NCBI GenBank assembly: GCA_031270395.1
Contig: JAISXU010000063.1
Location: 1 to 43,225 of the forward strand
DNA length: 43,225 nt
Source: Oscillospiraceae bacterium
GTDB lineage: Bacteria; Bacillota; Clostridia; Oscillospirales; Oscillospiraceae
Direction: 5' to 3'
Below the pieces are notes generated by a model. It was not told the origin of the DNA. It did not search any database and worked only from the letters and a program-made list of their open reading frames with translations. Of this stretch, positions 1 to 43,225 are shown piece by piece (positions within the stretch are counted from its first letter, which is position 1; the number at the start of each line of letters is the position of its first letter). A program made the translations under genes and the position numbers.

Positions 1-94
1 ACGATCATAAACCATATCACGCAATATGGCAACCCCACGCACGACACACGCAATCCCCTCCCATTACGCGTCGCTACGCATCCCCGTCCTGTAG

Positions 95-116
95 GGGCGA
101 CCGACCCCGGTCGCCC
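95..116. repeat. Small intergenic hairpin upstream of the glycosyltransferase
   Basis: An 8-bp perfect inverted repeat (GGGCGACC at 95-102, GGTCGCCC at 109-116) with a 6-nt loop lies in the first 187 bases, which otherwise hold no gene. No T-run follows, so it is not a convincing terminator. It looks like one of the short GC-rich palindromes scattered between genes in related genomes, but its copy number cannot be judged from this window. Confidence 0.4.
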
Positions 117-187
117 GCGGTTCTCCCGTCCCGTTGCGCCGCCCACCACATAACATAACAAACCATCTGAAAAGGAATGGTCATATT

Positions 188-1552
188 ATGAGCAGAAACC
201 CGAACCAGTTCCACGGTAACAGGATTGCGAACAGGGCGCGGCAAACGGCGTCCCGCCGGGGGGCGGCGTCCGAACCCGTGCGGCTGTCACAGTGCATGAT
301 AGTCAAAAACGAGGAAAAAAACATCGAGCGCGCGCTCAGTTGGGCGAAAGATATAGTGTTCGAGCAGATTGTAGTGGACACCGGATCCACCGACCGCACG
401 GTGGAGATAGCCGAGAGCATGGGCGCTAAGGTGTTTCACTTCGAGTGGATTGACGACTTCTCGGCGGCAAAGAACTACGCCATAAACAAGGCGCGCGGCA
501 ACTGGATAGCCTTCCTCGACGCCGACGAATATTTCGAGCCTGAAAACACAGAAAAGATACTTCCGCTTATTGACGATATTAAGCGCCGCGCCGACATCAT
601 ATGCTGCGAGCTGGCCAATCTGGACGACGACGGGAATCCGTTTTCAGTGGGGGTGCAGAACCGTATCTTTCGCAACACGCCGTCAATACGGTATGTCGGG
701 GCGATACATGAGTCGCTCACGTATACGCCCGAGCAGCTTTATAAAACAAACGCCATCTCAATAGTGCATACGGGCTATACGGCTGAAGCTCAAAAAACAA
801 CAGATAAAGCCAAGCGGAACGCCGAGATGTTACAGGCGGAACTTGAAAGGCGCCCTGACGACGCAAATATAAAGGGATACCTCGCGCAGTCGATTTTGGC
901 GGACAAGGCCGATCCCGCGAATATTGAAAAAGCCCGCGAGCTGTTCCGCGAGGTTTTGGACAGCGGCAAACCTCTATACAGTGTTGTGGCGAAAAACTCA
1001 CACGACTTTTTGATTTCGTCGGCGCTCCGCAGCAAGGATTATGAGGAAGTGTTGAGATTGTGTGACAGCGCGCTCAAAACGATAGGCGACTCGCCCGACT
1101 ACAATTACTGGAGCGGCGTCGCGCTGCATTGCGTCGAACGCTACGACGAGGCGTGGGAGCATTTCGCCGCCGCGCTTAATGTATACGGCGCCACGTCGCT
1201 AATAAACACCGCGTTGGGCGAAACGGGTCTATTCAATCTCTTTGAAGCGATGGCGCTGACGGCCAAGCAGCGTAATGACGACGAAAACTGCGCAAAGTAC
1301 ATGACGCTGTCGCTCAAGCAAAGAAAGTATGAGAGCAATCTGTGCGAAAAACTCATAACCGTATTACGCGTCGCATGCGGCGACAGCGACCACGAGATCA
1401 TCGACTACCTCCGCACGATATACGACCTGAACGACCCGCGCGACAAGCTCTTTCTCGCCAAATGCGCGAAGGAGGCGAATGACATAGTGCTCATGATGAC
1501 GTTCCACAGCATGATAACCCCGGAGGAAAAAGCCTCGCTCGCGGCGGGGTAA
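188..1552 (+). CDS. Family 2 glycosyltransferase with TPR-like C-terminal half
   Basis: The N-terminal half is a GT-A glycosyltransferase: CMIVKNEE near residue 36, VVDTGSTDRT, the FSAAKN motif, and the metal/nucleotide-sugar DxD as D111-A-D113 in FLDADEYF. The remainder (about 220-454) is helical with TPR-like spacing (RPDDANIKGYLAQ, DYNYWSGVALHCVERYDEAW). This is the layout of SunS-like or TPR-containing GT2 proteins that glycosylate peptides or surface polymers; the acceptor is unknown. The ATG at 188 was chosen over an upstream in-frame ATG at 134 because an AAAGGA ribosome binding site precedes it and conserved sequence starts soon after. There is no signal peptide, so it is cytoplasmic. 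It is separated from the downstream cluster by a terminator and a new promoter and is probably unrelated to it. Confidence 0.88.
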   Translation: MSRNPNQFHGNRIANRARQTASRRGAASEPVRLSQCMIVKNEEKNIERALSWAKDIVFEQIVVDTGSTDRTVEIAESMGAKVFHFEWIDDFSAAKNYAINKARGNWIAFLDADEYFEPENTEKILPLIDDIKRRADIICCELANLDDDGNPFSVGVQNRIFRNTPSIRYVGAIHESLTYTPEQLYKTNAISIVHTGYTAEAQKTTDKAKRNAEMLQAELERRPDDANIKGYLAQSILADKADPANIEKARELFREVLDSGKPLYSVVAKNSHDFLISSALRSKDYEEVLRLCDSALKTIGDSPDYNYWSGVALHCVERYDEAWEHFAAALNVYGATSLINTALGETGLFNLFEAMALTAKQRNDDENCAKYMTLSLKQRKYESNLCEKLITVLRVACGDSDHEIIDYLRTIYDLNDPRDKLFLAKCAKEANDIVLMMTFHSMITPEEKASLAAG

Positions 1553-1713
1553 GAGCGCGCCGCTCGTCCGCACGGACTGCGCTAAGCTTGGAGCGTCGTA
1601 AACTCCGCTCCTCGCCCGCTCCGTCGTGCGTCCTCTCCGAAACGAACCCACTCCGCCCCGGCTTCGTTTCGGCTTTGGACGCGGGGACGGATAAAACGTC
1701 AATGGAGCTGGCA

Positions 1714-1751
1714 AAAAATCAGCCCCCGCAGAATACGGGAGCTTAATTTTT
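1714..1751. terminator. Bidirectional-looking intrinsic terminator after the glycosyltransferase
   Basis: An 8-bp stem with one mismatch (1721-1728 with 1736-1743) is flanked by an A-run on the left (1713-1718) and TAATTTTT on the right. It would stop glycosyltransferase transcription before the aldehyde dehydrogenase promoter. The rest of the gap between 1553 and 1829 shows no gene. Confidence 0.55.
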
Positions 1752-1829
1752 GAGGTGTTATTTTTTTGTGGTTATAGACCTATTCCATATTTCTATCGCC
1801 CGCTCGCCCGCTCGCCGCCCCCCATTGTA

Positions 1830-1857
1830 TTGACAACGGTTCGGAGAGCGATATAAT
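1830..1857 (+). promoter_or_regulatory. Sigma-A-type promoter of the aldehyde dehydrogenase/ptb/buk cluster
   Basis: A perfect TTGACA (1830-1835) and a perfect TATAAT (1852-1857) are separated by 16 bp, placing the transcript start near 1864, about 37 nt before the aldehyde dehydrogenase ATG. It is the best consensus promoter in the first 15 kb and probably drives at least the genes up to 7333. Confidence 0.8.
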
Positions 1858-1900
1858 ATTATACAGACATGCCAAATTTTTACCGAAAGGGTGAGCGTAT

Positions 1901-3235
1901 ATGAGTGAATATGGCGTATTTGACGACATAAACGAGGCCATCGACGCGGCGTATGAGGCGCAGAAGACGCTGATTCGCAAGCACACTACAGCGGACAGGG
2001 ACGCTTTCATCGCGAGGATCAAGGAGAAATTTCTGGCAATTATCGACGAGGAGACAATCAAGGAATTCAACGAAACCGGCTACGGCAGACTGGATCAAAA
2101 GCTCATAAAAAACCGCGAGTCCATAGCCACAAACCCGGACACCTCCTCTCTCACGACGCGCGTCTTCTCCTCCAGCGACGGCATTACGATAGAGTATTGC
2201 GCGCCATACGGACTTGTGGGCGCCCTCACGCCGGTGACAAACGGCATCGCCACCGTCGCGAACAACGCGATGACGATGATCGCCGCCGGCAACTCGATCG
2301 TGTTCAACTGCCACCCGGCCGCGAAGCTGGCCGGCGCTATGGCCGTCAGTCTGGTGAACGAAGCCGTCATAGATCTGGGCGGCCCGCCCAACCTCGCCAC
2401 AATGGTTCGCATACCCGATACAAAGACGCTCGACGTCATAATGCAGTCGCCCAAGGTGAAGCTGCTCATCGGCACGGGCAGCGAGGTCATGGTCAAGCTG
2501 CTCATGTCGTCGAACAAAAAGGTAATAGCCGCCGGGCCCGGCAACCCGCCGACTATCATCGACGAAACCGCCGACATCAAGCGCGCCGCCGCGTTGCTCT
2601 ACGAAAACGTCCCCTTTGAGAACAACATGCTCTGCGTGCTCGAAAAAGAGGCGTTCGTCGTCGATGACGTATTCGACGAGTTTATCAATGAGATGACGCG
2701 CCTCGGTTCGCGTCTGCTCACGCCGGAGGAGGTCGAAAAGCTCGTGCCCGCCTCGCTCGTGCAAAACGCCGAGGGCGGCTGGGGCGCGAACAAGGCGATG
2801 GTCGGCAAGGACGCGAACGTCGTACTTAAAAACGCGGGTGTCGAGCCGTCGCCGGGCGATCTCCGTCTCGCTATTTGTATCGTGGATCACAAGCATCCCT
2901 TTGTGGAGGCCGAACAGATGATGCCCATCTTCCCCATCGTGAAGTGCAAGGACTTCGAGCAGGCGATGGACTGGGCAGTGGAGGCCGAGCACGGCTTCCG
3001 CCACACGGCCGGCGTTTGGACGCGCGACCTCGCGCGCGCGACGGAGTTCGGCAGGCGCATCGACTGTACCGCGCTCGCGCACAACGGCCCCACCGTCGCC
3101 ACGGCAGGCGTCGGCGGCGCCGGCGACGGTTCCGCCACGATAGCCACATCGACCGGAGAGGGCTTTACAAACCCCGCTTCCTTTACGCGGGTGCGCAGAT
3201 TCTCCATGGCGAACGGCGGCGGCTACATCATATAG
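1901..3235 (+). CDS. CoA-acylating aldehyde dehydrogenase (PduP/EutE family)
   Basis: Predicted to oxidise a short-chain aldehyde with NAD+ and CoA to an acyl-CoA. The family pattern is clear: GALTPVTNGIATVANNAM, AAGNSIVFNCHP, the GTGSEVM segment, GPGNPPTIIDETADI, and the catalytic cysteine as C245 in FENNMLC. At 444 residues it begins directly with the catalytic domain. The N-terminal targeting helix and linker seen on microcompartment PduP are absent. ATG 1901 is preceded by a GAAAGGG ribosome binding site and a consensus promoter. Its neighbours ptb and buk would convert its acyl-CoA product to acid plus ATP, and GRE1/GRE2 downstream are plausible aldehyde producers. Chain-length preference cannot be read from the sequence. 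Confidence 0.9.
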   Translation: MSEYGVFDDINEAIDAAYEAQKTLIRKHTTADRDAFIARIKEKFLAIIDEETIKEFNETGYGRLDQKLIKNRESIATNPDTSSLTTRVFSSSDGITIEYCAPYGLVGALTPVTNGIATVANNAMTMIAAGNSIVFNCHPAAKLAGAMAVSLVNEAVIDLGGPPNLATMVRIPDTKTLDVIMQSPKVKLLIGTGSEVMVKLLMSSNKKVIAAGPGNPPTIIDETADIKRAAALLYENVPFENNMLCVLEKEAFVVDDVFDEFINEMTRLGSRLLTPEEVEKLVPASLVQNAEGGWGANKAMVGKDANVVLKNAGVEPSPGDLRLAICIVDHKHPFVEAEQMMPIFPIVKCKDFEQAMDWAVEAEHGFRHTAGVWTRDLARATEFGRRIDCTALAHNGPTVATAGVGGAGDGSATIATSTGEGFTNPASFTRVRRFSMANGGGYII

Positions 3236-3250
3236 AATATGGCTTGCTTT

Positions 3251-3280
3251 GAAAGGCGCTTCCGGCGCCTTTCAACTTTT
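3251..3280 (+). terminator. Intercistronic hairpin between aldehyde dehydrogenase and ptb
   Basis: A perfect 9-bp stem (GAAAGGCGC 3251-3259, GCGCCTTTC 3265-3273) with a 5-nt loop is followed by AACTTTT. The short T-run suggests partial termination or 3'-end protection, which would set a lower level for ptb/buk than for the dehydrogenase, rather than a full operon end. Confidence 0.5.
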
Positions 3281-3298
3281 CAGGGGAGTGTTGCTGAT

Positions 3299-4204
3299 AT
3301 GATTTTAACGCGTCTGGCGCAGCTTGACGCCCTGGCGCTGGAAAAAGCGCCGGCGAGACGCGCCGTTGTAGTAGCGTCGCACGAGGAGCATATACTGAAA
3401 GCGGCGTCGCTCTCGAGGAAGAAGGGCATAGTGAGCCCCGTCCTCATCGGAAACGCCAAAAAAACGGAGGAGCTTTTACGCGGTCTGGGCGAGTCGCCCG
3501 GCGATTACGCCATCGTGCCGTGCGACGGCGACGCGGAATGTGTCGAGGTGGCGGTAGAGCTTGTCAAAAAGCGCGAGGCGGACTTCATCATCAAGGGTCT
3601 CATCGAGACGGCGGACCTGATGCGGCCCCTGCTCAACAAGGAAAAGGGCATCGTGAAGCCGGGCGCCTGCGTGTCCTCCATCGCCCTTATCGAGTCCGCG
3701 AAATACCACAAGCTGTTCGCGATGACGGACATGGGCATCAACACCTTTCCGGATCTCGAGCGCAAAAAGCAGATAATCAACAACGCCGTGTGGTTTATGC
3801 GCCGGATGGGCGCGGAAAAGCCAAAGGTCGCAGTCCTGTCCTCCGTCGAGCACGTCAACCCAAAGCAGGAGGACACCGTCGAGGCGGACGCGCTGAAAAA
3901 GCTGTGCCTGAGCGGAGACATTCCGGACTGCATCGTGGAGGGGCCGATCTCACTCGATTTGGCCGTCAAGAAGGAGACGGCCGCCGTCAAGCGTTACGAC
4001 AGCCCCGTCGCCGGAGACGCCGACATACTCATGGTTCCGAATATACTGGCGGGCAATCTGCTTATCAAGGGGATGGGGATATTCGGGGACATATCCACCG
4101 CGGACGCCGTGCTGGGCTTCGACGTCCCCGTCGTATTCGGCTCACGCGGGGGGCCCGTCGAGGCGAAATGCCTGTCCATAGCGCTGTGCGCGCTGATTTC
4201 GTGA
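3299..4204 (+). CDS. ptb: Phosphate butyryltransferase (phosphotransbutyrylase-type)
   Basis: Converts an acyl-CoA and phosphate to acyl-phosphate and CoA. The 301-residue length and sequence (DFIIKGLIETADLMRPLLN, AMTDMGINTFPDLE, the C-terminal VPNILAGNLLIKGM and GSRGGPVEAKCLSIALC) match the phosphate acetyl/butyryltransferase fold of the Ptb branch. The ATG at 3299 has GGGGAG ten bases upstream; an in-frame ATG at 3239 would include the intercistronic hairpin and is not favoured. It lies 13 nt before buk, the usual ptb-buk order. Substrates may include propionyl-, butyryl- or branched acyl-CoA; context with the aldehyde dehydrogenase argues for whatever acyl-CoA that enzyme makes. Confidence 0.9.
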   Translation: MILTRLAQLDALALEKAPARRAVVVASHEEHILKAASLSRKKGIVSPVLIGNAKKTEELLRGLGESPGDYAIVPCDGDAECVEVAVELVKKREADFIIKGLIETADLMRPLLNKEKGIVKPGACVSSIALIESAKYHKLFAMTDMGINTFPDLERKKQIINNAVWFMRRMGAEKPKVAVLSSVEHVNPKQEDTVEADALKKLCLSGDIPDCIVEGPISLDLAVKKETAAVKRYDSPVAGDADILMVPNILAGNLLIKGMGIFGDISTADAVLGFDVPVVFGSRGGPVEAKCLSIALCALIS

Positions 4205-4217
4205 GGAGGATGATTCT

Positions 4218-5342
4218 ATGGACGGTAACTTTATGATCCTTGTTATCAACTTTGGCTCTACCTCGACAAAAATAGCCGTATTCAATAAGAACGAGCCCGT
4301 CTTCAAGGTGAGCTTTGACCACGGTCAGGACGGGTATCCGAAAAAATTCAGGGATCTCGCCGAGCACGAGGCCTTCGCCACCGAGCTGATAAAAAATACG
4401 GCCGCCGCGCACGGCTTCAAGATGACCGATTTTGACGTGTTCGTCGCGCGCGGCGGCGGGCAGGTGTTCACAGAATCCGGCGCCTACCTCATAAACGACG
4501 TGATGATAGAGGACACAAAAAAAATCGGAGGCGACAGACATCCGGGCAAGCTCGGCCCGCGCATCGGATACGCGTTCTCGAAGGAATACGGCAAGAACGC
4601 GTACATCGTGAACGGCCCGAGCGTTGACGAATACGACGACGTCGCGCGTCTGACGGGTATGCCGGAGATATTGCGGACGAGTCACATTCACACTCTCAAC
4701 CAGAAGGAGGTCGCGTACCGCTACGCGGACGGCGTCGGGAGAAAATACGCCGATCTCAATCTCATCGTATGTCATATCGGCGGCGGCATCTCCGTAACGG
4801 CGCACAAAAACGGCCGCATGATCGACTCCACGGACATCATCGAGGGCGACGGGCCTATGAGTCCGACGCGCTCCGGCGCGCTGCCCGCAATACCGCTCGT
4901 CGAGCTCTGCTACAGCGGCAAGTACGACAAAGAGGCGCTGATGCTGAAAATCGTCAAGACGGGCGGTCTCATGGGTCTGCTCGGCACGGACGACCTGCGC
5001 GAGGTGCTGCGCAGGATCGACGGCGGCGACAAATTCGCCGGAATCGCCTATGAGACGATGATATACCAGATAGCGAAATACGCCGGCTCGATGGCCGTCG
5101 CGCTGGACGGCGCCGTGGACGCCATTTTGCTGACGGGCGGCATGGCCAGATCGTCGGAGCTCGTCGGCGCACTGACGCGAAAGCTCTCGTGGCTGGCTCC
5201 CGTGGCGGCGTTCCCGGGGGAATTTGAGATGGAGGGACTCGCGGCCGGGATCATGCGCGTCGTGGACGGCGGAGAGCCCGTCCGCGAGTATACGGGCGTG
5301 GACGTCTGGACCGGTTTTGAGGGACGGGAGGGGGTAACGTGA
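4218..5342 (+). CDS. buk: Butyrate kinase-type acyl kinase
   Basis: Transfers phosphate from acyl-phosphate to ADP, yielding carboxylate and ATP. ASKHA-fold acetokinase signatures are visible: N-terminal LVINFGSTSTKIAVF, HPGKLGPRIG, the VCHIGGGISVTAHKNGRMID segment and LTGGMARS near the C-terminus. Its 374 residues fit the family (about 355-375). AGGAGG lies 8 nt before ATG 4218. The last four bases (GTGA) overlap the GTG start of the next reductase, so the two are translationally coupled. With ptb and the aldehyde dehydrogenase it completes a route for substrate-level phosphorylation. Confidence 0.92.
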   Translation: MDGNFMILVINFGSTSTKIAVFNKNEPVFKVSFDHGQDGYPKKFRDLAEHEAFATELIKNTAAAHGFKMTDFDVFVARGGGQVFTESGAYLINDVMIEDTKKIGGDRHPGKLGPRIGYAFSKEYGKNAYIVNGPSVDEYDDVARLTGMPEILRTSHIHTLNQKEVAYRYADGVGRKYADLNLIVCHIGGGISVTAHKNGRMIDSTDIIEGDGPMSPTRSGALPAIPLVELCYSGKYDKEALMLKIVKTGGLMGLLGTDDLREVLRRIDGGDKFAGIAYETMIYQIAKYAGSMAVALDGAVDAILLTGGMARSSELVGALTRKLSWLAPVAAFPGEFEMEGLAAGIMRVVDGGEPVREYTGVDVWTGFEGREGVT

Positions 5343-7333
5343 GCTCGGTATACAAGCACTGCTTCTCGCCGATCACCATAAAGGGCGTCACATACAAGAA
5401 CCGGCTGGAGGTCTCGCCGCACGTGCCCGGCTGGGGCGCCTGCGACGGCACGGTCACGCGCGAGGTCGAGGCGTTCTGGGAGGGCTACGCCCGCGGCGGC
5501 GCGGCGCTGATAAATATGGGAAACTGCGCCATAGATATGGCGGAGGCAAAGGACGAGGCGATGCAGATCGATCTGTCCAGGGACGAGGTCATAGTCGGAC
5601 TGAGCCATCTGCGGGAATCGTGCGCGCGGTATGGCGCCATACTGTCGCCGGAGATAAACCACTGCGGGCGCGGCGCGGGCAAGTATTACCCCGAAAACAC
5701 GCGCTACGGCCCCTCGAATATACCCCTGCCCGACGAGGCGGCGCGTTACCTCGAGCAGGGCCTTCAGGTTCCCGACGTCGTGGAGATGACGACCGATAAG
5801 ATATACGAGACGATAGGGAAATTCGCCGCCGCCGCGTCCCGCTGCAAGCGCGCGGGCTTTCAGCATCTGCTGATACACGGCGCGCACGGCAACCTTATAA
5901 CGCAGTTTCTCAGCCCGATGTCAAATAAGCGCGCGGACAATTACGGCGGCGGACTCCATAACAGGGCGCGCTTCGCCGTAGAGACGATGCAGGCGATACG
6001 CAGCGCCGTGGGGAACGACATCGTCATAGAGATGCGCGTCAGCCCCGAGGACGGAATACCCGACGGCGTCGACTGCACCGAGCTCATCGAGTTTGCCCGT
6101 CTGCTGGAGGATTACGTTGACGTCTTCATCGTCTCATACGGGATGATGGGTATGCCCCATCTCATCCCGAAGATGATGGCGGGGCCGTACCACCCGTACA
6201 TGCACAATCTCGATTACATAAAGGCGTTCAAGGCCGGCTTGAAGCGCGCGAAAATATCGGCCGTCGGCACGCTGCAAAATATTGAGAATTGCGAGTACAT
6301 ACTCTCGAACGGATGGGCGGATTTCGCGGCGATGTGCCGCCCCTTTATAGCCGACCCGGAGCTTGCGCGCAAGGCGGCGCGCAACGGCGCGGACAACGTC
6401 AGGCCGTGCGTGCGGTGTATGCTGTGCGGTATGCGCGTGTCCGGCTGGTACACCTGCGGCTGCTCCGTCAACCCCTATAGCGGCAAGGAGAGCGAGTTCC
6501 CCGGAGGCGCCGTCGGGCGGGCGCAAAGGCCCAAAAAAGTTCTCATAGCCGGCGGCGGGCTCGCCGGAATGCAGGCGGCGTGGACGGGCGCCGAGCTTGG
6601 CCACGACGTGACGGTTTACGAAAAATCCGCCGAGCTGGGCGGGAACTTCAACCACGCCGGCGTCCTCCCGTTCAAGCAGGACGTAAAGGCGTTTTACGAC
6701 TATTTCATGCCGAGGGCGGCGGCGAGCGGGGCGAAATTCGTCCTGAACACGGAGGTGACGCGCGAGCTCGTCGAGCGCGAGAAGCCCGACGTCGTCATAG
6801 TCGCCACCGGCGCGGAGCACGTCAAGCCTCCCATACCCGGAATAGATAATCCGAACGTGGCGTTCGCGTACGAGGCCGATTGCGGCGCGGCGGCGCCCGG
6901 GAAGCGCGTCGCGATAATCGGCGCCGGCGTCGTCGGTCTCGAGAGCGCGCTCGCGCTCGCCCGCAAGGGCCACGCGGTGAGCGTCGTCGATTACGCGCGC
7001 CACGAGGACATCGCGGATATGAGCGCGCGCTTTGAGCTCCCGGGTCTGCTCGCGGAGGAGAGAGACGTCAGCATACGCTACGGCGTCCTCGTGGAGAGCA
7101 TCGAGCCGGGCGGACTCGTCTGCCGCGAGCGCGACACGTGCGTGCGCTTCGTAATCGAGTGCGACACCGTCCTTATCGCCGCGGGACTCCGCTCGCGCCG
7201 CGAGACGTTCGACGCCGTTCTACATAACGACGCCGTCAGCGAGTGCGACGTCTACATGATAGGCGACGTAATAAAGCCGCGTCAGATAGGCCAGGCGATA
7301 AACGAGGCCTTTGACCTCATTACCCATATATGA
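5339..7333 (+). CDS. NADH:flavin oxidoreductase, OYE/2,4-dienoyl-CoA reductase type (FMN, 4Fe-4S, FAD)
   Basis: 664 residues with the three-part layout of FadH, BaiCD and enoate reductases. An FMN TIM barrel (about 1-360) is followed by a Cys cluster RPCVRCMLC...CGCSVNP (about 358-382) for a 4Fe-4S centre. An FAD/NAD(P) Rossmann pair comes last (LIAGGGLAGMQAAW near 402; VAIIGAGVVGLESA near 523). In many relatives the barrel carries HGAHGYL, whose Tyr is the proton donor in FadH; here it reads HGAHGNL with N185. It therefore may reduce an unsaturated or other electrophilic intermediate with altered protonation, or act mainly in electron transfer. GTG 5339 overlaps the buk stop, placing it firmly in this operon. 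The substrate is not identifiable. Confidence 0.88.
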   Translation: MSSVYKHCFSPITIKGVTYKNRLEVSPHVPGWGACDGTVTREVEAFWEGYARGGAALINMGNCAIDMAEAKDEAMQIDLSRDEVIVGLSHLRESCARYGAILSPEINHCGRGAGKYYPENTRYGPSNIPLPDEAARYLEQGLQVPDVVEMTTDKIYETIGKFAAAASRCKRAGFQHLLIHGAHGNLITQFLSPMSNKRADNYGGGLHNRARFAVETMQAIRSAVGNDIVIEMRVSPEDGIPDGVDCTELIEFARLLEDYVDVFIVSYGMMGMPHLIPKMMAGPYHPYMHNLDYIKAFKAGLKRAKISAVGTLQNIENCEYILSNGWADFAAMCRPFIADPELARKAARNGADNVRPCVRCMLCGMRVSGWYTCGCSVNPYSGKESEFPGGAVGRAQRPKKVLIAGGGLAGMQAAWTGAELGHDVTVYEKSAELGGNFNHAGVLPFKQDVKAFYDYFMPRAAASGAKFVLNTEVTRELVEREKPDVVIVATGAEHVKPPIPGIDNPNVAFAYEADCGAAAPGKRVAIIGAGVVGLESALALARKGHAVSVVDYARHEDIADMSARFELPGLLAEERDVSIRYGVLVESIEPGGLVCRERDTCVRFVIECDTVLIAAGLRSRRETFDAVLHNDAVSECDVYMIGDVIKPRQIGQAINEAFDLITHI

Positions 7334-7423
7334 TGATTCGCCTGATGAATATTGTTATAATCTCCGCGTCAACTGGCATTACTTTTTGATATAGCCCTTT
7401 TCGCGTCTTTGCGCTCATTTCGC

Positions 7424-7452
7424 TTGACAATTACGACAACTCCTATTATCAT
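7424..7452 (+). promoter_or_regulatory. Candidate promoter of the transporter gene
   Basis: TTGACA (7424-7429), 17 bp, then TATCAT (7447-7452, five of six consensus bases). It lies in the 171-nt gap after the reductase and about 50 nt before the transporter ATG, so the transporter and downstream GREs may form a second transcription unit. Confidence 0.5.
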
Positions 7453-7504
7453 CTCAGGTATGGCCTTGTGCATATTGACAATATTAATTGGAGGGATTGA
7501 TTCG

Positions 7505-8935
7505 ATGGAAAAGGTATTAAAAACCCCGGTGCGCATGAGATTAGGATGGTTCATCGCGCAGACCTTGTTCTCCGCTGTCACGTGCATAGAGATCTTCTAC
7601 TACACAGGGTTCCTGGTTGATGTTGCGCTGATTCCGCTCGTCCTCGTCGGGGTCATCAAGACGACGACGGCCATACTGGACTTCGCGTCGTCGATCGTGC
7701 TGCCCATCATCATGCAAAAGCTGAAGCTCCCCTGGGGTAAGTACCGCTCGTATTTCGTGCTGCTCCCCGCTATTTACTGCATTTTCGGCGCCCTCGCAAT
7801 CTCTAAGGTCATTGCGGGAAACGACCCGGCGGGTATGACGATCAACACGATAGTGATAGTCGTATCGTACTTCATCTCTCGCTTCTTGTGGAATCTGACG
7901 GACGCCGCATCTTCAACCTTTACCTCGGTGGCGGCAAGACAGTATCCCGACGCGCAGGTAACGCTCTCCATGTGGAGAGGCAGGGGTTCCGCATCCTCCT
8001 CGCTGTGGTTCGGTGCCATCGCCGGCCCCATGATAGCGCTCTTTATCAAAGCGACGGGTTCAAACACGTGGGGTTACACGCTAATGGCGCTTGTATTCTT
8101 CCTCATCAACATCGTGGGCTACAGAGTGCTGTTCTGGTCGACGAAGCCCCTGAAGCAGATTGATATGGAAGAGTTGAACGTCGAGAATACGGCGGAGAAC
8201 AAGATCAAGCTGGTCGATATTTTCAAGGCAGTAGGCACAAACACACCGCTGCTCATCCTGTGGATATACGATGTGTTCCGTCAACTGGCGATGTTCTACG
8301 GGAGCGGCGTCATGTTCTTCTATTTCGCTCATTCGCTCAAAGCCGATTGGGCGATTTCTACCTCGGTTCTGGTAGGCGGTATCGGGGGCTTTCTCTCAGG
8401 CTTCATAGCCGCGCCGATTGTCGCGAAACTCGGCACAAAGCGGTCACTGCTGCTGTCGATGTTCGGCGGCGCCGTTGTGGGCATAATCATGTACATACTG
8501 AACCTGAAAGACCCTTGGGCGGTCATGCTGATACGGGCAATCACTGGTCTTTTGCTGGGTTCGTCCATGGTTCTGATTACAAAGACGTACGCCGACTGCT
8601 CTATCTACGCCGAGTATAAAACCGGCAAGGACATGAGAGCCACCGTCATGGCGTCCTTCCCGATACCGATAAAAATAATGTCGGTCTTTATCGGCCTTGT
8701 TACGACAGCCGCAATCGCTTACACGGGATATAACGCGGAGAAGGTGCAGGCGGGCGAGATGATCATTGACGAGCTCATGATCCGTAGGTTTGACCAGATA
8801 TTCTTCGTAGTACCCGCAATATTCTCCGCCATTGCCGGTATACTCATGCTGTTCTACCCGTCGGATAAAAAATTCCAGGAGTGGGGCAATGAGGTCAATA
8901 AGCGCAAGGGTATCACTTCGACTGCGGCGCAATAA
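7505..8935 (+). CDS. GPH/MFS-like cation symporter
   Basis: A 476-residue, very hydrophobic protein with about 12 predicted membrane segments and short loops, resembling the glycoside-pentoside-hexuronide:cation symporter/MFS_2 group. It has a charged early loop (KLPWGKYRSYF), as in GPH proteins with RxGKYRPY-like motifs, a central cytoplasmic loop (about 247-275) and a second charged loop (KLGTKRS). ATG 7505 follows GGAGGG with 9-nt spacing; the in-frame ATG at 7409 lies upstream of this site and adds a non-homologous leader. Located between the reductase and GRE1, it is the obvious uptake system for the substrate of this cluster; GPH members are not restricted to sugars. Confidence 0.83.
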   Translation: MEKVLKTPVRMRLGWFIAQTLFSAVTCIEIFYYTGFLVDVALIPLVLVGVIKTTTAILDFASSIVLPIIMQKLKLPWGKYRSYFVLLPAIYCIFGALAISKVIAGNDPAGMTINTIVIVVSYFISRFLWNLTDAASSTFTSVAARQYPDAQVTLSMWRGRGSASSSLWFGAIAGPMIALFIKATGSNTWGYTLMALVFFLINIVGYRVLFWSTKPLKQIDMEELNVENTAENKIKLVDIFKAVGTNTPLLILWIYDVFRQLAMFYGSGVMFFYFAHSLKADWAISTSVLVGGIGGFLSGFIAAPIVAKLGTKRSLLLSMFGGAVVGIIMYILNLKDPWAVMLIRAITGLLLGSSMVLITKTYADCSIYAEYKTGKDMRATVMASFPIPIKIMSVFIGLVTTAAIAYTGYNAEKVQAGEMIIDELMIRRFDQIFFVVPAIFSAIAGILMLFYPSDKKFQEWGNEVNKRKGITSTAAQ

Positions 8936-9007
8936 GAAGCCGCGCCCACAGCCATTCGCGCCGCTCGCGCCTTACGGTGAAATGTCCGTACCGCATTGTT
9001 GGAGCTT

Positions 9008-9039
9008 GGTGTTTTCGGGGATTTTTCCCCGAAAACACC
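9008..9039. repeat. 14-bp perfect palindrome
   Basis: GGTGTTTTCGGGGA (9008-9021) pairs perfectly with 9026-9039 around a 4-nt TTTT loop. It sits in the 179-nt gap between transporter and GRE1. No T-run follows on either strand, so it may stabilise the transporter mRNA 3' end or be a mobile palindrome rather than a classical terminator. Confidence 0.6.
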
Positions 9040-9040
9040 G

Positions 9041-9090
9041 CGTTTGCGGTAGCGAGCGGCGTGTCTGCGGCGGCGTAGTCATAACAAACG
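9041..9090. repeat. CGTTTG...CAAACG bounded element upstream of GRE1
   Basis: CGTTTG (9041-9046) and CAAACG (9085-9090) bound a GC-rich interior. The same hexamer ends bracket intergenic palindromes before GRE2 (11571-11607), the MATE gene (14246-14274) and the phosphoesterase (18728-18756). This copy is the most degenerate; only the ends and a GCGAGC-like centre persist. Confidence 0.35.
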
Positions 9091-9114
9091 AGTTAAGTTA
9101 AGGGGGTAACAGTA

Positions 9115-11562
9115 ATGTATCAATTCAAACCCGCATCGGAGCGAGTCCTGAATTTCCGGAACCGCATCCGAAACAGAATCATCCGCGGCGACGCGGAGAG
9201 GACGCTCATTCAGGCGAGGGCGCACGAGAAATATAAAAACGTCGTGCCGATCATCAAACGCGCGCTCACCACGAAGGAGGTCTGCGAAAATCTGACCATC
9301 TACATCGACGACGACGAGATGTTCGTCGGAAGCAAATCGAAGTATTTCTGCGGCTCGACGGCTATGGGCTGGGTGCTCGACAGGGGCGCCGACGGTCTTC
9401 CCGTCATCGAAAAGGAGTGGGAGCTGCACGACGACGGTCTCTGGCACAATCCGGAGGGTGAAGAACTGCGGCTTATGATAGCGCAGGAGGACATCGACGC
9501 GTTGCGCTCCGTGGAGAAAGAAATCTGGGAGGCAAATCCCAACAGGATATCCTCGGCTTGGGCGCCTGACGGCGCCTATGACTTTTTTGCTCTGGAGGCG
9601 TCGGACTACGACGTGGGCGGGCAAAACATCATGTGGATACCCTGCGGGCACCTGACGCCCGGCTACGCGAAGATCATCAACACGGGCTACGGCGCCATCC
9701 GCGCTCAGGCGCAGTCGTGGATGGACGCGCACGAGGGCAATATCATGGGCGACGACATGCGCAAGTACATGTTCTATAAATCCGCGACGATAGCCTGCGA
9801 CGGCGCGTCCGCCCTGATACGCCGCCACGCGGAGGCGTGCCTTGAAAAGGCAAAGACGTGCGAGAGCGCCGAGCGCAAGGCGGAGCTGCACAAGATGGCC
9901 GACAGCCTGATTTGGATATCGGAAAATCCCGCGCGCACCTTCTGGGAGGCGTGCCAGGCGGCGCTGATGTATCAACTGCTGCTCGGACTCGACGCCGGCT
10001 ATCCGGCGATCGCCTTCGGGCGTTTTGACCAGTACGCGTGGCCCTTCCTCAAGCGCGAGCTCGAGGAAGGCACGCTCACGGAGGACGACGCGCAGGAGCT
10101 GGTGGACGCGTTTTTTCTAAAGTCCAACACCTTCTATGAGGTCGGACTTGGCAAGGTGGCAAAGGTGACGGGCATCGGGAACACGTACCAGCACACCACG
10201 CTCGGCGGCGTCATACCGGAGACGGGCGAGGACGCCAGCAACCGTCTCACCTTTATGACTCTGGAGACGGTGGGGCGGCTGAAACTGCACGACCCGACGA
10301 TTTCGCTCCGCGTACACAAGAACACGCCCGACGCGGTGTGGGACTGCGCTCTGGCGACGTCAAAGCTCGTCGGCGGTCTGCCGCTGTTCCAAAACGACGA
10401 CGTAATCATCCCCGGTCTTATGAAGGAGCTCGGCTTCACGCTGGAGGACGCGCGCGACTACGCGATCATCGGCTGCCAGGAGGTTGTAGGCTCCGGAAAC
10501 GACTACCCCGCGCCGAACGGGACTCACGCACACGCCTCCGTACATCACGCGGTCATATTCGACATGGCTATCAACAACGGTATCAATCCCAAGAACGGCA
10601 AGCAGGCGAAGCTGCGCACAGGGTATCTCTACGAGATGAATTCCATCGAGGAAGTGCGCGAGGCGTACAAAAAAATGGCCGACTACATACTCAAATGGTA
10701 TGTGACCATCAACAATTACGGGGAGTACCTCTCCGGCTACAACTTCCCGCACGCCATGCTGTCCATCTCGATGGACGGTTGTATGGAAAAGGGCGTGGAC
10801 GCGGCGGAGGGCGGCTGTAAATACAACTCCTACGGCGGCACCGCCACGGGACTGGCGACGATCGCCGACTCCCTCTCAACGATCAAATACATGTGCTTTG
10901 ACAACAAATTCGTCACGACGCGCGAGCTCTACGACGCCGTCATGGCCAACTGGGAGGGCCACGAGCCCCTGCGTCAGCGGATACTCTCCGAGGTGCCGCA
11001 CTACGGCAACGCCGACCCGTACGTCGATATGGAGATGAAGTTCTGCGTAGACAACTACTACAGGATGTGCAGCGAGTGCTCCAGTCAGCGCAGCAGCGTG
11101 TACAAGGCCGGCATGTACGGCGCCGCGGATCACGTCGTACAGGGCTGGAACGCCTGGGCCACGCCGGACGGCCGCAAAACCGGCGAGCCCATCGCCGACG
11201 CGATGAGTCCGGCGCAGTCGCGCGATAAAAACGGCCCGACGGCGGTGTTCGTCTCGTCGTGCTGCTTCGATCACACGCGCTTTATGGACGGCATCGCCCT
11301 CAATCTGCGTATGCACCCGACCGTCCTCAGCCGCGACGACGGCATAACGAAGCTGCGCGACATGACTAAGGCGTATTTCGAGGCGGGAGGACTGGAGTGC
11401 CAGTATAACGTCGTCGATACGGCGACGCTGCGCTCGGCGAAGGAAATGCCGAGCGATTACAAGGACCTTGTCGTCCGCATCGCGGGATATTCGGCGTACT
11501 TCGTAGAACTCGACAAGGATATGCAGGACGACATCATCTCCCGCAATGAGAATGTCATATAA
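9115..11562 (+). CDS. Glycyl radical enzyme GRE1 (PFL-like, unassigned substrate)
   Basis: 815 residues with a PFL-like N-terminal domain and the C-terminal glycyl radical motif VRIAGYSAYF, radical residue G791. The thiyl cysteine is C454 in IIGCQEVVGSGNDY with the Cys-x-Glu pair (C454, E456) typical of dehydratases, lyases and arylacetate decarboxylases and unlike the Cys-Cys of true pyruvate formate-lyase. The usual Pro after Glu is Val, and a His-containing stretch (GTHAHASVHH) follows, setting it apart from GRE2 and GRE3. ATG 9115 has AAGGGGG upstream. It is cytoplasmic and needs a radical-SAM activase, which is not in this window. Its place after a CoA-aldehyde dehydrogenase, Ptb, Buk and a transporter suggests it makes an aldehyde; the substrate is unknown. 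Confidence 0.9.
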   Translation: MYQFKPASERVLNFRNRIRNRIIRGDAERTLIQARAHEKYKNVVPIIKRALTTKEVCENLTIYIDDDEMFVGSKSKYFCGSTAMGWVLDRGADGLPVIEKEWELHDDGLWHNPEGEELRLMIAQEDIDALRSVEKEIWEANPNRISSAWAPDGAYDFFALEASDYDVGGQNIMWIPCGHLTPGYAKIINTGYGAIRAQAQSWMDAHEGNIMGDDMRKYMFYKSATIACDGASALIRRHAEACLEKAKTCESAERKAELHKMADSLIWISENPARTFWEACQAALMYQLLLGLDAGYPAIAFGRFDQYAWPFLKRELEEGTLTEDDAQELVDAFFLKSNTFYEVGLGKVAKVTGIGNTYQHTTLGGVIPETGEDASNRLTFMTLETVGRLKLHDPTISLRVHKNTPDAVWDCALATSKLVGGLPLFQNDDVIIPGLMKELGFTLEDARDYAIIGCQEVVGSGNDYPAPNGTHAHASVHHAVIFDMAINNGINPKNGKQAKLRTGYLYEMNSIEEVREAYKKMADYILKWYVTINNYGEYLSGYNFPHAMLSISMDGCMEKGVDAAEGGCKYNSYGGTATGLATIADSLSTIKYMCFDNKFVTTRELYDAVMANWEGHEPLRQRILSEVPHYGNADPYVDMEMKFCVDNYYRMCSECSSQRSSVYKAGMYGAADHVVQGWNAWATPDGRKTGEPIADAMSPAQSRDKNGPTAVFVSSCCFDHTRFMDGIALNLRMHPTVLSRDDGITKLRDMTKAYFEAGGLECQYNVVDTATLRSAKEMPSDYKDLVVRIAGYSAYFVELDKDMQDDIISRNENVI

Positions 11563-11612
11563 TATCATTTCGTTTGCAATGGCTGCGCCATTATAGCGGC
11601 ACAAACGATATT
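11561..11612. repeat. Palindromic element between GRE1 and GRE2
   Basis: Nested inverted repeats: AATATC/GATATT ends, then CGTTTG (11571-11576) with CAAACG (11602-11607), and a perfect inner hairpin AATGGC-TGC-GCCATT (11578-11592). It fills the 70-nt gap between the two GRE genes, starting at the GRE1 stop and ending 20 nt before the GRE2 start, so it may modulate relative expression of the two. Confidence 0.55.
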
Positions 11613-11632
11613 ATTCTATAAGGGGTACGCAA

Positions 11633-14107
11633 ATGTTTACATTTGAACCGCTGAGCGGACGCATTGAGGCGCTCCGCAAAAAACGCGCCGAGGCCAACGA
11701 CGGAAACATCTGGCTAGACGCGGAGAGGACAAAAATTTACACCGATTATTACAGGGAGCACGAGAACGAATACCCCATCCTGAAGCGCGCCGGCGCCGTA
11801 TACGAGTGGTGCGCGAAAAAGACCTTGCGGCTCGACGACGACGACGTGTTCGTCGGGAATCTCGGCAGGACGTACCGCTCGAATCACTTCTATACCGAGT
11901 GGGGCACGGGCTGGATGGAGGATTTGGCGACGCAGAGCGACGAGGATTTCAAGGCGCAATTTCAGGGCGATTACTGCTATGTTAAAATGACTGACGAGGA
12001 TCGCCAAATCTTCATCGACGCCGGTAAATACTGGAAAAACAAGACGATTTCCGCGTGTATGGCGGGCATTGTTCCGCAGGCGATATGGGACCTCGGGCCG
12101 GACGGCGTCACGTCGTTCGCCAAGGGGCCGTTCCTGAGCAACATGGCGCAGGGCCACTACTGCCCCAACTTCAACAAGGCGATACACGTCGGCTTTAAGG
12201 CTATCAAGGCCGACGCCGAGGCGCGGCTCGCGGAGCTGCACGGCCGCATATTCGGCTCGGACGCCGAAAAATACACGTTCTACAGGGCCGTAGCCACGGT
12301 CTGCGACGCCGCCGTCCTCCTGGCAAAACGGTACGCCGCCCTCGCCGCGGAAAAGGCCGCAAGCGCGACGGGAGAGCGCCGCGAGGAGCTTTTGAAAATG
12401 GCGGACTCGCTCGGCTGGATCATGGAAAACCCGTGCCGCAATACGTGGGAGGCGCTCGAGGTCATCTTGTTATATCAGATGATCCTCATAGCCGACGCGC
12501 AGCAGCACGGCCTCACCCTCGGCCGCATAGACCAATACGCCGGGTATTTCACGGACGAGGAACTGAAAAACGGCAGCATGACGCAGGCGGAGGCGCAGGA
12601 CCTCGCCGACGCGTTCATCTTGAAGCTCGGCGACCATCTCGCCGTACTCGGCATCAGGACGCAGCACAGCGAGTTTCAGGGCTCTCTCAGCGGCATGACC
12701 GCGGGCGAGTCCGGCGTCGGCTTCTCGTACGCCACAAACGGACAGCATTTCACCGTGGGCGGCAAGAAGAAGGACGGGACTGACGCGACAAACGCGCTGA
12801 CACTCTGCTTCCTCAAATCCTACGGACGGCTCTTCCTCTCGGATCCGTCCATATCCGTCAGGGTACACCGTGACACTCCCGACATCGTCTGGCAGCTCTC
12901 CATCGAGGCGTCAAAGCTGTCCGGCGGTATGCCGACTATAGAAAACGACGACGTCATCATCCCGGCGCTCATGGGCCGCGGCCTGTCGCTGGAGGACGCT
13001 AACGACTACTGCATCATAGGCTGCGTCGAGCCGTGCGGCTGCGGCAACGAGTGGGCGGCGTGCGGCAGCACGGGCACCGAGAGCTTCCTGAACTATCTCG
13101 GCTGCGTCGTACACATGATAAATAATGGCTCAAATCCTCAGACCGGCTTTGACGGGGGCGTCAAAACGGGCTATCTGTATGATTACAAGACCTTCGACGA
13201 GGTCAAGGCCGCCTTTGAGGCGCAGGTACGTTTCTTCCTCGACTGGCACATCAGCTTTGTGAACTTCTATGAGGTCGTCTACTCCCAAAATTTCCCGTGT
13301 ATCACGGCCTCGACTACGTTCGACGGCTGCATGGAGAAGGGTATGGACGTCACGCGCGGAGGCGCCAAGTACAACTCCACCGGCTTTACGGCGTGCGGCA
13401 TAGGCAACGTCGCGGACAGTCTCGCCGCCATCAAATATCTCTGCTTTGACAAGAAGCTCGTTTCACAGCGCGAGCTCTACGACGCGTTGAGGGCGGATTG
13501 GGAAGGGTATGAAAATCTGCGCGAGACTGTAGTCAACGAGGTTCCGCACTACGGCAACGCGGATCCGTACGTAGACGAGCTCGCCGTGTGGGCTATGGAG
13601 CTGTACGCCGACCACATGAACGCCGCCACGGGCCCGCGCGGCCACTATACGGGCGGCACGTTCACCATGACCACGCACATAGATTTCGGTCTGGGCACAG
13701 TCGCGACGCCCGACGGGCGGAAGGAGGGAGACCCCCTCGCCGACGCGATTTCACCGCGTCAGGGCTTTGACAAGAACGGCCCGACGACGTATCTTATCTC
13801 CGCCGCCCAGCTGCCGCACGTCAAGCTCGGCAACGGCGACCAGTTGAATATCCGGTTCTCGCCCCGCGCCGTGGAGGGCGACTCCGGCACCGTCAAGCTG
13901 CGCGATATGTTCAAGACGTACTTTGACATGGGAGGGATGCAGGTTCAGTTCAACGTGGTGGGACTGGAGACGCTGCGGGCGGCTCAGGATAAACCGGCCG
14001 ACCACAAAAATCTCATCGTGAGGATCGCCGGCTTCTCCGTATACTTCGTGGAAATGCCGCGCGTCATTCAGGACGATTTCATCACCCGCACGGAGCATTT
14101 CAGTTGA
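11633..14107 (+). CDS. Glycyl radical enzyme GRE2 (dehydratase/lyase-like)
   Basis: 824 residues, PFL-like domain plus C-terminal radical motif VRIAGFSVYF with G800. The active-site cysteine is C464 in IIGCVEP, so C464-x-E466-P, as in glycerol/propanediol dehydratase, CutC and hydroxyproline dehydratase. The following sequence, CGCGNEWAACGSTGTES, has extra cysteines and closely matches GRE3 (AGCGTEWPACGGTGTES) but not GRE1. ATG 11633 follows AAGGGG. It lies 70 nt downstream of GRE1, so the two are likely co-transcribed and may act on related or successive substrates. No activase is nearby. It could be a dehydratase feeding the aldehyde dehydrogenase at 1901; this is inferred from context only. 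Confidence 0.9.
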   Translation: MFTFEPLSGRIEALRKKRAEANDGNIWLDAERTKIYTDYYREHENEYPILKRAGAVYEWCAKKTLRLDDDDVFVGNLGRTYRSNHFYTEWGTGWMEDLATQSDEDFKAQFQGDYCYVKMTDEDRQIFIDAGKYWKNKTISACMAGIVPQAIWDLGPDGVTSFAKGPFLSNMAQGHYCPNFNKAIHVGFKAIKADAEARLAELHGRIFGSDAEKYTFYRAVATVCDAAVLLAKRYAALAAEKAASATGERREELLKMADSLGWIMENPCRNTWEALEVILLYQMILIADAQQHGLTLGRIDQYAGYFTDEELKNGSMTQAEAQDLADAFILKLGDHLAVLGIRTQHSEFQGSLSGMTAGESGVGFSYATNGQHFTVGGKKKDGTDATNALTLCFLKSYGRLFLSDPSISVRVHRDTPDIVWQLSIEASKLSGGMPTIENDDVIIPALMGRGLSLEDANDYCIIGCVEPCGCGNEWAACGSTGTESFLNYLGCVVHMINNGSNPQTGFDGGVKTGYLYDYKTFDEVKAAFEAQVRFFLDWHISFVNFYEVVYSQNFPCITASTTFDGCMEKGMDVTRGGAKYNSTGFTACGIGNVADSLAAIKYLCFDKKLVSQRELYDALRADWEGYENLRETVVNEVPHYGNADPYVDELAVWAMELYADHMNAATGPRGHYTGGTFTMTTHIDFGLGTVATPDGRKEGDPLADAISPRQGFDKNGPTTYLISAAQLPHVKLGNGDQLNIRFSPRAVEGDSGTVKLRDMFKTYFDMGGMQVQFNVVGLETLRAAQDKPADHKNLIVRIAGFSVYFVEMPRVIQDDFITRTEHFS

Positions 14108-14117
14108 GAGCGAAAAG

Positions 14118-14160
14118 AATTTTTGCGAAGGAGTGCGCCCCGTGCGACGGAGCAAAAATT
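14118..14160. repeat. Imperfect hairpin after GRE2
   Basis: AATTTTTGC (14118-14126) pairs with GCAAAAATT (14152-14160) around a partly self-complementary GC-rich centre, beginning 11 nt after the GRE2 stop. As RNA the T-rich left arm and A-rich right arm make a poor plus-strand terminator, but it can terminate or stabilise the 3' end. Confidence 0.4.
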
Positions 14161-14171
14161 GTTATATCTCC

Positions 14172-14204
14172 GTCAGTAGATGGAATTCATTTCCATCTAC
14201 TGAC
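14172..14204. repeat. 14-bp perfect palindrome after GRE2
   Basis: GTCAGTAGATGGAA (14172-14185) pairs perfectly with 14191-14204 around TTCAT. It is the second of three consecutive hairpins in the 246-nt gap between GRE2 and the MATE gene; no gene is visible in that gap. Confidence 0.65.
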
Positions 14205-14245
14205 ACTCTGCGAGCGCCGCAGCGCGAGATCCAACCCTCGTAACT

Positions 14246-14274
14246 CGTTTGTAAGCGCGAAGCGCTTGCAAACG
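14246..14274. repeat. CGTTTG palindrome with GCGAAGC centre
   Basis: A 13-bp stem (one G-T pair) from CGTTTG (14246) to CAAACG (14274), closing on the triloop sequence GCGAAGC. The ends and the centre match the palindrome at 18723-18761, showing a dispersed repeat family. Confidence 0.65.
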
Positions 14275-14353
14275 AAGTTCAAAAAAATTCTGTTGCACTT
14301 TTCGCCGCCGTGTGATAGGATACGGAAAAATGTCTTTGGAGAGTGCAAAAGTA

Positions 14354-15802
14354 ATGATGGAAAAAATAAAGTCCCTTTTCGGCGCTCAGGATATGACTGA
14401 GGGCAGTATACCCGTTTGTCTGCTCAAATTCTCTATTCCGCTGCTCATAGGGAGCATAGCGCAGATGCTGTACACGGCGGCCGACCGCGTCATCGTCGGC
14501 CGGTTCTTGGGGGACGGCGCGCTCGGCGCGGTGGGCGCCGCGATACCCATCCAAAATATCTTTCTCGTGCTGTTCATGGCGATAGGCGGCGGCGTCATGA
14601 CTCTGGTGTCCCAATATTTCGGCGCGAAGGACAACGAAAATCTCGGCATGTCCATAGGCAACGCCATAACCCTCGTGGCGCTGGCGTGCGTGTTCGTCAC
14701 CGCCATAGCCACGCCGCTCACGGGGCCCATCCTCAGGCTGCTGAAAACGCGCGAGGAGATGATGGGCATGGCTTACGACTATCTGTTCATCCTGTTCCTC
14801 GGCATGGCCGGCAACGGCTTCTACAACATTTTTTCCGGAATTCTGCGCGGGCTGGGCGACTCGCTCTTTCCGCTGCTCATTCTGTTGGGGACTGTCGTAC
14901 TCAACATAATCCTCGATATACTTTTTGTCGCGCCGTGGGGACTCAATATGGGCATCGCCGGGGCGGCGTGGGCGACGGTGATAGCGCAGATACTCTCATC
15001 CATCGTCTGTATGACGCGCGTTCTGCGCCTTAATAATCTGTATAAAATCAACCGCCGCACACTGCGGCTAAATTCCGCTACCGTGCGGCAAATAGCGCGT
15101 CTGGGTATTCCCTCCGGAATACAGATGGCTATAATGTTCGTATCCGGTCTCGTAGTACAGCCGTTCATAATGAATATGGGGCCGCTCGCGATGCCGTCAA
15201 TCACGGCGACGCAGAGCGTGGACGGCTTCGCGCTCATGCCGAGTCAGGCGTTTTCTATGGCGGCCGGCACGTTCACCGGTCAGAACATAGGCGCGGGACG
15301 TATGGACAGGGTAAAAACCGGCAGTAAGACGGTGTTTTTAATGTGTCTCGGGTTCTCCATCGTCATGGTTTCCTTGATACAGATATTCGGCAGAAGCATG
15401 TTCAGGCTGTTTACCGATACGGAGCTGCTCGTCTCACTGTGCCGCTATTACATACTCATAATGATACCGGCATACCTCATAATGTCCGTGAACATGTCAT
15501 ATCAGGGAGTCATGCGCGGCGCCGGCGACGCCGTCGGCACCATGTGGCTGTCCGTGCTGATAAACGTCATCTTCAAGCTGCCGCTCACGTTTCTGATGAT
15601 ACACCTCACAAAGGGTATGACGCTGTATCTCAACGTAAACGGCGTCAGAACGGCCTCCGAGTGGCCGGACGGCAATCCGGCGTCGCTGTTTTACTCGATG
15701 CTAATCTGCGTGGTCATAGGTATGTTCATGACTATCGTGTATTACAGGCGCGGCACGTGGAAAACCAAATACGTCGTCATGCGGGATAATCCCTCGAAAT
15801 AA
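14354..15802 (+). CDS. MATE family efflux transporter (first copy)
   Basis: 482 residues with about 12 membrane segments and MATE family features: FSIPLLIGSIAQMLYTAADRVIVGRFLG, MTLVSQYFGAKD, a repeated second half (GIPSGIQMAIMFVSG, MPSQAFSMAAGTFTGQNIGAGRMDRV). Exports cationic drugs or metabolites against Na+ or H+. ATG 14354 follows GGAGAG with 10-nt spacing and begins MMEKIKSLFGAQDMT, nearly the same leader as the second MATE (17162-18640); the in-frame ATG at 14312 lacks such support. It follows the GRE genes in the same direction, separated by three palindromes. A link to GRE metabolism is possible but unproven. Confidence 0.88.
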   Translation: MMEKIKSLFGAQDMTEGSIPVCLLKFSIPLLIGSIAQMLYTAADRVIVGRFLGDGALGAVGAAIPIQNIFLVLFMAIGGGVMTLVSQYFGAKDNENLGMSIGNAITLVALACVFVTAIATPLTGPILRLLKTREEMMGMAYDYLFILFLGMAGNGFYNIFSGILRGLGDSLFPLLILLGTVVLNIILDILFVAPWGLNMGIAGAAWATVIAQILSSIVCMTRVLRLNNLYKINRRTLRLNSATVRQIARLGIPSGIQMAIMFVSGLVVQPFIMNMGPLAMPSITATQSVDGFALMPSQAFSMAAGTFTGQNIGAGRMDRVKTGSKTVFLMCLGFSIVMVSLIQIFGRSMFRLFTDTELLVSLCRYYILIMIPAYLIMSVNMSYQGVMRGAGDAVGTMWLSVLINVIFKLPLTFLMIHLTKGMTLYLNVNGVRTASEWPDGNPASLFYSMLICVVIGMFMTIVYYRRGTWKTKYVVMRDNPSK

Positions 15803-15827
15803 CGCGCGGCGCGACTGCCGGAAACCG

Positions 15828-16628
15828 CTACTTCCCGATTTTCAGCAGCCGCGCGGCGTTGGCGCCAAGAATGAGCTCCTTTTCGGCCTCGGTGAGCGGC
15901 GCGGTTCTGAGCCGTTCTAGCTCGCGTCCCGCGTCGCTCCACGGTGAATCCGTGGCAAAAAGCACCTTGTCCGCGCCGTGCGCGCGCGTTATTCTGACAA
16001 ATTGCTCCATTGAGAAATAGTCAAAGCCCATCGACGTGTCGAGATAGATGTCCCGGCCGGCAAGATACCGCTCGACGTCGTCCCACTGGTCGTGTCCGCC
16101 GAAATGGGCGGCGACGATCACGCCGCCCTTCATGGCGTCCGCGATGTTCGCAAACTGCCTCGGACTGCTGCGGAACGGCGGGCGGTACGCGGGATCCGCG
16201 CCGGCGTGGTGCAGCAGTATGAGCCCCCGGCTGAGCGCGTAGTCATATATCCTGAGCATGTGGACGTCGTCCGCGTCAAAGCCCTGATATTCCGCGTGGA
16301 ACTTCAATCCGCGCAGCCCGAGCTCCACGGCGTAGTCGATGTCACGCCGGTAGTCGTCGCCGCGCGGGTGTACGCCGCCGAAGGCGACGATCCTGTCCGA
16401 CTGCGCCGCCGCGCTCCACTCGTTCACGCCGCGCGTCTGCGACGGCTTTGTCACCACGGGCTGTATGACCGATATATCCACGCCGCTCTTGTCCATGTGT
16501 CCGACGAGTCCCGCGAGCGTGCCGTCCGTCACGGGGACAAACACGTGGTTTATCGACTCCTCGAGAGCTCTGATAGTTCCGGCGGCGATCGCGTCGGGGA
16601 ACACGTGCGTGTGAAAATCTATTACCAT
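15828..16628 (-). CDS. Amidohydrolase-2 family metal-dependent hydrolase/decarboxylase
   Basis: 266 residues with a TIM-barrel amidohydrolase-2 (PF04909-type, ACMSD-like) pattern: metal ligands H6 and H8 in MVIDFHTHVFPD, GLKFHAEYQGF, LLHHAGAD, AHFGGHDQWDD and the C-terminal ATDSPWSD carrying the usual Asp. Members hydrolyse or decarboxylate cyclic and aromatic acids or lactones; the substrate here is unknown. The ATG at 16628 was chosen because the conserved metal motif begins immediately; the open frame runs 66 codons further but overlaps the Asp23 gene. It starts 16 nt after the Asp23 stop, so the two are an operon. It is convergent with the MATE gene ending at 15802. Confidence 0.82.
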   Translation of the reverse strand: MVIDFHTHVFPDAIAAGTIRALEESINHVFVPVTDGTLAGLVGHMDKSGVDISVIQPVVTKPSQTRGVNEWSAAAQSDRIVAFGGVHPRGDDYRRDIDYAVELGLRGLKFHAEYQGFDADDVHMLRIYDYALSRGLILLHHAGADPAYRPPFRSSPRQFANIADAMKGGVIVAAHFGGHDQWDDVERYLAGRDIYLDTSMGFDYFSMEQFVRITRAHGADKVLFATDSPWSDAGRELERLRTAPLTEAEKELILGANAARLLKIGK

Positions 16629-16644
16629 GCCGCGCCGGTCCCGG

Positions 16645-17022
16645 TTACTGCTTGCGACTCTTGAGCGCGACGCCGCATATATGCACGTTGACGGCCGATA
16701 CGCTAAGCCCCGCGGCGGACTCCACCGCGTCCTTGACGGCGCGCTGCACGTCGCCGCCGATCCCGCTGACCGGTCTGCCGAGCGCGACAAGAATAAACAC
16801 GTCGATTGCGACGCTCTTATCGTCAATTATGATCTTGACGCCGCGCGCGGCGCCTCGCTTGCTTATAATGTCGGCGATTTCCTTGCCATGCGATGAAAAC
16901 AACGCCGCCACGCCGTCAACCGACAGCGCCTCATTACCCGCTATCAGCGCTATGACATCCTCCGAGATGTTGATGCTCCCGTACTCTCCGGCGCTTGTCA
17001 CATATTCCCTGCTGTCTGACAT
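16645..17022 (-). CDS. Asp23/Gls24 family envelope stress protein
   Basis: 125 residues matching the Asp23/Gls24 (DUF322, PF03780) fold: GSINISEDVIALIAGNEALSVDGV at the N-terminal part, the GVKIIIDDKSVAIDVFILVALG strand region, and the V-x-VNVHICGV end. Family members associate with the membrane or cell envelope in Gram-positive bacteria and respond to stress. AAAGGAA lies upstream of ATG 17022. The gene is the first of a two-gene unit with the amidohydrolase. Its presence supports a Firmicute host. Confidence 0.87.
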   Translation of the reverse strand: MSDSREYVTSAGEYGSINISEDVIALIAGNEALSVDGVAALFSSHGKEIADIISKRGAARGVKIIIDDKSVAIDVFILVALGRPVSGIGGDVQRAVKDAVESAAGLSVSAVNVHICGVALKSRKQ

Positions 17023-17161
17023 AATAAACTACATTCCTTTCGCCGTGCTCAAGGCACGAATAGGGATGGACGCCGCGTTTTTCACGCTTGACGCTCCAAA
17101 TGTCGCTCCGCTCCGCCCGACCGCCGCGGAATATCGTAACGGGGGGAGCTTTGACGGCTTA

Positions 17162-18640
17162 TCAGGCGTTCTCCGCCGTGTGGGGAGAACGCTTCACCAC
17201 CGATTTTGTCTTCCACCTGCCCGTCGCGAAGTAGAGACAGGTCGCCGTCACATTCAGGCCGAACGCTATGACCATAGATAGGTATATAGCGCTCGGCGCG
17301 CCGCTCGGGTACTCCTCCGACTTGCTCAGGTGTACCAGCAGAACGGTCAGCGGGATCCTGATCGCTATGTTCGTCACTATCATGATCCACAGCTGGGCTA
17401 TCGTGTCCCCGGCGCCGCGCATAGCCCCGCCGATGGTCATCGCGACCGCCATGATCGGGTAGCCCCAGCACATGATCCGCATCATCTGTATGCCGATCTC
17501 GATGATCCTTGCCGAGCGCGCCGGATCGGTGTCGTTAATAAACATGCGCATAAGTCCGCCGCCCCAGATTTGAATGACTGTAAAGACTACGGCGGCGACC
17601 GCCAGCGCCATGATCAGCGTAATTTTGAGTCCGCGCGACACGCGGTCAAGCCTCTCCGCGCCGATATTCTGTCCCGTAAACGTGCTCGACACCTGGTTGA
17701 ACGTCTGCGCGGGCATCATCGCAAAGCCGTCCACGCGCGTGACGGCCGTATTCACCGCGACGAAGATCGCCCCGTCGAACGCCCCGTTGAATGGGATTTG
17801 GATGCTGTTGATGAGACTTTGCACAAACATGAAGCTCAGCGACATTATCATCTGCTGGAGTCCGCTTGGAATACCGATTCGCACGATGGTCTTTACGATT
17901 TGCCTGTCAAGCCGCATTGTGGCCCTTGTGACCTCAACAATATGCTTCATCCGGAGCAGACGCAACAGACACACGACCGCCGAGAGCGTCTGCGCGATTA
18001 TCGTCGCCCACGCCGCCCCGGCGACCCCCCAACCCAGCCCGAACGAGAGCTGCTCCGGCGTCGCCACCATCCATATGTCGAGGAAGATGTTGAGCACCGT
18101 CGTCCCCGCGAGCACCACCAACGGGAACATCGCGTCGCCGAAGCCGCGCAGTATTCCGCTGAGTATGTTGTAAAAGCCCATTCCCACAAAGCCGAGGAAT
18201 ATGATCGAAAGGTACGACTTCGCGTTTTCAAAGACCTCCGGAGGGCACTTTGTTATCCGCAAGATCCAGTCCGACAGTCCCAACCCGAGAAACGTCGCCG
18301 CCAGCGTAGCTATCAAGATCAGCAGCAGTGAATTTCCGACGGTTTTTGACAGATTGTCCTTGTCCTTCGCGCCGAAATACTGCGACACCATCACGCTGAC
18401 TCCCGTGCCCACCGTCATAAAAAAGACGGCGAACATGAGTTGTATCGGCATGGACACGCCGATGGCGGCAAGACCGTTCGGGCCGGAGTATTGGCCGACG
18501 ACTATGCTGTCCACGGTGTTATACATCAGTTGCAGGATATTTCCGACGAGTAAGGGGACGGTAAAGAGCAGGATAGACCTGACCGGCTTGCCTACAGTCA
18601 TGTCCTGCGCGCCGAAAAGCGACTTTATTTTTTGCAGCAT
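17162..18640 (-). CDS. MATE family efflux transporter (second copy)
   Basis: 492 residues, about 12 membrane segments, MATE signatures VPLLVGNILQLMYNTVDSIVVGQ, VMVSQYFGAKDKDN and MPAQTFNQVSSTFTGQNIGAERLDRV. The N-terminus MLQKIKSLFGAQDMT is almost the same as that of the MATE at 14354, so the genes are probably duplicates that diverged. ATG 18640 has GGGAGAA upstream; an in-frame ATG at 18661 lies beyond that site. It is transcribed away from the phosphoesterase gene; the 243-nt gap holds a palindrome and two opposite promoters. Confidence 0.88.
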   Translation of the reverse strand: MLQKIKSLFGAQDMTVGKPVRSILLFTVPLLVGNILQLMYNTVDSIVVGQYSGPNGLAAIGVSMPIQLMFAVFFMTVGTGVSVMVSQYFGAKDKDNLSKTVGNSLLLILIATLAATFLGLGLSDWILRITKCPPEVFENAKSYLSIIFLGFVGMGFYNILSGILRGFGDAMFPLVVLAGTTVLNIFLDIWMVATPEQLSFGLGWGVAGAAWATIIAQTLSAVVCLLRLLRMKHIVEVTRATMRLDRQIVKTIVRIGIPSGLQQMIMSLSFMFVQSLINSIQIPFNGAFDGAIFVAVNTAVTRVDGFAMMPAQTFNQVSSTFTGQNIGAERLDRVSRGLKITLIMALAVAAVVFTVIQIWGGGLMRMFINDTDPARSARIIEIGIQMMRIMCWGYPIMAVAMTIGGAMRGAGDTIAQLWIMIVTNIAIRIPLTVLLVHLSKSEEYPSGAPSAIYLSMVIAFGLNVTATCLYFATGRWKTKSVVKRSPHTAENA

Positions 18641-18685
18641 CAAACATTCTCCCGTGCACACGCAAAGCGTATTTTTCTATAGCTT

Positions 18686-18715
18686 ATCATACCGGCGCGC
18701 GGAATTCAACCTCAA
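18686..18715 (-). promoter_or_regulatory. Candidate promoter of the second MATE gene
   Basis: On the minus strand TTGAGG (18715-18710), 18 bp, TATGAT (18691-18686), about 45 nt before the start codon. Fair match, long spacer. Confidence 0.4.
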
Positions 18716-18722
18716 AATAAAT

Positions 18723-18761
18723 CAATTCGTTTGTCACGGCGAAGCCGTGACAAACGAATTG
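18723..18761. repeat. 18-bp perfect palindrome with GCGAAGC centre
   Basis: The 18-base arm starting CAATTCGTTTGTC (18723-18740) pairs perfectly with 18744-18761; only GAA is unpaired, giving the centre GGCGAAGCC. Arms contain CGTTTG/CAAACG like the elements at 14246 and 11571. It lies between divergent promoters of the MATE and phosphoesterase genes. Confidence 0.8.
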
Positions 18762-18781
18762 CGCCCCTTTTTCCTATTTAC

Positions 18782-18811
18782 TTGACATATGCCGCGCAAA
18801 AAAAGTATAAT
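18782..18811 (+). promoter_or_regulatory. Promoter of the metallophosphoesterase gene
   Basis: Perfect TTGACA (18782-18787), 18 bp, perfect TATAAT (18806-18811), with about 65 nt of leader before ATG 18884. Confidence 0.75.
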
Positions 18812-18883
18812 CAGCAGGTAATACAGTTGCTTGCGTCGGCGCGCTGTAGTTTTTATCGGCGCTTGGATATGTTAAGGTGGTAT

Positions 18884-20200
18884 ATGAAAAAAATCATCGC
18901 GGCCGTCCTGTTTCTGGCGTTCTGCGCGGCGCTCCCGGCGCCTGTCCTCGCGGATAAGGCCACGGAGCAGTCTTGGCTTATAAATTCCGCCGTGCCTGAG
19001 TCCTCCGGAGACGAGGAGAGCTTTAGCTTCCTGTACTTCGGCGACATACAGATCACGCAGAGCGCCGCGGCGGATTACGCCGCGTGGGCGGAGCTCGCGC
19101 GCGGCGCGCTCGGGAGGAGCCCGGGAGCGGCGTTTGCGCTTCAGGGCGGCGACATCGTTGAGAGCGGCATCGACCGCGCCCAGTGGGAGAGCTTCTTTTC
19201 GCAGGCCGGGCCCGCGCTGGGCGGTATGCCCTTCTTCCCGACAAACGGAAACCACGAGAGCAATTTTCTCGGCGGCAAGCCGGAGCTGTATCTGGAGCTC
19301 TTTGAGCTTCCCGAGAACGGGCCGCCGGGCTTTACCGAGGAATTCTACTCGTTCGACTACGCAAATACGCACGTCATAGTGCTCAACTCATGGGTCTTTT
19401 CCGGAGAGCAGCCGCTGACGGAGGACGACTACAGCGCGATCGACGAGTGGATAGCGGACGATCTGGCGCGGTCGGACGCTACATGGAAGATAGCGGTCAC
19501 GCACATCCCCGTCTATGCGGTACACAGCGACGTCACGTCAAATGAGGTGCGCGCGCGCTGGGCGCCCGTCTTTGAGAGATACGGGCTCGACGTATGCTTT
19601 GTCGGCCACCAGCATGTGTACAGCAGACTGATGCCGCTGACGGACGGCGTGGAGGACAACGAGGACGGCGTCACGTATATTATGGGGAATTCGGGGCTTA
19701 AATTCTACGATTCGGCCGACGAGTCGCTCGCAGAACGCACGATATACAACGTCCCGACGTATCAGCTTGCCGGAGTGGACGGCGATATTCTCACCGTGCA
19801 GACATTCGATGCTGACGGCGACGAGCTCGACTTCGTCTCGTTAAGGCCGCGCGGCTCCAAGACGCTCACGCGCGGCGGGTTTGTAGAGGACTTCCTGCCC
19901 GACGCGGAGCTGCTGGGCTACGGAGACGGCAATCTCGGACTCGGCGACGCCATCACAAACGAGCAGATCGCGATTTTACTGCGGCGTGACGCGGCCTCGC
20001 CCGAAGACGGGCGGCGGGCAGCGGACGATTCGGCATATGACGGAAACGCGGACGCGGGCGGCGCTTCCGAATGGGCGTGCGACGCGTGGGAATGGGCGGT
20101 TCGGTACGGCATTTTCCCGGACGCCGCGCCGCGCGCGGTCGCGACGAGGGCGGGCGCCGCGCGCGCATACAACGCATACAACGCGAGTCCCGGATATTGA
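18884..20200 (+). CDS. Secreted calcineurin-like metallophosphoesterase with SLH-like tail
   Basis: 438 residues. The start [23 protein letters not shown] is a signal peptide ending in a likely AxA cleavage site; AAGG lies just upstream of ATG 18884. The phosphoesterase core shows all metal motifs: FGDIQ (D54), [16 protein letters not shown] (N123-H124), THIPVY and FVGHQHVYS (H242, H244). It resembles purple-acid-phosphatase-like surface enzymes acting on nucleotides or phosphomonoesters. After about residue 340 the pattern [10 protein letters not shown]...[16 protein letters not shown]...[11 protein letters not shown] looks like one degenerate S-layer-homology repeat, suggesting cell wall attachment. 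The sensor kinase follows after 55 nt. The substrate is unknown. Confidence 0.85.
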
Positions 20201-20255
20201 GAGCGCCCGCTTAGGACGCCCCGCGTCCGGTATTGTTTTGACTGGAGTAAGATAT

Positions 20256-22973
20256 ATGGTACGGCGTATTAGAAGCATGATAGACCGGTACATATTTTCA
20301 GACAGCTTGCCGTTGGACGCGCGCACAATGAACATGGTGTGTTCGTCCGGTATAGGGGGCGTTATTGTCGCTATTATCACGCGGCTGATAATGCGAAGTC
20401 CTCCGGCGCTTATAATCGTGCTCGCGGGCATCGTCGTATGCGTAGGGGCATTTCTGATCATATGCAACATCTACGGCAAGTACAGGATAGGCTCGTGGGT
20501 TATTCTGTTCTCGCTGTGCGATGTTCTGCTGCCAGCCGCGCTGTTCGCAATGGGCGGCGTAAAGAGTGGCATCGGCTCCTATTTTGTGATGTCCATCGTA
20601 CTCATTTTTTTCATGTCAAAGGGCAGAGCGCGCGCCATAATACTTACGACGCACGTCGTGTGGGTGATAGTCTGCTACGCGGCGTCGTCCGTCCCCCCGT
20701 TTAACGCGCTTGTATCGGAGCTCGACGGGACGGCGCAGTATTTGGATCACATACAGTCGTTCCTTGTCTCGGGCTTCTTTATCGCGTTCATCGTCATGTT
20801 TCAGAATCGCATCTTTCTCAACGAGAGGACGAAGTTGGATACGCTGCTCCGCACGATGAACGCTATGGCGGTCTCGCTGCTCGATCTTGACGTGTCAAAG
20901 CCGGAGGAAGCGCTCCGGCGCGGTATGGCCCAGATGGCGAGCGGCGTGGGCGCCAACCGCATATCCGTCTGGAAAAACCAGATCGTTGACGGGCGTCTGT
21001 GCTTTGTCCAGCAGCTCGCCGGCGACTCCGAATTTCGCGAGGAAAACGAGGTTGCGAATATCGCGCTCGAAGTGACGCGCCCTGACGCGATCACGGCTTT
21101 CCCCTACGACGAATACTTACCGGACTGGCCGGACAAGCTTGCGGCCGGGAAGCCTATCAGTCTGTCGGAAAGAGAGTTTTCAAGCTATGAGAAAAAAACG
21201 CTCTCGCTGTTCGGCGTACATTCGATTTTCGTCGTGCCCATCATATATCGCGGCCAATTCTGGGGTTCGGTCACGTTCTCCATTTTCCACGGCAACGATA
21301 AATTTTCGCCCGATGAGGAGCGCATTATGGTTCCCGGCGCAATGCTGCTGGCAAACGCCATGATCCGCAACCAGATGATGCTCGATCTGGCGCAGGCGCA
21401 AAACGAGGCGGAGGCCGCGTCTCGCGCCAAGAGCGACTTCCTCTCCAATATGAGCCATGAGATACGCACGCCGATGAACGCCATAATAGGCATGACGTCC
21501 ATCGGCGAGGCGGCGGAGGGCCTCGAGCGTAAGGATTACGCGTTCAATAAAATAGGCGACGCCTCCGCGCATCTGCTCGGCATCATAAACGACATCCTCG
21601 ATATGAGCAAGATAGAGGCCAACAAGCTGGAGCTGTCGCGCGTGGAGTTTAACTTCGAAAAGATGCTCCAGAAGGTCGTAAACGTCAATAATTTCAGGGT
21701 GGATGAGAAGCACCAGAATTTCATGGTGCAAATCGACAGGCGCATCCCCCGCATGCTGGTGGGAGACGATCAGAGGTTGGCTCAGGTGGTAACGAATCTC
21801 CTGTCAAACGCCGTGAAGTTCACGCCGGAGTATGGCGCCATCCGCCTCAGCGCGGAATTTATCGGAGAGGAAGACGGGCAGTGTGAGCTACAGATGTCGG
21901 TCGCCGATACGGGGATAGGAATAAGCGAGGAGCAGCAGACGAGGCTGTTCAGCTCGTTCCAGCAGGCGGATAGCGGCACGTCACGCAAATTCGGCGGCAC
22001 AGGGTTGGGGCTGTCCATCTCAAAGCGCATTATAGAGATGATGGGAGGACGCATCTGGATCGAGTCCGAGCTGGACAAGGGCGCGACCTTCAACTTTACG
22101 GTTTTGCTGGAACGCGGGAACGACGACAAGGGGAGCGCTCTGCCGGACGGGGTGTGCTGGAGCAATATACGGATCATGGTCGTGGACGACGCGCCCGAGG
22201 TGTGCGAATATTTCGCGGAGCTCACGCGCGGCTTCGGAATCGCGTGCGACACGGCGCTCAGCGGCGAGGAAGCATGCGAGATAATGGAGCGCGGCGGCGT
22301 CTATGACATCTTTTTTGTGGATTGGCGGATGCCGGGAATGGACGGCATAACTCTGACACGCCGCATAAAGGAGAGATTGGGCGAAAAGGCTGTGGTCATT
22401 ATGATCTCATCCGCGGAGTGGAGCGCTATAGAGGAGGAGGGCAAGAGCGCCGGGGTAGATAAATTCCTGTCAAAGCCGCTGTTCCCGTCGGACGTCGCCG
22501 ACTGTATAAACGCGTGCCTCGGCGTCAGCGGACACATACCCGAGTCGGGCGAGACAGACGGGGATGAGACGAAGACTGACGATTTTACCGGACGGTGCGT
22601 ACTGCTGGCCGAGGACGTGGAGATAAACCGCGAGATAGTGCTGGCCTTATTAGAGCCAACTAATCTAACTATAGAATGTGCGGAAAACGGCGCCGTGGCG
22701 GTGAAGCTGTTCACGCAAAATCCGGAGCGGTACGACGTGATTTTCATGGACGTCCAGATGCCGGAGATGGACGGCTACGAGGCTGCGCGGCGCATCCGCG
22801 CGCTCGACATTCCGCGCGCCCGCGCGGTGCCGATTGTCGCCATGACGGCCAACGTGTTTCGCGAGGACATCGAAAAGTGCCTTGAAGCCGGGATGAACGG
22901 GCATCTGGGCAAGCCGCTCGACATCGGCGACGTGCTCGTGACGCTGCGGAAATATATCGCTTCCCGAGAGTGA
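20256..22973 (+). CDS. Hybrid sensor histidine kinase with two receiver domains
   Basis: 905 residues. An N-terminal membrane part of about six segments (residues 25-190) is followed by a GAF-like domain (about 215-375) and then HisKA with H401 in [14 protein letters not shown]. HATPase_c has N, G1 and G2 boxes ([28 protein letters not shown]). Two receiver domains follow: D689 in [12 protein letters not shown] and D832 in [11 protein letters not shown]. No output domain or HPt is present and no response regulator is adjacent, so phosphate must pass to a distant partner. ATG 20256 has GGAG 8 nt upstream; the frame is open further upstream but overlaps the phosphoesterase gene. It follows the phosphoesterase by 55 nt and may be co-transcribed, sensing an envelope signal. 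The ligand is unknown. Confidence 0.9.
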
Positions 22974-23000
22974 GGCGCGGCAAAGCGGGTTGGGCGGCGT

Positions 23001-24110
23001 CTATTTGTTTTTCCGGGAGATCTTTCTGCGGCTTGCGGCAAACGGGACGGTGAACGCGGCGGCGGCGATAAAAACGAAGCGGACGGACGGCGGCGTATCG
23101 GGGTAATTCTCATTTATGACGCGCTCCGCGAGTTGGATAACCAGTATGTGCGAGAGATACACGGGATACGTCAGAGCGTGGAGCGACTTTATCACACGCC
23201 TCGCGGTTCCGCCTATGCGGGGCTCTATCGCGCCGAACAGCGCGAAAAGAGCGGGTATGGCGGATAACCGGTACAGTATCTGCGCGTACTCTCCCGCCCT
23301 GTACGCGGAGACGCCGGTAAACTGGCGGTACGACATGGTTATATGTACGGCGGCTATCACGCAGTACACGGCGATCAGGGGCGCGGCCCGTTTTTTTGTA
23401 AACCGCTCGAACGCCGCGTAATTCTGCCCGCAGTACACCCCCAGCATCCAGTACGCTATGTATGAGGGAGACAGGTAGTCGGCGCTTATTGGGGCGAGCG
23501 CCGGAGAAAATCTCCTTCCGAGGTACACCGCCGCGACAGTGACAAGCACGGCGGCCGTCAGGCCGAGGGGCGGCTTTACCCTTCTCGCAAACGACGAGAG
23601 CGGAGGCGCCAGCAGATAGAACTGCATTATTATGACGACGAAATAAAAATGAGCCGCCAATGTGCCATTTACTATGTAAACAAGTAATTTGGCGGCGTCA
23701 AACGTGAAAAAATGCGCGCTCCACGCATAATACGCGTAGTATATCACCACCCAGACGACATATGGCGCGTATACGCGCCGCAGACGCGAGAGCAGGAAGC
23801 TCCCGTAGCGGAGCGGCTCCGACTCATATTTCACAGTCTGCTTGAGCGCGCTCATAAAAATAAAACCCGTCATCGAAAAGGAGAGGAGCTTGCGGCACAC
23901 AAAGATAAGCCGTGTAAAGCGCCCGTGCGTATCTCCGTCGGCCAGAAAGACTCCCGCCACATGCACAAAAATCACAAACAGGCACAGGGCGGTCTCGAAC
24001 ATGGTCACGGCGCCACTGCGGACGCGCTCCCGCTCCTCGCGCGGAGCTGCCCGTTCGGCGGGGCCGGCCTTGAGCGCCCCGGAGCCCGCGCCGGTTTTCG
24101 GCTCGCTCAT
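23001..24110 (-). CDS. Acyltransferase-3 family membrane protein
   Basis: 369 residues, about ten membrane segments after a 35-residue charged N-terminal tail. The pattern FVIFVHVAGVF with the conserved early His, the FSMTGFIFMSAL segment, SFLLSRLRRVYAPYVVW and the end YPVYLSHILVIQL fit acyltransferase-3 (PF01757), which O-acetylates or acylates sugars of surface polymers. The early R/D residues common in the first helix are not obvious, so activity is less certain. ATG 24110 follows an AGGAG site and begins 13 nt after the MGMT-like gene, so they form an operon. It converges on the sensor kinase gene with only 27 nt between. Confidence 0.8.
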   Translation of the reverse strand: MSEPKTGAGSGALKAGPAERAAPREERERVRSGAVTMFETALCLFVIFVHVAGVFLADGDTHGRFTRLIFVCRKLLSFSMTGFIFMSALKQTVKYESEPLRYGSFLLSRLRRVYAPYVVWVVIYYAYYAWSAHFFTFDAAKLLVYIVNGTLAAHFYFVVIIMQFYLLAPPLSSFARRVKPPLGLTAAVLVTVAAVYLGRRFSPALAPISADYLSPSYIAYWMLGVYCGQNYAAFERFTKKRAAPLIAVYCVIAAVHITMSYRQFTGVSAYRAGEYAQILYRLSAIPALFALFGAIEPRIGGTARRVIKSLHALTYPVYLSHILVIQLAERVINENYPDTPPSVRFVFIAAAAFTVPFAASRRKISRKNK

Positions 24111-24123
24111 ACGGCGTTCTCTC

Positions 24124-24423
24124 CTACCACCTGTATTTCTCCAGATCGACGTTGCAGTCCTCTATCTCGATACCCTCGGCCTCCAAGCGCGCCTTGTGCT
24201 CGTCCTTCCCGCCGAAAGCGAAGGCGGAGCTCAGGCCGCCGAACCGGTTTACTACGCGGTGGCAGGGGATGTTTGCGGGGTCGGGATTGACGTGCAGCGC
24301 CCACCCGACCTCGCGCGCCGCTCTCGGTCTGCCCGCCAGAGCGGCGACGTCGCCGTATGTGGCGACCTTGCCCTTAGGTATGCGTTTTACGATGGCGTAG
24401 ATTGAATCGAAATAATCGGACAT
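24124..24423 (-). CDS. Standalone MGMT-like (alkylguanine transferase domain) protein with PCHR motif
   Basis: 99 residues equal to only the C-terminal DNA-binding/active-site domain of O6-alkylguanine-DNA alkyltransferase: YAIVKRIPKGKVATYGDVAALAG, VGWALHVNP and the NIPCHRVVNRFGG motif with the alkyl-acceptor Cys retained. Alkyltransferase-like (ATL) proteins of this size usually have Trp in place of that Cys, while full Ogt proteins are about 160-180 residues. It may be a minimal active transferase or a DNA lesion-binding protein. ATG 24423 was preferred because homology starts there; the frame is open for 45 more codons upstream. It is followed closely by the acyltransferase gene. Confidence 0.85.
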   Translation of the reverse strand: MSDYFDSIYAIVKRIPKGKVATYGDVAALAGRPRAAREVGWALHVNPDPANIPCHRVVNRFGGLSSAFAFGGKDEHKARLEAEGIEIEDCNVDLEKYRW

Positions 24424-24475
24424 AGCGCGCTCGCCTCGCAGCTTCCTTATTATTCCGCGGTACTGACAGCGGTAT

Positions 24476-24521
24476 CCCTGAAAACCTCCGCCGGCCGCCT
24501 CGGCAGGAGGAATTTTCAGGG
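24476..24521. repeat. Long interrupted hairpin upstream of the MGMT-like gene
   Basis: CCCTGAAAACCTCC (24476-24489) pairs with GGAGG-AA-TTTTCAGGG (24506-24521) with a 2-nt bulge, and an inner GCCG/CGGC stem extends it. It lies 53 nt before the MGMT-like start on the minus strand; either a leader structure or the second half of a terminator zone for GRE3. Confidence 0.5.
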
Positions 24522-24568
24522 ACGCCCCTATTATATACGTTTTTCCCGAGGCTTGCAATACCCAATTC

Positions 24569-24603
24569 GCGGAGGCGGCAGGGGAAAACCCTGCCGCCTC
24601 CGC
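24569..24603 (-). terminator. 15-bp perfect hairpin after GRE3
   Basis: GCGGAGGCGGCAGGG (24569-24583) pairs perfectly with 24589-24603 around a 5-nt loop, 62 nt past the GRE3 stop on the minus strand. Very stable, but the T-run after it is weak, so it is a probable rather than certain terminator. The rest of 24424-24665 shows no gene. Confidence 0.5.
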
Positions 24604-24665
24604 AATATGTTTTCTAAGCGCGCGAGCCTGCGGGTGCAGGACTCAGCCCTTCTGACGCGCGCCCG

Positions 24666-27110
24666 CTATATCGACAGCTCCGTCCTGCGGATGAGGTCTT
24701 TCTGCCCGTCCGGATGCAGCTCGACGAAATATGCCGAGAATCCGGCGACGCGGACGACGAGGTCCTTGTATTTATCCGGGTTCTCCTGGGCGTCCTTGAG
24801 CGTTTTCGCGCTTACGACGTTGATTTGAAGCTCCATGCCGCCCATGCCGAAATACGTTTGGATGAGCTGCGAGAGCTTGCGGACGCCGTCCTCGCCATTA
24901 AGCGCGTTCGGGTGGAATTTGAGGTTCATAAGCGTCCCGTTCGGGAAATCGGTCTGCTTGATCGCCGCCACGGAGGTGACGACGGACGTCGGGCCGTTCT
25001 TGTCGTACCCCTGGACAGGCGCTATACCGTCGGCCAGCGGTTCGCCCGCGAAGCGTCCGTCGGGCGTCGCCTTTGTGCAGTACCCGAACATGACGTTCGT
25101 CGTCACGGGATACAGCCCGGCGCTGTAGCGTCCGCGCGGGCCTGTCAGGGAGTTCACGGCGTCGGCAAAGCACTTCGCGGCAAACGTCGCGTGCTCGTCG
25201 CACTCCTGTATGCCATTGCCGTAGTGGTCGCACTCGTTGAGGATATACGCGCGCATTTCCTCATAGCCCTCCCAGTTGGCCATGAGCGCGTCGTAGAGCT
25301 CGCGCGTCGTGTACTTCTTTTTGTCAAAGCAGACTTGTTTTATAATGTTGAGGCTGTCCGCCACATTGCCTACGCCCACGCCGGAATCGCCCGTGGAGTT
25401 GTATTTCGCGCCTCCCCACATGACGTCCATGCCCTTTTCCATGCAGCCCTCCATAGTGGCCGACACGAGCGGCTGCGGCAGCACCTCGCGCGCGATGTAC
25501 TCAAATGAATTGATATTCATGATATGCCATTTGACGAATAACTCTACCTGCGCCTTGTACGCCTGCTGCACCTGCTCGAACGAGGTCATGTCGTACAGAT
25601 AACCCGTGGGCGCTCCGACGCGCACGTTGGGCGTACCGGGAGGCGCCGGCATGAAGGCGTTGAGCATCGGGACCGGCGTGTAGCCGTCGTTGATGCCGAG
25701 CAGCAGGGCGTTCGCGAGATTCATGTAGCTCTCCGTACCCGTACCGCCGCAAGCCGGCCATTCCGTACCGCAGCCGGCGGGCTCGACGCAGCCTATCAGC
25801 GTGCAGTTGCGCGCGTCCTCCAGCGACAGCCCGCGCGACATCAGCGCCGGGATTATTACCTCGTCGTTCTCGTACGTCGGCACTCCGCCGCAGCGTTTTG
25901 TGACCTCAATCGCCGCCTCCCACAGCTCGGGCGGCGTATTCTTGTGGATGCGCAGCGCCTGCGGCGGGTCGTGCAGGAGGAGACGTCCTACCGACTGCAG
26001 CATGCCGAACGTCGCCTTGTTTGAAGCGTCGAGGCCGTCCTTATCCACGCCGCCCATCGTCATGAGCTGCCCCGACGTATAGCCGGGATTCGACTGCGTG
26101 GCGCCATAGCTCCACGGCTTATTCATCTCGGCGACCTTTAGATAGAAAAGATCAAGTATCTCCTGTGCGTAATCCTCCGTGAGCGTCCCGTTTTCGATGT
26201 CGCGCTCTAAGTAATCGCCCAGATACTGATCCACGCGCCCGAAGCTCATGCCGTGCATATTCGCGTCAAGGCAGAGCGCCGTCTGGTACATGAACAGGCA
26301 CTGCACCGCGTCAAGGAAATTGCGCGCGGGCTTCTCGACGGTCCAGTTGAGGGAGTCCGCCATCATCTCGAGCTCTTTTTTGCGCGCGGGATTGCTTTCG
26401 GCCGCCGCCTTTTCCTCCGCGAGACGCGCGTAACGCTTCGTCAGCGTTATTATGCCGTCGCAGACTATTGAGACGGCGCGGTAGAAATTATACTGGTCTA
26501 TGCTCTTGCCGGGGAGCGCGTTTGCTATGAACTCGGCGCGCTTTGCCTCCGCCTCGGCCTTAATTGCGCCAAAGCCCTTGCGGATGGCCGTGTTGTAGCC
26601 GGTGGCAAAGTGTCCGACAGGCGAGCCGGTCTGCCCGCGGCTTGAGAACATCGTCACGCCGTTGCCGGCGACGGGAAAATACTCGTCCACGATCTGCGCG
26701 TCCGTCTTGGCGCTCATGCACTCCTTCATCCAGAAGTCCACCGTCGAGAGTATATAATCGCGGTCGTCCTCCGAGATGATGTACGGGTCGATCTCGCGCG
26801 TGGAGATATAGCGGTTGCCGACCTCCTCCTTGAGCCAGTCGACGGAGTTTTCCGGGTACAGCGCCGCCGCTCGGTATTTGGCGGACTGCGCCCCGACGAT
26901 TATCTCGCCGTCGTCGATGCGGATGGGAATGTTTTCCAGAATGTTCTTCAGGTTCTTGGCGCGTTTGAGTATTCCCTGCATGTCGGGATTATTCATGTAG
27001 AACTCCGTTATGAGCCTGTAACGCGCCGTACAGATCTCCGGGTCGGTGCTGCGGTACTTCTCGCGCATTGCCGCCACACGCGGCGTGATGGGTCTGAATG
27101 TGAACGCCAT
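24666..27110 (-). CDS. Glycyl radical enzyme GRE3 (dehydratase/lyase-like)
   Basis: 814 residues with PFL-like domain and C-terminal radical motif VRVAGFSAYF, radical residue G790. The active site is C441-V-E443-P in TLIGCVEPAGCGTEW. The segment after it, ACGGTGTES, closely matches GRE2, making GRE2 and GRE3 sister types distinct from GRE1. The Cys-x-Glu-Pro pattern is that of dehydratases and C-N/C-S lyases; substrate not assignable. AAAGGAG precedes ATG 27110, and a promoter (TTGCAA-17-TATAAT) lies upstream on this strand. It is divergent from a UroD-like methyltransferase-superfamily gene and near a urea/amide-type ABC importer. No activase is encoded nearby. Confidence 0.9.
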   Translation of the reverse strand: MAFTFRPITPRVAAMREKYRSTDPEICTARYRLITEFYMNNPDMQGILKRAKNLKNILENIPIRIDDGEIIVGAQSAKYRAAALYPENSVDWLKEEVGNRYISTREIDPYIISEDDRDYILSTVDFWMKECMSAKTDAQIVDEYFPVAGNGVTMFSSRGQTGSPVGHFATGYNTAIRKGFGAIKAEAEAKRAEFIANALPGKSIDQYNFYRAVSIVCDGIITLTKRYARLAEEKAAAESNPARKKELEMMADSLNWTVEKPARNFLDAVQCLFMYQTALCLDANMHGMSFGRVDQYLGDYLERDIENGTLTEDYAQEILDLFYLKVAEMNKPWSYGATQSNPGYTSGQLMTMGGVDKDGLDASNKATFGMLQSVGRLLLHDPPQALRIHKNTPPELWEAAIEVTKRCGGVPTYENDEVIIPALMSRGLSLEDARNCTLIGCVEPAGCGTEWPACGGTGTESYMNLANALLLGINDGYTPVPMLNAFMPAPPGTPNVRVGAPTGYLYDMTSFEQVQQAYKAQVELFVKWHIMNINSFEYIAREVLPQPLVSATMEGCMEKGMDVMWGGAKYNSTGDSGVGVGNVADSLNIIKQVCFDKKKYTTRELYDALMANWEGYEEMRAYILNECDHYGNGIQECDEHATFAAKCFADAVNSLTGPRGRYSAGLYPVTTNVMFGYCTKATPDGRFAGEPLADGIAPVQGYDKNGPTSVVTSVAAIKQTDFPNGTLMNLKFHPNALNGEDGVRKLSQLIQTYFGMGGMELQINVVSAKTLKDAQENPDKYKDLVVRVAGFSAYFVELHPDGQKDLIRRTELSI

Positions 27111-27202
27111 GGTATCAACTCCTTTGATATAATGATTGTGGCATTTTGCGGCGCCCGATAGAAACGGGCCGCCGCCGACAGGCGATTATCCGTCTGAGTC
27201 AT

Positions 27203-27231
27203 ATTATAATACACCCCGGCGCGGATTGCAA
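27203..27231 (-). promoter_or_regulatory. Promoter of GRE3
   Basis: Minus-strand TTGCAA (27231-27226), 17 bp, perfect TATAAT (27208-27203), about 93 nt upstream of the GRE3 ATG. It lies in an unusually AT-rich divergent spacer (27210-27290) with ATT repeats. Confidence 0.6.
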
Positions 27232-27296
27232 TACATAATTGACAATAATTATTATTATTACTGTTTTCTCAAACAGTCGCCGACGAAAATTTTTTC

Positions 27297-27326
27297 TTGT
27301 CCCGAGGCGTGGTATGGGTATATAAT
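27297..27326 (+). promoter_or_regulatory. Promoter of the UroD-like gene
   Basis: TTGTCC (27297-27302), 18 bp, perfect TATAAT (27321-27326). A small hairpin CGGCGCC-GCAT-GGCGCCG (27354-27371) sits in the leader before the GGAGG ribosome binding site. Confidence 0.55.
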
Positions 27327-27394
27327 GGCACGGGTGACAGGAGACGTACCGCACGGCGCCGCATGGCGCCGAAAAAAGCTATGGAGGTTTCGAT

Positions 27395-28513
27395 ATGAAT
27401 TACGGCATACGCGCTTACGGAGACCCGGACGCCCCGAAAATCACCACCAAACCGATGTTCGGAGGCGCCTCAATGAAGCTGCCCAGATTTGACTACCCCA
27501 TCTCGCCGGTCGAGAATTTGAAGCGGTCGGCGCGCCACGACAAACCGCTCTGGGTGCCAAACACTATGCTCGATACGCAATTCATAAGCCCAAATGACAT
27601 GATCCGGCCCACCGACGCGACGCGCGGCCAGTGCGTCTGCATGGATTTCGCCACCCCACATACGGCTGACTACACCTTCACCGACTGGTTCCTCACAGAC
27701 TGGACATACGTCCATTCCGCCGGGGGCCCCATGCTGACGCCGGGCTTCAAGCTGTGCGACGACGTGACCGAGTGGGAGAAAGCGGTCAAATTCCCAAAGC
27801 TCTCCGACTGGGACTGGGACACCTTCCATGACAATTTTATGAAAAACGAATACGATCCCGGCCGCGCGCTCGCCTGCGACATAGGGCTGGGCTGTACGGA
27901 GCGCTTCGTATCCATAATGGGCGGTTACACGGACGCGCTCGTCGCCTTCGCGACTGAGCCCGAGGCCTGCAGGGCGTTCTTTGAGGCCTTTATCGACCAC
28001 GAGATCGAGCAGTTTGACAAGATGATGGAGTATTATCCGATATCAATGCTCACCTACCACGACGACTGGGGCAGCGAGAAGGATACGTTTTTCTCTCCGA
28101 AGATGCTGGAGGAGCTGCTGATCGGGCCGACAAAACGCTTCATCGACCACGTCAAGGCGCGCGACATCGTCTTTGAATTTCACTCCTGCGGCAACATAAC
28201 GCGCTTTTTACCGTATTTTGCGGATTTGGGCGTGGAATTTTTGCAGATACAGCGCCGCGCGGTGGATTTTATCAAGCTCAAGGAGAACTGGGGCTCGAAG
28301 CTCGGCTACGGCGGCGGCATCGAGGGACTGGACATGGGCGCGCCGGACCCCGCGAAGGAGGAACTGGCGCCGATGATTCACAAAACCATCGACATCCACG
28401 CGCCGACGGGCGGCTTTTACATGGGCGTGTTCCTGCGCGACCCCGAGCTCGCATGGAACGCCGCAAACGAGATATATTCATACAGCCGCGAGCTATACGA
28501 GAGGGAAAACTGA
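27395..28513 (+). CDS. Uroporphyrinogen decarboxylase-like (MtaA/CmuA superfamily) protein
   Basis: 372 residues, UroD-fold TIM barrel. The stretches LTYHDDWGSEKDTFFSP, FHSCGNITRFLPYFADLGVEFLQIQ (cut here only for reading) and YGGGIEGLDMG are typical of the UroD-like proteins annotated as corrinoid/CoM methyltransferases rather than heme enzymes. The H263-x-C265 pair is the first part of the zinc site of MtaA-type enzymes. No cysteine follows it, so the usual third ligand is missing, and classical thiol methylation is doubtful. GGAGG precedes ATG 27395. It is divergent from GRE3 and shares the AT-rich control region, suggesting a linked role; no corrinoid protein or MtaB/MttB partner is visible. 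Confidence 0.8.
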   Translation: MNYGIRAYGDPDAPKITTKPMFGGASMKLPRFDYPISPVENLKRSARHDKPLWVPNTMLDTQFISPNDMIRPTDATRGQCVCMDFATPHTADYTFTDWFLTDWTYVHSAGGPMLTPGFKLCDDVTEWEKAVKFPKLSDWDWDTFHDNFMKNEYDPGRALACDIGLGCTERFVSIMGGYTDALVAFATEPEACRAFFEAFIDHEIEQFDKMMEYYPISMLTYHDDWGSEKDTFFSPKMLEELLIGPTKRFIDHVKARDIVFEFHSCGNITRFLPYFADLGVEFLQIQRRAVDFIKLKENWGSKLGYGGGIEGLDMGAPDPAKEELAPMIHKTIDIHAPTGGFYMGVFLRDPELAWNAANEIYSYSRELYEREN

Positions 28514-28569
28514 TAGCGGCTTCCGCCGTTTCGGACATACCCGCCCCGCGCGACGGGCGCGGAGCGCGG

Positions 28570-29292
28570 TCACACCTTCAGATATCTGTCCACAACCTCC
28601 TGCGGCAGCTCCGCGCCGTCGCCGGACGCGGCTAACGCGCCCTTTTGCAAAACCATATATCTGTTGGCGACGCGGAACGCGAATTTCAGATTCTGCTCCA
28701 CGAGGATCATCGGCAGGTGCATTTCCCTGTGGACGCGGTTGAGTATCTCCGCTATTTCAGCCACGATATTCGGCTGTATACCCTCCGTCGGCTCGTCGAG
28801 CAGCAGCAGACGCGGCCGGGACATGAGAGCGCGCGCTATGGCGAGCTGCTGCTGCTGTCCGCCGGACAGCACACCGCCCTTTCGGGGCAGATGGTCGCGC
28901 AGAGCGGGGAAGTATTCGAGCACCTCCTCGAAGCGCGTCCCCGCGTCGAACTTGTTGAGAGTGATACCGCCAAATTCCAGATTTTCGCGCACGGTGAAGT
29001 CCGCGAATATCTCCCGGCCCTGCGGCACGTACGCGACGCCGAGGGTGCTTATCTCGTACGGGGAGAAGCGCGTCCTTCTCTCGTTGAAGAACTGCATAAC
29101 GCCGCCGTCGAGCTTGACTATACCCATTATGCAGCACAGAAGCGTGGTTTTGCCCACGCCGTTGCGTCCGAGCAGCGCGAGCTTGTCGCCGTAGCGCAGC
29201 TCAAATGAGACCTCGTTGATAACGCGGCTCTTGTTATAGCTCGCGCTGACGCTCTCGGCGCGCAGTATGAGCGCTCTCTCTCCCGCGCTCAC
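28570..29292 (-). CDS. urtE: ABC importer ATPase, UrtE/LivF type
   Basis: 240 residues. Walker A GRNGVGKTT near residue 43, Q-loop YVPQGREIF, signature LSGGQQQQLAIARAL, Walker B LLLLDEPTEGIQPNIV, switch His replaced by the family-typical EQN (ILVEQNLKFAF). The Q-rich signature and EGIQPNIV are what urea-type UrtE proteins show, distinguishing it from amino-acid LivF. The GTG start at 29292 overlaps the UrtD stop by four bases (GTGA), indicating translational coupling. It is the last gene of the importer operon and converges on the UroD-like gene. Confidence 0.87.
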   Translation of the reverse strand: MSAGERALILRAESVSASYNKSRVINEVSFELRYGDKLALLGRNGVGKTTLLCCIMGIVKLDGGVMQFFNERRTRFSPYEISTLGVAYVPQGREIFADFTVRENLEFGGITLNKFDAGTRFEEVLEYFPALRDHLPRKGGVLSGGQQQQLAIARALMSRPRLLLLDEPTEGIQPNIVAEIAEILNRVHREMHLPMILVEQNLKFAFRVANRYMVLQKGALAASGDGAELPQEVVDRYLKV

Positions 29293-30056
29293 GCCCGTCC
29301 CCCCTCTCCGCTCTCCAGCCCGTCGTCCCTGAGATATACGGCGACGACGCGCGGATCGCGCTCGACGTCCGCTATAGAGCCCTCGGCGAGCACCTTCCCC
29401 TGATGCAGAACCGTGACGGTGCTGGCGACCTGCCGCACAAAGTCCATGTCGTGCTCGGCGGCGATTATCGTGTGCTCCCCGCTAAGGCCCATAATCAGCT
29501 CGCCGGTTTTGTACGTCTCCTCCGCCGTCATGCCCGTGGTAGGCTCGTCGAGAATCATGAGCTTGGGACTCTGCGCGAGCAGCATACTGATTTCGAGCCA
29601 CTGCTTTTCCCCGTGCGAGAGTATACCCGCGGGCAGGTCGCGTTTTTCATACAGCCCGACGCGTTCGAGCGCCCCGGCGATGAGTTCCAGAGTCCGGCGC
29701 GTTCTGCGGTAGAAAAGAGCTTTTATGAGCGTGCCGTGGCCCTTTAACGCGAGCTCCACATTTTCGAGTACCGTCATGCCGCCGAAAATATTGGGGCCCT
29801 GAAATTTTCTGCCTATCCCGTGCCTTGACGAGATCGCGCTTATATCGAGTCCCGTTATGTCGGCGCCGTCAAATATGACGGAACCCGACGTCGGGCGTGT
29901 TTTTGCCGTTATGAGGTCCATGAGCGTGCTCTTGCCCGCGCCGTTGGGCCCGATTATAACGCGCAGCTCGCCGCGCTCCACATCCATATCCACGCCGTCG
30001 ATCGCGCGAAAGCCCTTGAAGCTGACGGCGAGGCTTCTCACCTCCAGAATTGCCAT
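29289..30056 (-). CDS. urtD: ABC importer ATPase, UrtD/LivG type
   Basis: 255 residues. Walker A GPNGAGKST near residue 35, Q-loop GRKFQGPNIF, LSHGEKQWLEISMLL in place of the LSGGQ signature, Walker B LMILDEPTTGMTAEET and the switch AAEHDMDFV. The SHGxKQWLEI form and GMTxEET are the marks of UrtD as opposed to LivG. The ATG at 30056 lies 4 nt after the UrtC stop. It pairs with UrtE to energise uptake through UrtB/UrtC. Confidence 0.88.
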   Translation of the reverse strand: MAILEVRSLAVSFKGFRAIDGVDMDVERGELRVIIGPNGAGKSTLMDLITAKTRPTSGSVIFDGADITGLDISAISSRHGIGRKFQGPNIFGGMTVLENVELALKGHGTLIKALFYRRTRRTLELIAGALERVGLYEKRDLPAGILSHGEKQWLEISMLLAQSPKLMILDEPTTGMTAEETYKTGELIMGLSGEHTIIAAEHDMDFVRQVASTVTVLHQGKVLAEGSIADVERDPRVVAVYLRDDGLESGEGGRA

Positions 30057-30060
30057 TTGC

Positions 30061-31113
30061 TTACAGCGCCTCCCTGAGCTTTTTTTGTCTGCGGCGGTCC
30101 TGCGCGCCCAGCGCCGCGCCCACGAGTCCGTCGCGCATAAAGAGAACGAACAGCAGCAGTATTACGCCTATAGTCAACTGCCACTGCGAGGCGATGTGCT
30201 CGCTCAAAATACTCTCGGCCCAGTTTATCAGCAGCGTGCCGACGGCCGCGCCTGTGAGATTCCCGCGTCCGCCCACGGCCACCCAGACGACGGCCATAGT
30301 GCTCAGCTCCAGCCCGCAGTTGACAGGCGACACAAAGCCGGTCGTACGTACCGAGAGCAATCCGGCGAATCCCGCGAGCATACCCGACAACACAAAGACC
30401 AGCAGCTTGAAATCGCGCGTGCGGTACCCCAGAAACCGCAGCCTGTCCTCATTGCCCGCTATCGACGTGAGCGCCTTGCCAAAGCGCGTATTGACGAGCC
30501 ACAGACAGAAAAGATACGCCAAAACGAGCGCGGCCAGGATGATATAGTAGTTTTGGGTCACGTCTACGGGGCCGTCCCCGAGCGCGAAGCGGGTTATTCT
30601 GTTTATTCCGTTCGAGCCCCCGAGGTATTGCTGCGTACTGTTTGTAAAGGTGGCAAACGCGCTCGCGAGCGCCATAGTGATAAGGCAGAAGAATACGCCC
30701 GACACACGGCTCGAAAAGATGAATATCCCGATTATCAGCGCCAACAAGCCGGGAAGTATCACGGCTAAGACATTTCCCAGAGCGGGCGAGGTGAGCGGCG
30801 CGAAGAAGGGTGGTATTTCGGTTATGCCGTAATTGGCCATAAAGTCCGGCACGCCTTTTTGGAACACGTTCGTCAGGCCCCCGACATAAGCGCCCATACC
30901 GAACATGACGGCGTGGCCGAAGCTCATAAGCCCCGTGTAGCCCCAGAGCAGATCGAGCGAGAGGGCGAAAATTACGTACGCCATAAAGCCCGCCATCACG
31001 TCGATACGAAACTTTGACGAGAATGTCGGAAATACTGCGAGAAACAGGAGCAGACATATATCTATGTAACGGTTGACGCGCACGCGGCGCGCGGCGGCGA
31101 GCAGCCCCTCCAT
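30061..31113 (-). CDS. urtC: ABC importer permease, UrtC/LivM type
   Basis: 350 residues with about ten membrane segments and the LivM/UrtC pattern SLDLLWGYTGLMSFGHAVMFGMGAY (read in parts), the VSGVFFCLITMALA stretch, and GYRTRDFKLLVFVLSG. ATG 31113 is preceded by GAGGAGGT and lies 3 nt after the UrtB stop. Forms the membrane channel with UrtB. Confidence 0.87.
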   Translation of the reverse strand: MEGLLAAARRVRVNRYIDICLLLFLAVFPTFSSKFRIDVMAGFMAYVIFALSLDLLWGYTGLMSFGHAVMFGMGAYVGGLTNVFQKGVPDFMANYGITEIPPFFAPLTSPALGNVLAVILPGLLALIIGIFIFSSRVSGVFFCLITMALASAFATFTNSTQQYLGGSNGINRITRFALGDGPVDVTQNYYIILAALVLAYLFCLWLVNTRFGKALTSIAGNEDRLRFLGYRTRDFKLLVFVLSGMLAGFAGLLSVRTTGFVSPVNCGLELSTMAVVWVAVGGRGNLTGAAVGTLLINWAESILSEHIASQWQLTIGVILLLFVLFMRDGLVGAALGAQDRRRQKKLREAL

Positions 31114-31116
31114 ACG

Positions 31117-31968
31117 CTACCTCCTCTCTTTGGCGAAAAGTCCGCGCGGGCGGAACCTTATGAGAACGATGACAAGCAGCAGGAGTATTATCCTCGCGAC
31201 TACCTCGCTGATGAACCCCCCGAGCACGGATGTAAATTCGCTTATCAGCGCCGCGCCCGCGCCCGCGCCGAGAAGCGAGTCAAACCCTCCCACAACCACG
31301 GTTATAAACGAATCGAGCATATACGACGCGCCCATGAGCGGCGTCGCGACGCGCGCCGGCACGATGACGGCGCCCGCCACGCCGGCGAGACCCGAGCCCA
31401 GAGCGAACGTGAGCGTGTCTATTTTCGCCGTATCGACGCGCAGACACTCCGTCATCTGTCTGTTTTGTGAGATCGCCCGGATTTTAAGGCCCAGCACGGT
31501 CTTGTACATCAGCGCCCATGTGAGAAACGTCATGAGGAGCGCGATGGCGACTATGAGTATGTTGTAATAAGGTATGTACACATCCCCTATCACAAGACTC
31601 CCGGCGATTGCGGGCGGGACGGTTCTGGTGGCCGGGCCGAAGATGAGCTTGGCCGCCTGCCCGAGTATGATGGACACGGCGTAGCTCGCGAGCAGCGTAT
31701 TGTTGAGCTGACCGTAGAACCGCTTTATCACGACGACCTCAATGAGCAGCCCGACGACGGCAGCCGTGACAAACGACAGCACGACGCACACCCCGAACGG
31801 CAGCCCCTGGCCGGAGTAGAAGACTGTCGTGTACGCGCCCACCATGATCAGATCGCCGTGCGCGAGGTTGATGATCCCCATATTGCCGAATATTATCACG
31901 GCCCCGAGCGCGGCGAGCAATAAAATACCCGCCGCGCTCAACCCGTTGACGACTTGTGATATAAGCAC
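31117..31968 (-). CDS. urtB: ABC importer permease, UrtB/LivH type
   Basis: 283 residues, about eight membrane segments, with LAALGAVIIFGNMGIINLAHGDLIMVGAY (LivH/UrtB N-terminal signature, read in parts) and VNxxxGLKIRAISQN, SGLAGVAGA, VVVGGFDSLLGAG near the C-terminal half. The GTG start at 31968 is used because AAGGGGGA lies 8 nt upstream and the signature begins at once. It is 31 nt downstream of the binding-protein gene. Confidence 0.86.
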   Translation of the reverse strand: MLISQVVNGLSAAGILLLAALGAVIIFGNMGIINLAHGDLIMVGAYTTVFYSGQGLPFGVCVVLSFVTAAVVGLLIEVVVIKRFYGQLNNTLLASYAVSIILGQAAKLIFGPATRTVPPAIAGSLVIGDVYIPYYNILIVAIALLMTFLTWALMYKTVLGLKIRAISQNRQMTECLRVDTAKIDTLTFALGSGLAGVAGAVIVPARVATPLMGASYMLDSFITVVVGGFDSLLGAGAGAALISEFTSVLGGFISEVVARIILLLLVIVLIRFRPRGLFAKERR

Positions 31969-31999
31969 AACTGTCGTCCCCCTTCGTCATGGCGCTTGC

Positions 32000-33307
32000 T
32001 TACGGCGCTCCGTCAGGATAGAGAAGCGCGGGCCAGACCTCCGCCTTTGCGTCCTCCGATTCAAACACTATCTCCGGCTGCATGTTCCCGTCCCATCTGG
32101 CGAGATACGTCTTTGTGGTGAGGTAAAACGTCTCGGGATCGACAGAGCCCGCGCCCTGCGGCGAGTCCACCGTCATGCCCGCGAATTTCGACTTTATATT
32201 CTGCGGGGTGAGGTCGTCCCCGGCCAGCCTAAGCGCGTCGGCCAGCATGAGTACCGACAGATAGCTCGCCTCCGGCGTGCCCCCCACCTTAGCGGCCTGC
32301 TCCTCGCCGTACTTGTCGGCGTACAGCCTCAGGAACTCCGCGTTCTTATCGTTATCCAGCGTGTGGAAGTACGAGAACGTCGAGTATGTGCCGGTTATGG
32401 CGGGCCCCGCGAGAAGCGCGTCCGGATCGGCGGTGATTACGCTTACCACCGTTATGTCGTCATAATTTATGCCATACTGCTCAAACTGCTTGTAGCCGGC
32501 CGCGAGTGAATCGGCCACCATATTATAGTAGATAAAGTCCGCGCCGGAGGCCTTGATCTTGTTGATGACCGACGCGAAATCAGTGGACGGGATTGGCAGA
32601 TACTCCTCCCCGACTATCTCCACGCCGGGGTACTGCGCGGCTATCGCGCGCACCTGACGGTTGATAGTTACGGGATAGGAATAGTCGGAGCCGAGCAGGA
32701 AAATCTTTTTGATCCCCTTTTCGTTTATGAAGTATTCCACGGCGTCCTTAGTCTGCCCGTACGACGTGCCGCCCGTATATACGACGTTCTCGGACGTCTG
32801 CTCGCCGAACGCTATCGTCGGATAAATCAGCAACGAGTCGTTGTCCTCCACGACCGGCTTGGCCGCCTCAAAGCACGACCCGAGCGTGGTGCCGAGTATC
32901 GCCACCACCTCGTCCTGCAGCACCAGCTTCTTTGCCTTTTGTGTCGTGGTGTCGGGATCGGACGCGTAGTCCTCAATTATCACCTCGAGCGGACGCCCGT
33001 TTATTCCGCCCTCGGCGTTCACCTTCTCTACCGCCAGCAGCGCGGCGTCACGGCAATACGTGTCGAGCTGCTCGCAGGCGCCCACAAGACCCCACAGCAT
33101 ACCGAGCTTGATTGGCTCGCCCGACGCCGCGTCGCCCGGAGTGCCCGCCCGCGTGTCCGGCTGCGCCTGTGACGGCGACGCGTCCTGCGACGGCGGGGGC
33201 GAACCCGACGGCGAGCCGCTGTCGCCGGCGCCGCCGCAGGACGCCGCCAGCAACAGCGCCGACGCGAATATGAGCGCGAATATTTTTCTTGCGATACCCT
33301 TTTTCAT
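32000..33307 (-). CDS. urtA: Substrate-binding lipoprotein of a urea/amide-type ABC importer
   Basis: 435 residues. The lipoprotein signal peptide has lipobox-like LAASC with acylated C24, followed by a Ser/Pro/Gln-rich linker to about residue 65. The type I periplasmic-binding fold starts at PIKLGMLWGL and shows GGINGRPLEVIIEDYASDP, FLLGSDYSYP, GEEYLPIPSTDFASVINKIKASGAD (in parts) and the FSYFHTLD segment. These resemble UrtA/FmdD/AmiC rather than leucine-binding proteins, so urea, short amides or related compounds are likely ligands, not proven. ATG 33307 follows GGGGAGGA. First gene of the five-gene operon; no urease, amidase or formamidase lies nearby. Confidence 0.88.
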   Translation of the reverse strand: MKKGIARKIFALIFASALLLAASCGGAGDSGSPSGSPPPSQDASPSQAQPDTRAGTPGDAASGEPIKLGMLWGLVGACEQLDTYCRDAALLAVEKVNAEGGINGRPLEVIIEDYASDPDTTTQKAKKLVLQDEVVAILGTTLGSCFEAAKPVVEDNDSLLIYPTIAFGEQTSENVVYTGGTSYGQTKDAVEYFINEKGIKKIFLLGSDYSYPVTINRQVRAIAAQYPGVEIVGEEYLPIPSTDFASVINKIKASGADFIYYNMVADSLAAGYKQFEQYGINYDDITVVSVITADPDALLAGPAITGTYSTFSYFHTLDNDKNAEFLRLYADKYGEEQAAKVGGTPEASYLSVLMLADALRLAGDDLTPQNIKSKFAGMTVDSPQGAGSVDPETFYLTTKTYLARWDGNMQPEIVFESEDAKAEVWPALLYPDGAP

Positions 33308-33359
33308 TTCAATTTCCTCCCCATTTTTTCTACATTTTTCTACATATCGGCGCGAAATA

Positions 33360-33405
33360 AACGGGGCGTCCGAAGGTCCCCGGCAAGACCTCCGAAAGCC
33401 CCGTT
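33360..33405 (-). promoter_or_regulatory. Stable leader hairpin upstream of the importer operon
   Basis: An 8-bp outer stem (33360-33367 with 33398-33405) and an inner 8-bp stem with one mismatch (33371-33378 with 33387-33394) enclose an 8-nt loop. On the minus strand it is followed by a T-rich TTTATTTC, about 50 nt before the binding-protein start. It could be an attenuator for the importer mRNA. It does not match a riboswitch class that I can name. Confidence 0.5.
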
Positions 33406-33497
33406 GCTTCCGCGCTTTACGGTATTCTACCCCCGGCTATACCCGGCCTTATAGTAAAAAGCGGAACAGTCCAAGCTCGCTTTCTTTGAGCTGTTAT

Positions 33498-33628
33498 GAT
33501 ATAATGTCCGCATAGCGGACATTATATCGCGCGCGCCCGCTGTGCGGGCGCGCGCTTAAACTTTGAGCCGCGGCGCGGGACGCGCCGCATGGCGATATAT
33601 CATAAATTGCAAAGCAATTTATGATATA
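33498..33628. repeat. Cluster of four tandem perfect palindromes
   Basis: Four consecutive perfect inverted repeats, each with a 3-nt loop: 14 bp (33498-33528, centre GCATAGC), 12 bp (33529-33555, centre CTGTG), 8 bp (33570-33588, centre GGGAC), 15 bp (33596-33628, centre GCAAAGC). The first and last have AT-rich arms starting with ATAT, the middle two are GC-only. They fill most of the space between the divergent importer operon and dinB, and no gene is visible from 33308 to 33682. Confidence 0.8.
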
Positions 33629-33682
33629 CTGCGTAAAAAAGATCCCGTCGGACGCGATTTCCGGAAGGGGGAAGTGACCGCA

Positions 33683-34939
33683 ATGCCTGTCGCCGGACGC
33701 GTTATTCTGCACTGCGACTGCAACGCGTTTTTCGCGAGCGTCGAGGAGACCTTTGAGCCCGCGCTCAAGGCCGTCCCGATGGCGATCGCGGGCGACGCGG
33801 AGAGCCGGCGCGGGATAATCCTCGCGAAAAATGAGCTTGCGAAAAAATATGACATCAAAACCGCCGAGACGATTTGGAGCGCAAAGCGCAAATGCCCCGA
33901 GCTGGTGCTGCGCCCGCCCCGTCGCGGCGCGTACGGAGAGTTCTGCGGACGCGTCAACGCGATTTACGAGGATTACACCGCCTACGTCGAGCGATTCGGC
34001 ATTGACGAGAGCTTTCTGGATCTCACGGGCTTTCTGCACCGGTTTGAGGGACCGGGCGCGCAGTCGCCGCAGTTGCGGGCCGCAAACGAGATACGGCAGC
34101 GCGTCAAGTCGGAAATAGGGATAACTATCTCGATCGGCATGTCGTGGAACAAGGTGTTCGCAAAGCTCGGCAGCGACTATAAAAAACCGGACGCAGTGAC
34201 GGTGATCGACAGGGACAACTGGCGGCGCATAGTTTTTCCGCTCCCCGCGGGCGACCTGCTCGGCGTGGGCAAAAAGACCGCCGCCACGCTCGCGAAATAT
34301 AACATCCGTACAATCGGAGACCTCGCGGGAATATCCCGCGAGGCGCTGCGTGAGTGGTTCGGGAAGCTCGGCGAACAGCTCTACATCAACGCCAACGGCC
34401 TCGACGAGAGCCCCGTCGCGCTGACGGGAGAGGTCAGGGAGGCCAAGTCGATCGGCAACAATATGACGTTCAAGCGCGACCTCATGACCGAGAGCGATAT
34501 CCGGCTCGGAGTTGGCGCGCTGTCGGATAAGGTCGCCGCCCGGCTACGCAAGGCGGGCAAAAAATGCAGGGTAGTCCAGGTGACAATAAAGGACACCAAG
34601 CTCAAAACGATCACTCGGCAGACCACGCTTGAAAAACCGGCGTTTACGGCGGCGGAGCTGACGGACGCGGCGGTCGGACTGATTGCGAGACATTGGAAGG
34701 CCGGGGCGCCGATTCGCATGCTCGCGGTAACGGCGGAGCATTTGGTCCCGGCGAACGAGGCGGAGCTCGGACAGCTGACGCTGTTCGGCGATAATCAGCG
34801 CGACCGGGGCGAGCGGACGGAAAAGCTTGAGCTCACGCTGGACAAGATTCGCGGCAAATATGGCGGGTATTCCATCCAGCGGGCCGCGGTACTCGGCAAC
34901 GATCTGGGGATAAGCTATGGCGAGGGGGAGGGCAAGTGA
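33683..34939 (+). CDS. dinB: DNA polymerase IV (Y-family, translesion)
   Basis: 418 residues. N-terminal HCDCNAFFASVEE carries the first metal Asp (D12) and the aromatic steric-gate region; GIDESFLDLTGF carries D108-E109. The stretch GISMSWNKVFAKLGSDYKKPDAV (in parts, SIGMSWNKVFAKLGSDYKKP), helix-hairpin-helix LLGVGKKTAATLAKYNIRTIGD (in parts) and little-finger domain follow. There is a possible C-terminal beta-clamp peptide QLTLFGD near 362-368. ATG 33683 was chosen because the catalytic motif starts at once; GGGGGA lies 10 nt upstream. The frame is open upstream through the palindromes but is not homologous. No LexA box was recognised. Confidence 0.92.
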   Translation: MPVAGRVILHCDCNAFFASVEETFEPALKAVPMAIAGDAESRRGIILAKNELAKKYDIKTAETIWSAKRKCPELVLRPPRRGAYGEFCGRVNAIYEDYTAYVERFGIDESFLDLTGFLHRFEGPGAQSPQLRAANEIRQRVKSEIGITISIGMSWNKVFAKLGSDYKKPDAVTVIDRDNWRRIVFPLPAGDLLGVGKKTAATLAKYNIRTIGDLAGISREALREWFGKLGEQLYINANGLDESPVALTGEVREAKSIGNNMTFKRDLMTESDIRLGVGALSDKVAARLRKAGKKCRVVQVTIKDTKLKTITRQTTLEKPAFTAAELTDAAVGLIARHWKAGAPIRMLAVTAEHLVPANEAELGQLTLFGDNQRDRGERTEKLELTLDKIRGKYGGYSIQRAAVLGNDLGISYGEGEGK

Positions 34940-34945
34940 TTTTTA

Positions 34946-34974
34946 TAGACAAATGGAAAACGGCATGCTACAAT
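34946..34974 (+). promoter_or_regulatory. Promoter of the folT transcript
   Basis: TAGACA (34946-34951), 17 bp, TACAAT (34969-34974), directly after the dinB stop and about 35 nt before the riboswitch, giving a transcript start near 34981. Confidence 0.65.
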
Positions 34975-35009
34975 GACCGTGACCTCGGCGGCGGCCAATT
35001 GCCGGCGCC

Positions 35010-35110
35010 CGGCAGAGTAGGACCCTTTGCGTAAAGTGCCTTCCGGACGGGGAGTTGCCGGAGGGACGAAGGAGAATTCCACGGTATTGGGTTCCGCATC
35101 CCGCTGCTGC
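35010..35110 (+). promoter_or_regulatory. Tetrahydrofolate (THF) riboswitch
   Basis: The conserved blocks of the THF-I class occur in order: GCAGAGTAGG (35012-35021), GCGTAAAGTGCC (35029-35040), GGGGAGTTGCC (35049-35059), GGACGAAGG (35063-35072) and GCATCCCGCTGC (35096-35107). The ends GCAG and CTGC close the P1 stem. It lies between a promoter and folT, exactly where this Firmicute riboswitch class is known to control folate transporters. Binding of reduced folates is expected to lower folT expression. Confidence 0.9.
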
Positions 35111-35134
35111 ATAACGGAGTAAACGGTACAATAT

Positions 35135-35232
35135 CCGCAGTCTCCTATATGCGGCATATAAGACGCATACGGCGCGCACCCCGCGATACATGCGGGTGTC
35201 GGCCGCGCGCGTATGCCGCATGATAATAGGAG
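35135..35232 (+). promoter_or_regulatory. Expression platform: ribosome-binding-site-sequestering hairpin with an alternative stem
   Basis: ATGCGGCATA (35149-35158) pairs perfectly with 35212-35221, and CTCCTAT (35142-35148) pairs with ATAGGAG (35226-35232), which is the folT ribosome binding site; a 4-nt bulge separates the two helices. A competing short stem, CCGCA (35135-35139) with TGCGG (35150-35154), would break this helix and free the site. This argues for translational control by the THF riboswitch. The interior also folds (CACC-CCGC with GCGGGTG). Confidence 0.75.
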
Positions 35233-35241
35233 GAGTTTGTT

Positions 35242-35895
35242 GTGTCCAAAACGTCAATATCCACAGGGCGGAACGTGACGTTCCGCGAGTTTTTCTCCCT
35301 GAAGGGAGTGTTCACCGTCCGCAATGTCGTCGTCATGGGTCTGATGACGGCGATTGCGGCCATCCTCGGCGCGCTGTTCAATATTTTCGCCACACCTACC
35401 TTTAAGATATTCAGTCTTACATACCTTCCGGGCGTCATCGTCGCCATGCTGTTCGGGCCGTGGGCATCCGTGCTGTACGGCTTTGCCAGCGATTTTGTGG
35501 TCTACATCGTCAATCCGCAGGGCGGATACTTCCCCGGCTTCGCTATAAGCGAAATAGTGTCGTGTCTCATTCACGCGTTTTTCCTCTACAAGCGCGAATT
35601 CACGATTACGCGCATATCGAAGGCGCCGCGCGAGGGTAACCGCGGCGAGCACGTGCTGACGATACGCACGACCTTCACCATAACGCGCGTGATAGCGGCG
35701 CGGCTTGTCAATCTGGTCGTAGTGCTGATGGGACTCAATTTTGTCTGGCTCAACATGATGTACGGACAGAGCGCGGGTACGTTTTTCACGGGCGCGCGCT
35801 TGGTAAACAACCTGATTCAGTTCCCGCTGCACGTAATACTCATTTTGCTTGTGGGCAGGCAGATATATAAGCTGCGGTCACGCGGGCTGATCTGA
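35242..35895 (+). CDS. folT: Folate-specific ECF transporter S component
   Basis: 217 residues with about six membrane segments and the S-component pattern: NVVVMGLMTAIAAILGALF, IFSLTYLPGVIVAMLFGPW, a YGFASDFVVYIVNPQGGYFPGF segment (in parts), and a C-terminal VNNLIQFPLHVILILLV helix. It would bind folate and dock on a shared EcfAA'T module that is encoded elsewhere. GTG 35242 follows the AGGAGG that is sequestered by the leader hairpin. The THF riboswitch and the downstream folC make the folate assignment strong. Confidence 0.9.
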   Translation: MSKTSISTGRNVTFREFFSLKGVFTVRNVVVMGLMTAIAAILGALFNIFATPTFKIFSLTYLPGVIVAMLFGPWASVLYGFASDFVVYIVNPQGGYFPGFAISEIVSCLIHAFFLYKREFTITRISKAPREGNRGEHVLTIRTTFTITRVIAARLVNLVVVLMGLNFVWLNMMYGQSAGTFFTGARLVNNLIQFPLHVILILLVGRQIYKLRSRGLI

Positions 35896-35921
35896 CCGCT
35901 GTTTCGGAGGCGCGCACACCG

Positions 35922-37223
35922 ATGGGCATTGATGAAACGCTCGCATACATACACAGCGTCAAGTGGCAGGGCAGCAAGCCGGGACTCGGGCGTACGCGCG
36001 AGCTCCTGGCGGCGCTGGGCAATCCCGAAAAGAAACTAAAATTCGTCCACGTCGCCGGAACAAACGGCAAGGGTTCCGTCTGCGCCTGCGTGGCGTCGGT
36101 CCTCACGGGGGCCGGATACGTCACGGGGCTCTACACATCTCCCCACCTTGCCAGCTTCAACGAGCGTATGCAGACGGACGGCGAGATGATAACCGACGCG
36201 GAGCTTGAGCTTCTCACGGAAAAAATACGCCCGTTCGCCGACGCAATGGCGGATTCTCCCACGGAGTTTGAGATCATCACGGCGATCGCCATGAGTTTTT
36301 TCGTGATGAAGATGTGCGATATCGTCGTGCTGGAAACAGGTCTTGGCGGGGAGCTGGACTCTACCAACGTCGTCGGGACGCCGGAGGTCGCCGTGATCAC
36401 CGCCATAGGCTTAGACCATACGGCCGAGCTCGGCGCGACGCTTGCCGATATAGCCGCCGCGAAAGCGGGGATAATCAAGCCGGGAGGCATCGTGGCGGTC
36501 TACGGCGGACAGCGCGAGACGGACGCGGTGTTCGAGACCCGATGCCGCGACGTCGGGGCGTCTCTGCGCATGACCGATTTTTCGCGTCTGACCGTCCGCG
36601 GCGTCAGTCTCGACGCCATACGCTTCGATTTCGAGCCGATTAAGGACATCAAGCTGCCGCTGATAGGCTCATATCAGCCAAAAAACGCCGCGCTCGCCAT
36701 CACGGCGCTTGAATGTCTGCGCGAACGGGGATATAATATAAGCGACGGCGACATAGCGCGGAGCCTCGGCGCCGTCCGCTGGCCCGGCCGGTTTGAGGTA
36801 CTGTGCCGCGAACCGCTGTTTATTCTCGACGGCGCGCACAACGCACACGGTATGGAGGCGACCGCCGAGAGTTTGAGCGGCATCTCCGGCGAACGCGGCT
36901 TCGTGTTCATCGTCGGCGTAATGGCCGACAAGGACGTGGTTGGTATGATGGACTGCATAGCGCCGCTCGCGCGCGAATTCATCGCGACGCGTCCTCCCGT
37001 TCCCCGCGCGATGGATCCGCGCGCGCTGGCGGAGCTTCTGGGGCGTTACGGCGCGCCCGTGACAGTACGCGAGCGCGTCGGCGACGCCGTATCGCTGGCA
37101 TTCGAGCGCGCGCGCGCCGGCGGCTGCGGCATTTGCGCGCTCGGCTCGCTTTATTTTTCAGGCGATGTAAAAAAAGCTGCGGCGCGGCAGACCGGCGCGC
37201 CCGGAACGGCGGTTTTGAAATAG
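35922..37223 (+). CDS. folC: Folylpolyglutamate synthase / dihydrofolate synthase
   Basis: 433 residues of the Mur-ligase-like FolC family, which adds glutamate to (dihydro)pteroate or folates with ATP, trapping folate in the cell. Visible are GLGRTRELL, the P-loop GTNGKGS (G46-S52), YTSPHLASFNERM, the VLETGLGGELDSTN loop, GLDHTAELG and ILDGAHNAHGME. ATG 35922 follows GGAGG at 11 nt; it begins 26 nt after folT, so import and retention of folate are one operon. It ends 2 nt before the thioesterase ATG. Confidence 0.92.
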   Translation: MGIDETLAYIHSVKWQGSKPGLGRTRELLAALGNPEKKLKFVHVAGTNGKGSVCACVASVLTGAGYVTGLYTSPHLASFNERMQTDGEMITDAELELLTEKIRPFADAMADSPTEFEIITAIAMSFFVMKMCDIVVLETGLGGELDSTNVVGTPEVAVITAIGLDHTAELGATLADIAAAKAGIIKPGGIVAVYGGQRETDAVFETRCRDVGASLRMTDFSRLTVRGVSLDAIRFDFEPIKDIKLPLIGSYQPKNAALAITALECLRERGYNISDGDIARSLGAVRWPGRFEVLCREPLFILDGAHNAHGMEATAESLSGISGERGFVFIVGVMADKDVVGMMDCIAPLAREFIATRPPVPRAMDPRALAELLGRYGAPVTVRERVGDAVSLAFERARAGGCGICALGSLYFSGDVKKAAARQTGAPGTAVLK

Positions 37224-37225
37224 GT

Positions 37226-37975
37226 ATGGGTACGGAAGGGTACAAGTGCGTCCGCGCTGTGAATATAAACGAGACGGATTTTATGCGCGAGTTGAAGCTC
37301 AGCGCGCTGCTCGGCATGTTTCAGGAGGCGGCGGAGCCGGCGTCCGTAGAGCTCGGCTTCGGGTTCGACGTTATGCGCGATCGGTTCAACGCCGCATGGA
37401 TACTTACGCGCATCCGCGTTGATGTCAAAAAACCGGCCGTGTGGCGCGATGAGATCGAAATTGAGACGTGGAACCGCAGGCACAGCCGTGTGACGTTCGA
37501 GCGAGATTTTATCGCGCGGGACGCGCACGGCGAGACTGTCGCGGCCGCCGTGACGTCGTGGGTGGTGCTTGACGTCGACACGCGCGCCATGAAGACGGCG
37601 TCCGATTTCGGGTTTGACGTCCCGGATTTTGACATGCCGCGCGCCATCGATTGCAGACTCGGACGCATACGCTCGCCCGTGGAATTGACTCCCGTTTATA
37701 CGCGAACGGTGGGCTACAGCGATATTGATGTGAACGGTCACGTCAACAACGCGCGCTACGTGGATTTTGCGATGGACTGCATACCCGTCGAGCGCCACAG
37801 GGCGCGGCGCGTGAACTCGGTGGAGATCGGCTACGTGAACGAGGCCCGGGCGGGCGATAGCATATCGCTGCTCGCCGCTTCGCCGCCCGACGAGCCGGAC
37901 GCCGTATATATCGAGGGCGCCGGGAACGGCGTGACCTTTTTTCGCGCCCGGGCGGTCATGTCTCCCCGCGCGTGA
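37226..37975 (+). CDS. Acyl-ACP thioesterase (double hot-dog)
   Basis: 249 residues matching bacterial acyl-ACP thioesterases (PF01643): an N-terminal hot dog with FMRELKLSALLGMFQEAA and AWILTRIRVDVKK, then WNRRHSRVTFERDF, and a second hot dog with the signature VGYSDIDVNGHVNNARYVDF (D, N, H of the active region). It releases fatty acids from ACP, tuning lipid composition. ATG 37226 begins 2 nt after the folC stop with no clear ribosome binding site, so it is likely translated by coupling; the frame remains open far upstream inside folC but only in the wrong-homology region. Placement behind folate genes is unusual. Confidence 0.87.
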   Translation: MGTEGYKCVRAVNINETDFMRELKLSALLGMFQEAAEPASVELGFGFDVMRDRFNAAWILTRIRVDVKKPAVWRDEIEIETWNRRHSRVTFERDFIARDAHGETVAAAVTSWVVLDVDTRAMKTASDFGFDVPDFDMPRAIDCRLGRIRSPVELTPVYTRTVGYSDIDVNGHVNNARYVDFAMDCIPVERHRARRVNSVEIGYVNEARAGDSISLLAASPPDEPDAVYIEGAGNGVTFFRARAVMSPRA

Positions 37976-37994
37976 CGGTAATCAACACTCAGTA

Positions 37995-39572
37995 TCAATA
38001 AATATCCCTTGCCCGGTACCGCCACAGCCCGAACGCGGACAGCGCTATAGCGATGCCCGTCAATACCGCGAGCGGCGCGAGAGCGAACTCCTGTACGGGC
38101 AGCTGCGGAATATGCCCGAACGGCGACAGCTTCGCCATCCAGTCGGGCAGTTCTATCACCTTGCCGAAATAGACCGCCACGAACGAGTACCCGAACAACA
38201 CCCATATCAGCGGCGTGAGCTTAGGCGCCGCGCCGATCAGGAGCGAGATGAGCCCGACTATGAGCCACATGGCGGGCAGATACGCAAACGCCGCTTTCAT
38301 CACCGCCGCCGCGCCTATCGCGCCGCCGCTCAACGCGAGCATTCCGAGCGCCGTGACGAACAGCGCCGCAAGGCTCATGGCAAACGCTATAACGATGAAG
38401 CCCACAAACAGCGACGACCGCTTTACCGACCGCCCGATTATCTGCTCAAGCCGCCCGTGAGCTTCCTCCGAACGCAGGCGCATAACCGTAAGCGCGACGG
38501 GGACGGTCGCTATCATCGACATTATACTGAACAGCATCGCGACGTACTGCTCCGTCATAGAGCCGTTTCCCGCCGCTTCAAGCATCGCCGACACCATCGC
38601 GTTGTCCGCCGCGAAGTCCTCTATGTCAACCACCACGGAGCCGTACATCACGCCGATTACGAGCAGTCCGACCGTCCACCACAGCGCGGTCGTTCTCGTC
38701 AGGCGCCACGCCAGGCCGAACGGACCTTGCAGGAAACGGCTTGCGTGCGCCTTGCCTTTTCGCGCCGGAATAATGCCCACGCCGTGGTCGCGCACGGCGT
38801 TAAGTGTGAGCGCGATTGCCGACAGTGCCGCCCCCTCGACAAGCAATATGACTATCGGCGACAGCCGGTTTGAGTAGAACGCCTCGGTTTTGAGCGCCAG
38901 CCCCAGCGGCGAGATGTACGACAGCGCATTGCCGGAGACGTCGCCGCTTGCGCGAAGGACATAGAACAGCCCGAGCGCCGCCATTGATGCACCCGTTACG
39001 CCTCTTGCCGCGCTGAAAAGCTGCGCGAACAGCAGAGTCAGTCCCGCGAACACGAACCCGACCGCGCCTATCGCGCCGCCGAACGCTAACGCCCCGGCAA
39101 CTGTCGTGCCTCCGATATTGAGAGCGATCAGCCCGACCGCCGTGAGCGCCGCAATCAGCGCGTTGAGCACAACCGCAAACGCAAGCGCCGCCGCGCCGCC
39201 CGTGAGCCGCCCGACGGGGAGCGCGATCAGCATCTCCTGACGCCCGAGCTCTTCGTCTGTCCGGGTGTGACGATTTACAAGGAAAATGTTCATTATCGCG
39301 ACCGTGATTAAGTACCATGACAAGCAGTCTACTGACATCGCTATAGCCTGCGAGAACACCTCCGCGCCGTAGACCTTGCCCATCATCGCGGTCATCGCCG
39401 GCGTGTCGAGCATCACCGCCATAGCGTTAAGCGTGGCCTCGTCCGGCATAAGTCCGGGGAAATACGCCGCCAGCCCCACAAACGCGGACACGCAAGCGGC
39501 GAGCCAAATCAGGCTGACGACGCGCTCACGGCGCAGGATAAAGCCTGAGTATTTTCCGAAATTCGCAAGCAT
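37995..39572 (-). CDS. ABC-2-type exporter permease (polyketide/drug exporter-like)
   Basis: 525 residues with about 12 membrane segments in two similar halves (each with a first helix, a loop containing charged RHTRTDEELGRQEML or RLRSEEAHGRLEQI, then a helical bundle). This double-length layout is that of TetB-like exporters described as exporters of polyketide antibiotics (COG3559-like). ATG 39572 lies 2 nt after the ATPase stop. Together with the ATPase it forms a full exporter under a TetR regulator. The substrate is unknown; a toxic hydrophobic compound is likely. Confidence 0.85.
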   Translation of the reverse strand: MLANFGKYSGFILRRERVVSLIWLAACVSAFVGLAAYFPGLMPDEATLNAMAVMLDTPAMTAMMGKVYGAEVFSQAIAMSVDCLSWYLITVAIMNIFLVNRHTRTDEELGRQEMLIALPVGRLTGGAAALAFAVVLNALIAALTAVGLIALNIGGTTVAGALAFGGAIGAVGFVFAGLTLLFAQLFSAARGVTGASMAALGLFYVLRASGDVSGNALSYISPLGLALKTEAFYSNRLSPIVILLVEGAALSAIALTLNAVRDHGVGIIPARKGKAHASRFLQGPFGLAWRLTRTTALWWTVGLLVIGVMYGSVVVDIEDFAADNAMVSAMLEAAGNGSMTEQYVAMLFSIMSMIATVPVALTVMRLRSEEAHGRLEQIIGRSVKRSSLFVGFIVIAFAMSLAALFVTALGMLALSGGAIGAAAVMKAAFAYLPAMWLIVGLISLLIGAAPKLTPLIWVLFGYSFVAVYFGKVIELPDWMAKLSPFGHIPQLPVQEFALAPLAVLTGIAIALSAFGLWRYRARDIY

Positions 39573-39574
39573 GA

Positions 39575-40282
39575 TCAGACCTCCTTATACTCCGACAGGA
39601 ACAGCTCCTCTAGCGTTTGCCCTCTTGCCGCCACCTCGGACATGCCGCCGCCCAGCACGATTTTCCCCTCTTTGATGATGCTCACGCTGTCCGCGAGCTT
39701 TTCGACCTCGCTCATTATGTGGCTGGACAGCAGGACGGTTCCGCCCCGCGCCTTGACTTCGCCTATGCAGTCCTGAAAGACCTTTTCCATCAGCGGGTCG
39801 AGTCCGCTCGTCGGCTCGTCGAGTACGAACAGCTCCGCGTCGCCCGTGAACGCCGCGACGAGCGCGACCTTCTGGCGGTTGCCCTTAGAGTATGTACGGC
39901 ATTTCTTGGTGGGGTCAAGCTCAAACAGCCTCAGATACTTCTCGCGGCGCGCCTTGTCAGCTTTTCCGCTTTGGAGCGACAGGAATAGATCGATGACCTC
40001 TCCGCCCGTAAAATTGTTCCACAGATTGACATCGCCCGGCACGAACGCGACGCGCTTGTGCAGCTCCACAGCGTTCTGCCACGCGTCCTGCCCGAACATC
40101 GCGGCGCTCCCGCCCGTGCAGCGCAGTATGCCGAGCAGGCAGCGGATAGTCGTGGACTTCCCCGCGCCGTTCGGACCGAGAAACGCGTGTACCTCGCCGC
40201 GCTTAACGAAAAGGTCAACGCCGTTCAACGCGGTGAACTTGCCGAATTTCTTCACTAAACCCCTGATTTCAATTACTGACAT
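39575..40282 (-). CDS. ABC exporter ATPase
   Basis: 235 residues. Walker A GPNGAGKST near residue 36, Q-loop VPGDVNLW, signature YSKGNRQKVALVAAF, Walker B LFVLDEPTSGLDPLM, switch LLSSHIMSEVE. Typical of CcmA/drug-export ATPases. ATG 40282 has AAGGAGG upstream that lies inside the end of the TetR gene; the two genes overlap by 14 bp. The frame is open further upstream but without homology. Confidence 0.9.
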   Translation of the reverse strand: MSVIEIRGLVKKFGKFTALNGVDLFVKRGEVHAFLGPNGAGKSTTIRCLLGILRCTGGSAAMFGQDAWQNAVELHKRVAFVPGDVNLWNNFTGGEVIDLFLSLQSGKADKARREKYLRLFELDPTKKCRTYSKGNRQKVALVAAFTGDAELFVLDEPTSGLDPLMEKVFQDCIGEVKARGGTVLLSSHIMSEVEKLADSVSIIKEGKIVLGGGMSEVAARGQTLEELFLSEYKEV

Positions 40283-40952
40283 CGCTATCTGCCTCCTTGT
40301 AAAATAATTTTCGCAGGTCGCCGCAAAAAGTGTCAAACCGGGTCCATTCCTCCGCCAACGCCGCCTCGTCCGATATGGAGAACTCGCCGCGGTTGTAGCG
40401 CTCGTTCACCTCGCGCTGATACGCGTCGAACAGCCATTTTATGTACTTTACCGCCGCCCGCCCGTCGATATCGCCGCGAAACAGCGAATAATCGAGTCCG
40501 CTGTACACCTCGTCCAACAATTGCGCACGGAGCGCGTTCGCCTCCGAGGCGTACTTGGGAGAATACTCTCCGCCGCCTTCCTTGTAGAAGCTCTCAAAGA
40601 AGGCGGCGGGCAGAGTATACTCTGCCAACGCGCGGCGCTTTATCTCCGTCAGCTTCCGGTAGCGCTCCAGAAAATCGCCCGTTTCAAACCTGAACTCCGA
40701 CAAATACCTGGTCTTTGCGAATTCGATAGTGTACTCGCACAGGAATTCAAACAATTCGAGCTTCGAGCCGAAGTAGTAGAACAGCATGCCCTTTCCCACT
40801 TGCGCCTTTTCCGCAATGGCGTTCGTCGAGGCGCGCTTGAAGCCCTTTTCCGCGAACTCCACGAGCGCCGCGTCGATAACGCGCTTTTGTTTTTCAGGCT
40901 CGAGCGCGTGGAACGCGTCGAAGTGCGACGCGCCCGACCATTCCTGATTCAA
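40269..40952 (-). CDS. TetR family regulator of the exporter
   Basis: 227 residues. An N-terminal HTH: KQKRVIDAALVEFAEKGFKRAS followed by TNAIAEKAQVGKGMLFYYFGSKLELFEFL (read as consecutive parts), the standard TetR DNA-binding domain. The ligand domain is unclassified. The only plausible start is TTG 40952 (no in-frame ATG before the HTH), preceded by AAGGTGG with about 9-nt spacing; a weak start suits a repressor. It is the first gene of the TetR-ATPase-permease operon and probably represses it until the exported compound binds. Confidence 0.88.
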   Translation of the reverse strand: MNQEWSGASHFDAFHALEPEKQKRVIDAALVEFAEKGFKRASTNAIAEKAQVGKGMLFYYFGSKLELFEFLCEYTIEFAKTRYLSEFRFETGDFLERYRKLTEIKRRALAEYTLPAAFFESFYKEGGGEYSPKYASEANALRAQLLDEVYSGLDYSLFRGDIDGRAAVKYIKWLFDAYQREVNERYNRGEFSISDEAALAEEWTRFDTFCGDLRKLFYKEADSDVSN

Positions 40953-40972
40953 AATAGACCACCACCTTGACT

Positions 40973-41002
40973 ATTATAATTTTTATATTGACCATTATGG
41001 TC
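40973..41002 (-). promoter_or_regulatory. Promoter/operator of the TetR operon
   Basis: Minus-strand TATAAT (40978-40973) lies close to the TTG start, and a perfect 13-bp palindrome GACCAT-T-ATGGTC (40990-41002) sits where the -35 region would be. It is a good candidate TetR operator for self-repression. The -35 box itself is not clear. Confidence 0.6.
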
Positions 41003-41114
41003 TAACGGCAGTATAAATCTCCCGAAAGCGTTTGTCAAGCGAGCAATTGTTAACTTTTTGTGAACAAGGCGCCGCGCCGCTTGGCACCGCGGCACGTCTG
41101 ATAAAAGGTTTTGC

Positions 41115-41143
41115 TTGAAAACAACCGCGCTTGCGAATATAAT
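41115..41143 (+). promoter_or_regulatory. Promoter for the HAD remnant and HAD gene
   Basis: TTGAAA (41115-41120), 17 bp, perfect TATAAT (41138-41143). It would start a transcript near 41150 reading through the remnant into the intact HAD gene. The space between 41003 and 41114 holds nothing else recognisable. Confidence 0.65.
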
Positions 41144-41171
41144 AGGCAAAAGGCAAGCTGGAGGGCAGTCT

Positions 41172-41260
41172 ATGATTCGAGTGTCGAAAGTGAGTCTGGC
41201 GATGACCGCGTGGCAAGGTGGCTGGAGGAAAATGTTGAGCGCGTGACACCCGAACCATAA
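41172..41260 (+). pseudogene. Internally deleted HAD-hydrolase remnant
   Basis: An ATG (41172) with a GGAGGG site and promoter opens a frame starting MIRV, but after about ten codons the sequence jumps to what is, in another frame, a HAD C-terminus: DDRVARWLEENVERVTPEP and stop (41201-41260). At the nucleotide level 41201-41236 matches 42030-42065 of the next gene with only about four differences, including a 19-base exact stretch. The simplest reading is a paralogue that lost its middle, leaving start and tail out of frame. The surviving 24-codon open frame (41172-41246) is not expected to be functional. Confidence 0.65.
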
Positions 41261-41300
41261 ATGAAGGACTTGAAAAGGAATTTATTAAGAGGATCGAGGA

Positions 41301-42077
41301 ATGAACACAAAAAGAATCAAATTAATTGTCACCGACCTCGATAACACGCTCTTACGCCGTGACAAGACAATCAGCGGTTACACGGTTGATGTGTTTCGGC
41401 GTGTGCGTGAACGCGGGATAATGGCGGCGTTTGCGACGGCGAGGGACTTTCGCTTTGTAACAGAGCATATTTCGCCGCGATTTGGCATTGTGCCGGATAT
41501 TGTCATTGCCGACAATGGCGCGTTGGCGCGGTACAACGGCGGCGATTTGTACAAACGGCTGATGCCGGCTGAAATCGCAAATATCTTGATACCGCGTTTT
41601 GATTTAGTCAGGTGCGTTTCAACGGAAAACGCTTATTTTTTGTCCGGAGAATATGCAAACGACCACTGGAGTATTGGAAAGAAAGCTACAGTAATTACCG
41701 ATTTCTTAAACGGAATTGAAGATGACGCGCTGTATCTTGATGGCAATGCCGGCAAATCGAGCGCCGCAATAACCGCCGGTTTCCATGAAGTCAGAGCAGT
41801 TAAATACTCCGATATAAATTTAACGACGGTAGTCCACCGTGAAGCAACTAAGCTTAACGCGTTGATGGCGGTAGAACATGCCTTGAATATTACGGCTGAT
41901 GAAATAGCGGCGTTCGGCGATGATTACAGCGACATAGACTTGTTATCGCATAGCGGCCACAGCGTCGCCGTAGCAAATGCCATAGATGAAGTCAAAGCCG
42001 TCGCCGATTATATTTGCGGCGATTGCGACGAAGACGGCGTGGCAAAGTGGCTGGAGGAAAATGTTTTATTGCGCTGA
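41301..42077 (+). CDS. Cof-type HAD superfamily hydrolase (IIB phosphatase)
   Basis: 258 residues. HAD motifs: I VTDLDNTLL (nucleophile Asp and second Asp), motif II-like ATARDFR, Lys in the REATKLNAL segment, motif III/IV AAFGDDYSDIDLL. The Cof-type cap lies between. It probably dephosphorylates a sugar phosphate or flavin/vitamin phosphate. The ribosome binding site is GAGGATCGAGGA before ATG 41301. Its last residues (ENVLLR) seem to come from the fused acetyltransferase sequence, while the upstream remnant keeps what may be the original tail (ENVERVTPEP). Codon use is less GC-rich than that of the genes to the left. Confidence 0.87.
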   Translation: MNTKRIKLIVTDLDNTLLRRDKTISGYTVDVFRRVRERGIMAAFATARDFRFVTEHISPRFGIVPDIVIADNGALARYNGGDLYKRLMPAEIANILIPRFDLVRCVSTENAYFLSGEYANDHWSIGKKATVITDFLNGIEDDALYLDGNAGKSSAAITAGFHEVRAVKYSDINLTTVVHREATKLNALMAVEHALNITADEIAAFGDDYSDIDLLSHSGHSVAVANAIDEVKAVADYICGDCDEDGVAKWLEENVLLR

Positions 42078-42364
42078 TATACGGCGCTATCGCCGGCGTG
42101 ATACTCTGCGGACATGACGGGCGCAGGGGCTTTATATACCATACCGCGGTAGCGGGAAACGAACAGCGGCGCGGCGTCGGAACCGCGCTCGTAAACGCCG
42201 CAATGTCCGCTCTCGAACGTGAAGGGATCAGTAAAGCCGCGCTTGTAGCGTTCACGGGTAATGAAAAAGGCGACGCCTTTTGGGAAAAGCGGGGGTTTAC
42301 GACAAGACCGGATTTGGTCTACCGCAACAAGGCAATTATTGAAACAACGCGGATTGATACATAG
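42062..42364 (+). pseudogene. 5'-truncated GNAT acetyltransferase
   Basis: In the +1 frame relative to the HAD end, the sequence reads CFIALIYGAIAGVILCGHDGR and on through GFIYHTAV, QRRGVGTALVNAAMSALE, ALVAFTGNEKGDAFWEKRGF and YRNKAI to a TAG at 42364. That is the acetyl-CoA-binding and C-terminal half of a GNAT, including the Q/RxxGxG/A motif (RRGVGTA). The first 50 or so residues expected before CFIA are missing and no start codon with a ribosome binding site exists in frame. It is therefore a remnant joined to the HAD gene by a deletion. Confidence 0.7.
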
Positions 42365-42511
42365 AGACCAGAATCAGGCAAAGGTTAATCCGAGAGTGTG
42401 CTTATTGGCTGCCAAAGAAAACCGCGCTAAGTAAATTCCAACTCATGTGGAGCATGACAGGCACAAAAACATTAAGGTTCCCGAGTTGGTCATTTTAGAG
42501 GGGGGATTTTA

Positions 42512-42931
42512 GTGGGCAACGTTGCGCTTGACGCCCTTTGGGCGAAAAAATCACGCACCGGCGAGTTGCGATGGTTACCGCTTTGCGTGCATTTATCCGA
42601 TACGACGGAGGTCGCGCGGCTGCTGTGGGACAGGCACATTCCCGATGGCGTAAAAAGCCGTATCGCGTCGCTCTGTGGCTGCGACGAAGTGAAATCGCGG
42701 GCACTTTTTGTATTCCTCGCGGCGGTGCACGACCTCGGCAAGGCGACTCCCTCGTTCCAAGAGATAAAGGCATGGCTCGAAAACCGCGATTTAGATGAGC
42801 GGATTACAAATCGCCTGCGCCTTGCGGGATATGAATCCAAAAGGATTCCATGCCCCAAGGAGACGCCGCACGCGCTGTGCTCGCAGGTGTTGCTTGAACA
42901 ACGCTTCAAAAGAGCCGTTTTGTCAACGTAG
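42512..42931 (+). pseudogene. cas3: Cas3 N-terminal HD-domain fragment
   Basis: 139 residues from GTG 42512 (GGGGGGA upstream). LWAKKS, WLPLCVHLSDTTEVARLLWDR (in parts), FLAAVHDLGKATPSFQ and PHALCSQVLLEQ match the start of type I Cas3 nucleases, including the HD-site His-Asp-x-Gly-Lys and the later H. Normal Cas3 proteins continue to about 800-900 residues with a helicase; here the frame ends after FKRAVLST and no helicase motif follows in the remaining 300 bases. It is a 3'-truncated relic. No other cas gene or CRISPR repeat is seen here. The gap before it (42365-42511) shows nothing recognisable. Confidence 0.75.
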
Positions 42932-42971
42932 TTTTTCAACAAAGTTCATTTCTCGGCGATTTGCACCAAAT

Positions 42972-43017
42972 GAGTCCCCAAAAACCCCCAAAATACACGG
43001 GAAGATTCGGGGGACTC
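42972..43017 (+). terminator. Possible terminator after the Cas3 fragment
   Basis: GAGTCCCC (42972-42979) pairs with GGGGACTC (43010-43017), followed by GTTTTGTGTTT. The loop is long (30 nt) but contains a second C-run/G-run pair. The stretch 42932-43095 is AT-rich and has no recognisable gene. Confidence 0.4.
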
Positions 43018-43095
43018 GTTTTGTGTTTCCAACTTTGAGAGAACGTACTCGTATTATTAATATTTGATATAATATTTGATTATTCAAATTTATTG

Positions 43096-43124
43096 TTGAC
43101 TTTTCCAAATGAAAGCCTTATAAT
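43096..43124 (+). promoter_or_regulatory. Promoter of the terminal regulator gene
   Basis: TTGACT (43096-43101), 17 bp, perfect TATAAT (43119-43124), 45 nt before the regulator start. Confidence 0.7.
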
Positions 43125-43148
43125 AGTGAATCGATAGGGTTTGTTTTG

Positions 43149-43172
43149 ATGAAAGCCGAGGTATCCCAGTGA
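43149..43172 (+). CDS. Possible 7-codon leader peptide
   Basis: ATG 43149 opens MKAEVSQ and stops at TGA 43170-43172, overlapping the GTG of the next gene as GTGA. It could couple translation of the regulator. It may equally be chance. Confidence 0.25.
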   Translation: MKAEVSQ

Positions 43173-43225
43173 AAATAAGCTACAAAAAACTATGGAAAAT
43201 ATTGATTGACAAGGATATGACACGC
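43169..43225 (+). CDS. Xre-type helix-turn-helix regulator, partial (cut by window end)
   Basis: From GTG 43169 the 19 visible codons read MKISYKKLWKILIDKDMTR. This is the beginning of the small Xre/YozG-like regulators (Y-x-K-LWKLLIDK-x-M), which are about 65-75 residues long and usually autonomous DNA-binding proteins. A GAGG lies about 8 nt upstream. Everything after helix 1 is outside the window. Confidence 0.6.
   Translation, partial: MKISYKKLWKILIDKDMTR

Follow-up and report, generated by a model that had tools for sequence, protein, structure and literature searches.

Two tandem transcription units of an Oscillospiraceae bacterium, one encoding a CoA-acylating aldehyde dehydrogenase (AldDH) with a phosphotransacylase (Ptb) and a kinase (Buk), and the other encoding two glycyl radical enzymes (GREs), jointly form what we regard, with slightly better than even confidence, as a shell-free, GRE-fed fermentation route which yields ATP. 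The AldDH-Ptb-Buk triad, as judged from a comparison of 92 AldDH loci, is a real and mobile module, free of a shell, that takes an aldehyde to an acid with formation of ATP, because its dehydrogenases fall into a shell-free, Ptb-linked clade set against shell-linked relatives that have no Ptb. With respect to the initial annotation of this DNA, the observation is confirmed and the interpretation is partly supported.

The seven genes and their two units

The window, which is the whole 43-kb stretch of DNA that was analysed, is one entire contig (C89), so that genes just outside it cannot be read by continuity. Its plus strand carries the seven intact, co-directional genes that had been described before: AldDH, Ptb, Buk, an OYE/FadH-type reductase, a GPH transporter, GRE1 and GRE2 (Table 1), with the starts of Ptb and GPH now corrected. 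The Ptb reading frame opens at 3239 and its likely true start is preceded by GGGGAG; the corrected GPH start is preceded by GGAGGG. The start of the OYE gene overlaps the stop of Buk.

Table 1. Features of the cluster and its immediate surroundings
Feature	Position	Strand	Evidence or remark
Promoter P1 (predicted), TTGACA-16-TATAAT	1830..1857	+	12/12 match; about 43 nt upstream of AldDH start
AldDH, CoA-acylating aldehyde dehydrogenase (EutE/PduP type)	1901..3235	+	PRK15398 (NCBIfam) 469 bits, cut-off 403
Stem-loop in AldDH-Ptb gap	3249..3275	+	68-nt stretch folds at -23.4 kcal/mol, z -2.24
Ptb-type phosphotransacylase	3299..4204	+	PF01515 137.6 bits; subfamily level
Buk, butyrate kinase family	4218..5342	+	TIGR02707 378.6 bits, cut-off 289.1
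OYE/FadH/BaiCD-type flavin Fe-S oxidoreductase	5339..7333	+	PF00724 and PF07992
Promoter P2 (predicted), TTGACA-17-TATCAT	7424..7452	+	11/12 match; upstream of GPH
GPH/MFS_2-type cation symporter (predicted)	7505..8935	+	PF13347 162 bits
GRE1, glycyl radical enzyme, GCQE clade	9115..11562	+	PF02901 477 bits, PF01228 92 bits
GRE2, GCVEP active-site motif, uncharacterised subfamily	11633..14107	+	PF02901 513 bits, PF01228 93 bits
MATE exporter	14312..15802	+	same direction as cluster; membership uncertain

The predicted promoters P1 and P2 divide the cluster into AldDH-Ptb-Buk-OYE and GPH-GRE1-GRE2, and the GRE unit may therefore be separately controlled. In a contig of a sister species (L047), the hexamers and spacing of P1 are kept upstream of AldDH, P2 is kept upstream of GPH, and both units have the same order. 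The stem-loop between AldDH and Ptb was considered as a conserved element and rejected, there being no such hairpin in L047. MATE genes, like the one downstream of GRE2, recur near GRE1-type genes in our neighbour counts.

The AldDH match to PRK15398 begins at profile position 31 of 465, and comparison of N-termini gives 0 extra residues, i.e., no encapsulation-type extension; its closest solved structure is the AldDH of Clostridium phytofermentans (4c3s). Two of the assignments in Table 1 lie below stricter cut-offs, namely Ptb on the Ptb equivalog profile (243.5 vs. 410.5) and GPH on TIGR00792 (112.7 vs. 231.4). The solved structures nearest to the OYE-type reductase are NCR (6qkg) and 2,4-dienoyl-CoA reductase (1ps9). 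OYE genes are enriched beside GRE1-type GREs, lying within 3 kb of them in 10 of 12 cases.

Both GREs have the hallmarks of the family: a PFL-like domain, a catalytic Cys in a GCQE or GCVE motif, and a C-terminal glycyl loop with its Gly (in GRE1, Cys454, Glu456 and Gly791). Their identity to any solved GRE is about 30%. The best match of GRE1 in both sequence and fold is the B12-independent glycerol dehydratase of Clostridium butyricum (1r8w; 30% identity, TM 0.91); the GRE1 model (mean pLDDT 82) gives TM-scores of 0.82–0.91 to all GREs and singles out no reaction. The active site of 1r8w (His164, His281, Ser282, Cys433, Glu435 and Asp447) was taken as a reference for alignment. GRE1 shares His164, Cys433, Glu435 and the glycyl Gly with it and lacks His281, Ser282 and Asp447, while GRE2 retains positions 164, 281, 433 and 435 and lacks Ser282 and Asp447. 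With these glycerol/propanediol dehydratase residues missing, aldehyde formation is not assured, and the analogy to choline and propanediol pathways drawn in the initial annotation does not identify the reaction. On the HpfG profile (NF048009, cut-off 1000) GRE1 and GRE2 score 403 and 446 bits; the corresponding values are 292.5 and 247.1 for HPAD (cut-off 1150) and 343.8 and 315 for indoleacetate decarboxylase (IAD; cut-off 1100), and both enzymes stay under half of the NCBIfam equivalog cut-offs for CutC, HypD, HPAD and IAD. Assignment to the choline, propanediol, glycerol, hydroxyproline, sulfonate or arylacetate enzymes was thus rejected, on the NCBIfam cut-offs and on the differing active-site residues.

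We saw about 60 members of the GCQE-motif clade, spread over three or more families of the class. Elsewhere, GRE1-type genes stand mostly alone or with OYE, UROD or activase genes, without an AldDH of the Ptb-linked clade, and the neighbour counts show no enrichment of activases as conserved neighbours. One GRE1-type gene (G027:C13) lies near shell genes; a role of GRE1 as microcompartment cargo was nevertheless rejected, since the genes around the G027 copy resemble an ethanolamine locus, from which it is separated by an unrelated gene. We propose tentatively, as something short of an even chance, that the GCQE clade of GRE1 catalyses a reaction new to GREs, and that in this gut lineage such GREs feed the shell-free AldDH-Ptb-Buk module.

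The shell-free dehydrogenase clade and its GRE neighbours

The initial annotation had seen no shell gene in 43 kb. This is borne out: the BMC shell domain (PF00936) has no match in the window, in the whole 2.17-Mb draft assembly (88.7% complete), where shell genes beyond the window might have lain, or in the same-genus genome G093. It had also proposed that Ptb and Buk take the place of PduL, which is correct for the cluster and does not extend to the genome, where a PduL-type phosphotransacylase is encoded on another contig (C34:64555-65073).

The comparison of the 92 loci, with the genes of ill-called loci (e.g., L153 and L139) taken from a six-frame comparison, gave a sharp evolutionary contrast. 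Among dehydrogenases at least 45% identical to that of the window, shell genes are found at 0 of 31 loci and Ptb directly downstream at 30 of 31; at 44% identity or less, 55 of the 61 loci have shell genes and none has Ptb. The Ptb-linked AldDHs, the window's included, form a single clade in the tree (support 1.0), in which the N-terminal extension is mostly missing, whereas the shell-linked enzymes have at least 24 extra N-terminal residues (53 of 53 measured). The window has an AldDH of this clade with Ptb and Buk directly downstream and no shell, as the module is defined. A shell-free clade paired with Ptb/Buk, set against shell-housed relatives that never are, makes the need of an aldehyde pathway for a compartment a directly testable question.

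Linkage of the triad to GREs recurs outside the window's genus, in three further genera of the same family and in two Coriobacteriales genomes, but the GREs involved differ. In the family sample, a same-strand GRE lies within 9 kb of AldDH in all 5 carrier genomes (4 genera), compared with a chance expectation of 12–20% per genome by position alone, a simple positional estimate made on draft genomes. The gene orders are AldDH-Ptb-Buk-GRE-OYE-OYE in G060, GRE-GRE-activase-AldDH-Ptb-FeADH in G027, and AldDH-Ptb-Buk-MtnA-FAH-GRE in G085, where the GRE scores 1054 on the HpfG profile and so exceeds its cut-off; in G068 and G091, HpfG-type GREs occur together with Ptb, Buk and an acylating AldDH other than this one. 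The concern that the two blocks might never be linked elsewhere is thereby removed. The seven genes as a set are not conserved: the sister species' version has no OYE-type ene-reductase, the GREs of other genera are others, and there are two conserved promoters. GRE1 and GRE2 adjoining the triad are genus-specific, being seen only in the window's genus, and at many loci the triad has no GRE in its vicinity.

It is worth pointing out that the genome holds 13 GREs and three activases above cut-off (on C61, C20 and C51), none of the latter on the contig of the cluster, and this is stranger than the cluster itself. A third GRE, which the initial annotation does not include in its finding, lies on the same contig (24666-27110, minus strand). 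Each 2-Mb genome of this lineage carries between 13 and perhaps 24 GREs and few activases, which points to radical enzymes as a main catabolic tool and to animal-gut GRE subfamilies of unknown chemistry. The source bacterium is a gut dweller, with termites as the probable host.

The proposed route and its rivals

In the route that we favour, GPH would import a polar organic substrate. An activase from another part of the genome would activate GRE1, GRE2 or both, which would then convert the substrate by radical elimination, either to an aldehyde or to something a single step removed from one. AldDH would turn aldehyde, NAD+ and CoA into acyl-CoA, Ptb would exchange CoA for phosphate, and Buk would form the carboxylic acid with a gain of ATP. 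NADH may be re-oxidised by the OYE-type reductase, with an unsaturated partner or a side-product as acceptor; in several sister loci an iron alcohol dehydrogenase may do this instead. We infer here which way the flux runs, how NADH is balanced, and that AldDH takes the GRE product as its substrate.

The two units could also be unrelated neighbours, AldDH-Ptb-Buk(-OYE) being a stand-alone alcohol- or aldehyde-to-acid energy module and GPH-GRE1-GRE2 a separate pathway with its own promoter. The P1/P2 split fits such an arrangement. So do the nearest AldDHs outside the genus (59–64%), whose neighbours are either housekeeping genes or an MFS transporter together with an iron alcohol dehydrogenase, and so do two other families (L215, L218), in which relatives of GRE1 and GRE2 are grouped with activase and UROD-type genes at loci that lack the triad. 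Coincidence would have to account, however, for a GRE beside the triad in every one of the four genera of the family sample that carry it, the GREs differing, and for the same order of units in the sister species; we consider it a serious but rather unlikely explanation. The reactions of AldDH, Ptb and Buk are all reversible, and some triads are accompanied by iron alcohol dehydrogenases, so the triad might run in reverse, with Buk and Ptb activating an acid at the expense of ATP and AldDH reducing it to the aldehyde as an electron sink. This is improbable in view of the ATP cost to a fermenter, the lack of an alcohol dehydrogenase adjoining the window's triad, and the oxidative direction of the related shell-linked AldDHs in studied pathways.

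Even less probable is an order in which the GREs act last, decarboxylating an arylacetate that AldDH-Ptb-Buk had made along with ATP, as in p-cresol and skatole formation. There is a precedent in Clostridium scatologenes, where homologues of Ptb and Buk (HpdJ/HpdK) produce p-hydroxyphenylacetate in the step before HPAD (PMC13285125). The scores of GRE1 and GRE2 nevertheless lie far under the HPAD and IAD cut-offs, and the GRE1 fold search puts glycerol/propanediol dehydratases first and arylacetate decarboxylase 48th.

Comparison with known systems

The GRE-fed route that we favour was first presented as a possibly undescribed free-cytosol pathway, yet routes of the same kind are already known. 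The p-cresol pathway has Ptb/Buk homologues within a GRE pathway; its acyl-CoA, unlike that proposed here, comes from a keto-acid ferredoxin oxidoreductase, and its GRE acts last (PMC13285125). GRE-associated microcompartments (choline, propanediol, fucose/rhamnose) share the pairing of a GRE with an EutE/PduP-type AldDH, while the window has no shell, N-terminal extension or cluster activase, and Ptb/Buk replaces PduL. The isethionate route of Bilophila wadsworthia (IslA-AdhE) resembles the window cluster in that its GRE group typically has no colocalised shell genes and a CoA-acylating AldDH gene adjoins the GRE; it differs in using a C-S lyase, an AdhE-type AldDH, a Pta/AckA arm and sulfite respiration (PMC6386719). 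The dihydroxypropanesulfonate pathway of Enterococcus gilvus (HpfG-HpfD-HpfX-HpfYZ) likewise combines an aldehyde made by a GRE, as proposed for the window, with a CoA-acylating dehydrogenase and substrate-level ATP, and its description mentions no shell genes (PMC11489063). Its ATP is made by a CoA ligase of the ADP-forming type instead of by Ptb/Buk, it has no OYE, and its GRE is HpfG, whose cut-off GRE1 and GRE2 do not reach. The literature on GREs in termite guts, GREs with Ptb, and AldDH with Ptb/Buk yielded precedents; the window's cluster itself was not among them. Given that HpfG-HpfX-HpfYZ and IslA-AdhE already link a GRE, an aldehyde and ATP in the free cytosol, the window cluster is a variant of such routes and not new in kind.

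Gene content and predicted transcription units

The window makes up contig C89 in a draft genome of 95 contigs (2.17 Mb, 88.7% complete), whose nearest named relative is Oscillospiraceae bacterium Pcl387_bin43, a metagenome-assembled genome (MAG) with 93% identity in the CoA-acylating aldehyde dehydrogenase (AldDH) and with a name that, from the isolate codes, we take to belong to a termite-gut series. All seven genes listed in the initial annotation are present and intact, and both glycyl radical enzyme (GRE) domains are found in GRE1 as well as in GRE2. AldDH is preceded, about 43 nt upstream, by a perfect sigma-70-type site (TTGACA-16-TATAAT), and the transporter gene GPH by one that matches at 11 of 12 positions. 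The sister species of the same genus (G093) has both sites at the same place, with the same hexamers and spacing, even though its cluster has no reductase between Buk and GPH; in the window, the Buk stop is overlapped by the reductase (OYE) start. From the conserved sites and this overlap, the cluster reads as two tandem predicted transcription units, AldDH-Ptb-Buk(-OYE) and GPH-GRE1-GRE2.

Features of the window and of compared loci
Feature	Position	Strand	Assignment
AldDH	1901-3235		EutE/PduP-type; above subfamily cut-off
Stem-loop	3249-3275		strong; AldDH-Ptb gap; not present in sister species
Ptb	probable start 3299		Ptb-type phosphotransacylase, subfamily level only; good ribosome site upstream
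Buk	4218-5342		above its equivalog cut-off
Reductase	5339-7333		OYE/FadH/BaiCD-type flavin Fe-S enzyme; under all equivalog cut-offs
GPH	probable start 7505		GPH/MFS_2-like transporter; good ribosome site upstream
GRE1	9115-11562	+	
GRE2	11633-14107	+	
GRE3	24666-27110	-	in region 24666-33307
URO-D-type gene	27395-28513		beside GRE3
THF riboswitch	35011-35108		81.7 bits (gathering 36)
Cas3 HD domain	42512-42931		contig end
GRE on contig C85	L045:12097-14595		GRE1 clade, GFQE
GRE and OYE-type reductase on contig C38	L041:4880-9393		divergent GRE, GCLG; reductase directly after
GRE of G060	L106:12514-14913		GCVDG
Locus of G085	L107:2059-10937		AldDH-Ptb-Buk, MtnA, FAA-hydrolase, GRE

Elsewhere in the window, GRE3 and its URO-D-type neighbor adjoin a five-gene branched-chain-amino-acid-type ABC importer, and such GRE and URO-D pairs are recurrent in relatives. 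The riboswitch precedes an ECF-type transporter gene and a FolC-like gene, while the Cas3 domain points to a type I CRISPR system severed by the assembly.

Aldehyde dehydrogenases linked to Ptb or to a shell

The 92 loci of AldDH relatives compared, from a named genome collection and the window's family, split cleanly by AldDH identity. At AldDH identities of at least 45%, a shell gene occurs in 0 of 31 loci (27 distinct contigs) and Ptb adjoins AldDH in 30; among the 61 loci at 44% or below, a shell gene is present in 55 and Ptb in none. Together with a single Ptb-less sequence, the Ptb-linked AldDHs form one clade (support 1.0). At least 24 residues precede the core in all 53 measurable shell-linked AldDHs, many of these extensions resembling encapsulation peptides; the window AldDH has none. 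Some Ptb-linked reading frames extend upstream too, mostly with a later Met near the core, and one, that of G085, has an extension (26 residues) with its own Met. The claimed absence of a shell extends to the whole draft genome (88.7% complete), where no shell domain was found. The absence of PduL holds for the window only, since a homologue is present on another contig.

Five genomes (four genera) of the 101-genome family sample carry the AldDH at 49% identity or more, and in each of them a GRE lies on the same strand no more than 9 kb away, where position alone would give 12-20% per genome by a rough estimate. The GRE beside the AldDH-Ptb-Buk triad varies from genus to genus: GRE1 and GRE2 in the window and G093, AldDH-Ptb-Buk-GRE-OYE-OYE in G060, AldDH-Ptb-Buk-MtnA-FAH-GRE in G085, and GRE-GRE-activase-AldDH-Ptb-iron ADH in G027. 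In two Coriobacteriales loci (L130, L131), an HpfG-like GRE is divergent from FeADH-AldDH-Ptb-Buk. The linkage proposed initially thus stands in that GREs adjoin the triad in other genera, but they are different GREs, and at many triad loci no GRE is present; those loci often contain an iron alcohol dehydrogenase and an MFS transporter. The triad is so a plug-in module supplied by different aldehyde sources. In two further genomes (G068, G091), Ptb and Buk occur together with an HpfG-type GRE, an activase and another acylating AldDH that is unrelated to the first.

In the G060 enzyme, unlike in dehydratases, His164, His281 (glycerol dehydratase numbering, 1r8w) and the usual Glu are missing. 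The G085 GRE passes the HpfG cut-off, and a Ptb/Buk-type 3-sulfopropionaldehyde route or a link to thiomethyl-ribose salvage is possible at that locus. Outside the genus, several of the nearest AldDH-Ptb-Buk relatives (L126, L127, L130, L131, L151) come from Coriobacteriales or unclassified MAGs; the Coriobacteriales label, that of another phylum, suggests transfer between gut bacteria.

Glycyl radical enzymes of the cluster and the lineage

GRE1 and GRE2 show about 30% identity or less to any solved GRE. Glycerol dehydratase is the top sequence match for both and, for GRE1, the top match by predicted fold also. In an alignment of 90 GREs from the compared loci with glycerol dehydratase, YbiW and CutC, the GCQE motif is almost invariant in the GRE1 clade. 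Relative to glycerol dehydratase, this clade keeps His164, Cys433, Glu435 and the glycyl Gly but has lost His281 and Asp447; GRE2 and GRE3 keep His281 but have lost Ser282 and Asp447. Given the glycerol dehydratase structure, we read these aligned positions as substrate contacts. GRE1-type genes also occur in two further families of the class, where some loci have GRE2-type genes, activases and UROD-type genes without the triad. OYE genes are enriched around GRE1-type genes, with 10 of 12 lying no more than 3 kb away; for UROD-type genes the enrichment is modest.

The window genome holds 13 GREs (contigs C12, C14, C20, C22, C29, C38, C39, C51, C61, C85 and C89) but only three activases over the cut-off. 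Most genomes of the family sample have none or one GRE; a set of genera has 9 to about 24, with two to nine activases, the upper counts being candidates rather than confirmed genes, since ten candidates were scored per genome. On C85, the catalytic Cys is replaced by Phe with the glycyl loop kept, which could mean a dead enzyme, a regulatory enzyme or an assembly error. The C38 enzyme is without the active-site Glu, and the same GRE and reductase pair is found in G093 (L222).

Proposed route and known systems

With gene families, linkage and promoters observed, the most likely route is one in which GPH would take up a substrate, GRE1/GRE2 would convert it to an aldehyde, AldDH-Ptb-Buk would turn the aldehyde into an acid with formation of ATP, and NADH would be consumed by the OYE reductase; we infer both the passage of intermediates between the units and the balance of NADH. 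A literature search, with most subscription journals outside its coverage, found no paper on this cluster. As to its kind, the suggestion of an undescribed route was not borne out: for Enterococcus gilvus, a GRE route that reaches ATP through an acylating AldDH is established, and the paper makes no mention of a microcompartment (PMC11489063). In Bilophila, an acylating AldDH is reported next to a GRE whose group is usually not found with shell genes (PMC6386719), and Ptb/Buk homologues are established in the GRE pathway of p-cresol (PMC13285125). What is new is that the Ptb/Buk arm goes with a clade of shell-type AldDH that occurs without a shell, and that the GREs are of unplaced subfamilies.
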